Origin: Fodinicurvata sp. EGI_FJ10296
Lineage (GTDB): Bacteria > Pseudomonadota > Alphaproteobacteria > DSM-16000 > Inquilinaceae
Direction of reading: 5' to 3'
DNA length: 64,000 bases
NCBI RefSeq assembly: GCF_040712075.1
Contig: NZ_JBFCVL010000001.1
Coordinates: forward strand, 627,501-691,500
Under the pieces are notes generated by a model, which was not told the DNA's origin, searched no databases, and saw nothing but the letters and a program-made list of their open reading frames with translations. Every line of letters starts with the position of its first letter. Positions within the stretch are counted from its first letter, which is position 1. Made by a program: the position numbers and the translations under genes. This document shows positions 1-64,000 of the stretch, in pieces.

Positions 1-569
1 AGATCGGTCTGATAATCGGCAGCACGCGTCCGGGCAGGTTCGCCGACCATCCCGCGGAATGGATCGCGGACATCGTCAGAACGCGCGGCGACATGGACCT
101 GGAAGTGCTGGATCTGCGCGACTATCCGATGCCGCATTTCGACGAGTCCAGCAGCCCGGCCTTCAAACCATCGGAAAACGAGGTCGCGCAGCGTTGGCAG
201 AAGAAGATTGACGGGTTGGACGGATTCATCGTCACGGCAGCGGAATATAATCGCGGCCCGACGGGCGTTCTGAAGAACGCGCTCGATTACGCCTACAAGG
301 AATGGAACAGGAAGCCGATCGCCTTTGTCGGCTATGGTGGCGTCGGCGGCGCCCGCGCCATCGAGCAGCTTCGCCTGAACGCTATCGAACTACAGATGGC
401 GCCGATCCGCAGCGCCGTTCATATCCCGTTCGCCACTTATCTCGAAGTCGTCAAGGAGGGCAAAAAGCTCAACGACGTCGGCTTCCTGAACGACAGCGCC
501 AAGGGAATGCTCGATCAGTTCGCCTGGTGGGTCAACGCCCTGAAAACCGCCCGCGAGGCCGGCGCATAG
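1..569 (+). CDS. NADPH-dependent FMN reductase (5' end cut off by window)
   Basis: The reading frame is already open at base 3 and encodes about 188 residues to the stop at 567-569, so the start codon lies outside the window. The first visible residues, IIGSTRPGR, match the phosphate-binding loop of flavodoxin-fold NAD(P)H-dependent FMN reductases, and the later TAAEYNRGPTGVLKNALDY segment is the family's second conserved block around the flavin. Members reduce FMN or quinones or azo compounds in the cytosol; the substrate here cannot be told. It ends just before the convergent glycosyltransferase-like gene and has the normal high GC of the chromosome. Confidence 0.85.
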   Translation, partial: IGLIIGSTRPGRFADHPAEWIADIVRTRGDMDLEVLDLRDYPMPHFDESSSPAFKPSENEVAQRWQKKIDGLDGFIVTAAEYNRGPTGVLKNALDYAYKEWNRKPIAFVGYGGVGGARAIEQLRLNAIELQMAPIRSAVHIPFATYLEVVKEGKKLNDVGFLNDSAKGMLDQFAWWVNALKTAREAGA

Positions 570-612
570 CTGGAAGGGCGACGGTTCGGGCGCCATTCGT
601 GGTGGGCGAGGC

Positions 613-2424
613 TCACGCTCGACCCCATAGTCGGGACACCAGCCTCGCCCAACACCCTTGTGGTGGAGGGATGTCGGAACGGCCAAAGCGTTTCAGCATC
701 CCGACGGCTTCCCTTTCGGTTGCCACAACCTTGGATACCTGTCGCGAATCAAGGCCCAAGGCGGCAAACCGGCCGCGAAAATCAAAGGCATACGCCGGTA
801 TCCCGATAGCGCAGGCATCGGCGAGGGCGGTCGAATGAATGCCTACTGTGACATCGGCAAGGGCGAGCAGTTCCCCTAGTTCGAGGTCGTCCTGAGTCGC
901 CACTCGGGCACGGTCCATGTCGGCGCACAGGCGGAGGTCAGGGCCGAGTGTGGCATCGGGTTGCCTTGGATGGGGGCGGAGCACCGCGACCATGTCGCTT
1001 CGATGCTTCAGAGCGACCGCGACAGCGCGCGCCAAAGCCCGGTTTTCCTGAGGAGAGATAGCCCCGGTGGTGTCCGGCTGACCCATGATGGCAATGAGGA
1101 CTCGGCCCGCCTTCCAATCCTGCCACTGCTGAAACCGATCAGTCCCGGTAAACGCGGCACCGATCTCCTGCAGTTGCCGCCGGTGGGGATTCTCCACGAT
1201 CCTGATCCGGTCAGGTGGAATACCATCGGCAATGACGGTATCGGCCGAAGGCTGATCCCAGACACGGAAAGAGTCGATATCCATCAGATCGAGCAAATGC
1301 AGCCGGGGAATGAAGCCGTGTTGCAGGTTGACGATCCGGGGGCGCGGCTCGCCGGCGGCAAGCAGAGGAACCCAGTTGGTCTTCTCAAAGCAGCCGATGA
1401 CGACCTCGGGCCGCCATGTTCGAATAATGCTGTCGAGCGTATCAGCCTGGATATAAACAGAGACGATGTCCTTCATCTGCGCAGCGACGAGATGGGCGGC
1501 AGGCGCGTCGGACGAGAAGGCGGGTTCCATCGCTCTGGCGGCTCGCGCGGCGGCGCGACCGCGGGCCGGGTCTTTTCTCAAAGGACCATAGTACAGCACC
1601 TTCCCGCGGGGAAAACCGCCACGCGTGAAAAAGGCGTCGGCAAAATCATCATGATCCTCGGACATCAGGAGAACCACGGGCTGGCGCCCCTCCAATTCGT
1701 CGCCTGCCATTGCCAGAACGCGATCGACATCACCGGCCGCCTTCAAAACGACCAGTGCCCGCGGCAAACCAACACCTGCTTCCGATCCGTCGGCAGCGTC
1801 CTCCCCAGCGGTGTCGGCCTCGCCTGTTGCTGTCGTTTCAGAAGCGATCCAATTTTTTGTCTTTTTTCGCCCAGCAAGACCCAGCATGGCTGAGAACGGC
1901 TGGAAATGCTTCATTTTTCCGGAAATGTCGTCAGCACTGAAGTTCGCTAAATCTCGTGGATCAAATCGCCCTTCGAGATACATTTGCTTGCGACGGACCG
2001 AGCCACGGATGCCCCGAATGCCGTTGAGAAACTGAGGAACGTCCTTTGCGGTAAACAGGTATGCCATTCGGATTTGGTATGCCTGCTTTAAGCTCCCATT
2101 CAGATCCAGACCGGTCGAAAAAAGCTCAGGGAATGCCTTGGTCATCTGGGCGACGGCGGACTCGGCTGCCGATCGCGCGATCCAATAGAAGGGCCCTCCA
2201 TCGGTATCATCCAGAGACCAAAGGTGAACAACTTTGACCCCCAATAGTGGAGAGTCGCACGTGGGTCCATTTGCTGGCCCAGGTAGTCGCTTCCAGAACG
2301 CAAAAAAAACGGACGTGCGGGTAGTCCCTGAAGATTCTCGCTCAAACACCCATAGGCGACAACTAGGAAAAAGGCAAAATACGGCTGACAGTATCCAATT
2401 TGCGATCGGCCGAACGGACTGCAA
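613..2424 (-). CDS. putative GT-B-fold glycosyltransferase of the glycan island
   Basis: This encodes about 603 residues of no family I can name with certainty. The C-terminal half looks like a GT-B glycosyl/glycerophosphotransferase: an NLQHGF motif near residue 365, an LRPHPRQ motif near 470 and a GIHSTALADA segment near 515 resemble the nucleotide-sugar-binding half of capsule and sialyl-type transferases. The start is uncertain: a TTG at 2424 has GGAG eight bases upstream, whereas an ATG at 2453 opens a different frame that also reads protein-like for about 80 residues before stopping, so a frameshift near 2240 is possible. It faces the leg operon and probably acts on the nonulosonic sugar or the glycan carrying it (inference). 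Confidence 0.6.
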   Translation of the reverse strand: MQSVRPIANWILSAVFCLFPSCRLWVFERESSGTTRTSVFFAFWKRLPGPANGPTCDSPLLGVKVVHLWSLDDTDGGPFYWIARSAAESAVAQMTKAFPELFSTGLDLNGSLKQAYQIRMAYLFTAKDVPQFLNGIRGIRGSVRRKQMYLEGRFDPRDLANFSADDISGKMKHFQPFSAMLGLAGRKKTKNWIASETTATGEADTAGEDAADGSEAGVGLPRALVVLKAAGDVDRVLAMAGDELEGRQPVVLLMSEDHDDFADAFFTRGGFPRGKVLYYGPLRKDPARGRAAARAARAMEPAFSSDAPAAHLVAAQMKDIVSVYIQADTLDSIIRTWRPEVVIGCFEKTNWVPLLAAGEPRPRIVNLQHGFIPRLHLLDLMDIDSFRVWDQPSADTVIADGIPPDRIRIVENPHRRQLQEIGAAFTGTDRFQQWQDWKAGRVLIAIMGQPDTTGAISPQENRALARAVAVALKHRSDMVAVLRPHPRQPDATLGPDLRLCADMDRARVATQDDLELGELLALADVTVGIHSTALADACAIGIPAYAFDFRGRFAALGLDSRQVSKVVATEREAVGMLKRFGRSDIPPPQGCWARLVSRLWGRA

Positions 2425-2561
2425 AAATCGAACTCCATACCGGTTGTGGGCATAAAAAAGGCGCTAGCCGATATTTGTCGCCATACTTTAAAACTGTGCT
2501 GTCGTACGAATAAATATTATTTTATATCAATTTGAGTTAAAGCGCTATCACCATCAGAAAG

Positions 2562-4499
2562 TCATGCCAACCCTATTTGCCGCGCGACACGGCTTAAAGG
2601 AGCCATCTTCTGTCGTGCTGAAAGTGGAAGTCGTCTCCATTGCCTACGCAGAAATCTATTTTCCCGTATAAATTTAAACCTTTCGTCCAAATTTACATCG
2701 TTTTCCGTGGCTTCTCGAACTACGGTCATGCACCGGTCGAGTGTTTTGCCGTCGGTCAGAACATTGTCGACGGCTCCAGTCAGTACTGTCCCACTCACCA
2801 ATTTGATGATTTCTTCCGAGTCGGATGCGCCGTAGGCAACCCCCATTGCCACCAAGTCAACAGGTAATTTCTGTTTGTCCGGATTTACAACGATCGTCAT
2901 TTTTTTAACCGCGAAAGACTCGATTCCTATTGTGCTAAAGTAGGTGAATACGACATCGGAAGCCACAATCGACTGTAACGATTTTGAATTTTTCTTAATT
3001 ATTAGGTTGACTTGTGGAAATGATCGTGAAAGAGTTCTGTACATATCCTCGTAGATTTTAGTTTCATTCGGATGGAGTTTTAACAAAATCGTGGTGTTGC
3101 CAAGACGGTCGGCCGCTTCGAAAACAATAGACGCTATTTGCTTCATTTTCTCGACGCCAACGGGTTGAGAGCCGATCATCCATATATGGGCGGCTGCCTC
3201 TAATCCCAGCTCAGTCCTGGCGTCATCCTTGTGCATCGTGCGATAGGGCGCCAGTTCACTGTCAAGTTTTATGCTACCGACGATGTGAAGCCCTGTCTCC
3301 CTGCCAAGATACTTGTAAACGTTGGCAGATTCACTATCCATCGCCAAAACGTGGTCCGAGGGCGGGCACACGAAACGGGGAGTGCGTGCGATGGTCCCGG
3401 TCTGTATCTCGACCGATCCCTTCCCGGCGATTTTGGCCGCGGCCACCAGGATGTTGGAACGAATTGGTCGGCCGGGACAAACGACTATTGCATCCGCTAC
3501 CGAGGCGATCGCCTTCGCCGCTCGCCAATTCAACAGGCATTCCTGGTAAACCTTATAGGTTTCCTGTGTGCCTATTTCCTGAATCGCCTGTCCATACAAT
3601 TTGTGAAGGTCTTCAAATAGACTCTCACCTAACAGCGGCTTTCTTGAAATACGCTTTAGGTATTCCAAGGCCTCAATCTGTGGTCTCGGTAATCTTGTAA
3701 TTTCTCCGTCTAGCTTGACGATTCTACCTTGATTGGCAGCATCAACTATCCAATCATCGTTAAATACAGAATCAAAACTATTCTTGCTAGATCCAGAGTT
3801 CACGATAATTACATTATAATCGTCTATTGTCCGCCTCACAAACGGAATCAGTGTGTTTCTATAGCCAACGTCATGTATAGTTGAGCTTATGCATACGATT
3901 TTTCTTTCTGAATTCCTCTGTAGATCTACCGCCTGTGATATCTCCGCCGGGACAAAGGTGCGAACTCCGCCCTCGAGCGCTCGTAGCGCCAGCTCGGCGA
4001 CTTTCTTGACAGGTGGCGTTCCTCGAATGGGCCGTGTACGCTGCGGAAATGCCGCGATCAGAAGATCCCAAAGATAGCTTTGGGAATCTGGCGCGGGTGC
4101 GACCCATAAAATGTTTGGATCATTAAGATGAGAGATAGCGTGGCGTAGATGTTCAACTACTCTGACGCGTGATACAAGCCTATCCTGCAACGCAACAAAA
4201 TGGGCCCAGCGAAGAGGTTTTTCCTTTATAAACGGTAAGAATGTTCGAGCGATCTCTTGGCAGTACCCATATACCCGCTCGCTAATATCACCGTTACTGG
4301 TCTCAAAAAAAATTACGGTCAGATCGCAGTTTGTCTCTTGCACCAACTGAGCAAGTTCGGTTTGTTTTCTCCTGTCAGGAAGATAAACATATCCTTTACC
4401 AGAAGAGCACTCTACGATAATATCTAGAGCAACCTCAATTTTCATCTGAGGCTCAATGAAGTAAACATTATCTTCAGTGACATCGGTATTCGTAATCAT
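2562..4499 (-). CDS. large putative glycosyltransferase / surface polysaccharide protein
   Basis: This is a protein of about 645 residues starting at ATG 4499 (GAGATGAG just upstream); an in-frame TTG at 4574 would add 25 residues. The C-terminal half has GT-B-like features: a GSQPVG turn opening a Rossmann-type domain, LLKLHPNET, then VFTYFSTIGIESF, which resembles the donor-binding 'St-G-E' region of capsular polysaccharide and UDP-GlcNAc-epimerase-like transferases. The N-terminal half is not recognised. Base composition is clearly more AT-rich than the rest of the window, pointing to recent acquisition. It lies 90 bp downstream of a Gfo/Idh oxidoreductase on the same strand and next to the legionaminic acid genes, so a role in transferring that sugar is likely but unproven. 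Confidence 0.55.
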   Translation of the reverse strand: MITNTDVTEDNVYFIEPQMKIEVALDIIVECSSGKGYVYLPDRRKQTELAQLVQETNCDLTVIFFETSNGDISERVYGYCQEIARTFLPFIKEKPLRWAHFVALQDRLVSRVRVVEHLRHAISHLNDPNILWVAPAPDSQSYLWDLLIAAFPQRTRPIRGTPPVKKVAELALRALEGGVRTFVPAEISQAVDLQRNSERKIVCISSTIHDVGYRNTLIPFVRRTIDDYNVIIVNSGSSKNSFDSVFNDDWIVDAANQGRIVKLDGEITRLPRPQIEALEYLKRISRKPLLGESLFEDLHKLYGQAIQEIGTQETYKVYQECLLNWRAAKAIASVADAIVVCPGRPIRSNILVAAAKIAGKGSVEIQTGTIARTPRFVCPPSDHVLAMDSESANVYKYLGRETGLHIVGSIKLDSELAPYRTMHKDDARTELGLEAAAHIWMIGSQPVGVEKMKQIASIVFEAADRLGNTTILLKLHPNETKIYEDMYRTLSRSFPQVNLIIKKNSKSLQSIVASDVVFTYFSTIGIESFAVKKMTIVVNPDKQKLPVDLVAMGVAYGASDSEEIIKLVSGTVLTGAVDNVLTDGKTLDRCMTVVREATENDVNLDERFKFIRENRFLRRQWRRLPLSARQKMAPLSRVARQIGLA

Positions 4500-4589
4500 G
4501 ATCTCATCTCTAATCGTAATCCATTTAGTTGGTGGGAATCGGAACGCCCACTTAGGCGTCGGATCCACTAACAAGCAGATGCTACGGGT

Positions 4590-5597
4590 TTAGGGTTTTC
4601 TTATGTCGGTTCCTGATAGTACTGATTCATATAACTTGAAACTTTCGATCTGATCGCCTAACGTTACAAGATCTTTATCGTTCCTGTTTTCTAAAAGGCG
4701 CTGAATCATTTCACACAAGCCAGTTTTCGGTGTCATTGAATTACTATTCACTCCGAAATCAATGTCTTGAATATCGAAGCTCCCGACTGACTGGATTCTG
4801 AGAGATTCGAGGGGTCGAAAGATGAATCGATGATTTTTTGTCATAGCTTCAATCGACCACGAGCCAGGCGCTTCCCAATCAGCGTGGTAACTGAAGACCC
4901 CGCCACCTTCCAATTGTCCATGACCGACGAATTGACTTCCGCCTGGATGCCAACTCAGACCACCTTGGGACATCGCGTTGAGCGAAGCGGGCCGCCCGGC
5001 GAGAAAAAATGCCAGATCGATCACGTGGCTGGAATTCGCAAACAACCAGTTTTCCTTCACGCGCGAATTCTTCTGTAGTTTATCGACCCGCCATGCTGCC
5101 TCGGTAAAGTTGAACGTTATCGAGGTGACGCCGCCGTCGTCCCCGATGATCTCTTTTGCCCGTTGAACGCCGGGGTAGAATCGCCGGTTGTAGGCAACGA
5201 AGATTTCAACGTCGCGAGATCTGCTGGCCCTGTCTGCCAATGTCTCCAGCTCAATCCGGTTCAGCGCGCCGGGCTTTTCCAGCAACAGTCGTTTGCAGCC
5301 GTTGTCGATGAGTTCGGCCGCTACGCCGGGCAGGTCCGGGATGCCCACTGCGACGATGGCCGTTCTGATCGGCGACGTTGAAAGCTGGTGGGCGAGCGGT
5401 CCGGTGCCGGGACGAACGCCCGTTGCAGCCTGGAAGGTCGCGGCAGAGTCGGCGCCCCGGCCATAGACGCGATACGGGATCCCCAGATGGGTCGCGGCTT
5501 TGGCGTATTCTACTGCCATGGGGCCGGCACCGACGATTCCAACAGGCTCGTCGGAGCCGTCATGTGTCTCGTCGGCTGCGGTCAGGTTACTGGGCAT
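4590..5597 (-). CDS. Gfo/Idh/MocA-family oxidoreductase
   Basis: This 335-residue protein has an N-terminal Rossmann fold with GIVGAGPMAVEYAKA near residue 20 and the family's LLLEKPGAL motif near residue 105, followed by a YNRRFYPG segment and an SSHVIDLAFFL helix typical of the C-terminal substrate domain. Such enzymes use NAD(P) to oxidise or reduce sugars and nucleotide sugars. Its start overlaps the end of the next upstream oxidoreductase gene by 16 bp, so the two are translationally coupled and may work in sequence or as a heteromer. In this setting it probably modifies a nucleotide sugar of the glycan pathway; the actual substrate is unknown. Confidence 0.75.
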   Translation of the reverse strand: MPSNLTAADETHDGSDEPVGIVGAGPMAVEYAKAATHLGIPYRVYGRGADSAATFQAATGVRPGTGPLAHQLSTSPIRTAIVAVGIPDLPGVAAELIDNGCKRLLLEKPGALNRIELETLADRASRSRDVEIFVAYNRRFYPGVQRAKEIIGDDGGVTSITFNFTEAAWRVDKLQKNSRVKENWLFANSSHVIDLAFFLAGRPASLNAMSQGGLSWHPGGSQFVGHGQLEGGGVFSYHADWEAPGSWSIEAMTKNHRFIFRPLESLRIQSVGSFDIQDIDFGVNSNSMTPKTGLCEMIQRLLENRNDKDLVTLGDQIESFKLYESVLSGTDIRKP

Positions 5598-6559
5598 GGA
5601 TTAGCTTCCGGAGAATTGGGGTAGAAGACGTCATTGAAAACGTCGATCAGCATTAGATGAAGTGCGCTTGAATCGTTGTATCGGGTAAGACCGCAGTCTC
5701 CATTATCCATGATATCCTGATAGACTTGCGTTAACTCGCTTGCCATAAGTACCGGAAATGGCTGGTCTGTTGGATCCAATCCAGGATTCGTTGACTGGAA
5801 CAGGACGCGTTGCTCCTGTTCACGAATTTCGTATCGACCGTCGCGGGTTGCCCACTCGATCGTCAGGGGGGAATCCGGTTCGTCGCTGCATTCGAGTATG
5901 ACGCGGCCATTGTTCCGACCCCGGGCCTCAATGCGGCCGGATACTTCCATGTACCCCGATCTCTTGTTGGCAAGTGGGGTGCCCCCAAGTCCCGTGCCGT
6001 CGACTGAAATGATCGACTCGTTGGAAACCCTTGAGAAGCAGTCGAGCATATGAATGGCATTGGAAGCCATGTTCCAGCGTCCACCGGAAACGGCCATTGT
6101 GCTGTCTCTCATCCCGGCGACTCTTTGATGCATCCATTGATATCCCGGCCATACAGGGCGGGGGCAGTTCACCCAGCACCGGATATTTTCTTTTTCGAGA
6201 TGTCGTCTGACGCTATCGTAGTGCCATTTTTCCTGGAACAGAAACTTTTCGAGAACGATGTTCTCGACACGGCAGTTCCGGAATAACGCGGACAATGCCG
6301 CATATCGCGGTCCTGATGCGGTGGCGACGATTGCCAATCGTGCATGCGACGGGAGGCTTTCAGCACCGTCGACAAATGTTATGTCATGTCGATCGAGGCC
6401 GGAAGGGACTTCAGCCGCCCGCGCCATGGCCTCGGTTCTGGCGGCGTTCTCTGGCTCGATCACAAAAATATTTACCGTATGGCGCAAGTGGAGTAATGAT
6501 TGGAGGGTTCGTTTTCCAATGTTTCCTACGCCAATCAATATAATATCGTTCGAGCTCAT
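5582..6559 (-). CDS. Gfo/Idh-like NAD(P)-binding oxidoreductase
   Basis: This 325-residue protein starts IILIGVGNIGKRTLQSL, a clear dinucleotide-binding loop, and has a VLEKFLFQ motif near residue 105 in place of the usual EKP motif of the Gfo/Idh/MocA family. The change of EKP to EKF removes the proline-containing loop and may mark a divergent subfamily. The C-terminal half contains NMASNAIHMLDCFSRVS, resembling the family's substrate-side helix. It is the first gene of the minus-strand run and starts 440 bp from divergent legB, so the shared intergenic region probably holds both promoters. Proteins of this pair type are seen near nonulosonic acid genes; the function is not established from sequence. 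Confidence 0.65.
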   Translation of the reverse strand: MSSNDIILIGVGNIGKRTLQSLLHLRHTVNIFVIEPENAARTEAMARAAEVPSGLDRHDITFVDGAESLPSHARLAIVATASGPRYAALSALFRNCRVENIVLEKFLFQEKWHYDSVRRHLEKENIRCWVNCPRPVWPGYQWMHQRVAGMRDSTMAVSGGRWNMASNAIHMLDCFSRVSNESIISVDGTGLGGTPLANKRSGYMEVSGRIEARGRNNGRVILECSDEPDSPLTIEWATRDGRYEIREQEQRVLFQSTNPGLDPTDQPFPVLMASELTQVYQDIMDNGDCGLTRYNDSSALHLMLIDVFNDVFYPNSPEANPCPVT

Positions 6560-6999
6560 AGAATTCCATACGCCTTAGAAATGAGATGCCAGAATAGTTT
6601 AGATGACAAAATAGTGCAGGACCCGGCTACACCATTTCTCACGATGGCGCTTGTCCTGAATGATCAGGCCATGGCTCATGGTCGGACCGAATGGCTAACA
6701 GATCGTGAACCCGGAAATTGCGACCATGTCACGCCGGTGTCAAGCGACATGGCTGTGGCTTCGCACCGGTCACGCCTGTTGCCACAGGGAATTTTGCCGG
6801 CGCCTTGAGCGTTCTGTCATCACCGACCCGACAGGATTGACCCTGCCGATGGAATCGGCAATTGTCTCTGCGATCGAAGCCTCTGGCCTTGGTGGGCATT
6901 TGCATGGAATGCACCCCCGGCCCTGTCTCTTAATCCTTCGGAGAATTCGGTGGATCCGCGAAAGATGTTAGCAATCTCAGGGAAGCATGGAGCCTCAGT
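6560..6999. other. 440-bp divergent intergenic region of the glycan island
   Basis: No convincing gene is visible between the divergent oxidoreductase and legB. The first 100 bp beside the oxidoreductase are AT-rich; the rest has ordinary GC. Short open frames exist in both directions but have no ribosome-binding site or recognisable motif. It most likely carries the two divergent promoters; no operator-like dyad stood out. Confidence 0.5.
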
Positions 7000-8010
7000 T
7001 TGATTGCGAGAAACAATAAGGTTCTCGTCACCGGCGCCGATGGCTTCATCGGCTCGCACCTGGTGGAGACGTTGGTTCGCGACGGGCATGATGTCCGGGC
7101 ATTCGTGTTCTATAACTCGTTCAATTCCTGGGGCTGGCTGGATCGCCTTTCACCGGAGATCGCCAGTCAGGTCGAAGTGGTCAGCGGTGATATCCGCGAT
7201 CCCCATGGTGTGGCAGCGGCGATCGACGGATGTCGGATCGTTCTTCATCTGGCGGCGCTGATCGCCATTCCCTTCAGCTATCATTCACCGGATTCATACG
7301 TCGCGACGAATGTGACCGGAACGCTGAACGTGCTTCAGGCGGCGCGGCAACATGGCGTGGAACGGGTTGTCTGTACCTCGACATCCGAGGTCTACGGAAC
7401 GGCGCAGTTTGTGCCCATCACCGAGGAGCATCCGCTCAACGCTCAATCTCCCTATGCGGCGACCAAGATCGGGGCCGACCAGTTGGCGCTGTCGTTCCAT
7501 CGGTCATTCGACATGCCGATAGCCGTTCTGCGGCCTTTCAATACCTATGGCCCGAGACAGTCCGCCCGTGCCGTCATTCCGGCCATTATCGGACAGATCG
7601 CTGCCGGCGCCCGGCAGGTCAAGCTCGGGGCGCTGCATCCGACGCGCGATTTCACTCATGTCCGTGACACGGCGCGCGGCTTCGTCCAGGCTGCCGGATC
7701 AGACGCAGCAATCGGCCGGGTCACGAATATCGGGAGTGGGTTCGAGGTTTCCATCGGCGAAACCGCCGCCCTGATTGCCGAAGTCATGGGTGGCGACGTC
7801 GAGATTGTTGCCGATGATGCCCGAATGCGCCCGGCCGCCAGCGAAGTCGAGCGATTGTTTGCCGGAACGAAAGCTGCCGAGGCGCTTTTCGGTTGGTCTC
7901 CCGAGTACGGGGGACGCGAAGGGTTCAGACGCGGCCTGTCAGAGACGGCAGAGTGGTTTCAGAAGCCCGAGAATCTCGCGGCCTACAAGACGGATCGCTA
8001 CAACATATAG
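7000..8010 (+). CDS. legB: nucleotide-GlcNAc 4,6-dehydratase, first step to legionaminic acid
   Basis: This 336-residue extended-type SDR has the NAD-binding motif VTGADGFIGSHL at the N-terminus, then the FYNSFNSWGWLD stretch that is distinctive of LegB-type dehydratases, a CTSTSEVYG segment, and the catalytic YAATK (Tyr-x3-Lys). LegB removes water from NDP-GlcNAc to give the 4-keto-6-deoxy intermediate in the cytosol. No ATG precedes the Rossmann motif, so the start is taken as TTG 7000; the purine-rich GGGAAG upstream is rather distant. It is the first gene of a seven-gene plus-strand operon; legC begins one base after its stop. Confidence 0.88.
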   Translation: MIARNNKVLVTGADGFIGSHLVETLVRDGHDVRAFVFYNSFNSWGWLDRLSPEIASQVEVVSGDIRDPHGVAAAIDGCRIVLHLAALIAIPFSYHSPDSYVATNVTGTLNVLQAARQHGVERVVCTSTSEVYGTAQFVPITEEHPLNAQSPYAATKIGADQLALSFHRSFDMPIAVLRPFNTYGPRQSARAVIPAIIGQIAAGARQVKLGALHPTRDFTHVRDTARGFVQAAGSDAAIGRVTNIGSGFEVSIGETAALIAEVMGGDVEIVADDARMRPAASEVERLFAGTKAAEALFGWSPEYGGREGFRRGLSETAEWFQKPENLAAYKTDRYNI

Positions 8011-8011
8011 G

Positions 8012-9247
8012 ATGTCGGGCAAAACAATGGCTCAAGCTAAGTCGGCCGGTGCTCTTGTAGATCCGGCGTTTGAATCGTCCGTGGTCGCGAAGCTGCGGAG
8101 CGTGCTGGGCGACTCATCGGCCATGACGCCGCTGCACGCGCCGGAGTTTTCCGGGAACGAATGGGAACTGGTCAAGGATTGCCTGGATTCCGGCTGGGTC
8201 TCGTCGGTCGGGACCTATGTCGACCGTTTCGAGCGCGAAATAGCGGCGCTTTCCGGCGCCGAATTCGGCATTGCCGTGGTCAACGGGACGGCGGCTCTTC
8301 ACGTTGCCCTGATCGTGGCCGGCGTCCAGCCGGACGACGAGGTAATCGTCCCCACCCTGACCTTCGTGGCGACGGCCAACGCCGTTCGTCATGCCGGCGC
8401 CGTACCGCATTTCGTCGACAGCAGCCCGGAAACGCTGGGAATGGATCCGGCCGCGCTGGCGCAGCATCTGTCGACAATTGCTGAGCGCAAGGACGGGCGG
8501 GTCATCAATCGCGACACCGGGCGGCCGATCGCTGCGGTCGTTCCGATGCACACCTTCGGCCACCCGGTCGACATGGACCCGCTCCTCGCGCTGGCGGATG
8601 AATGGCGGCTCCCGGTCGTCGAGGATGCGACGGAATCCCTTGGCAGTCACTATAAGGGGCGACCCTGCGGGGGCCTGGGAGCCGTCGGCACGCTGTCGTT
8701 CAACGGGAACAAGATTCTGACGACTGGCGGCGGCGGCGCGATTGTAACCAACGATCCCGAGATTGCCAGAAGAGCCAAGCATCTGACGACGACAGCAAAG
8801 ACCCCACATCGCTGGGCCTTTCTCCATGATGAAGTGGCGTACAATTACCGGATGCCGAACATCAACGCGGCGCTGGGGTGTGCGCAACTGTCACAACTTG
8901 GGGAAAGGATCGCCCGGAAGCGGCATCTGGCCCGGCAATATATCGAGGCCTTTGACGGGATCGACGGGATTTCCGCTTTTCGTGAGCCCTCTTACGCACG
9001 CAGCAATTACTGGTTGAATACATTGCTGCTTGATACGATAATGATCGACCATCGGGATCCTCTCCTCGCGGCGTTGAATGACGCGAACCTGATGTGCCGG
9101 CCAGTCTGGACACTCATGCATCGGCTGGAGATGTTCGCTGACTGCCCGCGAGCGCCGCTGAAGGTTGCCGAGAACCTTGAGTCGAGGATCATCAATGTGC
9201 CGTCGTCAGCTGCCCTCGGAACGTCAGGCGAAGGAGTGACAGCGTGA
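8012..9247 (+). CDS. legC: PLP-dependent aminotransferase of legionaminic acid synthesis
   Basis: This roughly 411-residue member of the DegT/DnrJ/EryC1 aminotransferases opens with the LegC-type sequence PLHAPEFSGNEW, followed by SGWVSSVG, VVNGTAALHVAL, the VEDATESLG loop and the PLP-anchoring lysine in SFNGNKILTTGGGG. It aminates C4 of the 4-keto sugar made by LegB. ATG 8012 lies one base after the legB stop; a second ATG at 8027 is also possible. Longer in-frame extensions upstream overlap legB and are not credible. Its stop overlaps the GTG start of legG by four bases, indicating translational coupling. Confidence 0.88.
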   Translation: MSGKTMAQAKSAGALVDPAFESSVVAKLRSVLGDSSAMTPLHAPEFSGNEWELVKDCLDSGWVSSVGTYVDRFEREIAALSGAEFGIAVVNGTAALHVALIVAGVQPDDEVIVPTLTFVATANAVRHAGAVPHFVDSSPETLGMDPAALAQHLSTIAERKDGRVINRDTGRPIAAVVPMHTFGHPVDMDPLLALADEWRLPVVEDATESLGSHYKGRPCGGLGAVGTLSFNGNKILTTGGGGAIVTNDPEIARRAKHLTTTAKTPHRWAFLHDEVAYNYRMPNINAALGCAQLSQLGERIARKRHLARQYIEAFDGIDGISAFREPSYARSNYWLNTLLLDTIMIDHRDPLLAALNDANLMCRPVWTLMHRLEMFADCPRAPLKVAENLESRIINVPSSAALGTSGEGVTA

Positions 9248-10386
9248 AAGTGCTCGCCGTCACGGGGACGCGGGCCGATTGGGGGCTGCTGGCTCCCGTT
9301 CTGGCGCTGATGCGGGATGATCGGCGATTCGACCTTCGAGTGGCCGTCACCGGTCAGCATCTCAGTCCGGCCGCAACGTCCCGGGCGGCGATCGAGACGG
9401 ACGGTTTTTCGGTCGACTATTCGATCGACATGATGCTGGGCGAGGAAGACGGGTATTCCGCTCTTTGTGCCGCGATGGGCCGCGCTACCGCCGGAATGGG
9501 GCAGGTCCTGGCCGATTTTCAGCCCGACATGGTCCTGGTCCTCGGCGATCGGTACGAGATTCTGTCGATGGTCAGCGCGGCCGTCGTCGCAAAAGTGCCG
9601 GTGGTCCATTTGTGCGGCGGCGATGTGACCGAGGGGGCGATCGACGATTCAATTCGCCATGCCATCACGAAGATCGCCAGCCTCCATTTTGTCACCAATG
9701 CCGAGGCGGCCCGGCGGGTCAGGCAACTCGGGGAAAACCCCGCGCATGTATTCAATGTCGGCAGCACCGGCCTGGACCGTATACGCTTGGTCGCCCGCAT
9801 GGATCGCCGGTCGTTTTTCGACAGCGTTGGACTTGAGCCGGCTGATCGCAATTTCCTCGTGACCTTCCATCCGCCGACACTGTCTGACGACGCGGAACGC
9901 CAGTGTGAAACCCTGCTGGCCGCTCTCCGGCGGTTTCCGGACGTTGGTCTGATTTTTACCGGCAGCAACGCCGACACGGGTGGGCGTGCCATCGACCGGG
10001 CCGTGAAAGCCTTTGTCGCAACACGGGACAATGCCGTCTTTCATGTCTCGCTGGGGTCAGAGAAGTTCTTTTCGGCGCTTGATCATGTTGATCTTGTCGT
10101 CGGGAATTCTTCCAGCGGGCTCTATGAAGCGCCGAGTTTCTGCGTTCCCACCGTCAATATCGGCGATCGACAGGCGCGGCGGCCGCGCGCCGGTTCCGTT
10201 ATCGACTGCGAGGCCAGCGTCGGCGGGATCGTCGCCGCGATCGAATCCGGCCTCACGCTGGATTGCAGCGGCGTCGTGAACCCGTATGGCGACGGTCATG
10301 CCGCTGAGCGAATTGTCGCACAGCTTGCGGCGATCGACGATCCTCGCCGCCTGATCAGGAAATCGTTTGTGGACGTGACCGGATGA
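9244..10386 (+). CDS. legG: hydrolysing nucleotide-sugar 2-epimerase (NeuC/LegG family)
   Basis: This 380-residue protein begins VTGTRADWGLLAPV, the NeuC-family signature (GTRaeyGlL), and contains VLGDRYEI, HLCGGDVTEGAIDDSIRHAITK and GNSSSGLYEAP, all hallmarks of the hydrolysing UDP-GlcNAc 2-epimerases. Beside legB and legC the expected reaction is release of the nucleotide with C2 inversion, giving 2,4-diacetamido-2,4,6-trideoxymannose. It starts at GTG 9244 inside the end of legC and overlaps legI by four bases. Confidence 0.88.
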   Translation: MKVLAVTGTRADWGLLAPVLALMRDDRRFDLRVAVTGQHLSPAATSRAAIETDGFSVDYSIDMMLGEEDGYSALCAAMGRATAGMGQVLADFQPDMVLVLGDRYEILSMVSAAVVAKVPVVHLCGGDVTEGAIDDSIRHAITKIASLHFVTNAEAARRVRQLGENPAHVFNVGSTGLDRIRLVARMDRRSFFDSVGLEPADRNFLVTFHPPTLSDDAERQCETLLAALRRFPDVGLIFTGSNADTGGRAIDRAVKAFVATRDNAVFHVSLGSEKFFSALDHVDLVVGNSSSGLYEAPSFCVPTVNIGDRQARRPRAGSVIDCEASVGGIVAAIESGLTLDCSGVVNPYGDGHAAERIVAQLAAIDDPRRLIRKSFVDVTG

Positions 10387-11465
10387 CCGACCAACCGCAC
10401 ACTCTGACAATCGCCGAGGCTGGCGTGAATCATAACGGCGACCTGGGAATGGCGCTGGCACTGGTCGACAAGGCTGCCGATGCCCGGGCGGATTTCGTCA
10501 AGTTCCAGACATTCAACGCCGCCAAACTGGCAAGTGCCTCTGCTCCCAAGGCCGCGTATCAGCAGCGGCAAACGGACAGGGGCGAAAGCCAGCTGGAAAT
10601 GCTGACCCGGCTGCAACTGTCCGCCGACGATCATCGGGCGATCATCGACCGCTGTGTCGCGCGGGGCGTCCGATTTCTGTCCACGCCTTTCGACGTCGGC
10701 AGTCTGGACCTCTTGACCCGGGAGTTCGGGCTCAGGGAAATCAAGCTGGGTTCGGGCGAATTGACGAACGGGCCGCTGTTGCTGGATGTTGCCCGCACCG
10801 GGGTCAATGTCATCCTGTCCACCGGCATGGGAACGCTGGCCGAGGTCGAGGCGGCATTGGGCGTGCTTGCGTTCGGTATGCTCCGGACCGGCGAGGAGCC
10901 GTCGAGCACGGCCTTCGCCGATGCGCTTGCAAGGCCCGAAGCGTGGTCGCTTCTGCGCGAGCGTGTGACGCTGTTGCACTGCACGACAGAGTACCCGGCG
11001 GCGCCGGCCGATACCAACCTCCGAGCGATGGACACGATGCGTGCGGCCTTCGGGTTGAGGGTCGGATATTCCGATCACACGGAGGGCAATGCCATAAGTA
11101 TAGCGGCAGTGGCCCGTGGCGCCGAAGTGATCGAAAAGCACTTTACGCTCGACCGCAGTCTTCCCGGTCCCGATCACGCAGCTTCGCTGGAACCCGCTGA
11201 GCTGTCGGCGTTGATCAGTGAGATACGGGCGGTGGAGACAGCGCTGGGGTCCGGTATAAAGCAGCCTTCCGCTTCGGAAATCGCCAATCGCCCGGTCGCC
11301 CGCAAGAGCCTTTTTGCCGCGCGGGACCTTCCCGCAGATCACGTCCTGACTTCTGACGACATCGATGTCATGCGCCCCGGTTCCGGACTGTCGCCCATGG
11401 ATTACTGGGCGATGTTAGGAAAACCGACGCGACGAAGTCACAACCGCGGAGACAGGTTGGGATGA
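10383..11465 (+). CDS. legI: legionaminic acid synthase (NeuB family)
   Basis: This 360-residue protein has the NeuB TIM barrel: EAGVNHNGD at the N-terminus, FVKFQTFN, TPFDVGSLDLL, KLGSGELTNGPLL, LLHCTTEYPA and GYSDHTEG, plus EKHFTLDRSLPGPDHAASLEP. The last about 60 residues, including RKSLFAARDLPADHVL, form the antifreeze-like SAF domain. NeuB-type enzymes condense phosphoenolpyruvate with the acetamido hexose to form the nine-carbon acid. The combination with legB, legC and legG points to legionaminic rather than N-acetylneuraminic acid. Both ends overlap neighbouring genes by four bases (ATGA). Confidence 0.9.
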   Translation: MTDQPHTLTIAEAGVNHNGDLGMALALVDKAADARADFVKFQTFNAAKLASASAPKAAYQQRQTDRGESQLEMLTRLQLSADDHRAIIDRCVARGVRFLSTPFDVGSLDLLTREFGLREIKLGSGELTNGPLLLDVARTGVNVILSTGMGTLAEVEAALGVLAFGMLRTGEEPSSTAFADALARPEAWSLLRERVTLLHCTTEYPAAPADTNLRAMDTMRAAFGLRVGYSDHTEGNAISIAAVARGAEVIEKHFTLDRSLPGPDHAASLEPAELSALISEIRAVETALGSGIKQPSASEIANRPVARKSLFAARDLPADHVLTSDDIDVMRPGSGLSPMDYWAMLGKPTRRSHNRGDRLG

Positions 11466-12097
11466 GCGGTCCGGCATTCCTGGCGATATTGGGCGCGGGT
11501 GGCCATGCCCGGGTTTTGCTTTCAGTGATGCGGGCGAATAGACTTTCTGTAGACGGTTGCATTTCCCCCGATGCGCCAAATGCGCTCTGGCCCGGCGACG
11601 TCCCGTGGCTCGGGGGTGACGAGGTCATGTCCGGACTTGATATTTGCCGATCCCAACTGATTAACGGCATAGGATCGACCGGTGACACAGACCGAAGGCA
11701 GAGAGTGTTCGATGCTGCAAAGTCTAAGGGATTTGATTTTCTGTCGATCCGACATGCATCCGCCATTATTGCAGACGGAGTATCGCTGGGAGAAGGGACT
11801 CAAATTCTTCCGCGGGTCATTGTTCAGACCGGATGCCGGATCGGTAATAACGCAATCTTAAACTCCGGATGCATTATAGAGCATGATTCAGTGATCGGAG
11901 ATCACTGTCACATTGCTCCCGGAGCCTGTCTTTCAGGTTCGGTCGTCATCGAACACGGTGCTCATATCGGAGTGGGTGCCGTCCTGAAGCAGGGTATTCG
12001 GGTCGGCGCCAACGCGATCGTTGGCGCAGGTGCTGTCGTGTTGCGCGACGTCGCCAACGAATCAACCGTTGTGGGGAATCCTGCCCGTCCACTGTAA
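11462..12097 (+). CDS. legH: NeuD/PglD-type N-acetyltransferase
   Basis: This 211-residue protein has a small Rossmann-like N-terminal domain (LAILGAGGHARVLLSV) followed by left-handed beta-helix hexapeptide repeats (for example IGNNAILNSGCIIEHDSVIGDH and the terminal VVGNPAR), the layout of PglD and NeuD acetyltransferases. In a leg operon such a protein most likely acetylates the C4 amine made by LegC (LegH step), using acetyl-CoA; O-acetylation of the finished sugar as in NeuD is the alternative. It overlaps legI by four bases and is followed by a 19-bp gap before ptmE. Confidence 0.8.
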   Translation: MSGPAFLAILGAGGHARVLLSVMRANRLSVDGCISPDAPNALWPGDVPWLGGDEVMSGLDICRSQLINGIGSTGDTDRRQRVFDAAKSKGFDFLSIRHASAIIADGVSLGEGTQILPRVIVQTGCRIGNNAILNSGCIIEHDSVIGDHCHIAPGACLSGSVVIEHGAHIGVGAVLKQGIRVGANAIVGAGAVVLRDVANESTVVGNPARPL

Positions 12098-12116
12098 GTA
12101 GTTTCTGGAGAGAGTC

Positions 12117-13172
12117 TTGAGGGAAGAAATAACGCACCTACTGATTTCGCCGGACGCTACCTTGAGAGAAGCGGTCGCCACGATAGACAGAGGCGCGCGC
12201 CAGATTGCGCTGGTCGTCAACGGCGACGGCCTTCTGGTTGCCACGGTAACCGACGGTGACGTCCGGCGAGGACTCTTGAAAGGGGCAGACCTGGATACGC
12301 CGGTCGCCTCGGTGATGCATACGAACCCGGTCGTCACCAACGCTTCCGACGGGCCGGAAGCTGCACGCCGGCTGATGCGCGAACGCAACCTGCATCACAT
12401 GCCCATCGTGGATGATTCCGGTCTGCTTGTTGATCTCGCAAGGATCGACGAAGTAGCCGGCCCTGCTCCGAACGCCACGCGCGTGGTTCTGATGGCCGGC
12501 GGCCTTGGCAAGAGGCTGCGCCCCCTGACGGAGTCGATACCAAAGCCAATGCTACCCGTCGGTGGCCGCCCGCTTCTGGAACTCATTATCCGAAACCTGT
12601 TGGGGCAGGGGTTCAGCCGATTCACCATCTCCGTCAACTATCGCGGAGACATGCTTCGCGATTATTTCGGTGACGGGACCCGTCTCGGCGCCGAGATCGA
12701 CTACATCGATGAAGATACGCCCATGGGAACGGCCGGAGCCCTGTCCCTCCTGCCTTCGCGTCCCCAGACGCCGTTTATCGTCATGAACGGCGATATCCTG
12801 ACCTCCGTTCCGTTCGAGTCTCTGCTCAGATTTCATGAAGAGACGGGCGCGGCCGCCACGATGTGCGCGCGGGACTATACGGTCCAGGTGCCCTATGGCG
12901 TGATCCGCATGGATGGTTCCCGCCTTGTGGACATCGAGGAGAAGCCGATGCACTCGCATTTCGTCAATGCGGGTATTTATGTATTGTCGCCTGAGTTGTT
13001 AGACGACCTGGAGCGGGGCATTCCGTTGGACATGACGAGCCTCTTCGAACGGCTGATCGCCCGGGGAGATCATGCGGCGGTCTTTCCGATCCGCGAATAC
13101 TGGATGGATATCGGCCGTGTCGAGGATCTGGAGCGCGCCAGAGCCGACTTCGAGATGGGCAGAGCAAAGTGA
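12117..13172 (+). CDS. ptmE: CBS-domain sugar-1-phosphate guanylyltransferase (PtmE-like)
   Basis: This 351-residue protein joins two CBS repeats (residues about 1-115) to a nucleotidyltransferase domain starting LMAGGLGKRLRPLTESIPKPMLPVGG near residue 125, with VMNGDIL and the ending YWMDIGRVEDLERA typical of hexose-1-phosphate nucleotidyltransferases. This CBS-plus-transferase layout is that of PtmE, which makes GDP-glucosamine in the GDP-based legionaminic acid route of Campylobacter (established knowledge for the family). The start is TTG 12117, supported by GGAGAG about five bases upstream. It overlaps legF by four bases. Confidence 0.8.
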   Translation: MREEITHLLISPDATLREAVATIDRGARQIALVVNGDGLLVATVTDGDVRRGLLKGADLDTPVASVMHTNPVVTNASDGPEAARRLMRERNLHHMPIVDDSGLLVDLARIDEVAGPAPNATRVVLMAGGLGKRLRPLTESIPKPMLPVGGRPLLELIIRNLLGQGFSRFTISVNYRGDMLRDYFGDGTRLGAEIDYIDEDTPMGTAGALSLLPSRPQTPFIVMNGDILTSVPFESLLRFHEETGAAATMCARDYTVQVPYGVIRMDGSRLVDIEEKPMHSHFVNAGIYVLSPELLDDLERGIPLDMTSLFERLIARGDHAAVFPIREYWMDIGRVEDLERARADFEMGRAK

Positions 13173-13870
13173 GAATCGCGGTAATCTGCGCCCGTGGCGG
13201 CTCCAAGGGCGTTCCCGGCAAGAATATTCGTCCCTTCGCCGGGAAGCCGCTGATCGCGTGGTCGATCGAGCAGGCGCGCCAGAGCGGTTGCTGTTCGATC
13301 GTCGCTGTCAGCAGCGACTCGGCAGACATTCTCGATGCGGCGCGCTCTGCCGGTGCGGACCTTCTGGTCGAGAGACCGCCGGAACTGGCTACGGACACCG
13401 TCTCCAGTCTGCCTGCCGTGGTGCATTGTGTTAAGGCAGCCGAAAACCACCTTGGCAGAGAATGCGACAGCATCCTTTATCTGCAGGCGACGAGCCCGCT
13501 TCGCATGGTCACCGACATCCAGGGGGCCGTCGCACTGCATGACAAGTCCAGGCCAGGCAGTGTGATTACCGGATGCGAAGCTCGGAACTCACCGTATTTT
13601 ACGCTGCTCGAAGAAACCGCCGCCGGCGGGGTCGCGCTGTCGAAGACGACGGTTCCGCCGGTTGTCCGCCGTCAGGATGCGCCGCGCTGCTACGACATGA
13701 ATGGCTCGATCTATGTCTTCACCCGCAGCCGTTTCATCGAGTCTCCGAAAGTCCTTTATGAGGACACCCGGCTCTATGAAATGCCGCCGGAGCGTTCGGT
13801 TGACATCGATACCGAACTCGACTGGATACTGGCCGAGGTGGTAGCTGACAGATACGGATTCCCATGGTAG
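13169..13870 (+). CDS. legF: CMP-legionaminic acid synthetase (CMP-nonulosonate cytidylyltransferase)
   Basis: This 233-residue protein begins AVICARGGSKGVPGKNIRPFAGKPLIAWSI-like, the CTP-binding loop shared by NeuA, PseF and LegF, and has LYLQATSPLR and the terminal VDIDTELDW motif of the family. It activates the nine-carbon acid as its CMP derivative for transfer to a glycan or protein. The start is GTG 13169 overlapping ptmE. It closes the operon and converges on lolA, with hairpins between them. Confidence 0.88.
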   Translation: MRIAVICARGGSKGVPGKNIRPFAGKPLIAWSIEQARQSGCCSIVAVSSDSADILDAARSAGADLLVERPPELATDTVSSLPAVVHCVKAAENHLGRECDSILYLQATSPLRMVTDIQGAVALHDKSRPGSVITGCEARNSPYFTLLEETAAGGVALSKTTVPPVVRRQDAPRCYDMNGSIYVFTRSRFIESPKVLYEDTRLYEMPPERSVDIDTELDWILAEVVADRYGFPW

Positions 13871-13907
13871 CCGGAGTCCGGCTACGTCAGGGGTTCGGCA
13901 AACCCTG
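13867..13907. terminator. paired hairpins between convergent legF and lolA
   Basis: The first hairpin (13867-13885) has an eight-base perfect stem, GTAGCCGG and CCGGCTAC, around a three-base loop and includes the legF stop codon. The second (13888-13907) pairs CAGGGGTT with AAACCCTG with one mismatch. There is no clear U-tract, so this is a likely bidirectional transcription stop rather than a classical intrinsic terminator. Confidence 0.45.
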
Positions 13908-13912
13908 GCGGT

Positions 13913-14533
13913 TCATCGGAACCGTTCCGGTGTCTGGAACAGCGAACTGCTCAGGGAGATATCGGTTTCGAGGTCTTCCAGTGTGATCTCGGTCGTTACG
14001 CCCTGGGCATCGTGGACCAGCCAGCCCTTGAGTTCGATCGGGTCGCGGTCGAATACCAGCGACAGCTCGCCGGCTGACGGCTCTTCGGTCTGGACGACAT
14101 CGATCCGGATGACGTCGAATTCGGTGCTGACGTCGCGCACGGTGACATCGCCCGACAGGCTGATCTGCTCGCGGGCGATGAAACCGGCCAGCGAGGATGA
14201 CAGGAACTGGTCGCTGCGCTGCCCCAGTTCCAGGTCGTAATAGGTAATGAACGTCCCGTTGGCGATGATCAGGTCGGGCGCGTCTTCGTATTCGATGCGC
14301 ATGCGTCCGGGACGGTCCAGATAGAACTCACCCTCGGCATAGCCGCCGCGGTCGGTCTGCTGGATAAACGTCGCCCGCAGCGACCGTATCCCCTGCAGAT
14401 AGGATTCAACCTCCGAAACGATCGCGTCGGGATTCGACCAGCCATCGGCCGATGCGCCGGTGGCAGTGAGGCCGGGCGCCAGCGCGAACGCGGCCGCCGT
14501 CCCGGCAAGTGTGAGAAAACGGCGTGTCATCAT
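13913..14533 (-). CDS. lolA: outer-membrane lipoprotein carrier protein LolA
   Basis: This roughly 206-residue protein starts at ATG 14533, where AAGGTG sits six bases upstream, and opens with a signal peptide (RRFLTLAGTAAAFALAPG) likely cleaved before the mature protein. The remainder matches LolA: IRSLRATFIQQ, GEFYLDRPGRMRIEYEDAP, a VTYYDLELGQ-like strand and SLVFDRDPIELKGWLVHDAQG. LolA carries lipoproteins across the periplasm from LolCDE to the outer membrane. It is 108 bp downstream of ftsK on the same strand, an arrangement common in alphaproteobacteria. Confidence 0.9.
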   Translation of the reverse strand: MMTRRFLTLAGTAAAFALAPGLTATGASADGWSNPDAIVSEVESYLQGIRSLRATFIQQTDRGGYAEGEFYLDRPGRMRIEYEDAPDLIIANGTFITYYDLELGQRSDQFLSSSLAGFIAREQISLSGDVTVRDVSTEFDVIRIDVVQTEEPSAGELSLVFDRDPIELKGWLVHDAQGVTTEITLEDLETDISLSSSLFQTPERFR

Positions 14534-14641
14534 ACGGTGCACCTTGGCGGTCGATGGTGGCGAAACTTGGTCGTCGGCGCGGCGTTCCGAAGCCCGCAGT
14601 CGAATTTCGCGGCCCCTTTGGGATTATTCACCGGGGTCGAG

Positions 14642-17305
14642 CTATTCATTGGGGTCGCGCACCAGAACCTCGCGCTTGCCGACATGGTTGGCGCTGCTGA
14701 CGACGCCATTGCGCTCCATCTCTTCGATGATGGTCGCCGCGCGGTTATAGCCAATCTGCAGATGGCGCTGGATAAAGCTGGTCGACGCCTTGCGCTCGCG
14801 GGCGACCAGATCGACCGCCTTGTCGTAGAGTTCGTTGCCCGAACCCGACCCCGAACCGGCCCCATCGCCACCGCCACCGCCACCGCCGATCCCGCCGCCG
14901 TCGTCGTCGGCTTCCTCCAGCACGGTGTCGTTATAAGCCGGCTCTCCCTGCCGTTTCAGATGCGCAACGACCTGCTCGACCTCGTAGTCGGACACGAAGG
15001 GCCCATGGACACGGGTAATGCGCCCGCCACCGGCCATATAGAGCATGTCGCCCTGACCGAGCAGCTGTTCGGCGCCGCCTTCGCCCAGAATCGTGCGGCT
15101 GTCGATCTTCGACGTGACCTGAAAACTGATCCGGGTCGGGAAATTCGCCTTGATCGTGCCGGTGATGACATCCACCGACGGCCGCTGGGTCGCCATGATG
15201 ATGTGGATTCCCGCCGCCCGGGCCATCTGGGCAAGGCGCTGGATCGCCCCTTCGATCTCCTTGCCGGCGACCAGCATCAGGTCGGCCATCTCATCGACGA
15301 CGACGACGATATAGGGCAGTTCCGTCATGTCCATGGGCTGGTCTTCAAACACCGGCTTGCCGGTATCGGGATCGAATCCGGTCTGCACCCGACGCATCAG
15401 CGTTTCGCCGCGCTCGCGGGCGTCGCGCAGCTTCTGATTATAGCCCTCGACATTGCGCACGCCCATCCGCGACATGCCGCGATAGCGGTCCTCCATTTCG
15501 CGGACCGTCCATTTCAGCGCCACGACCGCCTTTTTCGGGTCGGTCACCACCGGCGACAGCAGATGGGGAATGTCGTCATAAACCGACAGTTCCAGCATTT
15601 TCGGGTCGATCATGATGAAGCGGACCCGCTCCGGCGGCATCCGGTACAGCAGCGACAGGATCATGGTGTTGATCGCCACCGACTTGCCCGAGCCGGTGGT
15701 GCCGGCAACCAGCAGATGCGGCATGCGCGCCAGATCGGCGATCACCGGATCGCCGCCGATATCGCGCCCGAACATCAGCGCCAGCTTGGCAGAGGTCTGT
15801 TCCGCCGCCCGGGACTCCAGCAATTCGCGCAGATAGACGGTCTCGCGGCCCGGATTGGGCAACTCGATGCCCATGGCGTTCTTGCCCGGCACGACGGCCA
15901 CGCGCACCGACACGGCGCCCATCGACCGGGCGATATCGTCGCTCAGGCCGATAACGCGGCTCGATTTGGTGCCGGGGGCCGGCTCCAGCTCGAACAGGGT
16001 GACCACCGGACCGGGATTGACCTTTACGATCTGGCCCTTGACGCCGAAATCCGACAGCACGCTCTCCAGCGACGCGGCGGTTTCCGACAGCGCCTCCTTG
16101 GTCAGGACTTCGGCGCGCTCCTCGGTCGACGGCAGCGACAGCAGCGCATAGGGCGGCAATTCGTATGTCGTGTCGCCGCCCAGGCTGAGGATGTCCTGCC
16201 CGATACTGGCGCTGGCGCCGCCACTGCCCGCGGCCACAGGCTTCGGCGCCGCGCCGATCGCGGCCCCGAGCGCATCCTCGGTTGCCGCTGTTGCGTCCGC
16301 CGACTCCTTGGTCCGGGGGCGCGGCGCGGGGGTGTCGGTGCGGTCGGCCGTGGCGGGCGCCTCCTCTGCGGTGGCGGCCTCGTCGCCCGATCGCGGTTTG
16401 GCGGCCTTTGGCGTCTTGCGGACGGCGGGCGTTTCATCTTCTGTGCCGGTGTGAGGGCCTTCCCGGCGACGCAGCGTGCGTTGCGCCGCCCGGCCAGCGG
16501 CGACAGTCAGTTTCGCCGTCCGTCCGGCGGCCTTGCCGACCGCGACACCGGCAACCTGACTGCCGCGCGCCGTCTGTCGGCCGAGCAGACCCCACTCGCC
16601 CCAGCTAAGGCCAAAGGCGAGCAGAATCGTGAGGACGCCGAGGACGGCGAGAACGGCTGCGGTCATCCCCCGTCCGGCTGTCACGCCCATATCGCCTGCC
16701 AGACTCATGACGCTGTCCAGGACGATGACCCCGACCGCACCGCCCGGCATGCCGGCCGCTGCCCAGTTGGTCAGTGCAAAGGGCGTGTTGGCCAGCGGCG
16801 TGACGGCGGCGGCGAACAGCGCCAGCGCGATCATGGCGGCAAGCAGGCGGACCCACGCCCGGCCCATGGTGCCGCGCCGGATCAGCCGCCATGCCCAGGC
16901 CGTCAGGATGACGCAGAACAGGAACGACACGACGCCGAAAAGCTGGACCAGCAGATCGGCCGGATAGGCACCCCAGGCGCCCAGCAGGTTGTGATACTCG
17001 CCCGTTCCGCCGGCGGTGTTCCACGATGGATCGATCGGGGTATAGGTCGCCAGCGCCAGCAGCAACAGCGCCGCCAGGGCGCCGAACAGCAGGCCGATGC
17101 CCTCGGTCGCGCGCCGGGACAGCAGCTCCGCCGTTTCGGGCGGCAGCAGCCCGCCCTTGGCCTCACGGTTGCGCCGATTGCGCCGCGCACCGCTGCCGTT
17201 ACCAGTAGCGTTGCCGCCGGATCCGGCACCGGTTTTCCGGTTCGCCCGTGCGCCGCCGCCGCGACGGCCGGACCGGGCCGCCGGTGCGCTCAAGGATGCC
17301 GCCAT
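14642..17305 (-). CDS. ftsK: DNA translocase FtsK
   Basis: This 887-residue protein has four to five membrane segments in the first 220 residues, a low-complexity Ala/Thr/Pro linker (about 260-370), and the motor domain with Walker A GTTGSGKS at about 535-542, a [11 protein letters not shown] Walker B, and [19 protein letters not shown]. The end carries the winged-helix gamma domain ([17 protein letters not shown]) that reads KOPS sequences. A Gly-rich [11 protein letters not shown] stretch joins motor and gamma domain. FtsK couples chromosome dimer resolution to division at the septum. Its ATG follows the stop of the DapC-like gene by three bases. Confidence 0.95.
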
Positions 17306-17308
17306 TGC

Positions 17309-18583
17309 TCAGCCTCCATCCGCGGCCACGCCTTCGGCCACCATGCGTCCCGGCGCTTTCGCCGCCTTCAGGCAGGCCGCCGCCCGTTCCAGCGCCGGCG
17401 CCAGGGTTTCCATCGGATGGACCAGCGCCAGCCGGATCCGCGCCGCCGCCGGATTGCGGCCCTCGGCGTCGTCATGGGCGAGATAGGCGCCCGGCAACAC
17501 GCGCACCCCGGTCTGTTCCCAGAGCAGCTTGGTGGCGGTCACGCCGTCGAGGCCGAAGCGCGTCACGTCGAGCCAATAGAAGAAGCCGGCGCGAGGGCCG
17601 GTCTGGCCGAACAGGTCTTCCGCCAGCCGTACCTTGTCGGCGTACAAACGGCGGTTCTCGGCGGCGTGGCCGTCGTCGCGCCATAGCGCGGCACTGACCG
17701 CCTGGACCGGCAGCGGCATTCCCGCGCTGGCATAGGAACGCAGGCGGTCGAACCGGCTGATGATGTCCTTGCCACCGGCGACGAAGCCCGAACGCATGCC
17801 CGCGATGTTCGATCGCTTGCTGAGCGACTGGAATACCAGGACATGCTCTGCCGCCTGCGGCAGCTCGCCCGACAGGGCGGCGACCCGCTCCAGCGCCCCT
17901 GGCGGTGGTGTGTCGCCGGAATAAAGGTCGATATAGCACTCGTCGACGATCAGCACGAAATCATGGGCGACCGCCAGCCGAATGGCGCGGTCCAGCGTAT
18001 CGGCCGGGATCAGCGCGCCTTCGGGATTGGTCGGCGAGCAGAGGTAATAGACCGACAGCCGGTCGAGCGTCGCCGCATCGAGCGACGACACGTCGGGCAC
18101 GAAGCCGTTTTCCGCAAGCGACGGCAGAAAGACCGGCTGCGCGCCCGCCATGACCGCGGCGGCCTCGTACGGCGCATAGGCCGGGTTGGGCATGGCGGCC
18201 AAGGGGGCGGCGAGCGGCGGTTTGCCGCGCGGGCCGGTATCGTCGACGGCCAGCAGGGCGGCCATGAACAGTCCCTCGCGCGTGCCCGAGACCGGCAGAA
18301 CGCAATCGGTCCCGAACCGCCCGGCGGCGCCAGGAAAGCGGCGGTCGAGCCAGCCGCAACAGGCGTCGCGGAAATCGGCCGTGCCGTCCTTGGGCGGATA
18401 GCGGGTCCAGTCCGCGGCGTTCGCGCGCAGGATCGCTTCGACGAAGGCCGGCGGCGTGTGCTTGGGCTCGCCCACGCTCAGCCATACCGGCTCGATCCCC
18501 GTCGGCGGCGCGATCGGGTCGAGCAGGGTACGCAGCCGGGCAAAGGGGTAGCTGTCGAGTTGGTCGAGGCGGGTGTTCAGCAT
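17309..18583 (-). CDS. class I/II PLP aminotransferase, DapC-like
   Basis: Starting at ATG 18583 this gives 424 residues; in-frame codons further upstream do not look like protein. The sequence has LSVGEPKHTPP, the substrate loop NPAYAPYEAAAVMAGA, YLCSPTNPEGALIP, the LIVDECYIDLY aspartate motif and the PLP lysine in SLSKRSNIAGMRSGF. It matches the alphaproteobacterial aminotransferases usually annotated as succinyldiaminopimelate transaminase (DapC) and commonly found next to ftsK. Three bases separate it from ftsK, so they are co-transcribed. Substrate assignment rests on context and similarity only. Confidence 0.82.
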   Translation of the reverse strand: MLNTRLDQLDSYPFARLRTLLDPIAPPTGIEPVWLSVGEPKHTPPAFVEAILRANAADWTRYPPKDGTADFRDACCGWLDRRFPGAAGRFGTDCVLPVSGTREGLFMAALLAVDDTGPRGKPPLAAPLAAMPNPAYAPYEAAAVMAGAQPVFLPSLAENGFVPDVSSLDAATLDRLSVYYLCSPTNPEGALIPADTLDRAIRLAVAHDFVLIVDECYIDLYSGDTPPPGALERVAALSGELPQAAEHVLVFQSLSKRSNIAGMRSGFVAGGKDIISRFDRLRSYASAGMPLPVQAVSAALWRDDGHAAENRRLYADKVRLAEDLFGQTGPRAGFFYWLDVTRFGLDGVTATKLLWEQTGVRVLPGAYLAHDDAEGRNPAAARIRLALVHPMETLAPALERAAACLKAAKAPGRMVAEGVAADGG

Positions 18584-18888
18584 GGTGGCTCCGTCGATTG
18601 CCGCCCGCCCGTTCCACCGATTCCACCGACCGGGCACAGGGCGGCGAAGAAGAACGTTTGCAGGCCCCCTGACCATAAACGCCGGCGATGATCCGGACAA
18701 GGCGGCGATGGAGGTGGGTGCCTCGTCTTCGGCCTGCCCGATCTCCCCGACATCATGCGGCAGGTGGCTGAGGGCTGGTGGCGCTGACTGCCCTCGCACA
18801 TATTGCTCTTGGGAGAGGCAGTTCGACGCGGGCCGAATTGTTCCAGATCAACGACAGGCCGGGTCCGTGGTGTTAGTGTTGTGAAATC
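18584..18888. other. 305-bp divergent region between the DapC-like gene and the copper cluster
   Basis: No gene or known riboswitch is recognised. The region separates the minus-strand aminotransferase from the plus-strand Cys-rich secreted protein, so it should contain both promoters. No CueR-type dyad like that before copA is visible here. Confidence 0.45.
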
Positions 18889-19275
18889 ATGAGATACTCG
18901 CTCGGCACATTCCGGATGATCCTGCACCTCGCGCTCGTTGCGGTCGCGTTGGCATTTGGCGCGCCGGCGTCGGCCCACCTTACCGAACCGGCGGTGTCCA
19001 TTCAGCATGAGACGATGCCGGTGATGGCCCGACTCGATCCCCAATTGATCGCCTGTTGCGAAGACGAGGCACCATCGGATTCTTCGCCGGCCGAATCCCC
19101 ACCGATCTGCCACACGGCGTGCCCCGGCATGGCCGGTTGCGGCTTTTCCATGGTTTTGATCGATACCCGTTTCCAAACCTTGTCTGCCGACCGTCAGGCT
19201 TTTCATTCATCGACCGACAACATAGTCGGGATCGCGATTCTGCCGCCGACACCTCCACCGAAAGCACAGGTCTGA
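18889..19275 (+). CDS. small exported Cys-rich protein of the copper cluster
   Basis: The 128-residue product has an N-terminal signal segment (LHLALVAVALAFGAPASAH, cleavage probably after ASA). The mature part contains a CC pair near residue 57 and then CHTACPGMAGC with further Cys, giving six cysteines, plus His and Met residues. I do not recognise a named family; the pattern suggests metal binding in the periplasm. It leads a plus-strand run with DUF305, DUF411 and CopA, all linked to copper handling, so a role in copper capture or sensing is a reasonable inference. Confidence 0.6.
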   Translation: MRYSLGTFRMILHLALVAVALAFGAPASAHLTEPAVSIQHETMPVMARLDPQLIACCEDEAPSDSSPAESPPICHTACPGMAGCGFSMVLIDTRFQTLSADRQAFHSSTDNIVGIAILPPTPPPKAQV

Positions 19276-19351
19276 CAAAGGCGCCTGAGTGTTTCGGGCG
19301 CATTCGACCTTGATGCGTGCTCGCGCGAGCGAGCTTCGATGGAGAAGACAG

Positions 19352-19882
19352 ATGAAAACCCGTTTGACGGCGCTTGTCACAGTAATGGTGCTGGCGGCGG
19401 CTCCCGCCTTTGGGCAGGGGCCGGGCGCAGGCCATACCGATCATGGCGGTCCTGCGGCCGAGGGTGCTGACCAGGCGCAAAGCGCCGATCCCGCCCGCGG
19501 CCCCCAGGGACCGATGATGCAGGGCGGCATGATGCCCCCCACTCAGATGCCCATGCAGATGCCGATGGATCAAATGGACCAGCGGCGTGGCGCCATCGAT
19601 GACACCCGCGACATGAGCGCGTCGTCGATCGCATTCCGCGCCGTGAACGAGGCGATGCATCACCAAATGAACATCGAATTGACCGGCGATGCCGATGTCG
19701 ATTTCGTGCGTGGCATGATCGCCCATCACCAGGGCGCGATCGATATGGCGAAGATCATTCAGGTCTTCGGCTCCGATTCCGAGATCGCGGCGCTGGCTGA
19801 GGAGGTCGTCAACGATCAGGAAGCTGAAATCGCCATGATGCGCGACTGGCTTTCGCGCAATGCGCCGGACCAGCAGGACTAG
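19352..19882 (+). CDS. DUF305 periplasmic protein, copper-associated
   Basis: The ATG at 19352 is preceded by GGAGAAG, giving 176 residues; an in-frame codon at 19289 is less likely. A signal peptide (TALVTVMVLAAAPAFG) is followed by a Met-rich stretch (MMQGGMMPP, MPMQMPMDQM) and then the DUF305 core with HHQMNIELTG, DVDFVRGMIAHHQGAIDMAKI and DQEAEIAMMRDWL. DUF305 proteins bind metal through His and Met and are repeatedly found with copper exporters. A GC-rich hairpin follows the gene. Confidence 0.85.
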   Translation: MKTRLTALVTVMVLAAAPAFGQGPGAGHTDHGGPAAEGADQAQSADPARGPQGPMMQGGMMPPTQMPMQMPMDQMDQRRGAIDDTRDMSASSIAFRAVNEAMHHQMNIELTGDADVDFVRGMIAHHQGAIDMAKIIQVFGSDSEIAALAEEVVNDQEAEIAMMRDWLSRNAPDQQD

Positions 19883-19897
19883 GCAATCGGCAAGGAA

Positions 19898-19930
19898 CTG
19901 GCCGGCGCCGCACTGCGTGGCGCCGGCCGG
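19898..19930 (+). terminator. strong GC hairpin after the DUF305 gene
   Basis: CTGGCCGGCGCC pairs with GGCGCCGGCCGG across a nine-base loop, with one mismatch in twelve. There is no immediate U-tract, so it may attenuate rather than fully stop transcription before the DUF411 gene. Confidence 0.5.
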
Positions 19931-19975
19931 CAGGGTTCCGATGTTTCTCCTGATCCGAACAACAGGATTTCTCTC

Positions 19976-20449
19976 ATGAAAAGACGCAATTTTCTGATCG
20001 GCGTCGGTGCCTTTGCGGCCCTTGGCGCCCCCCTCGCGTTTTCAGCGCCACAAAGCCGAGCCATGGTCGTTCATTTCGACCCGCTATGCGGTTGCTGCTC
20101 CGACTGGATAACGCATATGCGCGAAGCTGGTTTCGCGGTCGAAAGTCAACCGACCCAGTCGCTGGACGCGGTCAAGGAACGATTGGGCGTTCCGCTCGAT
20201 CTGTCCTCGTGCCACACGGCCGAAATCGACGGCTATGTCATCGAGGGTCACGTGCCGTCCGGTGCGGTTGAGCGGCTGTTGCGCGAGCGTCCGAGCGCGA
20301 TCGGCCTGAGCGTTCCCGGCATGCCCATCGGCTCTCCGGGAATGGACGTCGCCGGCGTCGAAGGCGCCGATTATGACGTCATCCTGTTCGGCCCCGAGGG
20401 CGGGATCTCATTCGAACGGTACCGCGGTCCCGAACGGATCGACAGCTAG
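19976..20449 (+). CDS. DUF411 metal-binding protein (CopG-like)
   Basis: This 157-residue protein has a Tat- or Sec-like leader beginning MKRRNFLIGVGAFAAL and then the DUF411 signature FDPLCGCCSDWITHM, a Cys-x-Cys-Cys site, with a third conserved Cys in the SSCHTAEIDGYVIEGHVP region. DUF411 proteins are periplasmic thioredoxin-like copper-binding proteins found with copper resistance genes. It sits between DUF305 and CopA; the CueR-type promoter for copA begins 25 bp after its stop. Confidence 0.88.
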   Translation: MKRRNFLIGVGAFAALGAPLAFSAPQSRAMVVHFDPLCGCCSDWITHMREAGFAVESQPTQSLDAVKERLGVPLDLSSCHTAEIDGYVIEGHVPSGAVERLLRERPSAIGLSVPGMPIGSPGMDVAGVEGADYDVILFGPEGGISFERYRGPERIDS

Positions 20450-20473
20450 ACCTCGGCTGTTGGCGACTGCGCC

Positions 20474-20507
20474 TTGACCTTGCCACCGTGGGAAGGTGCA
20501 GATGAAT
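20474..20507 (+). promoter_or_regulatory. CueR-type MerR-family promoter/operator of copA
   Basis: A TTGACC -35 element at 20474 runs directly into the dyad ACCTTGCCA-CCG-TGGGAAGGT (20477-20497), which has one mismatch in nine pairs. This matches the CueR copA promoter design: a palindrome filling an over-long 19-20 bp spacer. The -10 falls in CAGATGAAT (about 20499-20507) and is weak by sequence. It lies about 50 bp before the copA start. No cueR gene is present in the window. Confidence 0.78.
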
Positions 20508-20547
20508 CGAATACGTGAGTACGGACGTTTCACAAAGGAGATCTGCA

Positions 20548-22893
20548 ATGGCCGGCAATGCAGCCGACACGACGGCAACGGTGAAGGATCCCGTCTGCGG
20601 CATGGATGTCGATCCGCACACCACGGATCACAGGGCCGAGCATGCCGGCCACCCATATTACTTCTGCTCGGCCAGATGTCGGACGAAGTTCGTTGCTGAT
20701 CCGGATCGGTACCTCGACCCGGCGGCTGCAGCGGCGGCGGCCGAAGAGGTGCCCGAGGGTACGGTCTATACCTGCCCGATGCATCCGGAAATCAGGCAGG
20801 TCGGGCCGGGCAGTTGCCCGATCTGCGGCATGGCGCTGGAGCCAGAGACGGTGACTGCCGACTCTGGCCCGAATGCTGAACTTATAGATATGACCCGGCG
20901 GTTCTGGATCGGCCTGGCTCTGGCGGTCCCTGTGATCGTGCTCGAAATGGGCGGCCATTTTCTCGGCCTCGACCATTACGTCAGTCAGCCGGTCTCGAAT
21001 TGGCTGCAATTCCTGTTCGCCACGCCCGTCGTGCTCTGGGCGGGATGGCCGTTCTTCGTGCGCGGCTACCACTCTGTCGTGAATCGCAGCCTGAACATGT
21101 TCACGCTGATCGCCATGGGTACGGGCGTGGCCTGGGTCTACAGCACGGTGGCCACCGCTGTGCCCGGCATCTTTCCCGACGTGTTCCGGGGGGATAACGG
21201 CGCGGTCGCCGTCTATTTCGAGGCGGCTGCCGTCATCACCGTGCTCGTGCTGCTCGGCCAGATACTGGAACTCCGGGCGCGCGAGCAGACATCCGGCGCC
21301 ATCAAGGCGCTGCTGAATCTGGCGCCGGCGACCGCGCGGCTTGTCCGGGACGACGGCACCGAGGAGGAGGTGCAGCTCGAAAATGTTCAGGTCGGCGACC
21401 GCCTGCGGGTGCGTCCGGGCGACAAGGTGCCGCTCGACGGCGAAGTGCTGGAAGGCCGCTCCAACGTCGATGAATCGATGGTCACGGGCGAGCCGCTGCC
21501 GGTAAAGAAGGAGGTCGGCGCCAAGGTCATCGGCGGCACGATCAACGGCCAGGGCTCGTTCCTCTTCCGTGCCGAGAAGATCGGCCGCGATACCATGCTG
21601 AGCCAGATCGTCGAGATGGTGGCCAAGGCCCAGCGCAGCCGGGCGCCCATCCAGCGGCTGGCCGATCAGGTGTCGGGCTGGTTCGTGCCCGCCGTGATCG
21701 GCGTCGCCCTGATCGCGTTTGCCGTCTGGTCGATCTGGGGTCCCAGTCCCCAGATGGCGTATGCGCTGATCGCCGCGGTCAGCGTGCTGATCATCGCCTG
21801 TCCGTGTGCGCTGGGGCTTGCCACGCCGATGTCCATCATGGTTGGCGTCGGGCGCGGCGCGCAGGCCGGCGTTCTGATCAGGAATGCCGAGGCGCTGGAA
21901 CGTTTAGAGAAGGTCGATACCGTCGTCATCGACAAGACCGGAACGCTGACCGAGGGCAAGCCCACCGTGACGGCGCTCCGCCCGGCATCGACGGCGCTCC
22001 GCCCGGCATCCGGCATGAACGAAGACGACTTGCTGCGGTTTGCCGCCAGTCTTGAGCAGGCGAGCGAACACCCCCTTGCCGCCGCGATCGTCGACGCCGC
22101 TGTCGAGCGTTCGCTGGAACTGTGGCAGGTCTCGGATTTCGACTCGCCGACCGGCAAGGGCGTCGTCGGCACGGTGGACGGCCGGACCGTGGCGCTCGGC
22201 AACGGGCGGTTTCTTGCGGAACTGGGTGCGGATGTCTCGGGGCTGGAAAGCGAGGCGGACAGCCTGCGCCGCGACGGCGCGACCGTCATCTTTGCCGCGG
22301 TCGACGGCAAACCGGCCGGCCTGCTGGCCATCGCCGATCCGATCAAGGAGACGACGCCGGCGGCGATCAAGGCGCTGCACGACTACGGCATCCGCGTCGT
22401 GATGCTGACCGGCGACAATCGAACGACGGCGGACGCGGTTGCCCGCAAGCTGGGTATCGACGAGGTCGAGGCCGAGGTCCTGCCGGAAGACAAGGGAAAG
22501 ATCGTCGAACGCCTTCGCAAGGAGGGCAGCGTGGTGGCGATGGCGGGTGACGGCGTGAACGACGCCCCCGCGCTGGCCGTCGCCGATGTCGGCATTGCCA
22601 TGGGCACCGGCACGGACGTCGCGATCGAAAGCGCCGGCGTGACGCTGCTGCGGGGCGATCTCGGCGATATCGCCCAGGCGCGCCGACTGTCGCAGGCTGT
22701 GATGCGCAACATCCGGCAGAACCTGTTCTTCGCGTTCATCTACAACGCGGCCGGTGTGCCGATTGCCGCGGGTGTTCTCTATCCCGTTTTCGGAATTCTC
22801 TTGTCCCCGATAATAGCGGCAGCGGCCATGGCCCTTTCGTCGGTCAGCGTGATCGCCAATGCGCTTCGGCTTCGCACGACAAAGATCACCTGA
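20548..22893 (+). CDS. copA: Cu(+)-exporting P1B-type ATPase
   Basis: ATG 20548 with AAAGGAG seven bases upstream gives 781 residues. The N-terminus has no HMA domain; instead a YHS domain (KDPVCGMDV through YFCSARC, residues about 11-55) and a heavy-metal-binding domain YTCPMHPEI...[10 protein letters not shown] (about 74-101) are present. Eight membrane helices, the copper-site CPC at 418-420, the phosphorylation loop DKTGT starting at Asp462, and GDGVND follow, as in P1B-1 ATPases. It exports Cu(+) from the cytosol. A seven-residue sequence, TALRPAS, is tandemly duplicated in the nucleotide-binding domain. Expression is expected to respond to copper through CueR. Confidence 0.93.
21970..22011 (+). 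repeat. 21-bp in-frame tandem duplication within copA
   Basis: Two adjacent 21-bp units starting ACGGCGCTCCGCCCGGCATC differ only at the last base and encode TALRPAS twice. They fall just after the DKTGT loop, in a region of the nucleotide-binding domain that tolerates length change. It looks like a recent slippage event. Confidence 0.9.
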
Positions 22894-22922
22894 GGTTAAG
22901 CCGATCAACGACGGAGGAAGAA

Positions 22923-23318
22923 ATGTCGAGGATTTCGAGTTCAATGGCCGCAGCAGCAGGGACAGCCCTGGGCCTTGTTCCAGCCTGGGCCCCAGGCTGG
23001 GCGTTGGCCGAGGGTCTATCCGATTCCGGGAGATACGGCTATGGCGGGCACATGATGGATTGGGGCGGCGGGTGGTACGGCATGATCTTCGGGCCGCTGT
23101 TCATGATCCTCGTGCTCGTCGTGGTAATCGCGGGTGCGGCCTTGCTCCTGCGCTGGCTCGGCGGTCCGTGGCCCGGTGGGGCAAATCACCCGCCACATCA
23201 GGCATCGCATCAGGCGCTACCCGGCCGGGCGCCGATCGACATTCTCAAAGAGCGTTTTGCCCGTGGCGAGATCGACCGGGAGGAGTTCGAGGAACGCCGC
23301 CGCGTGCTTGGCGACTGA
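22923..23318 (+). CDS. SHOCT-domain small membrane protein
   Basis: This 131-residue protein has a possible signal segment, a Gly/His/Met-rich patch (YGYGGHMMDWGGGW), one strong membrane helix (FGPLFMILVLVVVIAGAALLLRWL) and a C-terminal SHOCT domain (ILKERFARGEIDREEFEERRRVL). Such small SHOCT proteins are often found next to copper ATPases. GGAGGAAG precedes the ATG, and the gene follows copA by 29 bp, so they are likely co-transcribed. It converges on the catabolic operon 20 bp away. Confidence 0.8.
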   Translation: MSRISSSMAAAAGTALGLVPAWAPGWALAEGLSDSGRYGYGGHMMDWGGGWYGMIFGPLFMILVLVVVIAGAALLLRWLGGPWPGGANHPPHQASHQALPGRAPIDILKERFARGEIDREEFEERRRVLGD

Positions 23319-23338
23319 CCCCCTCCGCGCGGTGAACG

Positions 23339-24433
23339 CTACGCCAGCCAGCGATCGAGGTTCGCCCTCACGAACGCGTCGTCGGTAAGGTCGGGGTAGT
23401 CGCGGCAGACGCGGGTCAGTTCCTCCGCCTGGCCCGGTCCCATGGTCTCGTTCGGATCGAGGCACCAGATGCCGTCCAGCAGCCCCTGGCGGCGCAGCAC
23501 CTCGTGCACGCCGGCGATGCAGCCCTTGAAGCCGTTGGCGGCGTCGAAGACGGCGGCGTTGGCGTCGGTGGTCCGGGCGTCCAGCGCCAGCCATTTGGCC
23601 ACGCTGTCATTGGGCTCGGCCTTTTTGACGGCGTCGAGCAGCGCGACCGCGCGTTCGGTCCACACCGCCCAATGGCCCAGCAGGCCGCCGCGGAACCGGA
23701 CCGTCACCGGTTCGCCCTCGCGCATGAAGGTGAACGGCGTCATCAGGTCGCCGACGATATGGTCGTCGTTGCCGGTATAAAGCGTAATCCGCTCCTCGGC
23801 CCGCGCATCGACCAGCGCCCGCACGACATCCAGCGTATAGTACCGGTTGAACGGTGCGACCTTGATGCCGATGACGTTGTCCAATTCGGCAAACCGCTTC
23901 CAGAAGTGATAGGTCAGCTTCTGGCCGCCGACCGCCGCCTGCAGGTAAAAGCCGATGATGGGCATGACCCCGGCGACCGTCCGGCAATGCTCGATCAGCG
24001 TGTCCTCGTCGGCATCGGCCAGATTGCGCAGGCTGAGCAGCACGGCGTGATAGCCCAGCTTGCGTGCGGTTTCGGCCTCGGCCACCGCCTGCTTGGTGCC
24101 GCCGACGGCACCGGCGACCATGAAGGCCGTGCCGCCCCCGGCGCTGGCGCGCTCGGCGGCTTCCTCGGCGGCCAGCGCGAGCACCGGTTCGAACAGACCG
24201 GCCTCGCGGATTTCGAACTGCGTGGTGTGCACACCGACGGCGATGCCGATGGCGCCGGCGTCGAGGTAATAGCGCGACAGCGCCCGCTGCCGCCGCTCGT
24301 CCAGGCGACGGTCGGCGGTCAGCGCCAGCGGATGGGCAGGGATCACCCCGCCATCCTTGAAGGCGGCCAGTGTGTCGGCGGGGATATCGGTGATGCGCAG
24401 CATGGCGGCAATCCGTTCGTTAGGCGAGTTCAT
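23339..24433 (-). CDS. DapA-family (dihydrodipicolinate synthase-like) aldolase/dehydratase
   Basis: This 364-residue TIM-barrel protein has the expected Schiff-base lysine in GIKVAPFNRYY and the partner tyrosine in IIGFYLQAAVGG. Family members split or form C-C bonds with pyruvate or dehydrate 2-keto-3-deoxy sugar acids. It is longer than typical DapA (about 290) because of a C-terminal extension. The start ATG 24433 is chosen because earlier codons run into tetR; ATG 24403 is an alternative. It is the last gene of the transporter/catabolic operon, fitting a terminal step that yields pyruvate (inference). Confidence 0.8.
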   Translation of the reverse strand: MNSPNERIAAMLRITDIPADTLAAFKDGGVIPAHPLALTADRRLDERRQRALSRYYLDAGAIGIAVGVHTTQFEIREAGLFEPVLALAAEEAAERASAGGGTAFMVAGAVGGTKQAVAEAETARKLGYHAVLLSLRNLADADEDTLIEHCRTVAGVMPIIGFYLQAAVGGQKLTYHFWKRFAELDNVIGIKVAPFNRYYTLDVVRALVDARAEERITLYTGNDDHIVGDLMTPFTFMREGEPVTVRFRGGLLGHWAVWTERAVALLDAVKKAEPNDSVAKWLALDARTTDANAAVFDAANGFKGCIAGVHEVLRRQGLLDGIWCLDPNETMGPGQAEELTRVCRDYPDLTDDAFVRANLDRWLA

Positions 24434-24464
24434 CGGGTGGGCGAGAGCAGCGGCACGGTCGGTC

Positions 24465-25157
24465 TCAGACCCGGAGATAGCCCAGAATGACGGCAATCAC
24501 GTGCTCGCGCCGGGCGGTGCCGCAGACGGCCGCCGGTTCGAGATCGAAGATCGCCGACATGGTGTGCCGGTTCGAGACGTGGAAATACGAGACGGCGGCG
24601 ATGGTGATATAAAGCTGTACGGGGTCGACATCGGTGCGAAACCGCCCCATGCGTGCGCCTTGTTCCAGAAGCGTACGGATGGTCGCGACCAGCGGGCTGT
24701 TCAGTTCCCGCGCCCGGCGCGAGTCGCGTACATGCACGCCCTGAAGCATATTTTCGTCATTGATGATGGCGACGAACTCGCGGTGGCCGGCGACATAGTC
24801 GAAAGAAAAGGCAACAAGTTCGCGCATCGCCTCGACCGGATCGCGGCTGGTCAGTTCCAGCTTCTGTTCGGCGGCCCTGATATCGGCATAGGTTTTTTCC
24901 AGCACGGCGGCGAACAGGCCGTCCTTGTTGTCGAAATAGGAATAGATCAGGCTCTTGTTCGAGCCCGCCCGGTCCGCGATCCCGTCGATCCGGGCGCCCT
25001 GGAAACCCTTGGCCGCAAATTCGATCACCGCCGCCGACAGGATGCGCCGCCGGGTGGCGGCGGCGTTGCGCGTAGCGGGACGCGACGCCGTTCGCGACCG
25101 CGAGCCTTCAGCGCCGTTCCCCTTGTGCCCGGCCCGCTCCTGCTCAGTAAGTGCCAT
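24465..25157 (-). CDS. TetR-family transcriptional regulator
   Basis: Starting at ATG 25157, 230 residues. The N-terminal HTH is clear: TRRRILSAAVIEFAAKGFQGARIDGIADRAGSNKSLIYSYFDNKDGLF. The C-terminal ligand domain is of the TetR C6-like kind. A basic, Arg/Ser-rich tail of about 25 residues precedes the HTH. The gene overlaps the upstream oxidoreductase by 14 bp and sits inside the operon it probably controls, with a candidate operator before tctC. Confidence 0.88.
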   Translation of the reverse strand: MALTEQERAGHKGNGAEGSRSRTASRPATRNAAATRRRILSAAVIEFAAKGFQGARIDGIADRAGSNKSLIYSYFDNKDGLFAAVLEKTYADIRAAEQKLELTSRDPVEAMRELVAFSFDYVAGHREFVAIINDENMLQGVHVRDSRRARELNSPLVATIRTLLEQGARMGRFRTDVDPVQLYITIAAVSYFHVSNRHTMSAIFDLEPAAVCGTARREHVIAVILGYLRV

Positions 25158-26193
25158 CACGCACCTCGAAATGCGTGGGCTTGGCCAGCGACCGGCCGCC
25201 GGCACCGATCCAAGCCGCCGTCCAGTCGATCAGCGTCGACAGCGCAACCGACGGATAGCCATAGAGCCGGTTCTGCAGCCCCGTGTTGACCAGCCATGCC
25301 GTGGACTGTTCTTCGCCCTCCAGCACCGGCGTACGGCCGAGCCGTTCGCCGAACGCATGCGCCAGTGCGCGTACGCTGACAAGTTCGGGTCCGGACAGAT
25401 TGATCAGGAATGGCGGGCTTTCGGCGCGGGCCAGCGTCCGCAGCGCGATGTCGTTGGCATCGCCCTGCCAGATGACGTTGCAATGCCCATTGCCCAGAGG
25501 AATTGACCGGCCGTCGCGCACGGCAGTGGCGACGTCATGCAGAACGCCGTAGCGCATGTCGATGGCATAGGAAAGCCGGATGATCGAGGTCCGCGTGCCG
25601 TGGCGCTGGGAGAAATGCTGGAACATGCGTTCCCGGCCGACGCAGGAATTGGCGTACTCGCCGGGCGGTTCCAGGGCGATCGGCTCCAGCGCGCCTTGCC
25701 CGGTCACGCTGACGAACGGATAGACGCAGGCGGTGGAGAATGCGGCAATCCTGGAATCCTTGAACGCCTGTGCCACGATGGCCGGCACATGCACGTTCAT
25801 GGCCCAGGTGAAGGCCGGATTGCCGCTGGCGCCGAATTTGTGCCCGGCCATGAAGACGGCATTGGCGGTTTTCTCCAGGCCATCGACCGCGGCCGCGTCG
25901 AGCAGGTCGCAGGCCTTGGTCTCGATGCCCCAGTTTTCGAGCTTGTCGCGCAGGCCGGATTCCGAGAAGCGCGCGACGCCGATGATGCGCTTGTCCGGCG
26001 CGGCCCGTTTGGCCATCCGCGCCAGCGTCGGCCCCATCTTGCCGCCGACGCCCAGAATGGTGATATCGCCATCCAGCCCGGCCAGCGTTTCCACCAGGGC
26101 GGCGCTTGGCGTGGACATCAGGTCTTCCAGGTGATCCTCGTCGCGGATCGCGGTCGGAAGGGTGTCGGTGGCGGTCATGACAGTCGGTTCCAT
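25144..26193 (-). CDS. NAD-dependent epimerase/dehydratase-family oxidoreductase
   Basis: This 349-residue extended SDR-like protein has the nucleotide-binding loop TILGVGGKMGPTLARMAKRA (GxGGxxG variant) and an STACVYPFVSVTG segment, but the usual YxxxK pair is represented by EYANSCVGRER, where Tyr is not followed by Lys at +4. That missing lysine makes it either an unusual catalyst or a binding protein. It lies between the enolase-like gene and tetR in the operon. Substrate unknown; a sugar lactone or uronate is plausible from context. Confidence 0.7.
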   Translation of the reverse strand: MEPTVMTATDTLPTAIRDEDHLEDLMSTPSAALVETLAGLDGDITILGVGGKMGPTLARMAKRAAPDKRIIGVARFSESGLRDKLENWGIETKACDLLDAAAVDGLEKTANAVFMAGHKFGASGNPAFTWAMNVHVPAIVAQAFKDSRIAAFSTACVYPFVSVTGQGALEPIALEPPGEYANSCVGRERMFQHFSQRHGTRTSIIRLSYAIDMRYGVLHDVATAVRDGRSIPLGNGHCNVIWQGDANDIALRTLARAESPPFLINLSGPELVSVRALAHAFGERLGRTPVLEGEEQSTAWLVNTGLQNRLYGYPSVALSTLIDWTAAWIGAGGRSLAKPTHFEVRDGTY

Positions 26194-26246
26194 TTTCGCT
26201 TCGGGTATCAGGGTTCACGTAAAAACTATCGGCGGGGGGATTTCAT

Positions 26247-27710
26247 TTATGGCTTTGCGTCCATTTCCAGCGAGGCGAACTGCCAGCTCGACGGGGCCTC
26301 GCGCGCCGACATATCGGGAAGCGGCGTGAAGCCCATCCCCGGCACCTGCAGGGAGCCGATGGCCAGATCGCCGCCATCGATCCTGAGCGCGACGCTGCCG
26401 CCGGTCCGCTCGTAAAGGTCGCCATGAGCCTGAAGGGCGGCTTCGGCCTCGGCCGTGGGCAGGTGGTCCAGGCCGTGGAAATAGTGATGGCCGTTGCGCT
26501 CGACATGGTCGATGCCCAGCATGGCGACCACGGCCAGATCGGCTTGCAGCGATACCACCGGCCGGCAGGTCAGATCTTCTGCCGACATGAAATAGCGGCC
26601 CTGTCCGCCGGTCGTTGTCTCGTTCAGCTTGCGGGCCAGCAGCGCGTTCAGCATCGATCGGGTCACGCCCTTGCAGTTCTTGTGGCTGACGCCGAAATAA
26701 CCGAGATCGACGGCCTCGCTGTAGGCGGTCGTCCAGCCGTCGGCCTCGTCGATCAACAGCGGCTTGCCGATGATCTCCAGCGCGCGCGGATCGAGCGGAC
26801 CGGACAGCGCCACCGACCGTTCCAGCGGTTGTTCGATGAACAGGATCGAGCGATAGAAATCGGCCAGGCTGCCGCGTTCGCGGACGGCCTCGATCAGTGC
26901 GGCAAAGCCGTCCAGGCTGCGATACTGCTCGTTGCCGTCCAGCGTCACCGTGGGCGTCACGCCCATGGATGCCGTCAGGCTGGCGATTTTTTCCAGCCGC
27001 TCCAGATCCTCGTCCAGATTGCCGCCGACCTTGACCTTGAGATACGAGATGCCGTCCTGGTCCAGATAGTCGCGCAGGGATTCCGGCAGGCCGTCGCCGA
27101 TGCGTTTGCCGGCCGGCAGGTCGCCGTCATCGATCGGATCGACCAGGCCGACGGTATGGCGCAGATGCAGCGACCGGGCCGGGGCGGCGGGCAGGATTTC
27201 GGCCACCGACCGGCCCGCCAGCGCCGGCATCACCGCACCCGGATCGATGCCGAGATCGCCGTCCCGTACCATGTCGAAGACCGGCTTGCCCAGATGACGG
27301 CCCAGCGCGTCGATCATGGCCCGCTCGACCATCGAGGTGCCGAATGATGCGCCCAGCCGGTTGAAACCGGCGGCGACGCTGGCACGGTCCACCTCGGCGT
27401 CGATCGCGCGCCACACCTCGAAAAACGGACCGGCGGGCTGGCCCCTGGCGACATCGATCGCTCGTTCGACTACCTGGATCAGGTCGGCGACATTGTCGGC
27501 CGGCGTTTTTTCCGGGCGCTTGTCGAACCATTTATAGGCCAGCATGTCGGCGGCATAGCCGCGGACGCGGGCGCCGTCGATCTCGACCTCAAGCTCCAGC
27601 GTGGCCTCGGCGGCAGCGCGCATGGTGACGACGCCAAAGCGAAACGGCATGCGGGCGCGGGAACTCGCGATCCCGAGGCGCCCGTCGATGATCTTCAGGG
27701 CTGTACTCAT
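26247..27710 (-). CDS. enolase-superfamily (mandelate racemase-like) protein
   Basis: The 487-residue product shows the superfamily's barrel landmarks: YLKVKVGG (KxK catalytic lysine), VTLDGNEQ (first metal ligand), LFIEQPLE (second metal ligand), LLIDEADG (third acidic position) and SHKNCKGV on the opposite face. Members abstract a proton next to a carboxylate, typically dehydrating sugar acids. It is longer than most sugar-acid dehydratases (about 400) because of an N-terminal extension. Its ATG overlaps the stop of the upstream isomerase-like gene, so translation is coupled. Confidence 0.78.
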   Translation of the reverse strand: MSTALKIIDGRLGIASSRARMPFRFGVVTMRAAAEATLELEVEIDGARVRGYAADMLAYKWFDKRPEKTPADNVADLIQVVERAIDVARGQPAGPFFEVWRAIDAEVDRASVAAGFNRLGASFGTSMVERAMIDALGRHLGKPVFDMVRDGDLGIDPGAVMPALAGRSVAEILPAAPARSLHLRHTVGLVDPIDDGDLPAGKRIGDGLPESLRDYLDQDGISYLKVKVGGNLDEDLERLEKIASLTASMGVTPTVTLDGNEQYRSLDGFAALIEAVRERGSLADFYRSILFIEQPLERSVALSGPLDPRALEIIGKPLLIDEADGWTTAYSEAVDLGYFGVSHKNCKGVTRSMLNALLARKLNETTTGGQGRYFMSAEDLTCRPVVSLQADLAVVAMLGIDHVERNGHHYFHGLDHLPTAEAEAALQAHGDLYERTGGSVALRIDGGDLAIGSLQVPGMGFTPLPDMSAREAPSSWQFASLEMDAKP

Positions 27711-28555
27711 TGGCTTTCGTACTCCTCCAGCGCTTCGCTCAGGCCGCGCAGATAGCCGCGGGCCACGGCCGCCGCCGCCACGCCGCTCGGCTCATATCGG
27801 AATGGCTCGATGCCGATGACGCCGTCGTACTGACGCGCGATCAACATGCGCATGATCGCCAGGAACCGATCGTCCCCCTGACCCGGTGCCCGGCGGTCGC
27901 GGTCGTTGAAATGGATGTGCGCGATATGGCCGCTGGGCAGCCAGCGGTCGATGACCTCGTGATGCGGTGCGGTTTCGCTGTCCGCCGCTGCCGAGGTATC
28001 GAGCATTGTCTTCAGGCCCGGCAGGCCGATTTCGTCGACGATGGCGGCGGCTTCGCCGACCGTGTTCACGAACGCCGTCAGCTTTGGCGACAGCGGCTCG
28101 ATGCAATAGACGACGCCCATCGGCCCGGCGGCCTCCCCGACAGCGCGGAAGTGGTCGAGCGCCGTGGCCCGGGCGGCTTCCGGCGAGCTTGCGTCCTCCA
28201 GCCGGCGCTGGTCGGGCGAGCCGTGGACGATGACCGTGCCGCCCAGCTCGGCGCACAGATCGACCATCGCCAGCATATGGTTGCGCGTCCGCCGCAGCGT
28301 TTCACCGTCGTCGCTGGTCAGCGACAGGTTGGCCGGCGCGCTGAGCACCCAGTGCAGGCCGGTGATCGTCAGGCCGTTATCGGCGGCGATCGATCGCACA
28401 TCAGCCCGTTCGACCGCCGTCAGCCGGGCCGGGTCCTCCGCCAGAGTGAACGGCGCCACCTCCAGCCCGTCATAGCCCAGAGCAGCGGCCATTTCGCACT
28501 GCTCCTCGAAAGACAGGTCCCGCAGGACTTCGTTGCACAGTGATATGCGCATCAT
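27707..28555 (-). CDS. sugar phosphate isomerase/epimerase-like TIM-barrel protein
   Basis: Starting from ATG 28555, 282 residues resembling the xylose-isomerase-like TIM barrel (AP endonuclease 2 superfamily): ISLCNEVLRDLSFEEQCEMAAALGYDGLEVAP, GLHWVL, YCIEPLSP, MLDTSAAADSE and IGIEPFRYEP supply the metal ligands (Glu, Asp, His, Glu). Such proteins epimerise or isomerise keto sugars. It follows tctB by five bases and overlaps the enolase-like gene. Confidence 0.82.
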   Translation of the reverse strand: MMRISLCNEVLRDLSFEEQCEMAAALGYDGLEVAPFTLAEDPARLTAVERADVRSIAADNGLTITGLHWVLSAPANLSLTSDDGETLRRTRNHMLAMVDLCAELGGTVIVHGSPDQRRLEDASSPEAARATALDHFRAVGEAAGPMGVVYCIEPLSPKLTAFVNTVGEAAAIVDEIGLPGLKTMLDTSAAADSETAPHHEVIDRWLPSGHIAHIHFNDRDRRAPGQGDDRFLAIMRMLIARQYDGVIGIEPFRYEPSGVAAAAVARGYLRGLSEALEEYESQ

Positions 28556-28560
28556 GTCGG

Positions 28561-29082
28561 TTACCCCGGTAGTCGGACGCGGAAAAGTTCCTCGAACACG
28601 TATTGGACGCCAAAGGCGATCACCAGTGCCAGCACCAGCGCGAAAACAGCGGTGATTGCCAGTGAGCGCGGTCGGGTGCGGTTGAGCCACTCGGCGCCCA
28701 CGGTGAAAGCGAAGACGAACAATGTCGTTGCGATCACGAAATGGACCTGCCCGAACAGAAATCCGGCATAGCCGATTGTCGTGGCCAGCGCCAGAAAGAC
28801 CCGTTTCCAGGAATCGGTCAGCCGGGGGCCTGGCACGATTTCCAGACCCTCATCCGTCGCGCGGCGCGGGCCTTTCAGGCCCCGCAGCAGCAGCATCAGG
28901 CCGAGAACGGTCAGGATGGCGCCCAGAATACCCGGCACCAGACCCGGCACCGTATAGGGGTTGATGTTCTGGTCGGCCAGTCGCGGCATGCGCAACGATT
29001 CCACCAGCGCAAACAGGCCGATGACCAGTGTCGCCAGACCACTGTAGAAATCCGTGCGGTCGATCCGCGTGCGGCTGTTCAT
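28561..29082 (-). CDS. tctB: tripartite tricarboxylate transporter small membrane subunit
   Basis: ATG 29082 gives 173 residues with four membrane helices (GLATLVIGLFALVESL, ILGAILTVLGLMLLL, VIATTLFVFAFTVG, ITAVFALVLALVIAFG), the size and pattern of TctB. It overlaps the preceding oxidoreductase gene by four bases. TctB works with TctA in the inner membrane. A longer frame reading upstream overlaps that gene and is not supported. Confidence 0.85.
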   Translation of the reverse strand: MNSRTRIDRTDFYSGLATLVIGLFALVESLRMPRLADQNINPYTVPGLVPGILGAILTVLGLMLLLRGLKGPRRATDEGLEIVPGPRLTDSWKRVFLALATTIGYAGFLFGQVHFVIATTLFVFAFTVGAEWLNRTRPRSLAITAVFALVLALVIAFGVQYVFEELFRVRLPG

Positions 29083-30140
29083 GCGGGTCTCCTGATCTCG
29101 ATCATGGGGGCGGGTTGCCGGGTCAGGGCGGTTTCGATGGCCGACATCGTTTCCAGCATCGACACCGCGCCCTCGCTCAGGTTGCACAGCACCGGCCAGC
29201 CGGTCTCTGGCGTGCCATTGTCCAGCGCAGCAAGAAAGACGGTGAAGGTTTCGGCGAGCAGGGCCACAGGCGTAACGGCCGGCGGCTGTTCCCAGACCAG
29301 GTCGCCCGGCACCGGATGCCATCCGTCCTCGGTCGGCTCGTAGCGGACCCGGGCGAGGAACAGCCGCCCGGCGTTGAAATCGAGGTCGATAGTGCCGGCG
29401 TCGCCGATCAGGCGCAGGCGCTTGGTCGTAACGGCGCCGGGGACGAACGGGTCGTCGTGTGTGCCCGCCCGCAGAACGCCCAGGCGCAGATGGCCGGCAA
29501 TCTCACCGGGAAAGCCGAGGTCGATGTCGACCTCGTCGGCCACCGGGCCACCCAGATGGTGGTGTGCGCGGGCGTCGGCGGCCACGGGCGGTCCGCCGAT
29601 CAGATTGCTCATCAGGTCCAGGAAATGGACGCCGTCATTCTCGATCAGCGATGAGTCCGCACGCATGCGCTTCCAGCCGGAGAAATCGCCCTCGACCTTT
29701 ACGACCCTGCCGATTGCGCCCTGAGCCAGCAGCGCCGCCGCCCGGCGCACGAGAGGGTGCGCCCGCAGCACGAACTGCACCTGGACCGGACAGCCGGCCG
29801 CGCGGGCCCGGTCGGCCAGATCGCGGGCGTGGTCGAGGCGCCGGACTGCGGGCTTTTCCACGATCGCCGGTTTGCCGGCATCGATCGCCATGCGCACGGC
29901 GGCATAATGGTCGTCCGGCGGCGTGACCACATCGACGATGTCCGCGTCGGCGAGAAACGCCTCCGGCTCGGCGGCGATGTCGCTTTCCGGCACGAGGGCT
30001 TGCGCCCGCCGGCGTGCCGCCGGTGACGGGTCGGCGATCGTCAGCCGGGCATCGGGCAATGCGCGGCGCCACGCCTCGGCATGAACCGCGCCGAAAGCAC
30101 CGAAACCGCACAGCAGGATCGTGGATGGGCGATTACCCAC
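29079..30140 (-). CDS. Gfo/Idh/MocA-family oxidoreductase of the transporter operon
   Basis: This 353-residue protein starts ILLCGFGAFGAVHAEAW (Rossmann GxGxxG) and has AIVEKPAVR, the EKP motif, near residue 95, then DGVHFLDLMSNLI. The family oxidises or reduces sugars with NAD(P). GTG 30140 has GGGAG eight bases upstream; the gene overlaps tctA by eight bases and tctB by four. Its placement between transporter genes argues that it acts early on the imported substrate. Confidence 0.82.
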   Translation of the reverse strand: MGNRPSTILLCGFGAFGAVHAEAWRRALPDARLTIADPSPAARRRAQALVPESDIAAEPEAFLADADIVDVVTPPDDHYAAVRMAIDAGKPAIVEKPAVRRLDHARDLADRARAAGCPVQVQFVLRAHPLVRRAAALLAQGAIGRVVKVEGDFSGWKRMRADSSLIENDGVHFLDLMSNLIGGPPVAADARAHHHLGGPVADEVDIDLGFPGEIAGHLRLGVLRAGTHDDPFVPGAVTTKRLRLIGDAGTIDLDFNAGRLFLARVRYEPTEDGWHPVPGDLVWEQPPAVTPVALLAETFTVFLAALDNGTPETGWPVLCNLSEGAVSMLETMSAIETALTRQPAPMIEIRRPA

Positions 30141-31701
30141 GGGGCGACTCCCTTGACGCAGTTCTCGGCGACGCAGTTCCCGGATCCGGTGCGGCGTCCG
30201 ATGGGCGCGGCCCCCGCAGACGGGCGAACCAGCGTTGCACCGGCGGCAGGCTGACGATGATCAGGGTCAGGATCGTGATCCACAGTACGGCGCTGATCGG
30301 CCGCATGAAAAACGGCGCGAGGTCACCGTCGGTGAGCACGAGACTTCGGCGCAGATTGGCGTCCAAAATCGGTCCCAGCACGACGCCCAGGATCATCGGC
30401 GCCAGCGGGAAGCGCATTTCGCGCATCACGAAGCCCAGGACGCCGAAGGCCAGCATCACCCAGACGTCGAACAGCCGCCCGGCGATGGCGTAGGCGCCGA
30501 CGGCGCAGAGAACGAAGATGGAGCCCATCAGCCATTCGCGCCGCACTTTCAGGATGAACAGCATCGGGCGGATCAGCGCCAGACCGAGAACCAGCATGCA
30601 GCAGGTGGCTACGAAAACCATCGCCACGACCTGATAGAAGAATTCCGGTTGCTGTATCATGATCAGCGGCCCCGGCCTGATGCCGTGGATCACCATGGCG
30701 GCGAGCAGCACGGCCGCCGGTGCCGAACCCGGTATCGCCAGCGTCAGTACCGGGATCAACGCGCCGGGAACCGCGGCATTGTTGCCGGTTTCAGCAGCGA
30801 CCAGCCCTTCGGTCGAGCCCTTGCCATAGCTGTCCGGATCGCGTGAGACGCGCCGTGCGGCGGCATAGGAGACCCAGGCGCCCATATCCTCGCCAACGCC
30901 GGGCACGATGCCCATGAAGGTGCCGATGATGCCGGAACGAACCCAGGTTCGGACATAGCGCACCGCACCCAGGGCGGACCGCATGACGCCGGACACCTTG
31001 CTCTGGATCATGACATGTGATTCCTGGCGCATGACCGAGATGATTTCCGAGAATCCGAAGGCCCCGACCAGCACCGGCAGCAGCCCGAATCCGCCGGACA
31101 GATCGGACCAGCCATAGACGAACCGCTGATAGGCGTGGATGCTCTCCTGCCCGACCATGGCGATCAGCAGGCCGAAAAATCCCGATATCCAGCCCCGGAT
31201 GGGATCGTCGAAGGCGGTCAGCTGCCCCGCGATCACGACCCCGAACACGGCCAGCCAGAAAAACTCGAACGAGCCGAATTCCAGGGCGAATTCCGCCAGC
31301 CAGGGCGCCACGACGGCCAGCGCGACCATGCCGATCATCGACCCCATGAACGAACCGGTGGTGGCGACGGCCATTGCCTTTCCGGCATGACCGCTGCGCG
31401 CCAGCGGATAACCGTCGAGCGACGTGGCGGCATTGGCCGGCGTGCCGGGAATGTTCAGCAGAATCGCGGTGCGGCTACCGCCATAGATGGCGCCGATATA
31501 CATGCAGACCAGAACCAGGATGGCGTTGTCCGGCTCCATGGTGAAGGTCAGCGTCGTCAGCAGAGCGACGCCCAGGGTTGCCGTCAGGCCCGGCGTCATG
31601 CCGACAATGATTCCCAGCAGCGTCGCCCAGAGGGCATCGACCACCTGCCAGGAAAACAGGATGTTCTGAATGGCGGCTATTAACTGCGGCAGCCCGTCCA
31701 T
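30133..31701 (-). CDS. tctA: tripartite tricarboxylate transporter large membrane subunit
   Basis: This 522-residue polytopic protein has the TctA signatures GMTPGLTATLGVALL near residue 34, IYGGSRTAILLNIPGTPANAATSLDGYP and its pseudo-repeat GIVPGVGEDMGAWVSY, with about eleven membrane helices. TctA is the channel subunit of secondary carboxylate uptake with a periplasmic binding protein. ATG 31701 has GGAGAC upstream. It follows tctC by 122 bp. Confidence 0.92.
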   Translation of the reverse strand: MDGLPQLIAAIQNILFSWQVVDALWATLLGIIVGMTPGLTATLGVALLTTLTFTMEPDNAILVLVCMYIGAIYGGSRTAILLNIPGTPANAATSLDGYPLARSGHAGKAMAVATTGSFMGSMIGMVALAVVAPWLAEFALEFGSFEFFWLAVFGVVIAGQLTAFDDPIRGWISGFFGLLIAMVGQESIHAYQRFVYGWSDLSGGFGLLPVLVGAFGFSEIISVMRQESHVMIQSKVSGVMRSALGAVRYVRTWVRSGIIGTFMGIVPGVGEDMGAWVSYAAARRVSRDPDSYGKGSTEGLVAAETGNNAAVPGALIPVLTLAIPGSAPAAVLLAAMVIHGIRPGPLIMIQQPEFFYQVVAMVFVATCCMLVLGLALIRPMLFILKVRREWLMGSIFVLCAVGAYAIAGRLFDVWVMLAFGVLGFVMREMRFPLAPMILGVVLGPILDANLRRSLVLTDGDLAPFFMRPISAVLWITILTLIIVSLPPVQRWFARLRGPRPSDAAPDPGTASPRTASRESPRG

Positions 31702-31823
31702 GATGTCTCCGAATGGGTTCTCGGTCGGAAGCCGTAAGGCGGGTGATATAACAGGCCGCGCCCGCTCCCTTGTCCGGAGCAGACGCGGCCAGCGCCGTCA
31801 TGACTGGAAAATGTCCGTCAGGC

Positions 31824-32849
31824 TCAGTTGCATTCGATACCGAAATCGGCCGGATCGTTCGCTGCCTGACCGCCCTCGAAAAGCTGGCAGGCGTTGATCC
31901 GCAGCATCGGCATCACGGCTTCCTGCGCCGCTTCGCCATAGCTGGGGTCGAAGACCGCGCCGCTATCCGCTGCATACTCGGCCAGCGCTTCGGAATTGGC
32001 GATTTCTTCTTCCCATACACGGTCGAGAGTGTTCAGCACCTCTTCCGGGGCGTCCGCGGGCACGAAGATGCCGAAATAGTTGTTCGCGGCTTCGATGTCC
32101 GGCAGCCAATCGGTGATCGACGGAATCTCGCCATAACCTTCGATCTCCAGCGGACGGGCGGCCACGACGGCCAGCGGCTTCAGCCGGTTGCCGCGGATCA
32201 TTTCGGCCTGCTCCGAGGCAAGCTGCGAGGTGACGTCGACTTCGCCGGACACGGCAGCGATGACAGCGGGGTTGCCGCCGTCATAGGTGACGTGCCGGTA
32301 TTCGATATCGGCCGCGCTGCCGATCGCCGATATTGCGATGTGCCCGGCCGACGAGACGCCTGCCGTCGACACCGTGATTTCGCCCGGGTTCTCTTCCCAG
32401 GCGGCCATCAGGTCGCCGAAATCCTCGTACTCGGAGTCGGGATGGACCGAAATCACCGACACGTTTGCGATGTGAAGGTACAGGCGCCATTCATCGAGGG
32501 TGACGTCAAGCATGTCGAGAACCGGATAGGCGCCCAGATCGGCGGCGGCGCCCGCGGCGATCATCATGCCGTCATGGTCGGCTTCCCAGACCGACCGGCT
32601 TCCGACCGACCCCGATGCGCCGGGCTGATTGTTGACGACGAAGGACTGGCCGATCGCCTGTTCCAGTTCGTTCGCCAGCACCCGGGTGACGGTATCCGTC
32701 GACCCGCCGGCAGCCCATGGCACGATGATCGTGACAGGCTCGTCCGGCTGCCATTCGTACTCCTGCGCCTGAACCTGGCCCGCAATCAGTGCGGGTCCGG
32801 CGACTCCTGCCGACAGTGCGGCAGCAAGAATGTACAAGCGGTTGGTCAT
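31824..32849 (-). CDS. tctC: tripartite tricarboxylate transporter substrate-binding protein
   Basis: This 341-residue periplasmic protein has a signal peptide (YILAAALSAGVAGPALIAGQVQA), then the TctC/Bug family pattern: VTIIVPWAAGGSTDTVTRVLA, FVVNNQPGASGSVGSRSVWEADHDG, and YDGGNPAVIAAVSGEVDV. Bug proteins bind carboxylates. The ATG is preceded by GGGAGGAC. As first gene of the operon it lies immediately downstream of a repeat-rich operator candidate. Confidence 0.93.
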   Translation of the reverse strand: MTNRLYILAAALSAGVAGPALIAGQVQAQEYEWQPDEPVTIIVPWAAGGSTDTVTRVLANELEQAIGQSFVVNNQPGASGSVGSRSVWEADHDGMMIAAGAAADLGAYPVLDMLDVTLDEWRLYLHIANVSVISVHPDSEYEDFGDLMAAWEENPGEITVSTAGVSSAGHIAISAIGSAADIEYRHVTYDGGNPAVIAAVSGEVDVTSQLASEQAEMIRGNRLKPLAVVAARPLEIEGYGEIPSITDWLPDIEAANNYFGIFVPADAPEEVLNTLDRVWEEEIANSEALAEYAADSGAVFDPSYGEAAQEAVMPMLRINACQLFEGGQAANDPADFGIECN

Positions 32850-32881
32850 TTTTTGTCCTCCCCAGGATTGTTGGCAATGCC

Positions 32882-32908
32882 ATAACTAAATAACTAGTTA
32901 GATAACTA
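32882..32908 (-). promoter_or_regulatory. candidate TetR operator before tctC
   Basis: Three copies of ATAACTA (starting 32882, 32890 and 32902) surround a perfect ten-base palindrome TAACTAGTTA at 32891-32900. On the minus strand a TTGACA-like -35 lies at 32932-32937, although the -10 is poor. The AT-rich site is 33 bp before the tctC ATG, suitably placed for repression by the TetR encoded in the operon. Confidence 0.55.
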
Positions 32909-32944
32909 CCTTGTGCGAAGGAGGGACGGTTTGTCAATTCACGC

Positions 32945-32977
32945 AAAAAAGGGCCGCACGGATGAACCGTGCGGCCC
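32945..32977 (-). terminator. intrinsic terminator of the cyd operon
   Basis: An eleven-base perfect stem, GGGCCGCACGG with CCGTGCGGCCC, around a five-base loop is followed on the minus strand by six U residues. This is a classical Rho-independent terminator 32 bp after the cydX stop. Confidence 0.92.
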
Positions 32978-33008
32978 TTGATCGGCGCAGTCCGGACGTC
33001 TGACGACG

Positions 33009-33125
33009 TCAGCCGTCTTCGCGGGCGTCGGCGTTGTCGTCGAGGTAAAGCTCGTACCACATGGCGTTCAGGATGGCGAAAGCCGCCGCGAGGCCGAGGC
33101 CGAGGATCCAGGCGAAGTACCACAT
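33009..33125 (-). CDS. cydX: cytochrome bd oxidase small subunit CydX
   Basis: A 38-residue product begins MWYFAWILGLGLAAAFAILN and continues with AMWYE, the CydX/YbgT signature of one membrane helix with a Trp-Tyr start and a charged tail (LDDNADAREDG). CydX stabilises the haems of cytochrome bd. It lies 24 bp after cydB and just before the operon terminator. Confidence 0.95.
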   Translation of the reverse strand: MWYFAWILGLGLAAAFAILNAMWYELYLDDNADAREDG

Positions 33126-33149
33126 GCGATTGATCTCTCCGATAAGGCG

Positions 33150-34289
33150 TTAATAGGCTTGGCTGTTGGCGTCGATTTCGTCCTGGCTGACCCGGCCGAA
33201 CAGGACCTTGTAGACCCAGGCGGTATAGGCCAGCACGATCGGCAGCAGCACCACGGTCGCCACCAGCATGATGAACAGCGTCAGATGGCTCGACGTGCTG
33301 TCATAAACGGTGAGCGAACTGCGCGGATCGGTGCTCGACGGCAGGATGAACGGGAACATCGACAGCCCGACGGTCGAGATCATGCCCAGGATGCTGATCT
33401 TCGAGCCGATGAAGCCGATCCAGTCGATACCGGCGCGCAGCCCCGCCAGCGCGACCAGCGCACCGCCGAAGCCCAGGATCGGGGCGATGGTCATCCACGG
33501 ATAGGTGCCATAGTTGGTCAACCAGCCGCCAGCCACGGTTTCCACCGTCTTGCGCAGCGGGTTGCTGGGGCCGTCGCCGTCGATGGTCGAGGTGATGACA
33601 TAGCCGTCGATGCCGAAAGCGATCCACAGCCCGGCAAGGGCGAACAGGGCGATGACCCCCAGTGCCGCCATTGACCCATAGGACCTTGCGCGATGGTAAA
33701 GGGCGCCCGTGGTCTTCATCGACAACCAGGTGGCGCCGTGCATGGACAGCATCAGCACCGAAAGAACGCCGCAGAGCAGGGCAAAGGGGTTCAGCAGGCC
33801 GAAGAAGCTCCCGGTATAAAAGCTGCGCAGATCGTCGTCGAGGTTGAACGGCACGCCCTGCAGCACATTGCCGACCGCCACGCCGAAGATCAGGGCCGGC
33901 ACGAAACCGCCGATGAAATGCGCGACATCCCAGGTCTTGCGCCAGCGTTCATTGTCGACCTTCTGGCGGAACTTGAACGCCACCGGCCGCAGGATCAGCG
34001 CGGTCAGAACGACGAACATCGCCATATAGAAGCCGGAAAAGCTGACCGCGTAGAGCGGCGGGAAGGCGGCGAATATCGCGCCGCCGCCCAGGATGAACCA
34101 GACCTGGTTGCCTTCCCAGACCGGGCCGAGCGTGTTGATGATCATGCGCTTTTCGTCGTTGGTCCGGGCGATCACCGGGGACAGGATCGCCGAGCCCATG
34201 TCGAAGCCGTCCGTGGCGGCAAAGCCGATCAGCAGGACGCCGAGCAGCAACCACCAGATCAGGCGCAGGGTTTCGTAATCGAGCAGCAT
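33150..34289 (-). CDS. cydB: cytochrome bd ubiquinol oxidase subunit II
   Basis: From ATG 34289 the product is 379 residues, the same length as the E. coli subunit, and starts [15 protein letters not shown]. It shows [37 protein letters not shown] and [17 protein letters not shown], and about eight to nine helices. The start is chosen for GGGAG nine bases upstream; ATG 34295 is too close to it. It follows cydA by 16 bp and supports subunit I in the inner membrane. Confidence 0.95.
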
Positions 34290-34305
34290 TGTCATGATCT
34301 CCCGG

Positions 34306-35922
34306 TCACTCGGCGCCGGCCGGTTGGTTGGAATTGGGGCCATAGATCGGCGTATTGCCGCGTCTGGCGCTGTCGGGCTGCATCCGGTCCGGCAGGAAGG
34401 GGGCTTCGCCGTAGGGGCCGATCCTGATGTATTTCGCCAGCAGATAGACATCGATCACGGCGAGCACGCTGTAGATCAGGCAGAAGCCGACGATGGTCGT
34501 CACCAGTTGCGCGACGCTGAGCGACGAGGCGCCGAGAAACGTCGGCAGCATGCCTTCGATCACCCAGGGCTGCCGGCCGTATTCGGCGACCAGCCAGCCG
34601 AGCTGGGCCGCAATCCAGGGTGTCGGCAACGAGGCCACCGCGACATAGAGGAACCAGCGCGTCTGGTGCCGCCGGGTCGAGCACAGATAGAAAGCGACCG
34701 CGAACAAGGCGATGAAGAAAAAGCCCAGCCCGACCATGACCCGGAACGACCAGAACAGCACCGGCACGTTCGGCACCGTGGACCATGCGGCTTCTTCCAG
34801 CTGCTCCGGCGTCGCGTCGAGCGGATTCTCAACGAATGGCCGCAGCAGATGGGCGTATCCCATATCGAGCTGGTGTTCGTCGAAGACGGCCTGAGCTTCG
34901 GCGTCGTCGGGCGTTTCGCGCAGGGTCAGCAACGCCTCATAGGCCAGCAGGCCGTTGTCGATCCGCCCGCGGGCGTCATCGACCAGATCAAGAATGCCGG
35001 GCACTTCCTGACTGATCGACCGGGTGGCGATCAGACCGAGCGCCCACGGCACCTGTATCTCGTAGTGTGTCTCGCGGTTCTCCAGATCGGGCAGGCCGAC
35101 GATCGTGAACGGTGCCGGCGCCGGCTCGGTGTGCCACATGCCTTCCATGGCGGCGAGCTTCATGCGCTGGTTGTCGGTGATCGTGTAGCCGCTTTCGTCG
35201 CCCAGGACGACGACCGACAGCGCCGAGGCCAGACCGAACGAGGCGGCGACCGTCATCGAGCGCTTGGCGAATCCGATATGACGGCCCCAAAGCAGGTAAA
35301 GCGCGCTGATCGCCAGCACGAAAACGGCGCCGGTCACGTATCCGGCGCTGACTGTGTGCACGAATTTCGACTGGGCGACCGGGTTGAAGATGACCGCCCC
35401 GAAATCGACGATCTCCATGCGCATGGTGTCGAGGTTGAATTCCGCGCCGACCGGGTTCTGCATCCAGGCATTGGCGATCAGGATCCACAGCGCCGACAGG
35501 TTCGAGCCCAGCGCCACCATCCACGTCACGCCCAGATGGGCCAGCTTGGACATCCGGTCCCAGCCAAAGAAGAACAGCCCGATGAATGTGGCTTCCAGGA
35601 AGAACGCCATCAGCCCTTCGATCGCCAGCGGGGCGCCGAAGATATCGCCGACATAGTGACTGAAATAGGCCCAGTTGGTGCCGAACTGGAATTCCATGGT
35701 GATGCCGGTCGCCACGCCCATGGCGAAGTTGATGCCGAACAGGATTCCCCAGAACTTGGTCATGTCGCGCCAGACCTGGCGGCCGGTCATGACATAGACG
35801 CTTTCCATGATCGCGATGATCAGCGACAGGCCGAGCGTCAACGGCACGAACAGAAAGTGATACATCGCCGTTAGGGCGAATTGCAGGCGCGACAGCTCAA
35901 CAACTGTCGGATCAATCAGCAT
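34306..35922 (-). CDS. cydA: cytochrome bd ubiquinol oxidase subunit I
   Basis: From ATG 35922, 538 residues. Landmarks are [24 protein letters not shown] with the haem b595 ligand His, the haem b558 ligands His and Met in the middle helices, a long Q-loop ([21 protein letters not shown], then [12 protein letters not shown]) and [13 protein letters not shown]. The long Q-loop is the E. coli-like type rather than the short-loop CIO type. The oxidase reduces oxygen with high affinity without pumping protons. A perfect FNR-type box lies about 92 bp upstream, indicating low-oxygen induction. Confidence 0.96.
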
Positions 35923-36013
35923 GACGCCAACTCCCATACGGTAGGGGGGAATGCCAGTCGGCAAAAGGCTCCCGAATATCCGCATGGGGTAAGCCGATGT
36001 GAATTAGCGATCA

Positions 36014-36027
36014 TTGATATGAATCAA
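36014..36027 (-). promoter_or_regulatory. FNR/FixK-type box upstream of cydA
   Basis: TTGAT-ATGA-ATCAA is a perfect match to the FNR/Anr/FixK consensus TTGAT-N4-ATCAA. It sits in the 251-bp region between cydA (minus) and the ATPase gene (plus), about 92 bp from the cydA ATG and 147 bp from the ATPase ATG. The rest of this region shows no other clear signal. Oxygen-limited activation of cydABX is the natural reading. Confidence 0.8.
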
Positions 36028-36173
36028 GCCGACGCGCTGCATCGGTAAAATTTGCGGCAACGGTGTGGGGAAGATCGGACAATCATTTGATGTCCCGTGG
36101 CCGATGGGCCATTGAATGGCCGGGTCAACCATTGGCCACCCTTCTTTCCCCAGGTGTTCAAGGAAGGCAACAG

Positions 36174-36980
36174 ATGCGTCCGCCATATCTGAAAGAAATG
36201 CGACTTCGACCGGATCGCGCATCACCGGGCGTGTTTCCCTATACGCTGCCCTTCCTGCGGACGGGGGAGTTCTCGCTGGGATTTCGGCGCCCGGTCACGA
36301 TCCTGACCGGCGAGAATGGGTCCGGCAAGTCGACCTTGCTGGAGGCAATTGCGGTTCAATGCGGGTTCGACGCCGGCGGCGGGGGGCGCAACAATGCTAC
36401 CCAGATGAGCCGGCGCACCGGAGACCCGGATGTCGATAGCGATCGCGACGAGATCGGCGATGCCGATGTTGGGGCGGACTCCGAAGCGGACAGCAGGGCG
36501 GCATCGGCCTACCCGCTGGATCAGGCGCTGCGGCTGTCATGGCTGCCGAAGGTGACGAACGGCTTCTTCTTCCGCGCCGAGACCTTTCATCGATTCTCGA
36601 CCTATATCGATCAGATGGCGCGGCGCTGGCCGATGATGCGCGACGCCTATGGCGGCGGCCGCGATCTGGGGACGATGAGCCATGGCGAATCGTTCCTGGC
36701 CTTGTTCGAAAACCGGCTGGCCGCCGGGCATCGCAGCCTGTTTCTGCTCGACGAGCCGGAATCCGCCCTGTCCCCAGCCCGTCAGCAGCGGCTTCTGGAC
36801 CTGATGTCCAACTGGGACGGATCGAACAAGACCCAGGTCATCATGGCGACTCACTCGCCTTTGCTGATGAGCCAGTGCGACGCCGAGGTGCTGTTGATCG
36901 ACGGCGCCGACATCCGGCCGGTCGATTTCCGCGAGACGCCGCAATTCAGGGTGATGAAGGCCTTCTTCGATCGGGTTTGA
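36174..36980 (+). CDS. AAA-type ATP-binding protein
   Basis: ATG 36174, with AAGGAAGG upstream, gives 268 residues. Walker A GENGSGKS is at 46-53 and Walker B LFLLDEPE at about 188-195, with a signature-like TMSHGESFLALFENR before it and ATHSPLL after it. This matches the stand-alone AAA ATPases related to ABC/SMC heads often annotated only as AAA family ATPase. No membrane helix is present. Its partner and function cannot be told; it shares the upstream region with cydA. Confidence 0.82.
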   Translation: MRPPYLKEMRLRPDRASPGVFPYTLPFLRTGEFSLGFRRPVTILTGENGSGKSTLLEAIAVQCGFDAGGGGRNNATQMSRRTGDPDVDSDRDEIGDADVGADSEADSRAASAYPLDQALRLSWLPKVTNGFFFRAETFHRFSTYIDQMARRWPMMRDAYGGGRDLGTMSHGESFLALFENRLAAGHRSLFLLDEPESALSPARQQRLLDLMSNWDGSNKTQVIMATHSPLLMSQCDAEVLLIDGADIRPVDFRETPQFRVMKAFFDRV

Positions 36981-37008
36981 CCGACCCAGTGGCGGCGGAA
37001 GTCACCGC

Positions 37009-37683
37009 TTACGGCAAAACGCTGCGCAGGGTGTCGGCCTGCGAATTGGTGAAGCGCCCGTCGAGGATCGCGCCCGGCGTGGCGCCTGCACCGTAATAGG
37101 ATTCGTTCCAGCTATAGCGCGGCTGAATGACGGTGCCGTCCAGCTTGCCGCCGGCGTAAAGGCCCTGATTGCGCGAGAAGACATAGCTGTCGGCGTCGAA
37201 GTCGAGCCCGGTTCGCGCCCCGGCGCCGGCCCCGACGGGACCGAGCGCGCCGCTGAGATCGACGCCCAGCGTCACCCGCCGGTCGAGAATGGCCATCAGA
37301 CCGCGCTGGCTCATGATCGACACCACGATCTCGGAGATCTGGCCGCCGATCTGGAACCCGACGCTGCCGCCGATCAGCAGATAAAAGGCCGGATAAGACC
37401 AGCCGAGTTCGGGGTGACGGCGCAGCAGGACGCCCGACCCGCCTTCGCCGCCGAAGATGAAGCCGGCGCGCAGCAGTTCCGGAACGATAAGGACGGCCTG
37501 GGAGGCGGATAGATAGCGGTCCATCAGCCCATAGGAGGGATCGCTGCGCAGGCCGTCGATGGTGATCGCGGCTCGTGAGACCAGCGTTTCCTGGTCCGTC
37601 GAGGCCAGGGCCGGGCGGGCGACCGACAGCGCGGCCAGCAGACCGGCGGAACCGGCCAGAAAATCACGGCGGCGAAGGCTCAT
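37009..37683 (-). CDS. SYLF-domain (Ysc84-type) lipid-binding protein
   Basis: ATG 37683 gives 224 residues, beginning with a Tat-like leader (RRRDFLAGSAGLLAALSVARPALA). The body matches the SYLF domain: SQAVLIVPELLRAGFIFGGEGGSGVLLRR, FYLLIGGSVGFQIGGQISEIVVSIM and YVFSRNQGLYAGGKLDGT. The domain binds phosphoinositides and lipids in eukaryotes; bacterial members are periplasmic with unknown role. It is followed by the convergent ATPase gene. Confidence 0.88.
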   Translation of the reverse strand: MSLRRRDFLAGSAGLLAALSVARPALASTDQETLVSRAAITIDGLRSDPSYGLMDRYLSASQAVLIVPELLRAGFIFGGEGGSGVLLRRHPELGWSYPAFYLLIGGSVGFQIGGQISEIVVSIMSQRGLMAILDRRVTLGVDLSGALGPVGAGAGARTGLDFDADSYVFSRNQGLYAGGKLDGTVIQPRYSWNESYYGAGATPGAILDGRFTNSQADTLRSVLP

Positions 37684-37801
37684 GGTCGACTCCTCAACTT
37701 GCAAGCGGATCGGCGAACGCTGAGCGGGCGTCGATCGCAAAACGTGCCTAACCTTAACGCTATGCTGGAACTTTGTCCACTTGAAGGCTGAATCCATTAG
37801 G

Positions 37802-38470
37802 TTATTCAGATTCAGAAACATTGGATTGTATGGGTTTGACGGCGGCGCTGGTGCCCATAGCGTTGACGGTCGTCACGCTCCAGGTCGTGGTGCCGGCCGA
37901 AGCAGGCAGGAAGGATGTGATTCGTGTCAGGCCCAGCGGGTCCAGATGAAACCGCAGCGCCGCTGCCGGCGAGAGATCCAGTGCAACCGCCAGAGCGGCG
38001 CGGATCGGGCCCGCATGGCCGACGACGATGACCGGACCTGCGGTTGACGTGGCCAGTCGCGCGATGGCGATGCGGATGCGGTCGATCACGTCGGCAAAGC
38101 TTTCGCCGCCGGGTACCGGCGTCGTCGCCGGCGCCTGCCAGAACGGATGGTCCGGCCCCATGGTGCCGTAGACATCGGCTTTCGGGCGGCCCTGCCAGTC
38201 GCCGAAATGCTGTTCGATCAGTTCGGGATCGACGACGAGGTTTGCAGGCACGCCCACCCGGTCAGCCAGAGCCCGGGCCGTCATGCTGGTTCGTTGCAGA
38301 GGCGATACGACCCAGACCGCATCCGCCGGCAGCAGGGACGCCAGCCAGTCCAGGGAACCGGCGACGGCCGAAGACCCGATGTCGGCGGCCAGATCGGTCC
38401 GGCCATAGATGGTTTCGGCCGGGTCGATGACCGGCGCGTGTCGGATCCACCACCACTCGATCGTTTTCAT
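37802..38470 (-). CDS. histidine phosphatase (phosphoglycerate mutase family)
   Basis: The 222-residue product has the RHG-type catalytic motif as WIRHAPV near residue 8, the second-part SPLQRTSMTARAL, a QHFGDWQGR acid region and VVGHAGPIRAALA with the second catalytic His. RHA in place of RHG is seen in CobC-like alpha-ribazole phosphatases, and cobS and cobT lie 15 kb away, so a cobalamin role is possible. It is divergent from the chromate transporter. Confidence 0.8.
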   Translation of the reverse strand: MKTIEWWWIRHAPVIDPAETIYGRTDLAADIGSSAVAGSLDWLASLLPADAVWVVSPLQRTSMTARALADRVGVPANLVVDPELIEQHFGDWQGRPKADVYGTMGPDHPFWQAPATTPVPGGESFADVIDRIRIAIARLATSTAGPVIVVGHAGPIRAALAVALDLSPAAALRFHLDPLGLTRITSFLPASAGTTTWSVTTVNAMGTSAAVKPIQSNVSESE

Positions 38471-38588
38471 GATTATGACAATACGGTTAAATTGCTGCGG
38501 CGGGGGGTACCCCGGCCACCGTTATACCGGTAAATCCGGCACGGAGACAACGCGCCGCCGACGGCGGCCTGACCCCGGGGAAACGCTC

Positions 38589-39812
38589 ATGACGCGTCGG
38601 CAAACCGTGCGCCCGCAAGGCACGGCGTGGGAAGTTTTTTGCCTGTTCCTGACGCTGGGGCTGACATCGTTTGGCGGGCCGGTGGCTCATCTGGGATATT
38701 TCCGCGATGCTGTGGTGACCCGCCGTGGCTGGCTGGGCGAGCGGGCTTATGCCGATCTGGTCGCGCTGTGCCAGTTCCTGCCCGGTCCCGCCTCCAGCCA
38801 GGTCGGCATGGCGATCGGCCTGCAGCGTGCCGGGTATGCGGGCATGCTGGCGGCCTGGACGGCCTTTACGCTGCCGTCGGCCATGCTTCTGGTCGCGTTC
38901 GCCTTTGGCATCGGCGCCTTCGAAACGAAGATGGGAGCAGAGGCGGGCTGGGTTCAGGGGCTGAAAGCTGCCGCCGTGGCCGTCGTCGCTCATGCCGTTC
39001 TGGGGATGGCGCGCAATCTGGCGCCCGACAAACAGCGCGCCACGATCGCCGTCGGCGGCATGATCGTGGCGATGCTGATGCCGACGGCCGTTGGGCAGGT
39101 TTTGGCGATTGCCATTGGCGCGGCGGCCGGTCTGCTCTGGCTGAAACCGGCTGACGCCTCGGCTGATGGCGCTGACAACGTTCGCGTGCCGGTCAGCCGC
39201 CGCGCGGCGTTCGCCTGTCTCGCGGCTTTCGCGGTGCTGCTGGTCGTTCTGCCGCTGTGGGCGGCAACGGGCGATGGCGTGGCGACGATGGTCGACAGCT
39301 ATTACCGGGCGGGCGCGCTGGTGTTCGGTGGCGGGCATGTGGTTCTGCCGCTGCTGCAGGCTGAAGTCGTCGGTCCCGGACTGGTTGACCGCGATGCCTT
39401 TCTGGCCGGCTATGGCGCGGCGCAGGCGGTGCCGGGGCCGCTGTTCACCTTTGCCGCCTTTCTCGGCGCCGTTCACCAGCAGGGCCCGTCGGGCCTCGTC
39501 GGTGCGGTCATCGCGCTGCTGGCGATCTTTCTGCCATCGGCGCTGCTGATCGTCGGCACGTTGCCGTTCTGGGACCGTCTGCGCACCGCGCCCAACGTCC
39601 GGCGTGCCCTGATGGGCGTGAACGCGGCGGTCGTCGGCCTGCTGGCGGCGGCGCTTTACGATCCCGTCTTCAGTCAGGGAATCGCGTCGGCGCCGGCCAT
39701 GGCCATAGCGGCGGCCGGGTTCGTCGCCCTGACGGTCTGGAAGGCGCCCGCCTGGGCCGTCGTCGTTGTCTCGGGGGTCGTGGGGGCTGCGGTATTGGGC
39801 GCCGGGGCGTAG
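38589..39812 (+). CDS. chrA: chromate transporter (ChrA family)
   Basis: ATG 38589 with GGGGAAA upstream gives 407 residues, long-form ChrA with two homologous halves. Each half carries the family motif: LGLTSFGGPVAHLGYFRD with LCQFLPGPASSQ, then GALVFGGGHVVLPLLQ with AAQAVPGPLFTFAAFLG. About ten to eleven membrane helices are predicted. ChrA exports chromate from the cytosol. Confidence 0.93.
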   Translation: MTRRQTVRPQGTAWEVFCLFLTLGLTSFGGPVAHLGYFRDAVVTRRGWLGERAYADLVALCQFLPGPASSQVGMAIGLQRAGYAGMLAAWTAFTLPSAMLLVAFAFGIGAFETKMGAEAGWVQGLKAAAVAVVAHAVLGMARNLAPDKQRATIAVGGMIVAMLMPTAVGQVLAIAIGAAAGLLWLKPADASADGADNVRVPVSRRAAFACLAAFAVLLVVLPLWAATGDGVATMVDSYYRAGALVFGGGHVVLPLLQAEVVGPGLVDRDAFLAGYGAAQAVPGPLFTFAAFLGAVHQQGPSGLVGAVIALLAIFLPSALLIVGTLPFWDRLRTAPNVRRALMGVNAAVVGLLAAALYDPVFSQGIASAPAMAIAAAGFVALTVWKAPAWAVVVVSGVVGAAVLGAGA

Positions 39813-39919
39813 AAGTGGCGGCCTCGTGATCGGACAGAGGCCTTGAATCGGCCGGTCTCCTCGGCGAGGCTGACCGCTCCACGACTATTGGAGCGAAGCC
39901 CGGAAATGGCGACGGTAAA

Positions 39920-40411
39920 ATGAAGAAGCCCGGCCTTGATGCTGCGGATATCCGCATTCTGAGCGCGGTTCAGCAGCACGGACCCTTGAGCAAAACCAGA
40001 CTGGCAGAAATGGTCAATCTGTCGCCGACACCGTGCTGGGCCCGGCTGAACAAACTGAAGGCGGCGGGATACATTCGCGGGTATCGCGCTGAAATCGCGC
40101 TCGGTCGCATCGGGGGCTTTACCGAGGTCATTGTGACCGTCGCCCTGACACATCATCGCAAGTCTGATTTTGACCGCTTCGAGGACCATGTTTGCGGATT
40201 GGACGCGGTCACCGAATGCATCGCGACGGGCGGCGGTATGGACTATGTCCTGAAGATTTTCACCCCAAGTCTGCCGGACTTCCAAGCCCTGATGGAATCC
40301 CTGCTCGTCGCCGAACTCGGAATCCAGCGTTACATGATCTACATCGTAACGCGCGAGATCAAATCCAGTCCGCCCAACCTTGCGGCACTGATCGCCGAGG
40401 CCGCTACCTGA
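39920..40411 (+). CDS. Lrp/AsnC-family regulator
   Basis: This 163-residue protein has the Lrp-type HTH (DIRILSAVQQHGPLSKTRLAEMVNLSPTPCWARLNKLKAAGYI) and the C-terminal RAM ligand domain (VIVTVAL, TGGGMDYVLKIF, YIVTREIK). It is 176 bp upstream of, and on the same strand as, the DmdA-like gene and probably controls it in response to an amino acid or related metabolite. Confidence 0.9.
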   Translation: MKKPGLDAADIRILSAVQQHGPLSKTRLAEMVNLSPTPCWARLNKLKAAGYIRGYRAEIALGRIGGFTEVIVTVALTHHRKSDFDRFEDHVCGLDAVTECIATGGGMDYVLKIFTPSLPDFQALMESLLVAELGIQRYMIYIVTREIKSSPPNLAALIAEAAT

Positions 40412-40587
40412 TGCCATACTACGCCTGACCATCCGCCTGAACGGTCTGTCGGACCGGAAAAATCGGTCTGATCTGTCTTTCATTTCGCCAATTTCAGTCT
40501 GCATCCAGACCGGGTTCCGGGATAAAAAGATCGATCAAGCTAAATTTCCCGCCGACGGTTGGGCGTTGGTGCATACAGGTGAGTATA

Positions 40588-41730
40588 ATGACACAATCAG
40601 ACGATTTTGGTTTCGGCACGCAAATTCGCAAATCTCCGTATTTCGACGCGACGGTCCGGTGGGGCGCGCGGGCGTTTTCCGTCTATAATCACATGTATAT
40701 TCCGCGCGACTTTGGCGATCCGGAGCAGAACTTCTGGAATCTGGTGAACGACGCGATCCTTTGTGATGTCGCGGTCGAACGTCAGGTTGAAATCACCGGC
40801 CCGGATGCTGCGGCTTTCACGCAGATGCTGACGCCGCGCGATCTGTCGACCATGGCCGTCGGGCAGTGCAAATATATCCTGATCACGAATGCCGACGGCG
40901 GCATTCTGAACGATCCGATCCTGTTGCGGCTGGCCGAAAATCACTTCTGGATCTCGATCGGCGACAGCGACATCCTGTTATGGGCTCAGGGCGTCGCCGT
41001 GCATTCGGGAATGGATGTCACGATCCGCGAACCGGACGTATCGCCGCTGCAATTGCAGGGCCCGAAATCCGGCGACGTGATGCAGGCGCTGTTCGGCGAC
41101 ACGATCATGGATCTGCGCTATTACCGACTGCGCGAAATGGAACTGGACGGCATCCCGCTGATCGTGTCGCGCACGGGCTGGTCCAGCGAACTCGGCTACG
41201 AGCTTTACCTGCGCGACGGGAACCGTGGAGACGAACTGTGGGAAAAAATCATGGCGGCCGGGGCGCCATTCGGCATCAAGCCCGGCCATACCTCGTCAAT
41301 TCGCCGGATCGAAGGCGGCATGCTCTCGTATCAGGCCGATGCCGACATCAATACGAACCCTTTCGAACTGGGCATGGACCGGCTGGTCAATCTGGACATG
41401 GAAGCCGATTTCATCGGCAAGGCCGCGCTGCGCCGCATCCGTGACAATGGCGTCAGCCGCAAACAGGTTGGCCTGCGCATCGAAGGTGCACGACTGAAGG
41501 GACCGAACACGACCTTCTGGCCGATCACCAAAGATGGCGACACCATCGGCAAGGTCACATCCGCTGTCTATTCGCCACGCCTTGAGCAGAACATCGCCCT
41601 TGCAATGGTCTCCGCCGACTGGGCCGAGATCGGCGCGGTGGTGGACGTTGCAATGCCCCAGGGGCCGGTTCAGGCCACGATTGTGGAACGGCCGTTCTTC
41701 GATCCCAAGAAGAAGATCGCCACCTCCTGA
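40588..41730 (+). CDS. DmdA-like aminomethyltransferase (GcvT family)
   Basis: ATG 40588 has AGGTGAG five bases upstream and gives 380 residues. The sequence has the tetrahydrofolate-binding GcvT fold: CDVAVERQVEITGPDA, TPRDLSTMAVGQCKY, GGILNDPILLRLAENHFWISI, IREPDVSPLQLQGPKSGDVM and GWSSELGYELYL. The YNHMYIP segment and overall spacing resemble DMSP demethylase DmdA more than true GcvT, and no gcvH or gcvP is nearby. Demethylation of DMSP or a methylated amine to methyl-THF is likely; the exact substrate is open. Confidence 0.75.
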   Translation: MTQSDDFGFGTQIRKSPYFDATVRWGARAFSVYNHMYIPRDFGDPEQNFWNLVNDAILCDVAVERQVEITGPDAAAFTQMLTPRDLSTMAVGQCKYILITNADGGILNDPILLRLAENHFWISIGDSDILLWAQGVAVHSGMDVTIREPDVSPLQLQGPKSGDVMQALFGDTIMDLRYYRLREMELDGIPLIVSRTGWSSELGYELYLRDGNRGDELWEKIMAAGAPFGIKPGHTSSIRRIEGGMLSYQADADINTNPFELGMDRLVNLDMEADFIGKAALRRIRDNGVSRKQVGLRIEGARLKGPNTTFWPITKDGDTIGKVTSAVYSPRLEQNIALAMVSADWAEIGAVVDVAMPQGPVQATIVERPFFDPKKKIATS

Positions 41731-41891
41731 ATAGCCCGGCCGATAGAACGGTCCGGTTCATGTTCCGCAAAAAGCGACTTCCCGATTTGCCAAGACACAC
41801 CCCACTCCAATCCGCAAACTGAACAGGAAAAAGCATACGGGCATCCGTCGTCCGGGGGCGCGGTCGACCAGTCGCGACAGCGGAGGCAGTG

Positions 41892-44057
41892 ATGAGCGAT
41901 CGCCGGAATCACATCCGATATCTCAATCGTTTTCTGCATCAGGTCTGGCCGTCGGCTGCCGACATTCTGGGGCCGGAGATCACGCATATGGCGATGGTCG
42001 AAGCAGACGACAGCCTTCCGAAGATCGCCAGGATTTCCCGGGCGCAGACCCGGATCGATCTGTCCGACGAACCCCGTTTCTTCGCCGACGGCCCCGACGG
42101 TCTGGAACTGCGCATCCCGGCCAGCGGCGAGAACGGGTTCCGGACCCGCGTCTATCTGCTGCCGCTGTTGCCGCGCCCCCGGATCAATGTCGATGTCGGC
42201 CTGTCGATCAGGCTTGGCATATCGCCGGATGCCGGGCCGACGGTGAACAGCGAGGTCGATGTCGGCGGTAACGTCACCGGCGACATCGTTGACCATTGGG
42301 CGGACTGGGAGGACGATATCCGGAGCCAGTTCGAAGGGCACGACCTGAAATCCGAACTGGGATTTTTCAGTGCTGCTCGTTACGACGGCGCATCGGTTCC
42401 CGATATTCCCGATCCGGTGCGCCATTATCCCCGCCGGGCGCCGCTGGACGGCGCCGTCGATCTGGTGTTCGTCCCCGACGGCTTTCCGCCCGATGACATG
42501 GCCGCCTTCGACCGGATCGTCGACGCCGCGGTCGAACGTCTGACAACGCCCGCTGACGATCGCGCCAACGAGCCCTTTTTCAGCTTCAAGACCGTCACCA
42601 ATGTGTGGAGCGTCAAGCCCGATCAGACGCCCGACGGGGACCATGTCGTGGCAAGCTATACTGACCCGCGCGGCAAGCACCGTGTGGCGCTGGGCAATCT
42701 CGCCCGCCTCGCCGCCATCGGGCACGCGGCAGAGGCGCTGGGCACCGGCCCCACCATTCTGATCTTCCTCGCCGATCACCGGGCGCCGCGCTTCGGCGGC
42801 GCCCCGCCGCTTGCCATGGCGCTGGGGCCGGTGATCCTTCAGCCGACCCGGCAGGGCGGGGACGCCGACGACCCGCCCCATAGCGGTGACGTGTCGGTGC
42901 TGCTGCACGAACTCGGACACACCATTCTGGCAAGGCTGGGCGATGAGTACGATATGGGCCGCGACGAGACCTATCTCGGCCAGCCGCTCGCCGCTCCAAA
43001 TCTGACCGCCGACTCCGGCTTGAAGAAATTCCGCCGCTGGATCGACGCGCCCTCCGAATTGCCCGACTGGGACCAACAGCCGGTGATCGGCGCCGAGGGC
43101 GGGGGCTATTTTACCCGTGGCATCTGGCGGCCGGCCGAGGACTGCGCCATGCGGCGGTCGTCCGCCGGGTTGGCCTTTTGCGCGGTCTGCCGCGAGGCGC
43201 TGACCAACGGATTCGCGCGGGTTCTGCCGCAGGGCCGGTTCCTGTTCCGGGTGGATTATCCGTCGGGCGATCCGGTGATGATCGAGGTCGATGCCGAGGA
43301 CGACGGAACCCCGGCGTCCGAACAGATCGTCATCGATGCCGGCGGATCGGTGCCCTTGACGGTGGAGCTGGTCGCCGCCACCCTGCCGGAGCCGTGGCTG
43401 CTGTCGGCCCAATTGCGGGGCGACGGCGACCTTCGCACCATCAGGGATCATCGCGCGCTCGACGGTGGCCCGACCCCGCCGCGCACGCGCTGGCGCTTTA
43501 CCGCTGACCCCGGCGACCGGCTGACGGTCGATGTCCGGTCGCGGTGCCCGTTCACGCCGTGGGATCCGATGCCGGACTATCGGATCGGCCTTCACTGCGT
43601 GCCGGACCGCGAAAGCGTCGAGCCCCCCTCGACCCCCAGCGATGTTTCGGTGCGGCAGGTTTCGGTCAATCCCGAAGGAACGCGCCAACGCATCAGGATA
43701 TCGGCGCGCACCGCCGACCCGAACGGCCAGGATGTCCGTTTCAGCGCCCAGATCACGCGGCGCGATCAATCCTTTCGCGGAACGCAGGCCCGTAGCGACT
43801 GGACGGCGCTGACCACGGGCGGCGAGGCACAGGCCGATTTCTCGCACGCGCTGAGCCTGTCCGGCGGTTACAAGCTGCGTGTCCGGGCCGAAAACCGGTC
43901 GGGCCGCAAATCCGGATGGTCCGATACCGAATTCTTCACCATCCGCGCCCAGACCGGCGGCGGAAAGGGGGGAGGAACCGGCGGCGGTCATGGCGGAGGC
44001 GGTCAGGGCGGCGGCACCGGCGGCGGTCACGACGGGGGCGACATCCACATCCCGTGA
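41892..44057 (+). CDS. M64-type zinc metallopeptidase with Gly/His-rich tail
   Basis: ATG 41892 (CGGAGG upstream) gives 721 residues. The zinc site is HELGH at 339-343, followed by LGDEY, and the later RPAEDCAMRRSS...FCAVCREAL pattern matches the conserved C-terminal part of M64 (IgA-type) peptidases. A fibronectin-III-like region (about 585-690) and a tail of repeated Gly with His and Gln end the protein. No signal peptide is visible at the N-terminus, which is odd for a family that is usually secreted; a type I or unknown export route, or a cytosolic role, must be considered. The XRE regulator downstream is on the opposite strand. Confidence 0.8.
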   Translation: MSDRRNHIRYLNRFLHQVWPSAADILGPEITHMAMVEADDSLPKIARISRAQTRIDLSDEPRFFADGPDGLELRIPASGENGFRTRVYLLPLLPRPRINVDVGLSIRLGISPDAGPTVNSEVDVGGNVTGDIVDHWADWEDDIRSQFEGHDLKSELGFFSAARYDGASVPDIPDPVRHYPRRAPLDGAVDLVFVPDGFPPDDMAAFDRIVDAAVERLTTPADDRANEPFFSFKTVTNVWSVKPDQTPDGDHVVASYTDPRGKHRVALGNLARLAAIGHAAEALGTGPTILIFLADHRAPRFGGAPPLAMALGPVILQPTRQGGDADDPPHSGDVSVLLHELGHTILARLGDEYDMGRDETYLGQPLAAPNLTADSGLKKFRRWIDAPSELPDWDQQPVIGAEGGGYFTRGIWRPAEDCAMRRSSAGLAFCAVCREALTNGFARVLPQGRFLFRVDYPSGDPVMIEVDAEDDGTPASEQIVIDAGGSVPLTVELVAATLPEPWLLSAQLRGDGDLRTIRDHRALDGGPTPPRTRWRFTADPGDRLTVDVRSRCPFTPWDPMPDYRIGLHCVPDRESVEPPSTPSDVSVRQVSVNPEGTRQRIRISARTADPNGQDVRFSAQITRRDQSFRGTQARSDWTALTTGGEAQADFSHALSLSGGYKLRVRAENRSGRKSGWSDTEFFTIRAQTGGGKGGGTGGGHGGGGQGGGTGGGHDGGDIHIP

Positions 44058-44404
44058 TTGCTCCCTTCCTGATCCTCCCTGGCATCGATCCAATCGTGTT
44101 CACGCATTGGTACCGATTGCGGGAATAATGATTTCCGCACCCTGATCGTCCCGTGCGTTGCGCGGTCACGAAGTGACGCGCTGCCGACCCGGGACATCGT
44201 GCAGCTACTTTCGATCGTGAAACACGAACCGGGTGCATCCGGCTCGGGGTCCCCGATCGGTGTCGGGGACGATCAGGGTGGAGGACTATCAGGGTGGGGC
44301 GAGGATGCGCGGATGATCTGTGAATGTCGTAGGACATCGATCAGGGGCCTCGATCCGTGTCACCGCTGCAGACAATCGATCGAGGTCACGCCCGCGCCAA
44401 CGCC
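44058..44404. other. 347-bp intergenic region with two hairpins
   Basis: No gene is recognised between the convergent peptidase and XRE genes. A hairpin at about 44159-44180 pairs GTCAC with GTGAC around GAA with GCGC extensions, and a perfect eight-base stem GTCCCCGA/TCGGGGAC lies at about 44250-44271. Two copies of ATCAGGGTGG occur near 44272-44296. They may serve as terminators for the convergent genes. Confidence 0.5.
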
Positions 44405-44866
44405 TCAGCCTCGCCATTGAGTGGCGATCAGCCGGTCCAGGTCGGGCATGAAGGGGTCATCGTAGATCAACTCACCGGCATGGTCGCCGGGCAGGTCGTT
44501 GTCGGCAGGGGGCGCCGGGTTGGGCGCGTCGAGGAAGGCTTGCGACGGTTTCGGCGGGCTGGCGAGCGGCATCAGCATGCGCTCCAGCGGCACGTCGAAC
44601 AGCCCTGCCAGCCGCAGGGTTTCCGCCAGCGACGGCAGTGAGCGGCATAATTCCAGTTCCGCGATCCGCCGTGGCGACACGCCCAGATAAAGCGCGACCT
44701 TGCGCATGGACCATCGCCGGGACTGACGGCATCGGATCATGTTGTAGGCGACGGCGCGGCCGGCCTCCCGCTCCACCGAGGCGCCGCGCCATGGGCTGTC
44801 GGCTGCCAGATGGGCATCGGCGGGATTGGCGGTGTGAGTGGTCCTGTCGGCGTGCGAAGCGGCCAT
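44405..44866 (-). CDS. XRE-family helix-turn-helix protein
   Basis: ATG 44866 with AAGGGGAA upstream gives 153 residues. The central HTH reads MRKVALYLGVSPRRIAELELCRSLPSLAETLRLAGLFDVPLERML, typical of XRE DNA-binding domains. N- and C-terminal thirds (Ala/Asp/Pro-rich) are not recognised. It lies between two repeat-bearing intergenic stretches; target genes are unknown. Confidence 0.78.
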   Translation of the reverse strand: MAASHADRTTHTANPADAHLAADSPWRGASVEREAGRAVAYNMIRCRQSRRWSMRKVALYLGVSPRRIAELELCRSLPSLAETLRLAGLFDVPLERMLMPLASPPKPSQAFLDAPNPAPPADNDLPGDHAGELIYDDPFMPDLDRLIATQWRG

Positions 44867-44894
44867 CGGTTCCCCTTGACGATCGGCGCCCATC

Positions 44895-44924
44895 CGTCAT
44901 CCCCGCTGAATTGCGGGAATGACG
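44895..44924. repeat. REP-like palindrome
   Basis: CGTCATCCCCGC and GCGGGAATGACG flank a six-base centre and pair with one mismatch. This matches the widespread proteobacterial REP/intergenic palindrome built on GTCAT-CCCGC. It marks the start of the unusual gene-poor segment. Confidence 0.7.
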
Positions 44925-44945
44925 AACCGGGCGGAGGTCGGGGGG

Positions 44946-45146
44946 TTAGAAGGCCGCGTTAGTCGGCTCCGCCTGCCTTTAGCGCCGAAGCGCCTGGACA
45001 TGCGCAGGCGGCCCCCCGACCCCGAAAGGGTGACGGGCCTTTAGGGAGGTGAGTGGGTACACCATCCCCTTTGCCTGTCAACCGATCCACGGGCCAGGGT
45101 TCCGGGCGCCGATAAGGCGACGCCACCTCTAACGCGGGGCTTCTAC
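44946..45146. other. structured non-coding element bounded by a long inverted repeat
   Basis: TTAGAAGGCCGCGTTAG (44946-44962) is complementary, with one bulge, to CTAACGCGGGGCTTCTAC (45129-45146), which would close about 165 nt as a long stem. Inside are further hairpins, including CGCCTG/CAGGCG and ACCC-CGAAA-GGGT. No ribosome-binding site or credible protein is seen. It could be a small RNA, a MITE-like element or a pair of terminators; I do not recognise the family. Confidence 0.5.
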
Positions 45147-45305
45147 ACCCCGGGGCCGCAGTGGGCGTCCCCGGAGACACGCTATCATGTGGAGATGTTT
45201 TTCGCTATAGGGTTGTGCAGGATGCCGCTCAACCGAGTGTTGTCGCGAGTAGGGGAGGGTCGCGTTTCGTCCGCCGGAAGCCAATGCGCGGGGCTCCCGC
45301 TCAAG

Positions 45306-45371
45306 GCGGGAGCGATCAGGAAGGGTGGCGGCGGGAGCGATCAGGATGATGGCAACGGGAACGATCAGGGT
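45306..45371. repeat. three imperfect 25-bp direct repeats
   Basis: GCGGGAGCGATCAGGA occurs at 45306 and 45331, and the variant ACGGGAACGATCAGGG at about 45355. The repeats end just before the stop of the D-aminoacylase gene. They could be a protein-binding array or a product of slippage. The 45147-45381 stretch otherwise shows nothing recognisable. Confidence 0.6.
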
Positions 45372-45381
45372 AGCGACGGGC

Positions 45382-46833
45382 TCACACCACCTGAACCGGC
45401 TGTTCCTTTGTCACGGTGCGGCCGGGGCGGGTGCCGGTGGATTGGCCGTCGGCCCAGACGGCGCGGCCGTTGACATAGACGCGGGCGATGCCCTTGGCCG
45501 GCTGGATCGGGTTCTCGAACGTCGCCGCATCGGCGATCGTTTCGGGATCGAACAGAACCAGGTCGGCGAAGGCGTCCTTGGTGATCCGGCCGCGTCCCTT
45601 CAGGCCGAAGCGGTCGGCCGGCATCGAGGTCATGCGTCGCACGGCGGTTTCCAGCGTCATCAGCCCGACATCGCGGACATAGTGGCCCAGCACGCGCGGG
45701 AAGGTGCCCCAGACGCGTGGATGCGGGTGGCTGCCCTTGGAAATGCCGTCGGAGCAAACGATCGTGTGCTCATAGCCCAGAATGCGCCGGACATCGCCTT
45801 CGTCCATGATGAAGAAGATGCCGAGCGCGGGCAGCAGGCGTTCCACGGCCGTGTCCAGATCGACGCCCCAGTCGGCGGCGATGGCCGACAGGTCGCGGCC
45901 CGCCTGTTCCGGGTGCGGTTCGGATTCCGTGACGATGACGCGGGTCGCCTGTTTGTGCCGCCCCGAATTCAGCATGGTCGCACTGGCGGTATAGGGTGTG
46001 GTGTCGAGGCCGACATCCTGTTTTGCCATGGCGTCGTCGATTATCTTCAGTGTCGTTTCCGACAGGCCGTGATTGGCCAGCCCTGCGCATTTGTGGTGCG
46101 AGACATGCACACCGCAGCAGGCATCGCGGCCGACGGCAAACGTCTCGTACAGCGCCGCGATCACGCCGTCGCCCTCGTCGCGCATATGGGTGACATAAAG
46201 CTTGCCGTGGGATTTCAGCACGCTGGAAACGTCGATCAGTTCCTGCGTCGTCGCGGCCCGTGCCGGCGGGTAGAAGGTGCCGGTCGACAGACCGATGCCG
46301 CCTTCGGTCAGCGCCTGGTCGAGTTGGCGGCACATGGCGGCGGTCTCGGTCGCGTCGGCGGCGCGGGTCAGGTCGTCCATGGCGTTCAGCCGCAGCGTCC
46401 CGTGCCCGATCAGACAGGCGGCATTGACGGCGGTCGGCTCGGCGTCGAGTCGGGCCTTGTAGTCGGCATAGCTGGCAAAACGCGGTGCATCGTTCGACAC
46501 GATGGCGCTGATCGGCGGCGGCAGATCGCGCGCGGTGGTCAGCGGCGCGATGGAGAATCCGCAATTGCCGTTGATGACGGTGGTCACGCCCTGGCTGGTC
46601 ATGCAGGCCAGCAGCGGGTCGGTCAGCATGGCTTCATCGTGGTGGACGTGCGGATCGATGAAACCGGGCGCGAGCGCCAGGCCGGTGCAATCCTCGACCT
46701 TGTTGGCCGTCCAGTCGCCAAGCTGGCCGACGGCGGCGATCCGGTCATCGATCACGGCGACGTCGCCGGTAAAGGAGGCGGAACCCGTGCCATCGATGAT
46801 GCGGGCACCACGAAACAGAATATCGGCGCGCAA
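45382..46833 (-). CDS. D-aminoacylase / N-acyl-D-amino-acid deacylase (amidohydrolase)
   Basis: TTG 46833, with GGAG eight bases upstream, gives 483 residues. The metal-dependent amidohydrolase pattern is present: FIDPHVHHDEAML (HxH), VNGNCGFSIAPL with the bridging-metal Cys of D-aminoacylases, YVTHMRDEGD and VHVSHHKCAG, and CSDGISKGSHPHPRVWGTFPRVLG. These enzymes remove acyl groups from N-acyl-D-amino acids. The gene is last in an operon with a TRAP transporter, which probably imports the substrate. Confidence 0.88.
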   Translation of the reverse strand: MRADILFRGARIIDGTGSASFTGDVAVIDDRIAAVGQLGDWTANKVEDCTGLALAPGFIDPHVHHDEAMLTDPLLACMTSQGVTTVINGNCGFSIAPLTTARDLPPPISAIVSNDAPRFASYADYKARLDAEPTAVNAACLIGHGTLRLNAMDDLTRAADATETAAMCRQLDQALTEGGIGLSTGTFYPPARAATTQELIDVSSVLKSHGKLYVTHMRDEGDGVIAALYETFAVGRDACCGVHVSHHKCAGLANHGLSETTLKIIDDAMAKQDVGLDTTPYTASATMLNSGRHKQATRVIVTESEPHPEQAGRDLSAIAADWGVDLDTAVERLLPALGIFFIMDEGDVRRILGYEHTIVCSDGISKGSHPHPRVWGTFPRVLGHYVRDVGLMTLETAVRRMTSMPADRFGLKGRGRITKDAFADLVLFDPETIADAATFENPIQPAKGIARVYVNGRAVWADGQSTGTRPGRTVTKEQPVQVV

Positions 46834-46902
46834 AGCGGTTCTCCGTCGAGCGGTCGGTTGATGGATAGAGGCGTCAAAGCATCGGCAATGCCGGTCGCGG
46901 CG

Positions 46903-47454
46903 TCAGTCGAGTACCTGACGGCCGGAAATTTCCGGGTCGCTGACGTCGGCGGGGCGGTCGTCCCCGCACCAGCGGGCGGACAGATGGATCAGGATCGTCA
47001 CGATCATGATCGGCACCGAGATCGCGACCAGAATCGTCGGAAACGGCAGCGCGTCGGCCATCATGCGGCTGTGCCGCAACAGGAAGCCGCGCGTGGGGTT
47101 CATATAGGGTCCGTAGACCGTGTGCCAGAGTATCGGCAGCAGATAGATCAGCACGATGGCCGACTGCATCAGCAGCGACGCCGTTGCCAACAGGGCGGAT
47201 TGGCCCGGCTCCTTGAACAGGGCAGGGTCGAAGCGCCGTTTGAACGACATGGTCGCGCCCAGAAGGCCCGCCCAGATCATTGCATAACGGGCCGCTTCCT
47301 CGGTCCAGGGCGGTGGCGACGCGAACACATATCGCGCCACCACCTGAAGCATGACGACGGCGACGAGCACGACCAGAAAGACGATCGTGCAGCCGCTGAT
47401 CACCCGGTCGAGACCGCCGCTGAGTGCCAGGATCGCTTTTCTGAAGCCGTGCAT
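46903..47454 (-). CDS. TRAP transporter small permease (DctQ type)
   Basis: The 183-residue product has four membrane helices, including VFLVVLVAVVMLQVVARYVF and MIWAGLLGATMSFKRR, the typical DctQ pattern (RY near the first helix, WAxLLG in the second). GGAGGC precedes the ATG. It lies between the DctP-like gene (15 bp) and the deacylase. Confidence 0.88.
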   Translation of the reverse strand: MHGFRKAILALSGGLDRVISGCTIVFLVVLVAVVMLQVVARYVFASPPPWTEEAARYAMIWAGLLGATMSFKRRFDPALFKEPGQSALLATASLLMQSAIVLIYLLPILWHTVYGPYMNPTRGFLLRHSRMMADALPFPTILVAISVPIMIVTILIHLSARWCGDDRPADVSDPEISGRQVLD

Positions 47455-47469
47455 AGCCGCCTCCGCCGG

Positions 47470-48456
47470 TTAGTTGCGGACCTGGTCCAGGGCGCTGACG
47501 AAGGCGTCCAGGTGCTCAGGGTCCATGACGTCTTCCCAGGTCGTGCTGGCGGCCTCGACCATTTTCTCGCGCTCGCCGGGCTCCAGTTCCGAGATCGTGA
47601 CGCCGGCTTCCTCGTGCCGCTGGCGCACCGACTCCGACCAATCGGCGATCCAGGCGCGATTGGCCTCGATGCCGGCCTCGATGGCCTCGTCGATCGTGGC
47701 CTGTTCCTCGTCGCCCAGCGACTGGTACCAGTCTTCGGAGATCAGCACCAACCGGGTCGACGGCGCGATGTTGGCTTGCGTGAAGTGCACCAGGAATTCG
47801 GTATGGCCGGTGCGGATGGCCGAGTTCGGTGGGTTGAAATAGCCGTCGGCGATGCCGGTCTGGATGGCGTTGGCGACTTCGGACCACGCGACGATCGTGC
47901 CGCTGGCGCCCAGCGCCTCCTGGTAAGCGAGCTGTTCGGCGTTCAGCGCCCGAAAGCGCAGGCCTTCCAGGTCGGACATTTTCGTGATCGCCCGTTCGGC
48001 GTTGTGGATGCCGATGCTGGTGCCGATATAGTTGAACCCGGCCAGCCGCACGCCGTTGGGGCTCAACGGCTCGTTCATCTCGTCCAGCAGGTCGGTGTCG
48101 TTGATCAGCGCGTCGAACTCGTCGTTGTTCTCGAACATGAACGGCAGCGCGACGCCAGCAACCAGCGGGCTCATGCCATAGGCGGTCGATGCGGTCGCCA
48201 GGTTGACGTGGATAAGCCCCTGGGCGATCTGGTCAAAGCGCTCGTCTTCGCCGCCGATGGTGTCGGACGGAAAGACGCTGACGGAGAACGACGAGTCTTC
48301 CAGCGCGTCCTCAAAGCCTTGAACGAAGGCCGCTTCGGCATTCGTCTCCGGATCGTCGACGCCGTTCATGGCGACCTTGACTTCCTGAGCCGAGGCCGAG
48401 GTCCAGGCGATGGTCGCCAGGGCCGTCGCGGCCAGAATCGTGGAATATACTCTCAT
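47470..48456 (-). CDS. TRAP transporter substrate-binding protein (DctP type)
   Basis: ATG 48456, with GGAGG six bases upstream, gives 328 residues with a signal peptide (STILAATALATIAWTSASAQ). The DctP features are DTIGGEDERFDQIAQGLIHV, MPFMFEN-like VALPFMFENNDEFD, MSDLEGLRFRAL and the Arg-containing ALNAEQLAY region that binds the carboxylate. The protein captures an acidic solute in the periplasm for the membrane subunits. Confidence 0.9.
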   Translation of the reverse strand: MRVYSTILAATALATIAWTSASAQEVKVAMNGVDDPETNAEAAFVQGFEDALEDSSFSVSVFPSDTIGGEDERFDQIAQGLIHVNLATASTAYGMSPLVAGVALPFMFENNDEFDALINDTDLLDEMNEPLSPNGVRLAGFNYIGTSIGIHNAERAITKMSDLEGLRFRALNAEQLAYQEALGASGTIVAWSEVANAIQTGIADGYFNPPNSAIRTGHTEFLVHFTQANIAPSTRLVLISEDWYQSLGDEEQATIDEAIEAGIEANRAWIADWSESVRQRHEEAGVTISELEPGEREKMVEAASTTWEDVMDPEHLDAFVSALDQVRN

Positions 48457-48502
48457 GGATGCCTCCATTGCCGGTTGTCCGGTCGGTGGTGGTAAACAGG
48501 CC

Positions 48503-49786
48503 CTAAACCAGTCCCAGGGCCCTCGGCAGGGTGAGCGTAATCGCCGGGAAGAACGTCAGCAGGGCGAGAACGCCGATCTCGGCGAACAGAAAGGGCAGGG
48601 TCGCCCGGATCAGGCGCCAGTAATTCATGTTCACGGTGGTCGCGAGGATCAGAAGGACGCCGCCCAGCGGCGGAGACAGCAGGCCCACGGTGATGTTGAA
48701 GCAGATCACGATGCCCAGATGGACGGGGTCGAGGCCCATGGACAGGGCGACCGGCACGAAGATCGGGGCGAACAGAGCGACGGCCGCCTTGACGTCCATC
48801 GCCATGCCCGCGACCAGAAAGACCAGATTGATCAGCATCAGATACTGCAGCGGCGACAGGCCCCATTCGTTGATCTGGGCGGCGATCGCCTGCGGCCATT
48901 GCTCCAGCGCCGCCAGATAGCTGAACGTCGAGATCGCGCACAGAATGATGAACAGGGCGCCCAGCAGTACGCCGGTGCGTGTCAGGCTTTCCATGATCCG
49001 GGCATAGTTCAGGTCGCCCTGGATAAGGCCGATGGCCAGTGCCGCGACCACGGCCACCGCCGCGGCTTCGGCCGGGGTCATGAACCCGAACAGCGTGCCG
49101 CCCAGAATGATCACCGGCAGGGTCAGGGCGGGAATGGCGCGAAGAAACGACGGCAGAATCCGGGGCACGTCCATGTCGGCGCCGCCGGGATGGTCGTCGC
49201 GCCACGCATAGAAGGCGTTCATGACCATCAGGACGCCCGCCAGCAGCAGGCCGGGCAGAATGCCGGCTGCGAACAGGGCGGCCACCGACGTTTCCATCAG
49301 CGCGCCATAGAAGATCAGTATGGAACTGGGCGGAATGATCGGGCCGATGATCGACGACGCCCCGGTGATGGCTGCGGCATAATCGAGCTTGTAGCCGCGT
49401 CGTTGCATTTCCGGAACGAGGGCGTTGCCCAGTGCCGCGGCGTCGGAAACCGCCGAGCCGCTGACGCCGGCGAAGAATACGCTGGTCATGATGTTGACGT
49501 GCCCGAGACCGCCCTTGAGACGGCCCATCAGCGACATCGAGAAATCGATCAGCGAGCGGGCGAGGCCGCCGCGGTTCATCAGGTCGCCGGCCAGGATGAA
49601 CAACGGCATGGCGAGAAAGGCGAATACGTCGAGCTGGCTGTAAAGCCGCTGCGGAAGGACGGCCAGATACTGGAAATTGCCGCCGACGACAAATGTCAGG
49701 ACCGCCGAGGCGCCGATGATATAGGCGATCGCAGCGCCCGAAAGCAGGCCGAGCGCCAAAAAGCTGAGTATCGCGATCGTAGGCAA
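48503..49786 (-). CDS. TRAP transporter large permease (DctM type)
   Basis: The 427-residue product carries the DctM signatures PLFILAGDLMNRGGLARSLID, GMLPG-like AGILPGLLLAGVLM, and SSIIGPIIPPSSILIFYGA, with about twelve helices. The start TTG 49786 is uncertain because no strong ribosome-binding site is seen. As first gene of the operon it diverges from lysR across a 158-bp promoter region with dyads. Confidence 0.9.
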   Translation of the reverse strand: MPTIAILSFLALGLLSGAAIAYIIGASAVLTFVVGGNFQYLAVLPQRLYSQLDVFAFLAMPLFILAGDLMNRGGLARSLIDFSMSLMGRLKGGLGHVNIMTSVFFAGVSGSAVSDAAALGNALVPEMQRRGYKLDYAAAITGASSIIGPIIPPSSILIFYGALMETSVAALFAAGILPGLLLAGVLMVMNAFYAWRDDHPGGADMDVPRILPSFLRAIPALTLPVIILGGTLFGFMTPAEAAAVAVVAALAIGLIQGDLNYARIMESLTRTGVLLGALFIILCAISTFSYLAALEQWPQAIAAQINEWGLSPLQYLMLINLVFLVAGMAMDVKAAVALFAPIFVPVALSMGLDPVHLGIVICFNITVGLLSPPLGGVLLILATTVNMNYWRLIRATLPFLFAEIGVLALLTFFPAITLTLPRALGLV

Positions 49787-49864
49787 GGTACTGGGTCCCC
49801 CGAGGGGCGCGCGGCCCCCTCTTCGTTTTCCATATCGGCCCCGAAAGGCTAAGGGCCGGAAACC

Positions 49865-49912
49865 CTATTCATGAATAGAAAACTTTTGGGTATTTCATAG
49901 TGTTTTGCTATG
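49865..49912. promoter_or_regulatory. LysR-type operator dyads between dctM and lysR
   Basis: CTATTCATGAATAG at 49865-49878 is a perfect 14-bp palindrome and CATAG-N7-CTATG at 49896-49912 is a second dyad 17 bp further on. Two dyads in a divergent AT-rich promoter are typical of LysR recognition and activation sites. Confidence 0.65.
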
Positions 49913-49944
49913 GAGGGGCTCGATACCCGACGAATGCGGTTCCG

Positions 49945-50841
49945 ATGCGCCCGATCACCCTTCAGCGATTGCAGGTCTTCTGCGCCGTCTACGAGCGCAA
50001 CGCGATCAGCGCGGCCGCCCGCTATCTGCGCCTTTCGCAGCCGACCGTCAGCCGGCATCTGCGCGATTTCGAGGCCGGGCTCGGCGTTCCGCTGTTCACG
50101 CTGGATCACGGCCGCATCACGCCGACGGTCGAAGCCGATACGCTCTATGCCGAAAGCCGGTTCCTGGGTGACGGCGTGGCCCGCCTGGAAGCGACGGTGA
50201 ATGCGCTGCGCAAGGGCACCGGCACGCGGCTGTCGATCATGTGCATCGGGCTGCTGTCACACCGCCATCTGCCGCGGGCGCTGAGCCGAATGTTTCAGGC
50301 GATGCCGGATGTCAGGCTGAATGTCGACATCGCCACTGCCGCCCAGCAGATCCGTGCGATTCGCGCCGGGCAGGTCGATTTGGGTCTGGTCGCCGGCACG
50401 ATCGACAGCCCGGATCTGGTGACGACGCGGATCGGGCAGGGAAAGCTGGTCGTTCTGGTGCCGGTCGAATCGCCGCTGGCGGAAAAGGACGCCGTGACCG
50501 TCGGCGATCTGGCCGACCATTCCGGCTGGATCCGGATGACCTCGCGCGGGCCGATCGGCCGGATCCTGAACGACGTCTTCGTCAAGGAAGGCATCAGCGT
50601 CGACGACCAGATTACCGCCTATTCCCTGATGGCGATACCGCAACTGGCGGCCGAACTGCGCCGTTGCGTCATCGTCGACGAGTTCACGGCGGCGGCCGCC
50701 GAACTGGCCGATATGAAGGTGGTCGCGCTGGCATCGCCGATCTTCTTCGACATCTTCGCCCTCACGCCCGACCGCCTCGGCCAGCGCCAGGCCGCAGAAA
50801 TGCTGGCAACAGAGATGCGCGACCTGCTCGGCCCCGGCTGA
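49945..50841 (+). CDS. LysR-family transcriptional regulator
   Basis: Taken from ATG 49945, 298 residues. The winged HTH ITLQRLQVFCAVYERNAISAAARYLRLSQPTVSRHLRDFEAGLGVPLF is followed by a periplasmic-binding-protein-like effector domain (LSIMCIGLLSHRHLPRALSRM). An earlier ATG at 49900 would add 15 residues but lies in the operator region. It most likely controls the divergent TRAP/D-aminoacylase operon. Confidence 0.9.
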   Translation: MRPITLQRLQVFCAVYERNAISAAARYLRLSQPTVSRHLRDFEAGLGVPLFTLDHGRITPTVEADTLYAESRFLGDGVARLEATVNALRKGTGTRLSIMCIGLLSHRHLPRALSRMFQAMPDVRLNVDIATAAQQIRAIRAGQVDLGLVAGTIDSPDLVTTRIGQGKLVVLVPVESPLAEKDAVTVGDLADHSGWIRMTSRGPIGRILNDVFVKEGISVDDQITAYSLMAIPQLAAELRRCVIVDEFTAAAAELADMKVVALASPIFFDIFALTPDRLGQRQAAEMLATEMRDLLGPG

Positions 50842-50951
50842 GTCGGGCCAAGTATCCCCTTTCGAGCGAGTCGTCTCGCATGATGATTTTGCGGGTCTTC
50901 GATGGAGTCCGTCGGGCGTCCAGTGCAGTCGCCACTCGGCAGTCGAACCTG

Positions 50952-52697
50952 TTAGCGCGCCACTTGCGGCGAAGATTGGCGGAAGCTGGAGTGAGTCCGA
51001 CCCACGAGATATTCGTCGCCCTTCTTGCGTCGGTAGGTGAAATGCCGCTTCATTTCCAGCGGCGAGCCTGATCTTACGTGTCCACCAACGGACCTCAAAG
51101 CAGCGCAGGCCGCCTGCAGTCCGGTTTGCAACGCGCCCTCGACCCATCCGCCGGACCAGGATATCCCCTCACCAGCGAGGATCAGCGCTGGTTGGCCAAA
51201 TTCGGCACGCTGGAACTGAAAGAACAAGGCATCATTGTTCGCCTCCTGCCCTGGCAGGTTGAGTTTGAACGCTCCGTGCATGTGCGGTTCGTCCTGCCAG
51301 TCGATTGACAGAATTTCGCCGTTGACGGGATCAAGCGCAGTAGCGAACTCTGGGAAGGCAACCGCTAGCTGGTTGCGCAGGATCCGGAATCGGTTCGCCG
51401 CATCCAGTGCCTGAAGTTTCTGCGAGTCCTCTTCCCAAGTATAGCTCACCAATACCACGCCGTTGTCGGTTTGCGGGTAATCCAGGCAATAGACCCCGCG
51501 TGGCAGTTGGTCAGTTTGGATGTTCTGGGGCAGGTTTGCGTGCTTCCAGAACTTGGTCGCGGTCCGAATGAACAACTTAGACGACTTTGTCATGTGCAGT
51601 CCGCGAATGCCAGCATTCTCTGCTGGATCGGCAAGCAGTGTTTCGTCCGGCACGTCACCTATGCCAAGTCCCATCATTTGCATCGACTGTGTCGTTGTCG
51701 CGACAATGACGGTATGGAAACTTTCGGTTGTAGTTTTACCCCCCGTTTCCCAGGTGACATGATACCGACCGTCGTTAGAGTCGCGTGAGATAGAGACGAC
51801 GCGCGCATTGAATTTCACGGCATTCAAGCTTTCTAGAGAAGCGAGTGAACCGGCAAGTGACACGTTATGGCGGTAGAAGCCCTCATCGAGCGCCGATATA
51901 CCCTCGACGATACCACGTTGATCTACTTCGAGCTGGTTGACCACAATGCGCAGAATTTCGAGAAAGCCTATACTGTAAAAGCAGCCGAAGCCACCAGAGC
52001 CGATCCCCAGTGCTCCGAATAGATATAGGTCGTCCTCGTCCCATTGGGGAATGCCCTGAACCAGTGCCTCGTAAAATGATACATGGGAATATTGATCGAT
52101 TAGTCGTTGCCAGGCCGAGACGATGCCCGCCAGATCGCTTGCAGCCCAAGCAGTCATGAGGCGACTGGTAAGGTTCGTAATAAAATTGTCCCAGTCTCTG
52201 GCGATCTTGTCGAAAGGAGGCGGTGGTGTATCGTGATTGCCGGCAGGCCAGGGAATTTTTTTACCTTGTACCCACAGCATCGTTTCGACGGTGCCCGGAT
52301 CCGGGAAGTCGTCCATCGCTCCAAGTCCGAATGTGTTGGTCACATAGTGCCACAAAAGGTGGCTGGAGGCCGGAAAGCGCATCGCCCCCATTTCGGCGAA
52401 TGCTGATACTGGCCTACCATCGTGATTCGTAAAGGGACGGCTCCAATTGCGTCCGCCCACCCTGTCGTTTGCCTCGAGGATCGTTGGTACAAGTCCGACT
52501 CTCAGCAATTCGTAGCCCGCGCACAAGCCGGAAGGCCCAGCCCCGATGATGCAGACATCGCCCTCCATCGATATGGGAGGTGATCCAATCGGTCCGCCTC
52601 CGAGGAACGAGCGATAGTCGTAAAGGATGTCGACGAAGCTTTGCACGACGAATTCCGGATTCGTCGCGGGTACAGGGCAGTGGTGCAAGTCTGGCAT
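50952..52697 (-). CDS. flavin monoamine oxidase / L-amino acid oxidase-like
   Basis: The 581-residue product has the FAD-binding dinucleotide loop CIIGAGPSGLCAGYELL near residue 48, the GGRNWSRP motif, and the C-terminal GEGISWSGGWVEGALQTGLQAA that binds the flavin tail, as in tryptophan 2-monooxygenase and L-amino acid oxidases. The conserved Arg near RVGGRN and the aromatic YTWEEDSQKL strand fit an amino-acid substrate. GC content is lower than in flanking genes, suggesting acquisition. The neighbour LysE-family exporter is separate. Product could be an indole- or phenyl-acetamide or a keto acid. Confidence 0.78.
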   Translation of the reverse strand: MPDLHHCPVPATNPEFVVQSFVDILYDYRSFLGGGPIGSPPISMEGDVCIIGAGPSGLCAGYELLRVGLVPTILEANDRVGGRNWSRPFTNHDGRPVSAFAEMGAMRFPASSHLLWHYVTNTFGLGAMDDFPDPGTVETMLWVQGKKIPWPAGNHDTPPPPFDKIARDWDNFITNLTSRLMTAWAASDLAGIVSAWQRLIDQYSHVSFYEALVQGIPQWDEDDLYLFGALGIGSGGFGCFYSIGFLEILRIVVNQLEVDQRGIVEGISALDEGFYRHNVSLAGSLASLESLNAVKFNARVVSISRDSNDGRYHVTWETGGKTTTESFHTVIVATTTQSMQMMGLGIGDVPDETLLADPAENAGIRGLHMTKSSKLFIRTATKFWKHANLPQNIQTDQLPRGVYCLDYPQTDNGVVLVSYTWEEDSQKLQALDAANRFRILRNQLAVAFPEFATALDPVNGEILSIDWQDEPHMHGAFKLNLPGQEANNDALFFQFQRAEFGQPALILAGEGISWSGGWVEGALQTGLQAACAALRSVGGHVRSGSPLEMKRHFTYRRKKGDEYLVGRTHSSFRQSSPQVAR

Positions 52698-52895
52698 TGG
52701 CTCACTTTTGCAACAGCTATGTGCGGTGATACCCGACCCTGCCCGAGCAAAGCACTAAAAACAACTACAAGAATAATTACGTTGCATATAATCGTTCACA
52801 GGTTGCAAATTTTCCTGTGATCTACTCAAGTCACAAGATGATCGCGGGGGAAAGACGCACGGACTCGCCCCGGAAAGGAATGAGTTGTCAGGGTT

Positions 52896-53516
52896 CTACC
52901 GCTCCGAGAACAGGATCGTGCCGCCTACGCCCATGAAGGCGCCGCCGGTGACGCGGTTGAAGACGCGGCCATGGCGGGCGATCCAGCCGGCCACCTGGCG
53001 TCCGGCGCCGGCCAGCATCAGCTCATAGGCGAACTCGATCGCCGCGAAGGTGCCGGCGAAGATGGCGAATTGCAGCCAGAGCGAGACGCCGGGCTGCATG
53101 AACTGGGGCAGGAACGTCGCGAAGAACAGCAGCGCCTTGGGGTTCGACAGCGCCACCATGGCACCCTGGAATCCGGCCCGGCGCCGGGAGATGACGTCGA
53201 GGCCCGTCGCCTCGCGCACCGTCACCGTGGCAGCGGGGGCAAACCACATGCGCAGGCCCAGCGCGATCAGATAGGCCGCGCCGATCCATTTGACGACCGA
53301 GAACAGCATTTCCGAGGTCAGCATCAGGGCGCCGAGGCCGGCCATTGACGCGCCGATGAGTATTGTCATGCCGACGATGCTGCCGAGCGCGGTGAAGACG
53401 GTGCGGCGAAAGCCGAAACGCACGGCGTGGTTCAGGCACAGCAGGCCGTTGGGGCCCGGAGTCACCGACAGTGCCAGGGCGGCGAACGCGTAAACGACCC
53501 AGATCTCCAGGCTCAT
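52896..53516 (-). CDS. LysE/RhtB-family exporter
   Basis: ATG 53516 gives 206 residues with six membrane helices. The start WVVYAFAALALSVTPGPNGLLCLNHAVRFG carries the TPGPN motif of LysE/RhtB transporters, and GAMVALSNPKALLFFATFLPQFM is the second family block. Members export amino acids. The 198 bp between it and the amine oxidase start is AT-rich and promoter-like. Confidence 0.9.
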   Translation of the reverse strand: MSLEIWVVYAFAALALSVTPGPNGLLCLNHAVRFGFRRTVFTALGSIVGMTILIGASMAGLGALMLTSEMLFSVVKWIGAAYLIALGLRMWFAPAATVTVREATGLDVISRRRAGFQGAMVALSNPKALLFFATFLPQFMQPGVSLWLQFAIFAGTFAAIEFAYELMLAGAGRQVAGWIARHGRVFNRVTGGAFMGVGGTILFSER

Positions 53517-53538
53517 GACGGTGTCCCTTTCTGCTGGT

Positions 53539-54369
53539 CTATACCGCTGCGGCGGCGATAAGGGCGGTGAGGGCCGCGATTTCGGCAACCTGCTGCACCG
53601 CGCCGAACACGTCGCCGGTGTATCCCCTGACCTGATGGCGTGCTATCAGAGCGAGCACGATGACGGCGGCGGCGGCGGCGGTCAAGGCCGTCAGTGCCGC
53701 TCCGGGGCCGAGGGCAATCAGGGCGAGCAGCGCCGTCGCGCCCAGCGCCGCGGCGAGCCGGGTCGGGGTCGGTCCGCCCGATGTGGCGGCGACGCCGTCG
53801 CGCCGGGCCGGTGGCAGCAGGGCGGCAATCGGCAGAATGGCCGCTCGCGACGCCGCGCCGGCGATGATCAGGGCAGTGAAGGCCGTTGCAAGCCCGTGCG
53901 GCGGGGCGACCAGCACGGCGATGGCCGTCGTGCGCAGGCCCACTGACAGGATCAGGGCCAGCACGCCATAGCTGCCGACCTGACTGTCGCGCATGATCGC
54001 CAACTTGCGCTCGCGCGTTGCCCCGCCGCCGAAACCGTCGGCGACATCGGCCAGGCCATCTTCGTGCAGCGCGCCGGTCAGCAGCATCTGGGCCGCGACG
54101 GCAAACAGCGCCGCCATGATTGGCGGCAGCGAAAGCCACCACGCGGCGGCCAGGACGATGCCGCCGACGATGCCGACCAGCGCCCCGACCAGCGGGAACC
54201 AGGCCTGCGACCGGCGTTGCATGGTGTCCGGGAAGTCCCCCGACCAGCCCACGGGCAGCCGCGTCAGAAAGAGCATGGCGGCGCGCAATTCCAGCAACGC
54301 CATGGCGGCGATGGCCCTGGGATTGGCGCGAGGTCCGGCGGTTCTGTCTTCTGGGCCCGGTGGCGTCAT
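53539..54369 (-). CDS. cobS: adenosylcobinamide-GDP ribazoletransferase
   Basis: From ATG 54369 the product is 276 residues with about seven helices and the CobS motifs LTRLPVGW, PLVGALVGIVGG, LTGALHEDGLADVADGFGGG and AIMRDSQVGSYG. CobS joins adenosylcobinamide-GDP to alpha-ribazole to finish cobalamin in the inner membrane. It diverges from cobT with 86 bp between the starts. Confidence 0.94.
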   Translation of the reverse strand: MTPPGPEDRTAGPRANPRAIAAMALLELRAAMLFLTRLPVGWSGDFPDTMQRRSQAWFPLVGALVGIVGGIVLAAAWWLSLPPIMAALFAVAAQMLLTGALHEDGLADVADGFGGGATRERKLAIMRDSQVGSYGVLALILSVGLRTTAIAVLVAPPHGLATAFTALIIAGAASRAAILPIAALLPPARRDGVAATSGGPTPTRLAAALGATALLALIALGPGAALTALTAAAAAVIVLALIARHQVRGYTGDVFGAVQQVAEIAALTALIAAAAV

Positions 54370-54455
54370 GGCGGCCTTTGACGGTTGTTCGGCTTCGTGG
54401 CAGACAGAAGGCTGCGTATCACCCCTGCTTAACACCATTGATCCGGATCCTGTCC

Positions 54456-55487
54456 ATGACCGAAACGAACAGCACCGTCGGCTTCGACGAAATTCGCGAC
54501 CTGATCCGGGGTATGCCGGGCCCGGACCTCGAGGCCGGGACGGCCTGCATGGAACGCGAGCGGCAGTTGACCAAGCCGCCCGGCGCGCTGGGTCAGCTGG
54601 AGCATGTCGCGCATTGGGTGGCGTCCTGGCAGAACCGCCATCCGCCGGAAATGCGCCACCCGCGCGTGGCCGTCTTTGCTGCCAATCACGGCGTCGCCGC
54701 GGCGCGCCCGGTGTCGGCGTTTCCGGTCGGTGTGACCAGACAGATGGTCGCGAACTTTCAGAACGGCGGTGCGGCGGTCAATCAGCTTTGCCACCTGGCC
54801 GACAGCGATCTGCGCGTCTACGAAATGGATCTGGACAATCCGACGGCCGATTTCACGCAGGGCCCGGCGATGTCGGAAGAGGCCTGCGCCCAGGCCATGG
54901 CCTATGGGATGATGGCGGTCGAGCAGGGCATCAGCATCCTGTGCCTGGGTGAAATGGGCATCGGCAATACGACCTCGGCCTCGGCGATCTGCACGCGGCT
55001 GTTCGGCGGCGATCCGGAAGATTGGGTCGGGCCTGGAACCGGCGTCGACGGTGAAGGTTTGTCGGTAAAGGCGGCAGCGGTGCGGGACGGACTCGCTGCG
55101 AACGATGCTGCCATGGACGAGCCTTTGAATGTGATGCGCTGTCTCGGCGGTTTCGAATTGTCGGCGATCGTTGGCGCGATCGTGGCGGCGCGCATGGCGC
55201 GGGTGCCGGTTCTGCTGGACGGGTTCGCCTGCACGGCGGCAGCGGCGGTGCTGTGGGCGATGGATCCCAAGACGCTCGACCACTGTCTGGTCGCCCATGT
55301 GTCGGCCGAACCGGGACATCGGAAATTGCTCGACCGGATCGGTCGCGAGGCGCTGTTGTCTCTCGACATGCGGTTGGGCGAAGCCTCTGGCGCAGCCCTT
55401 GCCCTGCAGATCGTGCGGGCCGCCGTGGCCTGTCATTCCGGTATGGCAACGTTTGCCGAGGCCGGGGTCAGCGGCAAGGACGGCTGA
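54456..55487 (+). CDS. cobT: nicotinate-nucleotide--dimethylbenzimidazole phosphoribosyltransferase
   Basis: ATG 54456 gives 343 residues. Typical motifs are TKPPGALGQLE, AANHGVAAARPVSAFP, GEMGIGNTTSASAI, GGFELSAIVGAI and the terminal MATFAEAGV with the catalytic Glu. CobT makes alpha-ribazole phosphate, the precursor used by divergent CobS. No cobalamin riboswitch was recognised between the two genes. Confidence 0.94.
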   Translation: MTETNSTVGFDEIRDLIRGMPGPDLEAGTACMERERQLTKPPGALGQLEHVAHWVASWQNRHPPEMRHPRVAVFAANHGVAAARPVSAFPVGVTRQMVANFQNGGAAVNQLCHLADSDLRVYEMDLDNPTADFTQGPAMSEEACAQAMAYGMMAVEQGISILCLGEMGIGNTTSASAICTRLFGGDPEDWVGPGTGVDGEGLSVKAAAVRDGLAANDAAMDEPLNVMRCLGGFELSAIVGAIVAARMARVPVLLDGFACTAAAAVLWAMDPKTLDHCLVAHVSAEPGHRKLLDRIGREALLSLDMRLGEASGAALALQIVRAAVACHSGMATFAEAGVSGKDG

Positions 55488-55541
55488 CCACCGCCGCCAC
55501 CTGGCGGTTGCAAGCGATGCCACGGGGAAGTGAAGAATGCG

Positions 55542-57011
55542 ATGACGACGAGGGATCAGGCGACGGGGGATCAGGCGACGGGGGATCAGGCGGCGGGCAT
55601 CGCGCGGGAGAGCGAAACAGAGCCGGGGAAGAGCAACTTTCCGGCGCTATTGGCCCCGAACCGTATCAGTTTGCGAACGCTGATCGCAATTCGCTGGATC
55701 GCGATCGCCGGACAACTCGTCACCGTTCTGATTGTCCATTTCGGGATCGGCTATGCGGTCCCGCTGGCTGCCGCCCTTGCCGTCATCGCCGTATCGGTGC
55801 TTTTGAACGTCGCGGCGACGATACAGGGGCGGGCGCCGTTCCGCCTCGCCGAACGCGATGCCGCGCTGTATATCGCGTTCGACATTATCCAGCTTACGGT
55901 TCTGCTGACCTTGACGGGCGGCATCCTGAACCCGTTCGCCATCATGATCCTGGCGCCGCTGACCGTTTCGGCGACGATCTTTTCGCGGCGGGCCACGCTT
56001 GCCCTGTCCGGGCTTACCGTCTGCTGCATCCTGGTAATGTTCGCGTGGCACTATCCCTTGCCCGGACCGCTGGCCGTGGGGTCGCTGCCCGTGGGTTCCT
56101 TCCCCGTGGGATCGCTGGGTGGAGATGCGGCCGGCATCTACAAGCTGGGCCTCTGGCTGGCGCTGACGGTGTCGGCCCTGTTCATCGCCGCCTATGTCTG
56201 GCATGTCGCCGATGATAGCCGCCGTATGGAAGCGGCGCTGAAGGCGACCGAACTCGCCCTGTCGCGGGAGCAGCGGGTTTCCTCGCTCGGCGCGCTTGCC
56301 GCGGCCGCGGCCCACGAGCTTGGCACGCCCCTGGGAACCATCGCGGTGGTGGCGCGGGAACTGGTCGACGATCTGCCGGCCGGCAGTCCGGCGGCCGATG
56401 ACGCCCGGCTATTGCAGTCGGAAGCCAAACGCTGCCGGGATATTCTGGCCAAGCTGGCGCAACGCCCCGAAGCCCCCGATGCCACGAGGCACACGGACGA
56501 CGACCCGTTCGAGCGGCTGAGCCTGTCCGCTCTGGTGGAAGCGGCTGCGGCCCCGCATCTCCGGCCCGGAATTTCGTTGAATGTCGAGGAGTTCGGGCGG
56601 GACGGGGCAGAGCCGGCATCGGTGCGCCGGACGCCGGCCCTGATGCACGGCCTGGGAAATCTGCTGGAGAACGCCATTCAGTTCGCACGGTCCAGGGTCG
56701 TCGTCCACGCCGAATGGAGTCCGCGCGAAGTGCGGCTGGTTATCCGTGACGACGGTCCCGGATTTCCGGCGCCCCTTATCGGCAAGCTCGGGGAACCCTA
56801 TATCTCTGATAGGGGCCGTGCCCGCAACGGCGGCGGTGGTGGCTTGGGGCTCGGCATATTCATCGCCAGGACGCTGCTGGAAAACAGCGGCGGGCGGCTC
56901 GCATTTCTGAACGCCCGGGACGCAGGGGGCGGCGATAACGGTGCCATGGTTGCCGTTACGTGGGACCGTCCTATCTTGGAAATCGGGGGATCGAACATCT
57001 CCACGGAGTGA
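55542..57011 (+). CDS. regB: redox-sensing histidine kinase RegB/ActS/PrrB
   Basis: From ATG 55542, 489 residues. Six membrane helices precede the H-box, where His258 lies in AAAAAHELGTPLGT. The RegB quinone-binding motif GGILNPF is at 126-132 and the redox-active cysteine is Cys298 in KRCRDIL, 40 residues after the His as in Rhodobacter RegB. The ATPase domain ends with NLLENAIQFA and GGGGLGLGIFIA. Two short tandem repeats lie in the N-terminus and before the kinase core. It should phosphorylate RegA when the quinone pool is reduced. Confidence 0.94.
   Translation: MTTRDQATGDQATGDQAAGIARESETEPGKSNFPALLAPNRISLRTLIAIRWIAIAGQLVTVLIVHFGIGYAVPLAAALAVIAVSVLLNVAATIQGRAPFRLAERDAALYIAFDIIQLTVLLTLTGGILNPFAIMILAPLTVSATIFSRRATLALSGLTVCCILVMFAWHYPLPGPLAVGSLPVGSFPVGSLGGDAAGIYKLGLWLALTVSALFIAAYVWHVADDSRRMEAALKATELALSREQRVSSLGALAAAAAHELGTPLGTIAVVARELVDDLPAGSPAADDARLLQSEAKRCRDILAKLAQRPEAPDATRHTDDDPFERLSLSALVEAAAAPHLRPGISLNVEEFGRDGAEPASVRRTPALMHGLGNLLENAIQFARSRVVVHAEWSPREVRLVIRDDGPGFPAPLIGKLGEPYISDRGRARNGGGGGLGLGIFIARTLLENSGGRLAFLNARDAGGGDNGAMVAVTWDRPILEIGGSNISTE
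55552..55596 (+). repeat. three 15-bp tandem repeats at the start of regB
   Basis: GGGATCAGGCGACGG is repeated three times with one change and encodes DQATG-DQATG-DQAAG at the cytosolic N-terminus. The reading frame is kept. Confidence 0.9.
56076..56117 (+). repeat. 15-bp tandem repeats inside regB
   Basis: Near-identical 15-bp units starting GTGGG encode VGSLP-VGSFP-VGSLG between two membrane helices. They extend an extracytoplasmic or loop segment in frame, another sign of slippage in this gene. Confidence 0.85.
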
Positions 57012-57017
57012 ACATAA

Positions 57018-57602
57018 ATGACCGTCGATATGGTAGTGAACGAAGAAGCAAAGCCGCTGCCGCCTCGTAATGCGGAGCGCAGCCTGCTGATCCTCGATGA
57101 CGATGCGGCGTTTCGAAATCGCCTCGCCCGTGCCATGGAAAAACGGGGGTTCGATGTCGTCTCGGCCCAGTCCAAAGAGGAGGCGCTTGAGCTTGCGCGG
57201 CAGGTGGCGCCGGCCTATGCGGTCCTGGATCTGCGCGTCGGCGACGGCAATGGCCTGGAAACCGTGCCGTTGCTCCGCGAGATGCGGCCGCAATGCAAGA
57301 TCGTCGTGCTGACCGGATATGGCAACATCGCGACTGCCGTTTCGGCCGTTAAAGCCGGGGCCGTCGACTATCTGGCCAAGCCGGCCGACGCCGATCAGGT
57401 CGAAGCGGCTTTGCTGGGTGGCGGCGAAGAGGGTCTGCCGCCACCGCCGGAAAATCCGATGTCGGCCGACCGGGTCCGGTGGGAGCATATTCAGCGCGTC
57501 TTCGAGCAGTGCGACCGCAATGTGTCGGAAACTGCACGCAGGCTGAGGATGCACCGCCGCACGCTGCAGCGGATCCTTAACAAGCACGCGCCGCGGGCCT
57601 GA
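57018..57602 (+). CDS. regA: response regulator RegA/ActR/PrrA
   Basis: The 194-residue product has a receiver domain with LLILDDDAAF, the phospho-acceptor Asp71 in AVLDLRVGDG, and the lysine in YLAKPAD, a Pro-rich linker (GLPPPPENPM) and the highly conserved Fis-type HTH CDRNVSETARRLRMHRRTLQRIL. It starts six bases after regB. RegA controls respiration, carbon and nitrogen fixation genes in alphaproteobacteria and could act on cydABX in this window. Confidence 0.95.
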   Translation: MTVDMVVNEEAKPLPPRNAERSLLILDDDAAFRNRLARAMEKRGFDVVSAQSKEEALELARQVAPAYAVLDLRVGDGNGLETVPLLREMRPQCKIVVLTGYGNIATAVSAVKAGAVDYLAKPADADQVEAALLGGGEEGLPPPPENPMSADRVRWEHIQRVFEQCDRNVSETARRLRMHRRTLQRILNKHAPRA

Positions 57603-57624
57603 TCCGGGGCCTGATCCGGGGGGG

Positions 57625-58092
57625 TCAGGCGTCCGTCAGGATGGTTGGCCGGCACTCGATCGGGAATTTTACCGACCGGGCGATAAAGCATTTGGTATGT
57701 GCTTCGTCATGCAGTCGTCGGGCCATGCCTGCGTCGCCCGAACCTATGGTTACCATTGGGTTCAGGGTGGCGGCGTCGATCGCTCCGATACCGTCGGCCC
57801 CGAGGGTCATGGTGGCGGTTGCCCGATCGCGATAGGCGATCACAACGACCTTGTTTACCGCGCATAGATGCAGGTACCACAGCATATGGCAGGCCGACAC
57901 GGCAGCCACGAGCAGTTCCTCCGGATTGTAGAGATCGGCGGCCCCCAGAAAGGCCGGGTCGGCCGATCCGGCAAAAGTCTCCTTTCCGGGTGCTGCGACG
58001 CTGTACGATCGGTCGTAAGAGCGGTAGTCGCGCGTTCCCGGGCCGCGATTGCCGGTCCAGTCGATGGTGGTTTCATAGGCATGGCTATTCAT
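57625..58092 (-). CDS. OsmC-family protein
   Basis: This 155-residue protein has ATIDWTGNRG-like TTIDWTGNRGPGT, ADLYNPEELLVAAVSACHMLWYLHLC with the active cysteine, and a second Cys in HTKCFIARSVKFPIE. OsmC/Ohr proteins reduce organic peroxides with these cysteines. Its start codon overlaps that of the divergent acetyltransferase. It converges on regA. Confidence 0.88.
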   Translation of the reverse strand: MNSHAYETTIDWTGNRGPGTRDYRSYDRSYSVAAPGKETFAGSADPAFLGAADLYNPEELLVAAVSACHMLWYLHLCAVNKVVVIAYRDRATATMTLGADGIGAIDAATLNPMVTIGSGDAGMARRLHDEAHTKCFIARSVKFPIECRPTILTDA

Positions 58093-58666
58093 GATGCGTG
58101 GTCTCCAGTCCTTTGCGATCCGGCCCGCCGGGCGGCATGATATCCAACCCCTGCGCGCCGCGGAAGACGCGGCTGCCCAACGATTCCGGTCAATCGGGAT
58201 GGCATGGCTGGCCGAAGCCGGCGTGACGCCTCCCGCAATCGTACAACGCTATATCGAGGCGGGTACGGCGCTGATCGCGGTTCCGCCGAGGGGCGGGATA
58301 GCGGGCTTCGCCTTTTACGAAATCTGCGGACAGACCTGTTATCTGGCCGAGCTGTCAGTCGTGCCCGAATACTCGGGTCGCCGCCTGGGCGCGTGGATCA
58401 TCGAAAGGACAGCGGAACGGGCGCTTTCGGCCGGTGCCGCCGTGATGGTGCTGCGCACATTCAGAGATGTACCGTGGAACGCGCCCTATTACGCCAGACT
58501 CGGGTTCCGGCCGGCGGAGCCGGGTGCCGAGGACAGGGCGCCCTACACCGAGCCGCCGCTCAGGGAAATTCCGTCGAGCGAAGCCGCCGGCGGGCTGGAC
58601 CCAGATCAGCGGCTGTTCATGGAAAAGCCGATCGGCCAGCGGCCGGCAAAAGCGTCCCGAACCTAG
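58091..58666 (+). CDS. GNAT-family N-acetyltransferase
   Basis: The 191-residue product shows the GNAT acetyl-CoA fold: FAIRPAGRHDIQPL, then YLAELSVVPEYSGRRLGAWIIE (motif A with the RxxGxG-like RRLGAW), and NAPYYARLGFRPA. Substrate unknown. No start downstream of 58115 would keep the first strand, so the start is ATG 58091 or 58094, overlapping osmC's. Confidence 0.88.
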   Translation: MMRGLQSFAIRPAGRHDIQPLRAAEDAAAQRFRSIGMAWLAEAGVTPPAIVQRYIEAGTALIAVPPRGGIAGFAFYEICGQTCYLAELSVVPEYSGRRLGAWIIERTAERALSAGAAVMVLRTFRDVPWNAPYYARLGFRPAEPGAEDRAPYTEPPLREIPSSEAAGGLDPDQRLFMEKPIGQRPAKASRT

Positions 58667-58686
58667 AGCTCGTTGCGGCCTCCGGC

Positions 58687-59994
58687 TTATCGTCGGCGCA
58701 TGGCTGCTTTCTTGGGTCCGACCGACCCCATGGCGGCGCCCGGCGCGCGGCGCTTCGCCAGCAGCTTGTCGATGTGGTAGCCCTGAAACAGGCTGATGCC
58801 AAGGCGCCGCCCCATCTCGATCGCGTTTCTGTCATCACAGCGGGCCATGATGATTCGCGCGCGGCCGGCCTTCTGGACATGTGTTTCGAGGTCGTCCAGC
58901 AGCTTCTCGCGCCCCGGCGTCAGCAATTCGGGGCTCCAGAAAATCTTGACAAGGTCCAGGCCCAGACGCTCGCGGTCGACGAAAGGCAGCGTCAGATGTG
59001 TCATGGCATCCAGGCACACCTTGTACCCCTTCTCGTGGAGGTAGTCGCGGGCGAACATATAGGCGCCCATATCCGAAAAAATGTCCATCTTCTGGAGCTC
59101 GATGACGAGCCGGCCCTTGAGTCCGATGCCGACGCCCTTGTCGAATCGTTCGAACTCTTCGGACAGGATCGTACCGACATTCAGGTTGAGGCTGAACGGC
59201 TGCTTGTCGCTTCCCTGGTCGCTTTCGATCTGGCGCATCATGCGCTTGTCGAGAGTATAGGTCAGGTGTTTGAACAGCCACGGATCGGCCGCTATCGAAA
59301 CATTGTCCAGCGCGGTTTTTTCCAACTCGCCGATCGAGACGAATTTCTCACTGAACACCGGCTCGGGGTCCTGATCGCCCGCCAGCGCGCAAATTGGTTG
59401 CATGCGGATCATCGACGACAGATCCGCCTTTTCCAGGGCGCTGACGAGGCTGCCGAGCATCTGCGGTGTCAGCGGCTTGCGGGGCGGTTCGGCCCCCCGG
59501 CTGCTCATCGTGGCATTGACGCGCTCGGCCTCGCGCTTTTCGCGCTCGCTCGTCTCATAGAGTCGCCGAACGCTCTCCAGAAACCGTTCGTAGTCGCTCT
59601 CCAGCCGGTACCAGGTGCAGAAACCGGCATCGGTATCGTCGTCCTTGTACTGCGTAAGGGGGTCTTCGCTGAACAGATAACGCAGTCTCAACACCGCCTG
59701 ATCCAGGTCGCCGACATAGCCGCCTTTGCAGACGAACACGAGATCCTTGTTCGAGAGTTGGAACAACTGCCCGTCGAAGGATTTGATCGTGTCCTCGAAT
59801 GTTGTCGTGGCAACCCGCGTGTGATGTTCGCGGCGGTTATAGGATTGCAGACGAGAAAGATGAATATGGACCGCCATTCGCCCGGCGGTGAATCTTTCCA
59901 GACGCTCGGCATAATCGAGCAAAGCGTATTCCGCGCTGGCACGAGGCTGGTCCGCCATGTCACGGCGAATGCTATCCCTGTTTCTTGTTGCCAT
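58687..59994 (-). CDS. degenerate EAL-domain protein
   Basis: The 435-residue product has an unrecognised N-terminal half with heptad-like charged segments (about 20-190) and a C-terminal EAL-like fold: MQPICALAG, FSLNLNVGTILSEEFERF, LVIELQKMDIF and GYKVCLDAMTHLTLPFVDRERLGLDLVKIFWS. The EAL motif itself and the second-metal residues are not preserved, so it probably does not cleave c-di-GMP but may bind it or a protein partner. Confidence 0.75.
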   Translation of the reverse strand: MATRNRDSIRRDMADQPRASAEYALLDYAERLERFTAGRMAVHIHLSRLQSYNRREHHTRVATTTFEDTIKSFDGQLFQLSNKDLVFVCKGGYVGDLDQAVLRLRYLFSEDPLTQYKDDDTDAGFCTWYRLESDYERFLESVRRLYETSEREKREAERVNATMSSRGAEPPRKPLTPQMLGSLVSALEKADLSSMIRMQPICALAGDQDPEPVFSEKFVSIGELEKTALDNVSIAADPWLFKHLTYTLDKRMMRQIESDQGSDKQPFSLNLNVGTILSEEFERFDKGVGIGLKGRLVIELQKMDIFSDMGAYMFARDYLHEKGYKVCLDAMTHLTLPFVDRERLGLDLVKIFWSPELLTPGREKLLDDLETHVQKAGRARIIMARCDDRNAIEMGRRLGISLFQGYHIDKLLAKRRAPGAAMGSVGPKKAAMRRR

Positions 59995-60224
59995 GAAGAT
60001 TTCCTGTTGGCGGATTCGAATATCATAGAACCGATCCGCCCCTTTTTACCGGGCCGCTATCGGCAATTGTTCCGTCGAGCCGTTTCCGTCTGCGGCGTCT
60101 CGCCGTCCTGCAGGTCGTGCCCGCCATGGACGCGAGTTGGTTCGACAAGAGGGAGACGATCGTGAGGCGCCACGCAACCCCGACAGCGAACCACAGAAAA
60201 GTTAAGTCTCAGTGAATGGTTAAT

Positions 60225-60776
60225 TTACAACCGTGACGGGATGCTTGGTATCGCGTCGGCGAGCGAACCGGTCGTCGGATCCGTCGGGTCCTCGACGCGC
60301 ATCAGCCGGGTCGCGGCGGTTTGAGCGAATCGTATCATCATCGCCTTGCGGCGCGCTGGCGCCAGCGGCGATGGGGTGCAGTCGCGATGCACGACCGCTT
60401 CATAAGCGTCACCAAGAATTATGCCGGCTTCCTCGGGCAACAGTGTTAACGGAAAGGATGGTGAAACACCGAAATAGAACCGGTCACAATAGTCCAGATA
60501 GGTCTGCCATTTCGAATCGGCCTTCAGGTCTTCCGGGCCGCTCTTGATCTCGACAATCGTCACGATCCCCCGGGCGTCTATGCAGGCGATGTCGGCCCGG
60601 CGCCCGGACGCCAGGCGCAGCTCGGTCACCGTCGCGCCGCCGCAGGCAACGAGATATCGGCGGATGCCGCGGGTCAACGCGGTGGTCGTTGCGGGGCGGC
60701 CGTCCGGAACGGCGCTTGCCTCGCGGCAGTTATCCCGCTGGGCACCCGGCTCGGTGTATTTGTTTTGTTCCCTCAT
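60225..60776 (-). CDS. mmcB: MmcB-type DNA repair protein (PD-(D/E)xK-like)
   Basis: The 183-residue protein contains the MmcB core: TRGIRRYLVACGGATVTELRLASGRRADIACID, IVEIKSGPEDLKADSKW and YCDRFYFGVSPSFP. The E-x-K with upstream Asp (RADIA...IVEIKSG) is a PD-(D/E)xK nuclease pattern. Caulobacter MmcB acts in mismatch/interstrand crosslink repair; the assignment is by similarity. Confidence 0.85.
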   Translation of the reverse strand: MREQNKYTEPGAQRDNCREASAVPDGRPATTTALTRGIRRYLVACGGATVTELRLASGRRADIACIDARGIVTIVEIKSGPEDLKADSKWQTYLDYCDRFYFGVSPSFPLTLLPEEAGIILGDAYEAVVHRDCTPSPLAPARRKAMMIRFAQTAATRLMRVEDPTDPTTGSLADAIPSIPSRL

Positions 60777-60811
60777 GGCCGCTTGAGTTTCTTTTACGGC
60801 GCCATCTCATG

Positions 60812-61678
60812 TCAAGGCCGCCACTCCGGCGTAATCGGGAATTCCAGTTGTTCGGGATGGGTAAGGTCGATGGAGGGACCGTTGTGGTGGTAAATCCATC
60901 CCCGCAGGCGGACCGGACGTCCTTCGACGGCGCGCAGATCGACGTCGGCCGCGTCGAACAGTGCAACGGCATCGGGGGCTATGGTGGCGGACAGCGTGGT
61001 CCGCCAGTCCCGGCCGAAATTCAGGAAGATCCGGCCGTTGCCCAGCCGTCGCACGGCGACGACGACACCCTCGACCACCTGGAAGCTGTCGATTTCTTCG
61101 CTGGCCTGATCCGGGGTGCGCACGGCGTAATGGTCCAGCGCCCAGATACCGCGCCGTCCACCGCGGGCCAGACGTTCCTTGTCCAGCATTGTTGGAACCG
61201 CCGCCCGGTTGTCGGCAAAGCTGTAGACGCGCGCCATGCCGGCTTCGAGCATGGCGCCTTGGATCCAGAGATGGTCGCGATCCCGGATCAGATGGGCCAG
61301 AGCGCGACCATGGCGGTCGGTGCGCCGCCCGCCATAGGCCAGCATTACCGATTCGTCCAGCACCAACCGGGCCAGCGCGTCCCGCGAGTCTCCGGCCAGC
61401 GGCCAGGACTGGAATCCACGCCGGCCGAGCGGCAGTTTCGGGGCTTGCAAACCGACCAGGCGGACCTCGCTGCCGTCGTCCAGGACGACGGTGTCACCGT
61501 CGATGACCTCCGTGACCTCGGCCGTGCCTGCGGCCGACAGGTCGTCCGGAATCTGGGCTGCCGCCGGTGAGACAACAACTGCGGCCGCCAGTACGGCGAA
61601 GACCCGGAGCCATGCGGCAGCAGGAATCAATTGCCGAATTCGCGCAGAAATGGGAACACGGATGTTGAAGCGCTGCAT
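60812..61678 (-). CDS. exported staphylococcal-nuclease-like (SNase) protein
   Basis: The 288-residue product begins with a signal peptide (LRVFAVLAAAVVVSPAAA) followed by an SNase domain: VTEVIDGDTVVLDDGSEVRLVGLQAPKL and RTDRHGRALAHLI. It probably acts in the periplasm as a DNA or RNA nuclease or as a binding protein. The C-terminal third is not recognised. Its 5' end overlaps the region before the divergent peptidase gene. Confidence 0.85.
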   Translation of the reverse strand: MQRFNIRVPISARIRQLIPAAAWLRVFAVLAAAVVVSPAAAQIPDDLSAAGTAEVTEVIDGDTVVLDDGSEVRLVGLQAPKLPLGRRGFQSWPLAGDSRDALARLVLDESVMLAYGGRRTDRHGRALAHLIRDRDHLWIQGAMLEAGMARVYSFADNRAAVPTMLDKERLARGGRRGIWALDHYAVRTPDQASEEIDSFQVVEGVVVAVRRLGNGRIFLNFGRDWRTTLSATIAPDAVALFDAADVDLRAVEGRPVRLRGWIYHHNGPSIDLTHPEQLEFPITPEWRP

Positions 61679-61801
61679 CGGGGGCGACTAAACCTGTCCT
61701 GGCAATGGCACGCGAGCGGCACAGAGACAGAATATCTGGTCTCCGTCGCTGGCGTAACCATTTACCGTCTTGAACTTCCTATTGCAAATGCCGGAACGTC
61801 G

Positions 61802-62752
61802 ATGCCCCGTGATGTGATCTTTCCGCCGGTCGACCCTTATGCCACCGGTTATCTACAGGTCGACGGCCTGCACAGTGTCTATTGGGAGGAGAGCGGCAAC
61901 CCCGAGGGGACCCCGGTCGTGTTTCTTCACGGTGGGCCCGGTGCCGGTGCGTCCCCGGTCCATCGCCGGTTCTTTGATCCGGCCAGCTATCGCATCGTGA
62001 TCTTCGACCAGCGCGGTGCCGGGCGTTCCCGGCCGCTGGGGGAAACCCGCGACAATACCACCGATCATCTGATTGCCGATATGGAGCGGCTTCGGCTGCA
62101 CCGTGGCATCGACCGATGGCACGTTTTCGGTGGCTCGTGGGGCAGTACGCTTGCTCTGGCCTATGCCCAGAGCCATCCCGACCGCGTAGTATCGCTGGTC
62201 GTGCGCGGGATATTCCTGATGCGCCAGTACGAGATCGACTGGTTCCTGTATGGCATGCGCAAGATCTTCCCCGAAGCGTGGCATCGGTTCGTCGCGCATC
62301 TGCCGCAGGACGAGCAGGATACGCTGCTGGAATCCTATTATCGGCGGCTGACGTCCCCCGATCCCTCGATCCATATTCCCGCGGCGCGTGCCTGGAGCCT
62401 GTACGAAGGCGCCTGTTCGACCCTAATGCCGAGTCCCGACACCATGGCGCTGGCCGGCAGTGACGATCATGCCGTCGGCCTCGCCCGGCTCGAAGCGCAT
62501 TATTTCCGCAACAATATGTTCGAGCCTGAAAACCGGTTGCTGGACCGTCTGGACCGGATACGGCACATACCAACCGCGATCGTGCAGGGCCGCTACGACA
62601 TCGTGTGCCCCATCGAGACCGCGGATCGGCTGCATCGGGAATGGCCCCAGGCGCGCTATGTGGTCGTCAATGACGCCGGCCATTCGGCCATGGAGCCGGG
62701 CATCCGATCCGCCCTGGTGGAAGCGACCAGCCGTTTTCGATCGCTGAAATAG
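61802..62752 (+). CDS. pip: proline iminopeptidase
   Basis: ATG 61802 gives 316 residues of an alpha/beta hydrolase with VFLHGGPGAGASPVHRRFFDP, FDQRGAGRSRP, DMERLRLHRGIDRW and the nucleophile serine in FGGSWGSTLALAYA, then GRYDIVCP and NDAGHSAMEP with the catalytic Asp and His. It removes N-terminal proline from peptides in the cytosol. Longer readings upstream overlap the SNase promoter. Confidence 0.94.
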   Translation: MPRDVIFPPVDPYATGYLQVDGLHSVYWEESGNPEGTPVVFLHGGPGAGASPVHRRFFDPASYRIVIFDQRGAGRSRPLGETRDNTTDHLIADMERLRLHRGIDRWHVFGGSWGSTLALAYAQSHPDRVVSLVVRGIFLMRQYEIDWFLYGMRKIFPEAWHRFVAHLPQDEQDTLLESYYRRLTSPDPSIHIPAARAWSLYEGACSTLMPSPDTMALAGSDDHAVGLARLEAHYFRNNMFEPENRLLDRLDRIRHIPTAIVQGRYDIVCPIETADRLHREWPQARYVVVNDAGHSAMEPGIRSALVEATSRFRSLK

Positions 62753-62843
62753 CCGTGTCGTCCGGACCTGTCGCCCGCAGGCGAAAGGGGACCGGGCACG
62801 TCCGTCCATTGCTTTGGCCTTTGCTCTGGAAGTACCGCCGACG

Positions 62844-62858
62844 ATAACAATATGTTAT
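62844..62858. promoter_or_regulatory. inverted repeat before chvI
   Basis: ATAACA-ATA-TGTTAT is a perfect six-base dyad in an AT-rich pocket 57-71 bp before the chvI TTG start. It could be an operator, perhaps for autoregulation. No clear -35/-10 pair is visible around it. Confidence 0.45.
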
Positions 62859-62914
62859 ATGCTGACGATCGCCGTCACGTCGATAACTGGCCACCGGACG
62901 GAGGAAGAAGAAAA

Positions 62915-63613
62915 TTGTCCCAAACGATTGCCCTGGTGGACGACGACAGAAATATTCTGACGTCGGTCTCGATCGCTCTCGAAGCGGAGGGATTCGATGT
63001 CCGAACCTATGCCGATGGCGACGAGGCGCATCGCGGTCTGACAGCGCGGCCCGTCGATCTGGCCGTGCTCGACATCAAGATGCCGCGTATGGACGGAATG
63101 GAACTGCTGAAGCGCCTCCGGCAATCGTCGAACATGCCGATCATCTTTCTGACCTCGAAGGATGACGAGATCGACGAAGTGCTCGGGCTGCGGATGGGGG
63201 CCGACGACTATATCAAAAAGCCGTTCTCGCAGCGTCTGCTGATCGAGCGGATTCGCGCGCTGCTGCGCCGCCGCGAGCTTGGCGCGGCCGCGGAAGGGGG
63301 CGACCCGGATGCGATCATCGTGCGCGGCAATCTGACGCTGGACAGCAATCGGCATGCATGCCTCTGGAAGGGCGGCGCGATCGACCTGACGGTGACCGAG
63401 TTTCTGCTTGTCAATGCCCTGGCGGTCAGGCCGGGCCATGTGAAAAGCCGGGATCAACTGATGGATGCGGCTTACGGCGAGCACATTTACGTCGATGACC
63501 GGACCATCGACAGCCACATCAAGCGGATTCGCAAGAAGTTCAAAGCAGTTGACGACGATTTCAATCAGATCGAAACGCTCTACGGCGTCGGGTATCGGTA
63601 TAAGGACGAATAG
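62915..63613 (+). CDS. chvI: response regulator ChvI (OmpR family)
   Basis: TTG 62915, with GGAGGA nine bases upstream, gives 232 residues beginning [28 protein letters not shown] as in rhizobial ChvI; an upstream ATG at 62852 overlaps the dyad and has no ribosome-binding site. The phospho-acceptor is Asp53 in [12 protein letters not shown], and the OmpR-type winged helix ends [11 protein letters not shown]. ChvI governs envelope and acid responses with ChvG, encoded next. Confidence 0.95.
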
Positions 63614-63752
63614 CGAATCCAGGGGAACGCTTTGGATAGCGCCCGGGCGGGGAGTATCCTGTATCGGCGATGTGGCGCAGCCGCCATTCGTGCCAGCGTC
63701 ACAGTCCTGCGGATGACGATCGCGGGGATCACGGCCGCCGAGGATCACGACA

Positions 63753-64000
63753 ATGGCTGACGGGTCCGCTGAAAGCCGACATGCGGCGACGACCGCCGAA
63801 CAGGAAACCTGGAGGCGGCGTATCGGCGTCTTTCTCCGGCGCCGCTTGAATGCCGGGACCGGAACACCGGAGGATCCCTCGTCCACCGGGGTTGCCTCGA
63901 CCGATCGGATGGGCGGTCGCGGCCGGGATGCGCCGACCTCGGCCGCCGGAGAGCGGCCGGACGACACTGCGGCAGGCGATGACTGGGCCGGGCCGCGCGA
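63753..64000 (+). CDS. chvG: sensor histidine kinase ChvG (N-terminus only)
   Basis: ATG 63753 opens a frame that runs off the window after about 82 residues. Its N-terminus contains WRRRIGVFLRRRL and a long acidic, disordered Ala/Asp/Gly-rich stretch, before any membrane segment. Position 139 bp downstream of chvI and the alphaproteobacterial chvI-chvG order identify it; no kinase motif is in view. Confidence 0.7.
   Translation, partial: MADGSAESRHAATTAEQETWRRRIGVFLRRRLNAGTGTPEDPSSTGVASTDRMGGRGRDAPTSAAGERPDDTAAGDDWAGPR

Follow-up and report, generated by a model that had tools for sequence, protein, structure and literature searches.

The oxidative uronate route consists of uronate dehydrogenase, which is a C1 dehydrogenase, an enolase-superfamily cycloisomerase and the DapA-family enzyme KdgD, and the Thermotoga-type inositol route includes IolO. 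A further, non-phosphorylative route (Route III) for L-rhamnose, L-fucose and pentoses comprises a dehydratase, an SDR 4-dehydrogenase and a fumarylacetoacetate-hydrolase (FAH) family hydrolase, as described in two papers (PMC6336799, PMC11199699). Here we describe a set of nine genes from a stretch of 64,000 nucleotides (the window); no description of this set was recognised among titles, some abstracts and some passages of the literature. With a probability of roughly 45%, these genes form a TetR-controlled operon for TctCAB uptake and non-phosphorylative breakdown of a candidate sugar-derived carboxylic acid to pyruvate, with putative reactions assigned from the sequences of the encoded enzymes.

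The original prediction of nine genes at positions 23339-32849 is borne out. Nine open reading frames, all on the minus strand, encode TctC, TctA, a Gfo/Idh oxidoreductase, TctB, an isomerase-like barrel, an enolase-type enzyme, an SDR/epimerase-like protein, a TetR regulator and a DapA-like enzyme, with the order corrected such that gfo lies between tctA and tctB. The labels first given to TctCAB, Gfo/Idh, the barrel, the DapA-family enzyme and TetR are backed by Pfam matches, and the nine-gene content supports the earlier notion of a transporter and catabolic operon with a TetR. Revision of the reading frames gives likelier starts for TctB (29082), the barrel (28555), TetR (25157) and DapA (24433), and the coordinates show overlaps of 8 (tctA/gfo), 4 (gfo/tctB), 4 (barrel/enolase) and 14 (SDR/tetR) bases. 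Among 79 loci fetched with the enolase-type protein (the best 79 of 480 relatives), in which genes were predicted with a home-made codon-usage caller, all nine genes keep their order and orientation in 10 (L001-L005, L008-L011 and L019); the best SDR piece in one of these, L004, spans only 191 residues. Eight genes without Gfo occur in the same order in L012, L014, L016 and L017 and in a different order in L065 and L072. Chance clustering is rejected on this synteny among relatives, and the nine-gene set is a conserved bacterial operon with tight gene joints and putative co-transcription.

The transporter is a complete tripartite tricarboxylate transporter (TTT), with all three components above their Pfam cut-offs: the periplasmic solute-binding protein TctC (31824..32849, 341 aa, PF03401, 80.4 bits); the large membrane subunit TctA (30133..31701, 522 aa, PF01970, 460.9 bits); and the small membrane subunit TctB (28561..29082, 173 aa, PF07331, 53.1 bits). 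The closest solved relatives of TctC are TctC/Bug-type and terephthalate-binding proteins, and a TctABC system for galactarate/glucarate is on record in Halomonas in passages of PMC5812351. In the tctC-tctA gap, a 15-bp hairpin (31754..31790, minus strand) was found by folding and a terminator-like scan, with a folding z of -3.45 for the gap. Stems of at least 8 bp occur in 19/19 such gaps folded, the relatives being without a shuffle control, and the hairpin is probably an attenuator or mRNA stabiliser.

The regulator (24465..25157, minus strand, 230 aa) matches TetR_N (PF00440, 50.6 bits) and TetR_C_29 (PF17938, 127.1 bits). Upstream of tctC, a pattern search identified a TetR-operator-like inverted repeat, TATCTAAC-N7-TTAGTTA (32883..32904, minus strand), with one match in the window against 0.00 expected. 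It is preceded by a -35-like element, TTGACA (32932..32937, minus strand), of which TTGAC is shared with relatives: in the 12 loci with a picked repeat, it precedes that repeat by 26-32 nt. Similar repeats stand upstream of tctC in relatives, scored with a matrix that was made from 11 of the very sites scored; the repeats near tctC in L012, L014 and L016-L018 are weaker or of another kind and several other loci have none there, so the repeat is not universal. At up to three mismatches the repeat is the sole match in its own genome, a threshold that is near background because the reversed control pattern matched twice. A role for TetR as a wider regulator was considered; that this search found this site alone is weak evidence, given that control.

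The Gfo/Idh/MocA oxidoreductase (29079..30140, minus strand, 353 aa; PF01408, 59.9 bits; PF22725, 45 bits) conserves E95-K96-P97 in 12/12 sequences. The xylose-isomerase-like TIM barrel (27707..28555, minus strand, 282 aa; PF01261, AP_endonuc_2, 133 bits) is of the keto-sugar or keto-acid 3-epimerase type. Residues E153, D186, H213 and E250, presumably the metal ligands, are invariant in 25/25 sequences, which is the four-ligand pattern of keto-sugar 3-epimerases. Its NCBIfam matches are to IolO (5-keto-L-gluconate epimerase, 68.7 bits) and psicose epimerase (64.1 bits), both far below the cut-off of 300. The idea that the same barrel and Gfo enzyme occur in all clusters was dropped on comparison with Mesobacillus, where the barrel match is at chance level and the Gfo match (36.6 bits) is confined to the N-terminal part.

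The SDR and the DapA enzyme are a tightly linked pair. The SDR (25144..26193, minus strand, 349 aa, start possibly at 26118) matched no Pfam family; its model (pLDDT 90.3) has an extended-SDR Rossmann fold with a glycine-rich loop, in which G48, G51 and G54 are invariant, and its top structural match is TerB (6nd7, Z 30.4, rmsd 2.6, 291 aligned). A PRISE-type SDR was considered and dropped, the iridoid synthase match being limited to the N-terminal part. The YxxxK pair had been thought lost altogether; this holds for the lysine, whose position is taken by Cys184, and not for Tyr180, which is invariant, both in all 29 rows of an alignment that includes two identical ones. The protein thus lacks the YxxxK signature of a dehydrogenase, and it may not be one because the usual lysine is absent. 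The DapA/N-acetylneuraminate-lyase superfamily enzyme (23339..24433, minus strand, 364 aa; PF00701, DHDPS, 34.2 bits, cut-off 22.1) has the Schiff-base lysine, active-site tyrosine and DHDPS-type barrel of class I aldolases: K191 and Y163 occur in 25/25 sequences and align with the lysine and tyrosine of solved relatives, which we take to be catalytic. It scores 25.2 bits against KdgD (TIGR03249, 5-dehydro-4-deoxyglucarate dehydratase), where the cut-off is 373.95. N-acetylneuraminate lyase tops its profile matches (39.3 bits), and a sialic-acid lyase was considered on that ground; however, dihydrodipicolinate synthase comes next (36.9 bits) and there is no other sialic-acid gene among the nine.

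Among 289 genomes, those with the SDR are exactly those with DapA, 23 in number and from 14 families (Fisher P 1.6e-34, related genomes not being independent), and the enolase-type enzyme is found in 15 of these 23 against 5 of the 266 others. The two genes occur together in Actinomycetota, Bacillota and Planctomycetota; they adjoin in Mesobacillus, Paenibacillus, Rhodococcus, Streptomyces, Aquisphaera, Prescottella and Glaciihabitans, and one gene separates them in Sulfitobacter and Microvirga. The Mesobacillus DapA is 55% identical to that of the window. Locus L006 has DapA without the SDR, and three haloarchaeal stretches have the SDR without DapA; 13 of 22 plasmid records with the SDR were examined as stretches. 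Around the pair, the enolase, a DUF993 module (a literature search on DUF993 found no paper) and three importer types vary, and the small clusters of Sulfitobacter, Microvirga, L084 and L103 contain no enolase, barrel or Gfo of the window's groups, with no enolase match in the genomes of L084 and L103. Rather than a self-standing nine-gene pathway, the operon is one form of a modular system, and SDR plus DapA is its most constant part.

In three loci without DapA (L050, L063 and L074), an FAH protein stands beside the SDR; a search at E 1e-20 found no DapA of the window's group in the L063 and L074 genomes. For the L050 protein, the match to 2,4-didehydro-3-deoxy-L-rhamnonate hydrolase reaches 422.9 bits (cut-off 500), and all three proteins carry His84/Glu87. 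The 2,4-dioxo-pentanonate hydrolase C785_RS20550 has the dyad His83/Glu86, according to a passage of PMC6336799, and this match suggests that the FAH proteins are of the 2,4-diketo-3-deoxy-acid hydrolase type. Since that is the type of the DapA stand-in, C-C cleavage is likely, in keeping with the route to pyruvate that had been proposed. Gene predictions and labels make the SDR the sole oxidoreductase within the FAH gene group in L063 and L074, with an aldo/keto-reductase-like gene (cluster c60) about 2 kb beyond in L074; in L050, a second SDR-like gene adjoins the enolase. The Halalkaliarchaeum FAH is without the NYxxHxxE motif, and one genome (G043) carries both FAH and DapA (L085 and L086).

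Alternatively, DapA could act on a 2-keto-3-deoxy acid as a conventional retro-aldolase or as a dehydratase, with the SDR acting upstream as a C1 dehydrogenase or epimerase. This is a doubtful explanation, though the strongest of the competitors. The extended-SDR fold is consistent with it, and in pathways already described 2-keto-3-deoxy acids are dehydrated by DapA-type enzymes (PMC6336799, PMC13398020), a reaction that is also on record for FAH-type enzymes (PMC6336799). It leaves unexplained, however, why the stand-in FAH has a C-C hydrolase dyad and not a dehydratase site, and why SDR and DapA coincide exactly across the 289 genomes.

An unlikely but more far-reaching possibility is that SDR and DapA make up a new two-enzyme unit, in which the YxxxC SDR would oxidise C4 of a 2-keto-3-deoxy sugar acid and DapA would cut the resulting 2,4-diketo acid hydrolytically (a retro-Claisen reaction via a Schiff base), replacing the unrelated FAH; this end-point would be common to several bacterial phyla and fed by swappable modules. 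The feeder modules would then include: TTT, enolase, barrel and Gfo; DUF993, Gfo and barrel; an SsuA-type ABC importer; and a carbohydrate ABC importer. Hydrolytic cleavage, which is needed if the SDR yields a 2,4-diketo acid, is to our knowledge not known for the DapA family and, if true, would extend the chemistry of a textbook enzyme family by a new reaction. Because SDR and DapA share their genomes and FAH replaces DapA elsewhere, the last-step chemistry is directly testable with three purified proteins. The system also offers a handle on protein groups that lack a function, namely the enolase group, the YxxxC SDR, the DapA group and DUF993.

Importers of the sister clusters bear on the nature of the substrate. 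Some are SsuA/TauA-like, and three of their solute-binding proteins match SsuA_fam with 53.5, 73.7 and 63.7 bits. Among 52 loci with SDR or DapA, an NMT1-type solute-binding protein occurs in 20, GNAT in 19 and an amidase in 5, counts that are biased because most loci were fetched via the enolase and because the window and L101/L102, which repeat L014 and L015, are included. These importers, and the GNAT, amidase or RidA-like proteins that accompany the SDR-DapA core in this biased set, would suit a sulfonated or nitrogen-containing acid, and PMC5812351 mentions a TTT that serves sulfolactate. We consider such a substrate improbable, however, since the SsuA scores are far below the cut-off of 163.5, the window operon is without SsuA-type importer, GNAT, amidase or RidA-like genes, and the Gram-positive clusters have carbohydrate ABC importers. 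A search for GNAT in the window's own genome gave no match, which shows nothing by itself. The Gram-positive relatives have annotated carbohydrate ABC importers together with LacI, ROK and AraC regulators, and these sugar-type partner genes favour the sugar-type substrate of the original prediction.

The outlying enolase-superfamily enzyme (26247..27710, minus strand, 487 aa) belongs to a group that spans Alphaproteobacteria to Planctomycetota and haloarchaea; passages of PMC3333776 deal with other mandelate-racemase genes. Its superfamily label is upheld by the fold, the KxK motif and three acidic metal ligands, although the MR_MLE_C score (25.6 bits) is below the curated cut-off of 29.4. K225, K227, D258, E293, D321 and K344 occur in 49/49 sequences, the profile alignment being unsure at K344, the candidate for the lysine that the muconate-lactonizing subgroup has on the far side of the barrel. 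The model (pLDDT 94.7) has muconate lactonizing enzyme 3dg6 as its top VIA-align match (Z 32.3, rmsd 2.9, 354 aligned). That the enzyme is no dehydratase, and instead a cycloisomerase or epimerase acting on a lactone, alicyclic or aromatic-derived acid, is quite improbable: the KxK with a further invariant lysine and the muconate-lactonizing and dipeptide-epimerase group that leads in VIA-align speak for it, but many of the Z values are nearly tied, a shared fold proves no function, Foldseek mixes that group with mandelate racemase and D-glucarate dehydratase, which follow it closely, Pfam finds no aromatic ring-cleavage-like gene among the nine, and the Gram-positive partner genes are of sugar type.

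In the sugar-acid route that we favour, TctCAB would import a sugar-derived carboxylic acid under TetR control; the barrel and Gfo enzyme may modify a keto sugar acid through epimerisation and either reduction or oxidation; loss of water, catalysed by the enolase-type enzyme, would give a 2-keto-3-deoxy acid; the SDR would oxidise C4; and DapA, through a Schiff base on Lys191, would cleave C3-C4 to give pyruvate and a shorter fragment. In some other genomes an FAH-family hydrolase would perform the last step, and other modules may feed the SDR-DapA core. The sequences themselves show the gene content, the conserved order and upstream repeat, intact catalytic-type residues and the tight SDR-DapA co-occurrence. 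The FAH stand-in, the SDR as sole oxidoreductase of the FAH gene group in L063 and L074 and the recorded TctABC for galactarate/glucarate also speak for the route. The loss of the SDR lysine, the SsuA/TauA-like importers and the small clusters without enolase, barrel and Gfo count against it, as do the hydrolytic cleavage that DapA would need on a 2,4-diketo acid, the leading folds for the enolase (with D-glucarate dehydratase near in Foldseek), the cases in which SDR and DapA occur apart, the further oxidoreductase-like genes of L050 and L074 and the Halalkaliarchaeum FAH without the motif.

Comparison with the known systems places the operon near three of them. IolO of the Thermotoga-type inositol route is the best NCBIfam match of the window barrel and a Gfo enzyme is present, but the barrel is far below the IolO cut-off and the comparison covers the barrel and Gfo. 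The oxidative uronate route likewise combines an epimerase-fold SDR with enolase-superfamily and DapA-family enzymes, and TctABC occurs with galactarate/glucarate in Halomonas (passages of PMC5812351); in contrast, the window DapA is far below the KdgD cut-off, its SDR is without the YxxxK lysine, and it has an extra barrel and Gfo. Relative to Route III, the window has DapA in place of FAH (Pfam finds no FAH-family 2,4-diketo-3-deoxy acid hydrolase among its nine genes), an extended-fold YxxxC SDR, a TTT importer and an enolase below the Pfam cut-off, whereas the proposed logic is alike, with a dehydration, an oxidation at C4 and a C-C cleavage that yields pyruvate, and the FAH type itself appears in the sister loci L050, L063 and L074.

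Nine genes on the minus strand at 23339-32849 encode TctC, TctA, a Gfo/Idh/MocA oxidoreductase (Gfo), TctB, a xylose-isomerase-like barrel, an enolase-superfamily protein, an SDR/epimerase-like protein (SDR), a TetR regulator and a DapA-like enzyme (DapA), with the Gfo gene lying between tctA and tctB. The open reading frames and family matches bear out the original prediction of a nine-gene transporter and catabolic set with a TetR. Upstream lie ORFs 33150-35985, read from the sequence and presumably cytochrome bd genes; downstream, on the opposite strand, is a SHOCT-domain gene. Positions 1-8000 of the window, possibly a surface-polysaccharide island, have a G+C of about 0.55 (0.61-0.68 elsewhere in the window), and their long ORFs include one weak Gfo/Idh match, one DegT aminotransferase and three without a Pfam match.

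Upstream of tctC, the window and 11 relatives in which the repeat was picked by eye share a TTGAC box and, 26-32 nt further on, an inverted repeat of the form TTATCTAAC-N5-GGTTAGTTA; beyond these 12 loci the repeat is weaker, different or absent. The window's copy (32883-32904, minus strand) matches the pattern without mismatch, none being expected by chance in the window, and a search of the same genome with up to three mismatches, a threshold near background (two hits also came from the control with the pattern reversed), found no second copy. The repeat would most simply be the operator of the operon's own TetR. The tctC-tctA gap folds into a strong hairpin (31754-31790, minus strand; z -3.45), and all 19 such gaps folded, the window's included, contain a stem of at least 8 bp, in differing sequences and without a shuffle control.

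The operon is a real and widely conserved catabolic system. Among 79 distinct loci, retained as the best of 480 relatives found with the enolase-type protein, ten carry all nine genes in identical order and orientation (L001-L005, L008-L011 and L019, counting L004, whose best SDR piece has only 191 residues), in records named Nitratireductor, Aquamicrobium, Mesorhizobium, Oceaniglobus, Rhizobiaceae, Roseitalea and Tropicimonas; Nitratireductor sp. OM-1 carries the nine on a plasmid as well. Eight genes, without Gfo, occur in the same order in L012, L014, L016 and L017 and in a different order in L065 and L072, while the L006 locus has no SDR and that of L021 neither Gfo nor TetR.

Many enolase relatives keep other company. 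Most of those in L022-L079, many from Planctomycetota, Gemmatimonadota and Latescibacterota, have no SDR or DapA alongside; 11 loci contain a MetE-like family member (Pfam Meth_synt_2, checked for L022 only), and 12 contain two enolase genes. Clusters of sugar type surround the relatives on Rhizobium johnstonii 3841 pRL10 (annotated 5-deoxy-glucuronate isomerase, glycosyl hydrolase, barrel and hydroxyacid dehydrogenase genes) and Sinorhizobium meliloti pSymB (TetR, Gfo, DUF993-type and barrel genes). Two haloarchaeal plasmid relatives have heparinase, GNAT and Gfo genes (L083, 12001-13434) or sulfatase and heparinase genes (L122, 12759-14201) among their neighbours.

The SDR and DapA form a tight pair. 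Profile searches of 289 genomes from the class, at E up to 1e-30, found each in the same 23 genomes, from 14 families (Fisher P 1.6e-34, a guide only, as the genomes are related); the enolase-type protein occurs in 15 of these 23 versus 5 of the other 266, and DUF993 in 18 versus 7. The SDR is also found in 22 plasmid records, including Streptomyces, Rhodococcus, Nonomuraea, Paenibacillus, Mesobacillus, Aquisphaera and haloarchaea. In ten of 13 stretches read (L081, L116-L127) DapA adjoins the SDR or lies one gene off, and in the other three, all haloarchaeal, it does neither. In Gram-positives, nearby genes include some annotated as carbohydrate ABC importers and regulators of the LacI, ROK or AraC type; in Mesobacillus, the sole case compared, the barrel and Gfo belong to different subfamilies from the operon's.

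Clusters around this pair draw on several modules: TctCAB with the enolase and barrel, in some cases joined by Gfo; GNAT with an ABC importer of NMT1/SsuA type; and DUF993 with a second Gfo and another barrel. Further partners are PhyH, MetE-like proteins and sugar ABC importers. Sulfitobacter, Microvirga, L084 and L103 have, among the labelled groups, only an importer, TetR, SDR, GNAT and DapA, and the enolase search gave no match in the genomes of L084 and L103. The window's own genome carries the Gfo-DUF993-barrel module on another contig (G000:C13, about 13900-17080; 8401-11581 of L104), near a GntR regulator and trehalose-type genes.

Catalytic-type positions are conserved in DapA (Lys191 and Tyr163, 25/25, aligning with their counterparts in N-acetylneuraminate lyase and dihydrodipicolinate synthase), the barrel (E153, D186, H213 and E250, 25/25) and Gfo (EKP motif, 12/12). 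The enolase-type protein (487 aa; Pfam score below cut-off; model pLDDT 94.7) aligns best by VIA-align with muconate-lactonizing and dipeptide-epimerase enzymes (3dg6, Z 32.3, rmsd 2.9, 354 residues); in the Foldseek ranking, mandelate racemase and D-glucarate dehydratase stand among these groups with comparable E-values. Since K225, K227, D258, E293, D321 and K344 are present in 49/49 rows, the protein should be active, with several subgroups and reactions possible. The SDR matches no Pfam family, and its model (pLDDT 90.3) is closest to TerB (Z 30.4, rmsd 2.6, 291 residues). Classical SDRs depend on a Lys, and of the YxxxK pair predicted to be missing, the Lys is indeed replaced, by Cys184, whereas Tyr180 is invariant (both 29/29).

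A clue to the last step comes from three loci, L050 (a MAG), L063 (Aquabacter) and L074 (Azospirillum), in which a fumarylacetoacetate-hydrolase family protein (FAH) adjoins the SDR and DapA is not in the locus. At E 1e-20, a DapA of this group was found in 8 of 10 chosen genomes, the two exceptions being those of L063 and L074. The L050 FAH scores 422.9 bits against the NCBIfam 2,4-didehydro-3-deoxy-L-rhamnonate hydrolase, below the cut-off of 500. C-C hydrolases of this kind act on 2,4-diketo-3-deoxy acids. All three FAHs carry NYxxHxxE with His84 and Glu87, resembling the His83/Glu86 reported for the C-C hydrolase C785_RS20550 (PMC6336799); in that paper, FAH-family dehydratases of 2-keto-3-deoxypentonate differ in their specific Glu, and the dyad therefore matters. 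As the SDR is the only oxidoreductase visible inside the FAH-SDR gene group of L063 and L074, it is the natural candidate for C4 oxidation, although it lacks the classical Lys; another SDR-like gene adjoins the L050 enolase, and an aldo/keto-reductase-like gene lies about 2 kb beyond the L074 group. Because FAH replaces DapA beside the SDR, DapA should perform an equivalent cleavage; against this equivalence, the Halalkaliarchaeum FAH lacks NYxxHxxE and genome G043 carries both FAH and DapA (L085, L086).

The sequences themselves establish the gene set and its order, the repeat upstream, the conserved residues and the co-occurrence of SDR and DapA. From these we infer every reaction of the pathway and its substrate as follows: TctC would bind a carboxylate that TctAB carries in, the barrel and Gfo would modify the acid, the enolase-type enzyme would yield a 2-keto-3-deoxy acid, and the SDR would oxidize this at C4 before DapA releases pyruvate. 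Tripartite tricarboxylate transporters are recorded for both galactarate/glucarate and sulfolactate (PMC5812351), so the transporter cannot choose between sugar acid and sulfonate.

As predicted, no named pathway with this exact gene set was found in the literature searched, and the system has no name there. For 2-keto-3-deoxy acids, the literature describes Routes I-III, with dehydration, aldol cleavage, or 4-oxidation and hydrolysis as fates, and their schemes include DapA-type and FAH-type enzymes alike (PMC6336799, PMC11199699, PMC13398020). The operon's system would belong to this non-phosphorylative sugar-acid kind, as a variant and not a separate category.
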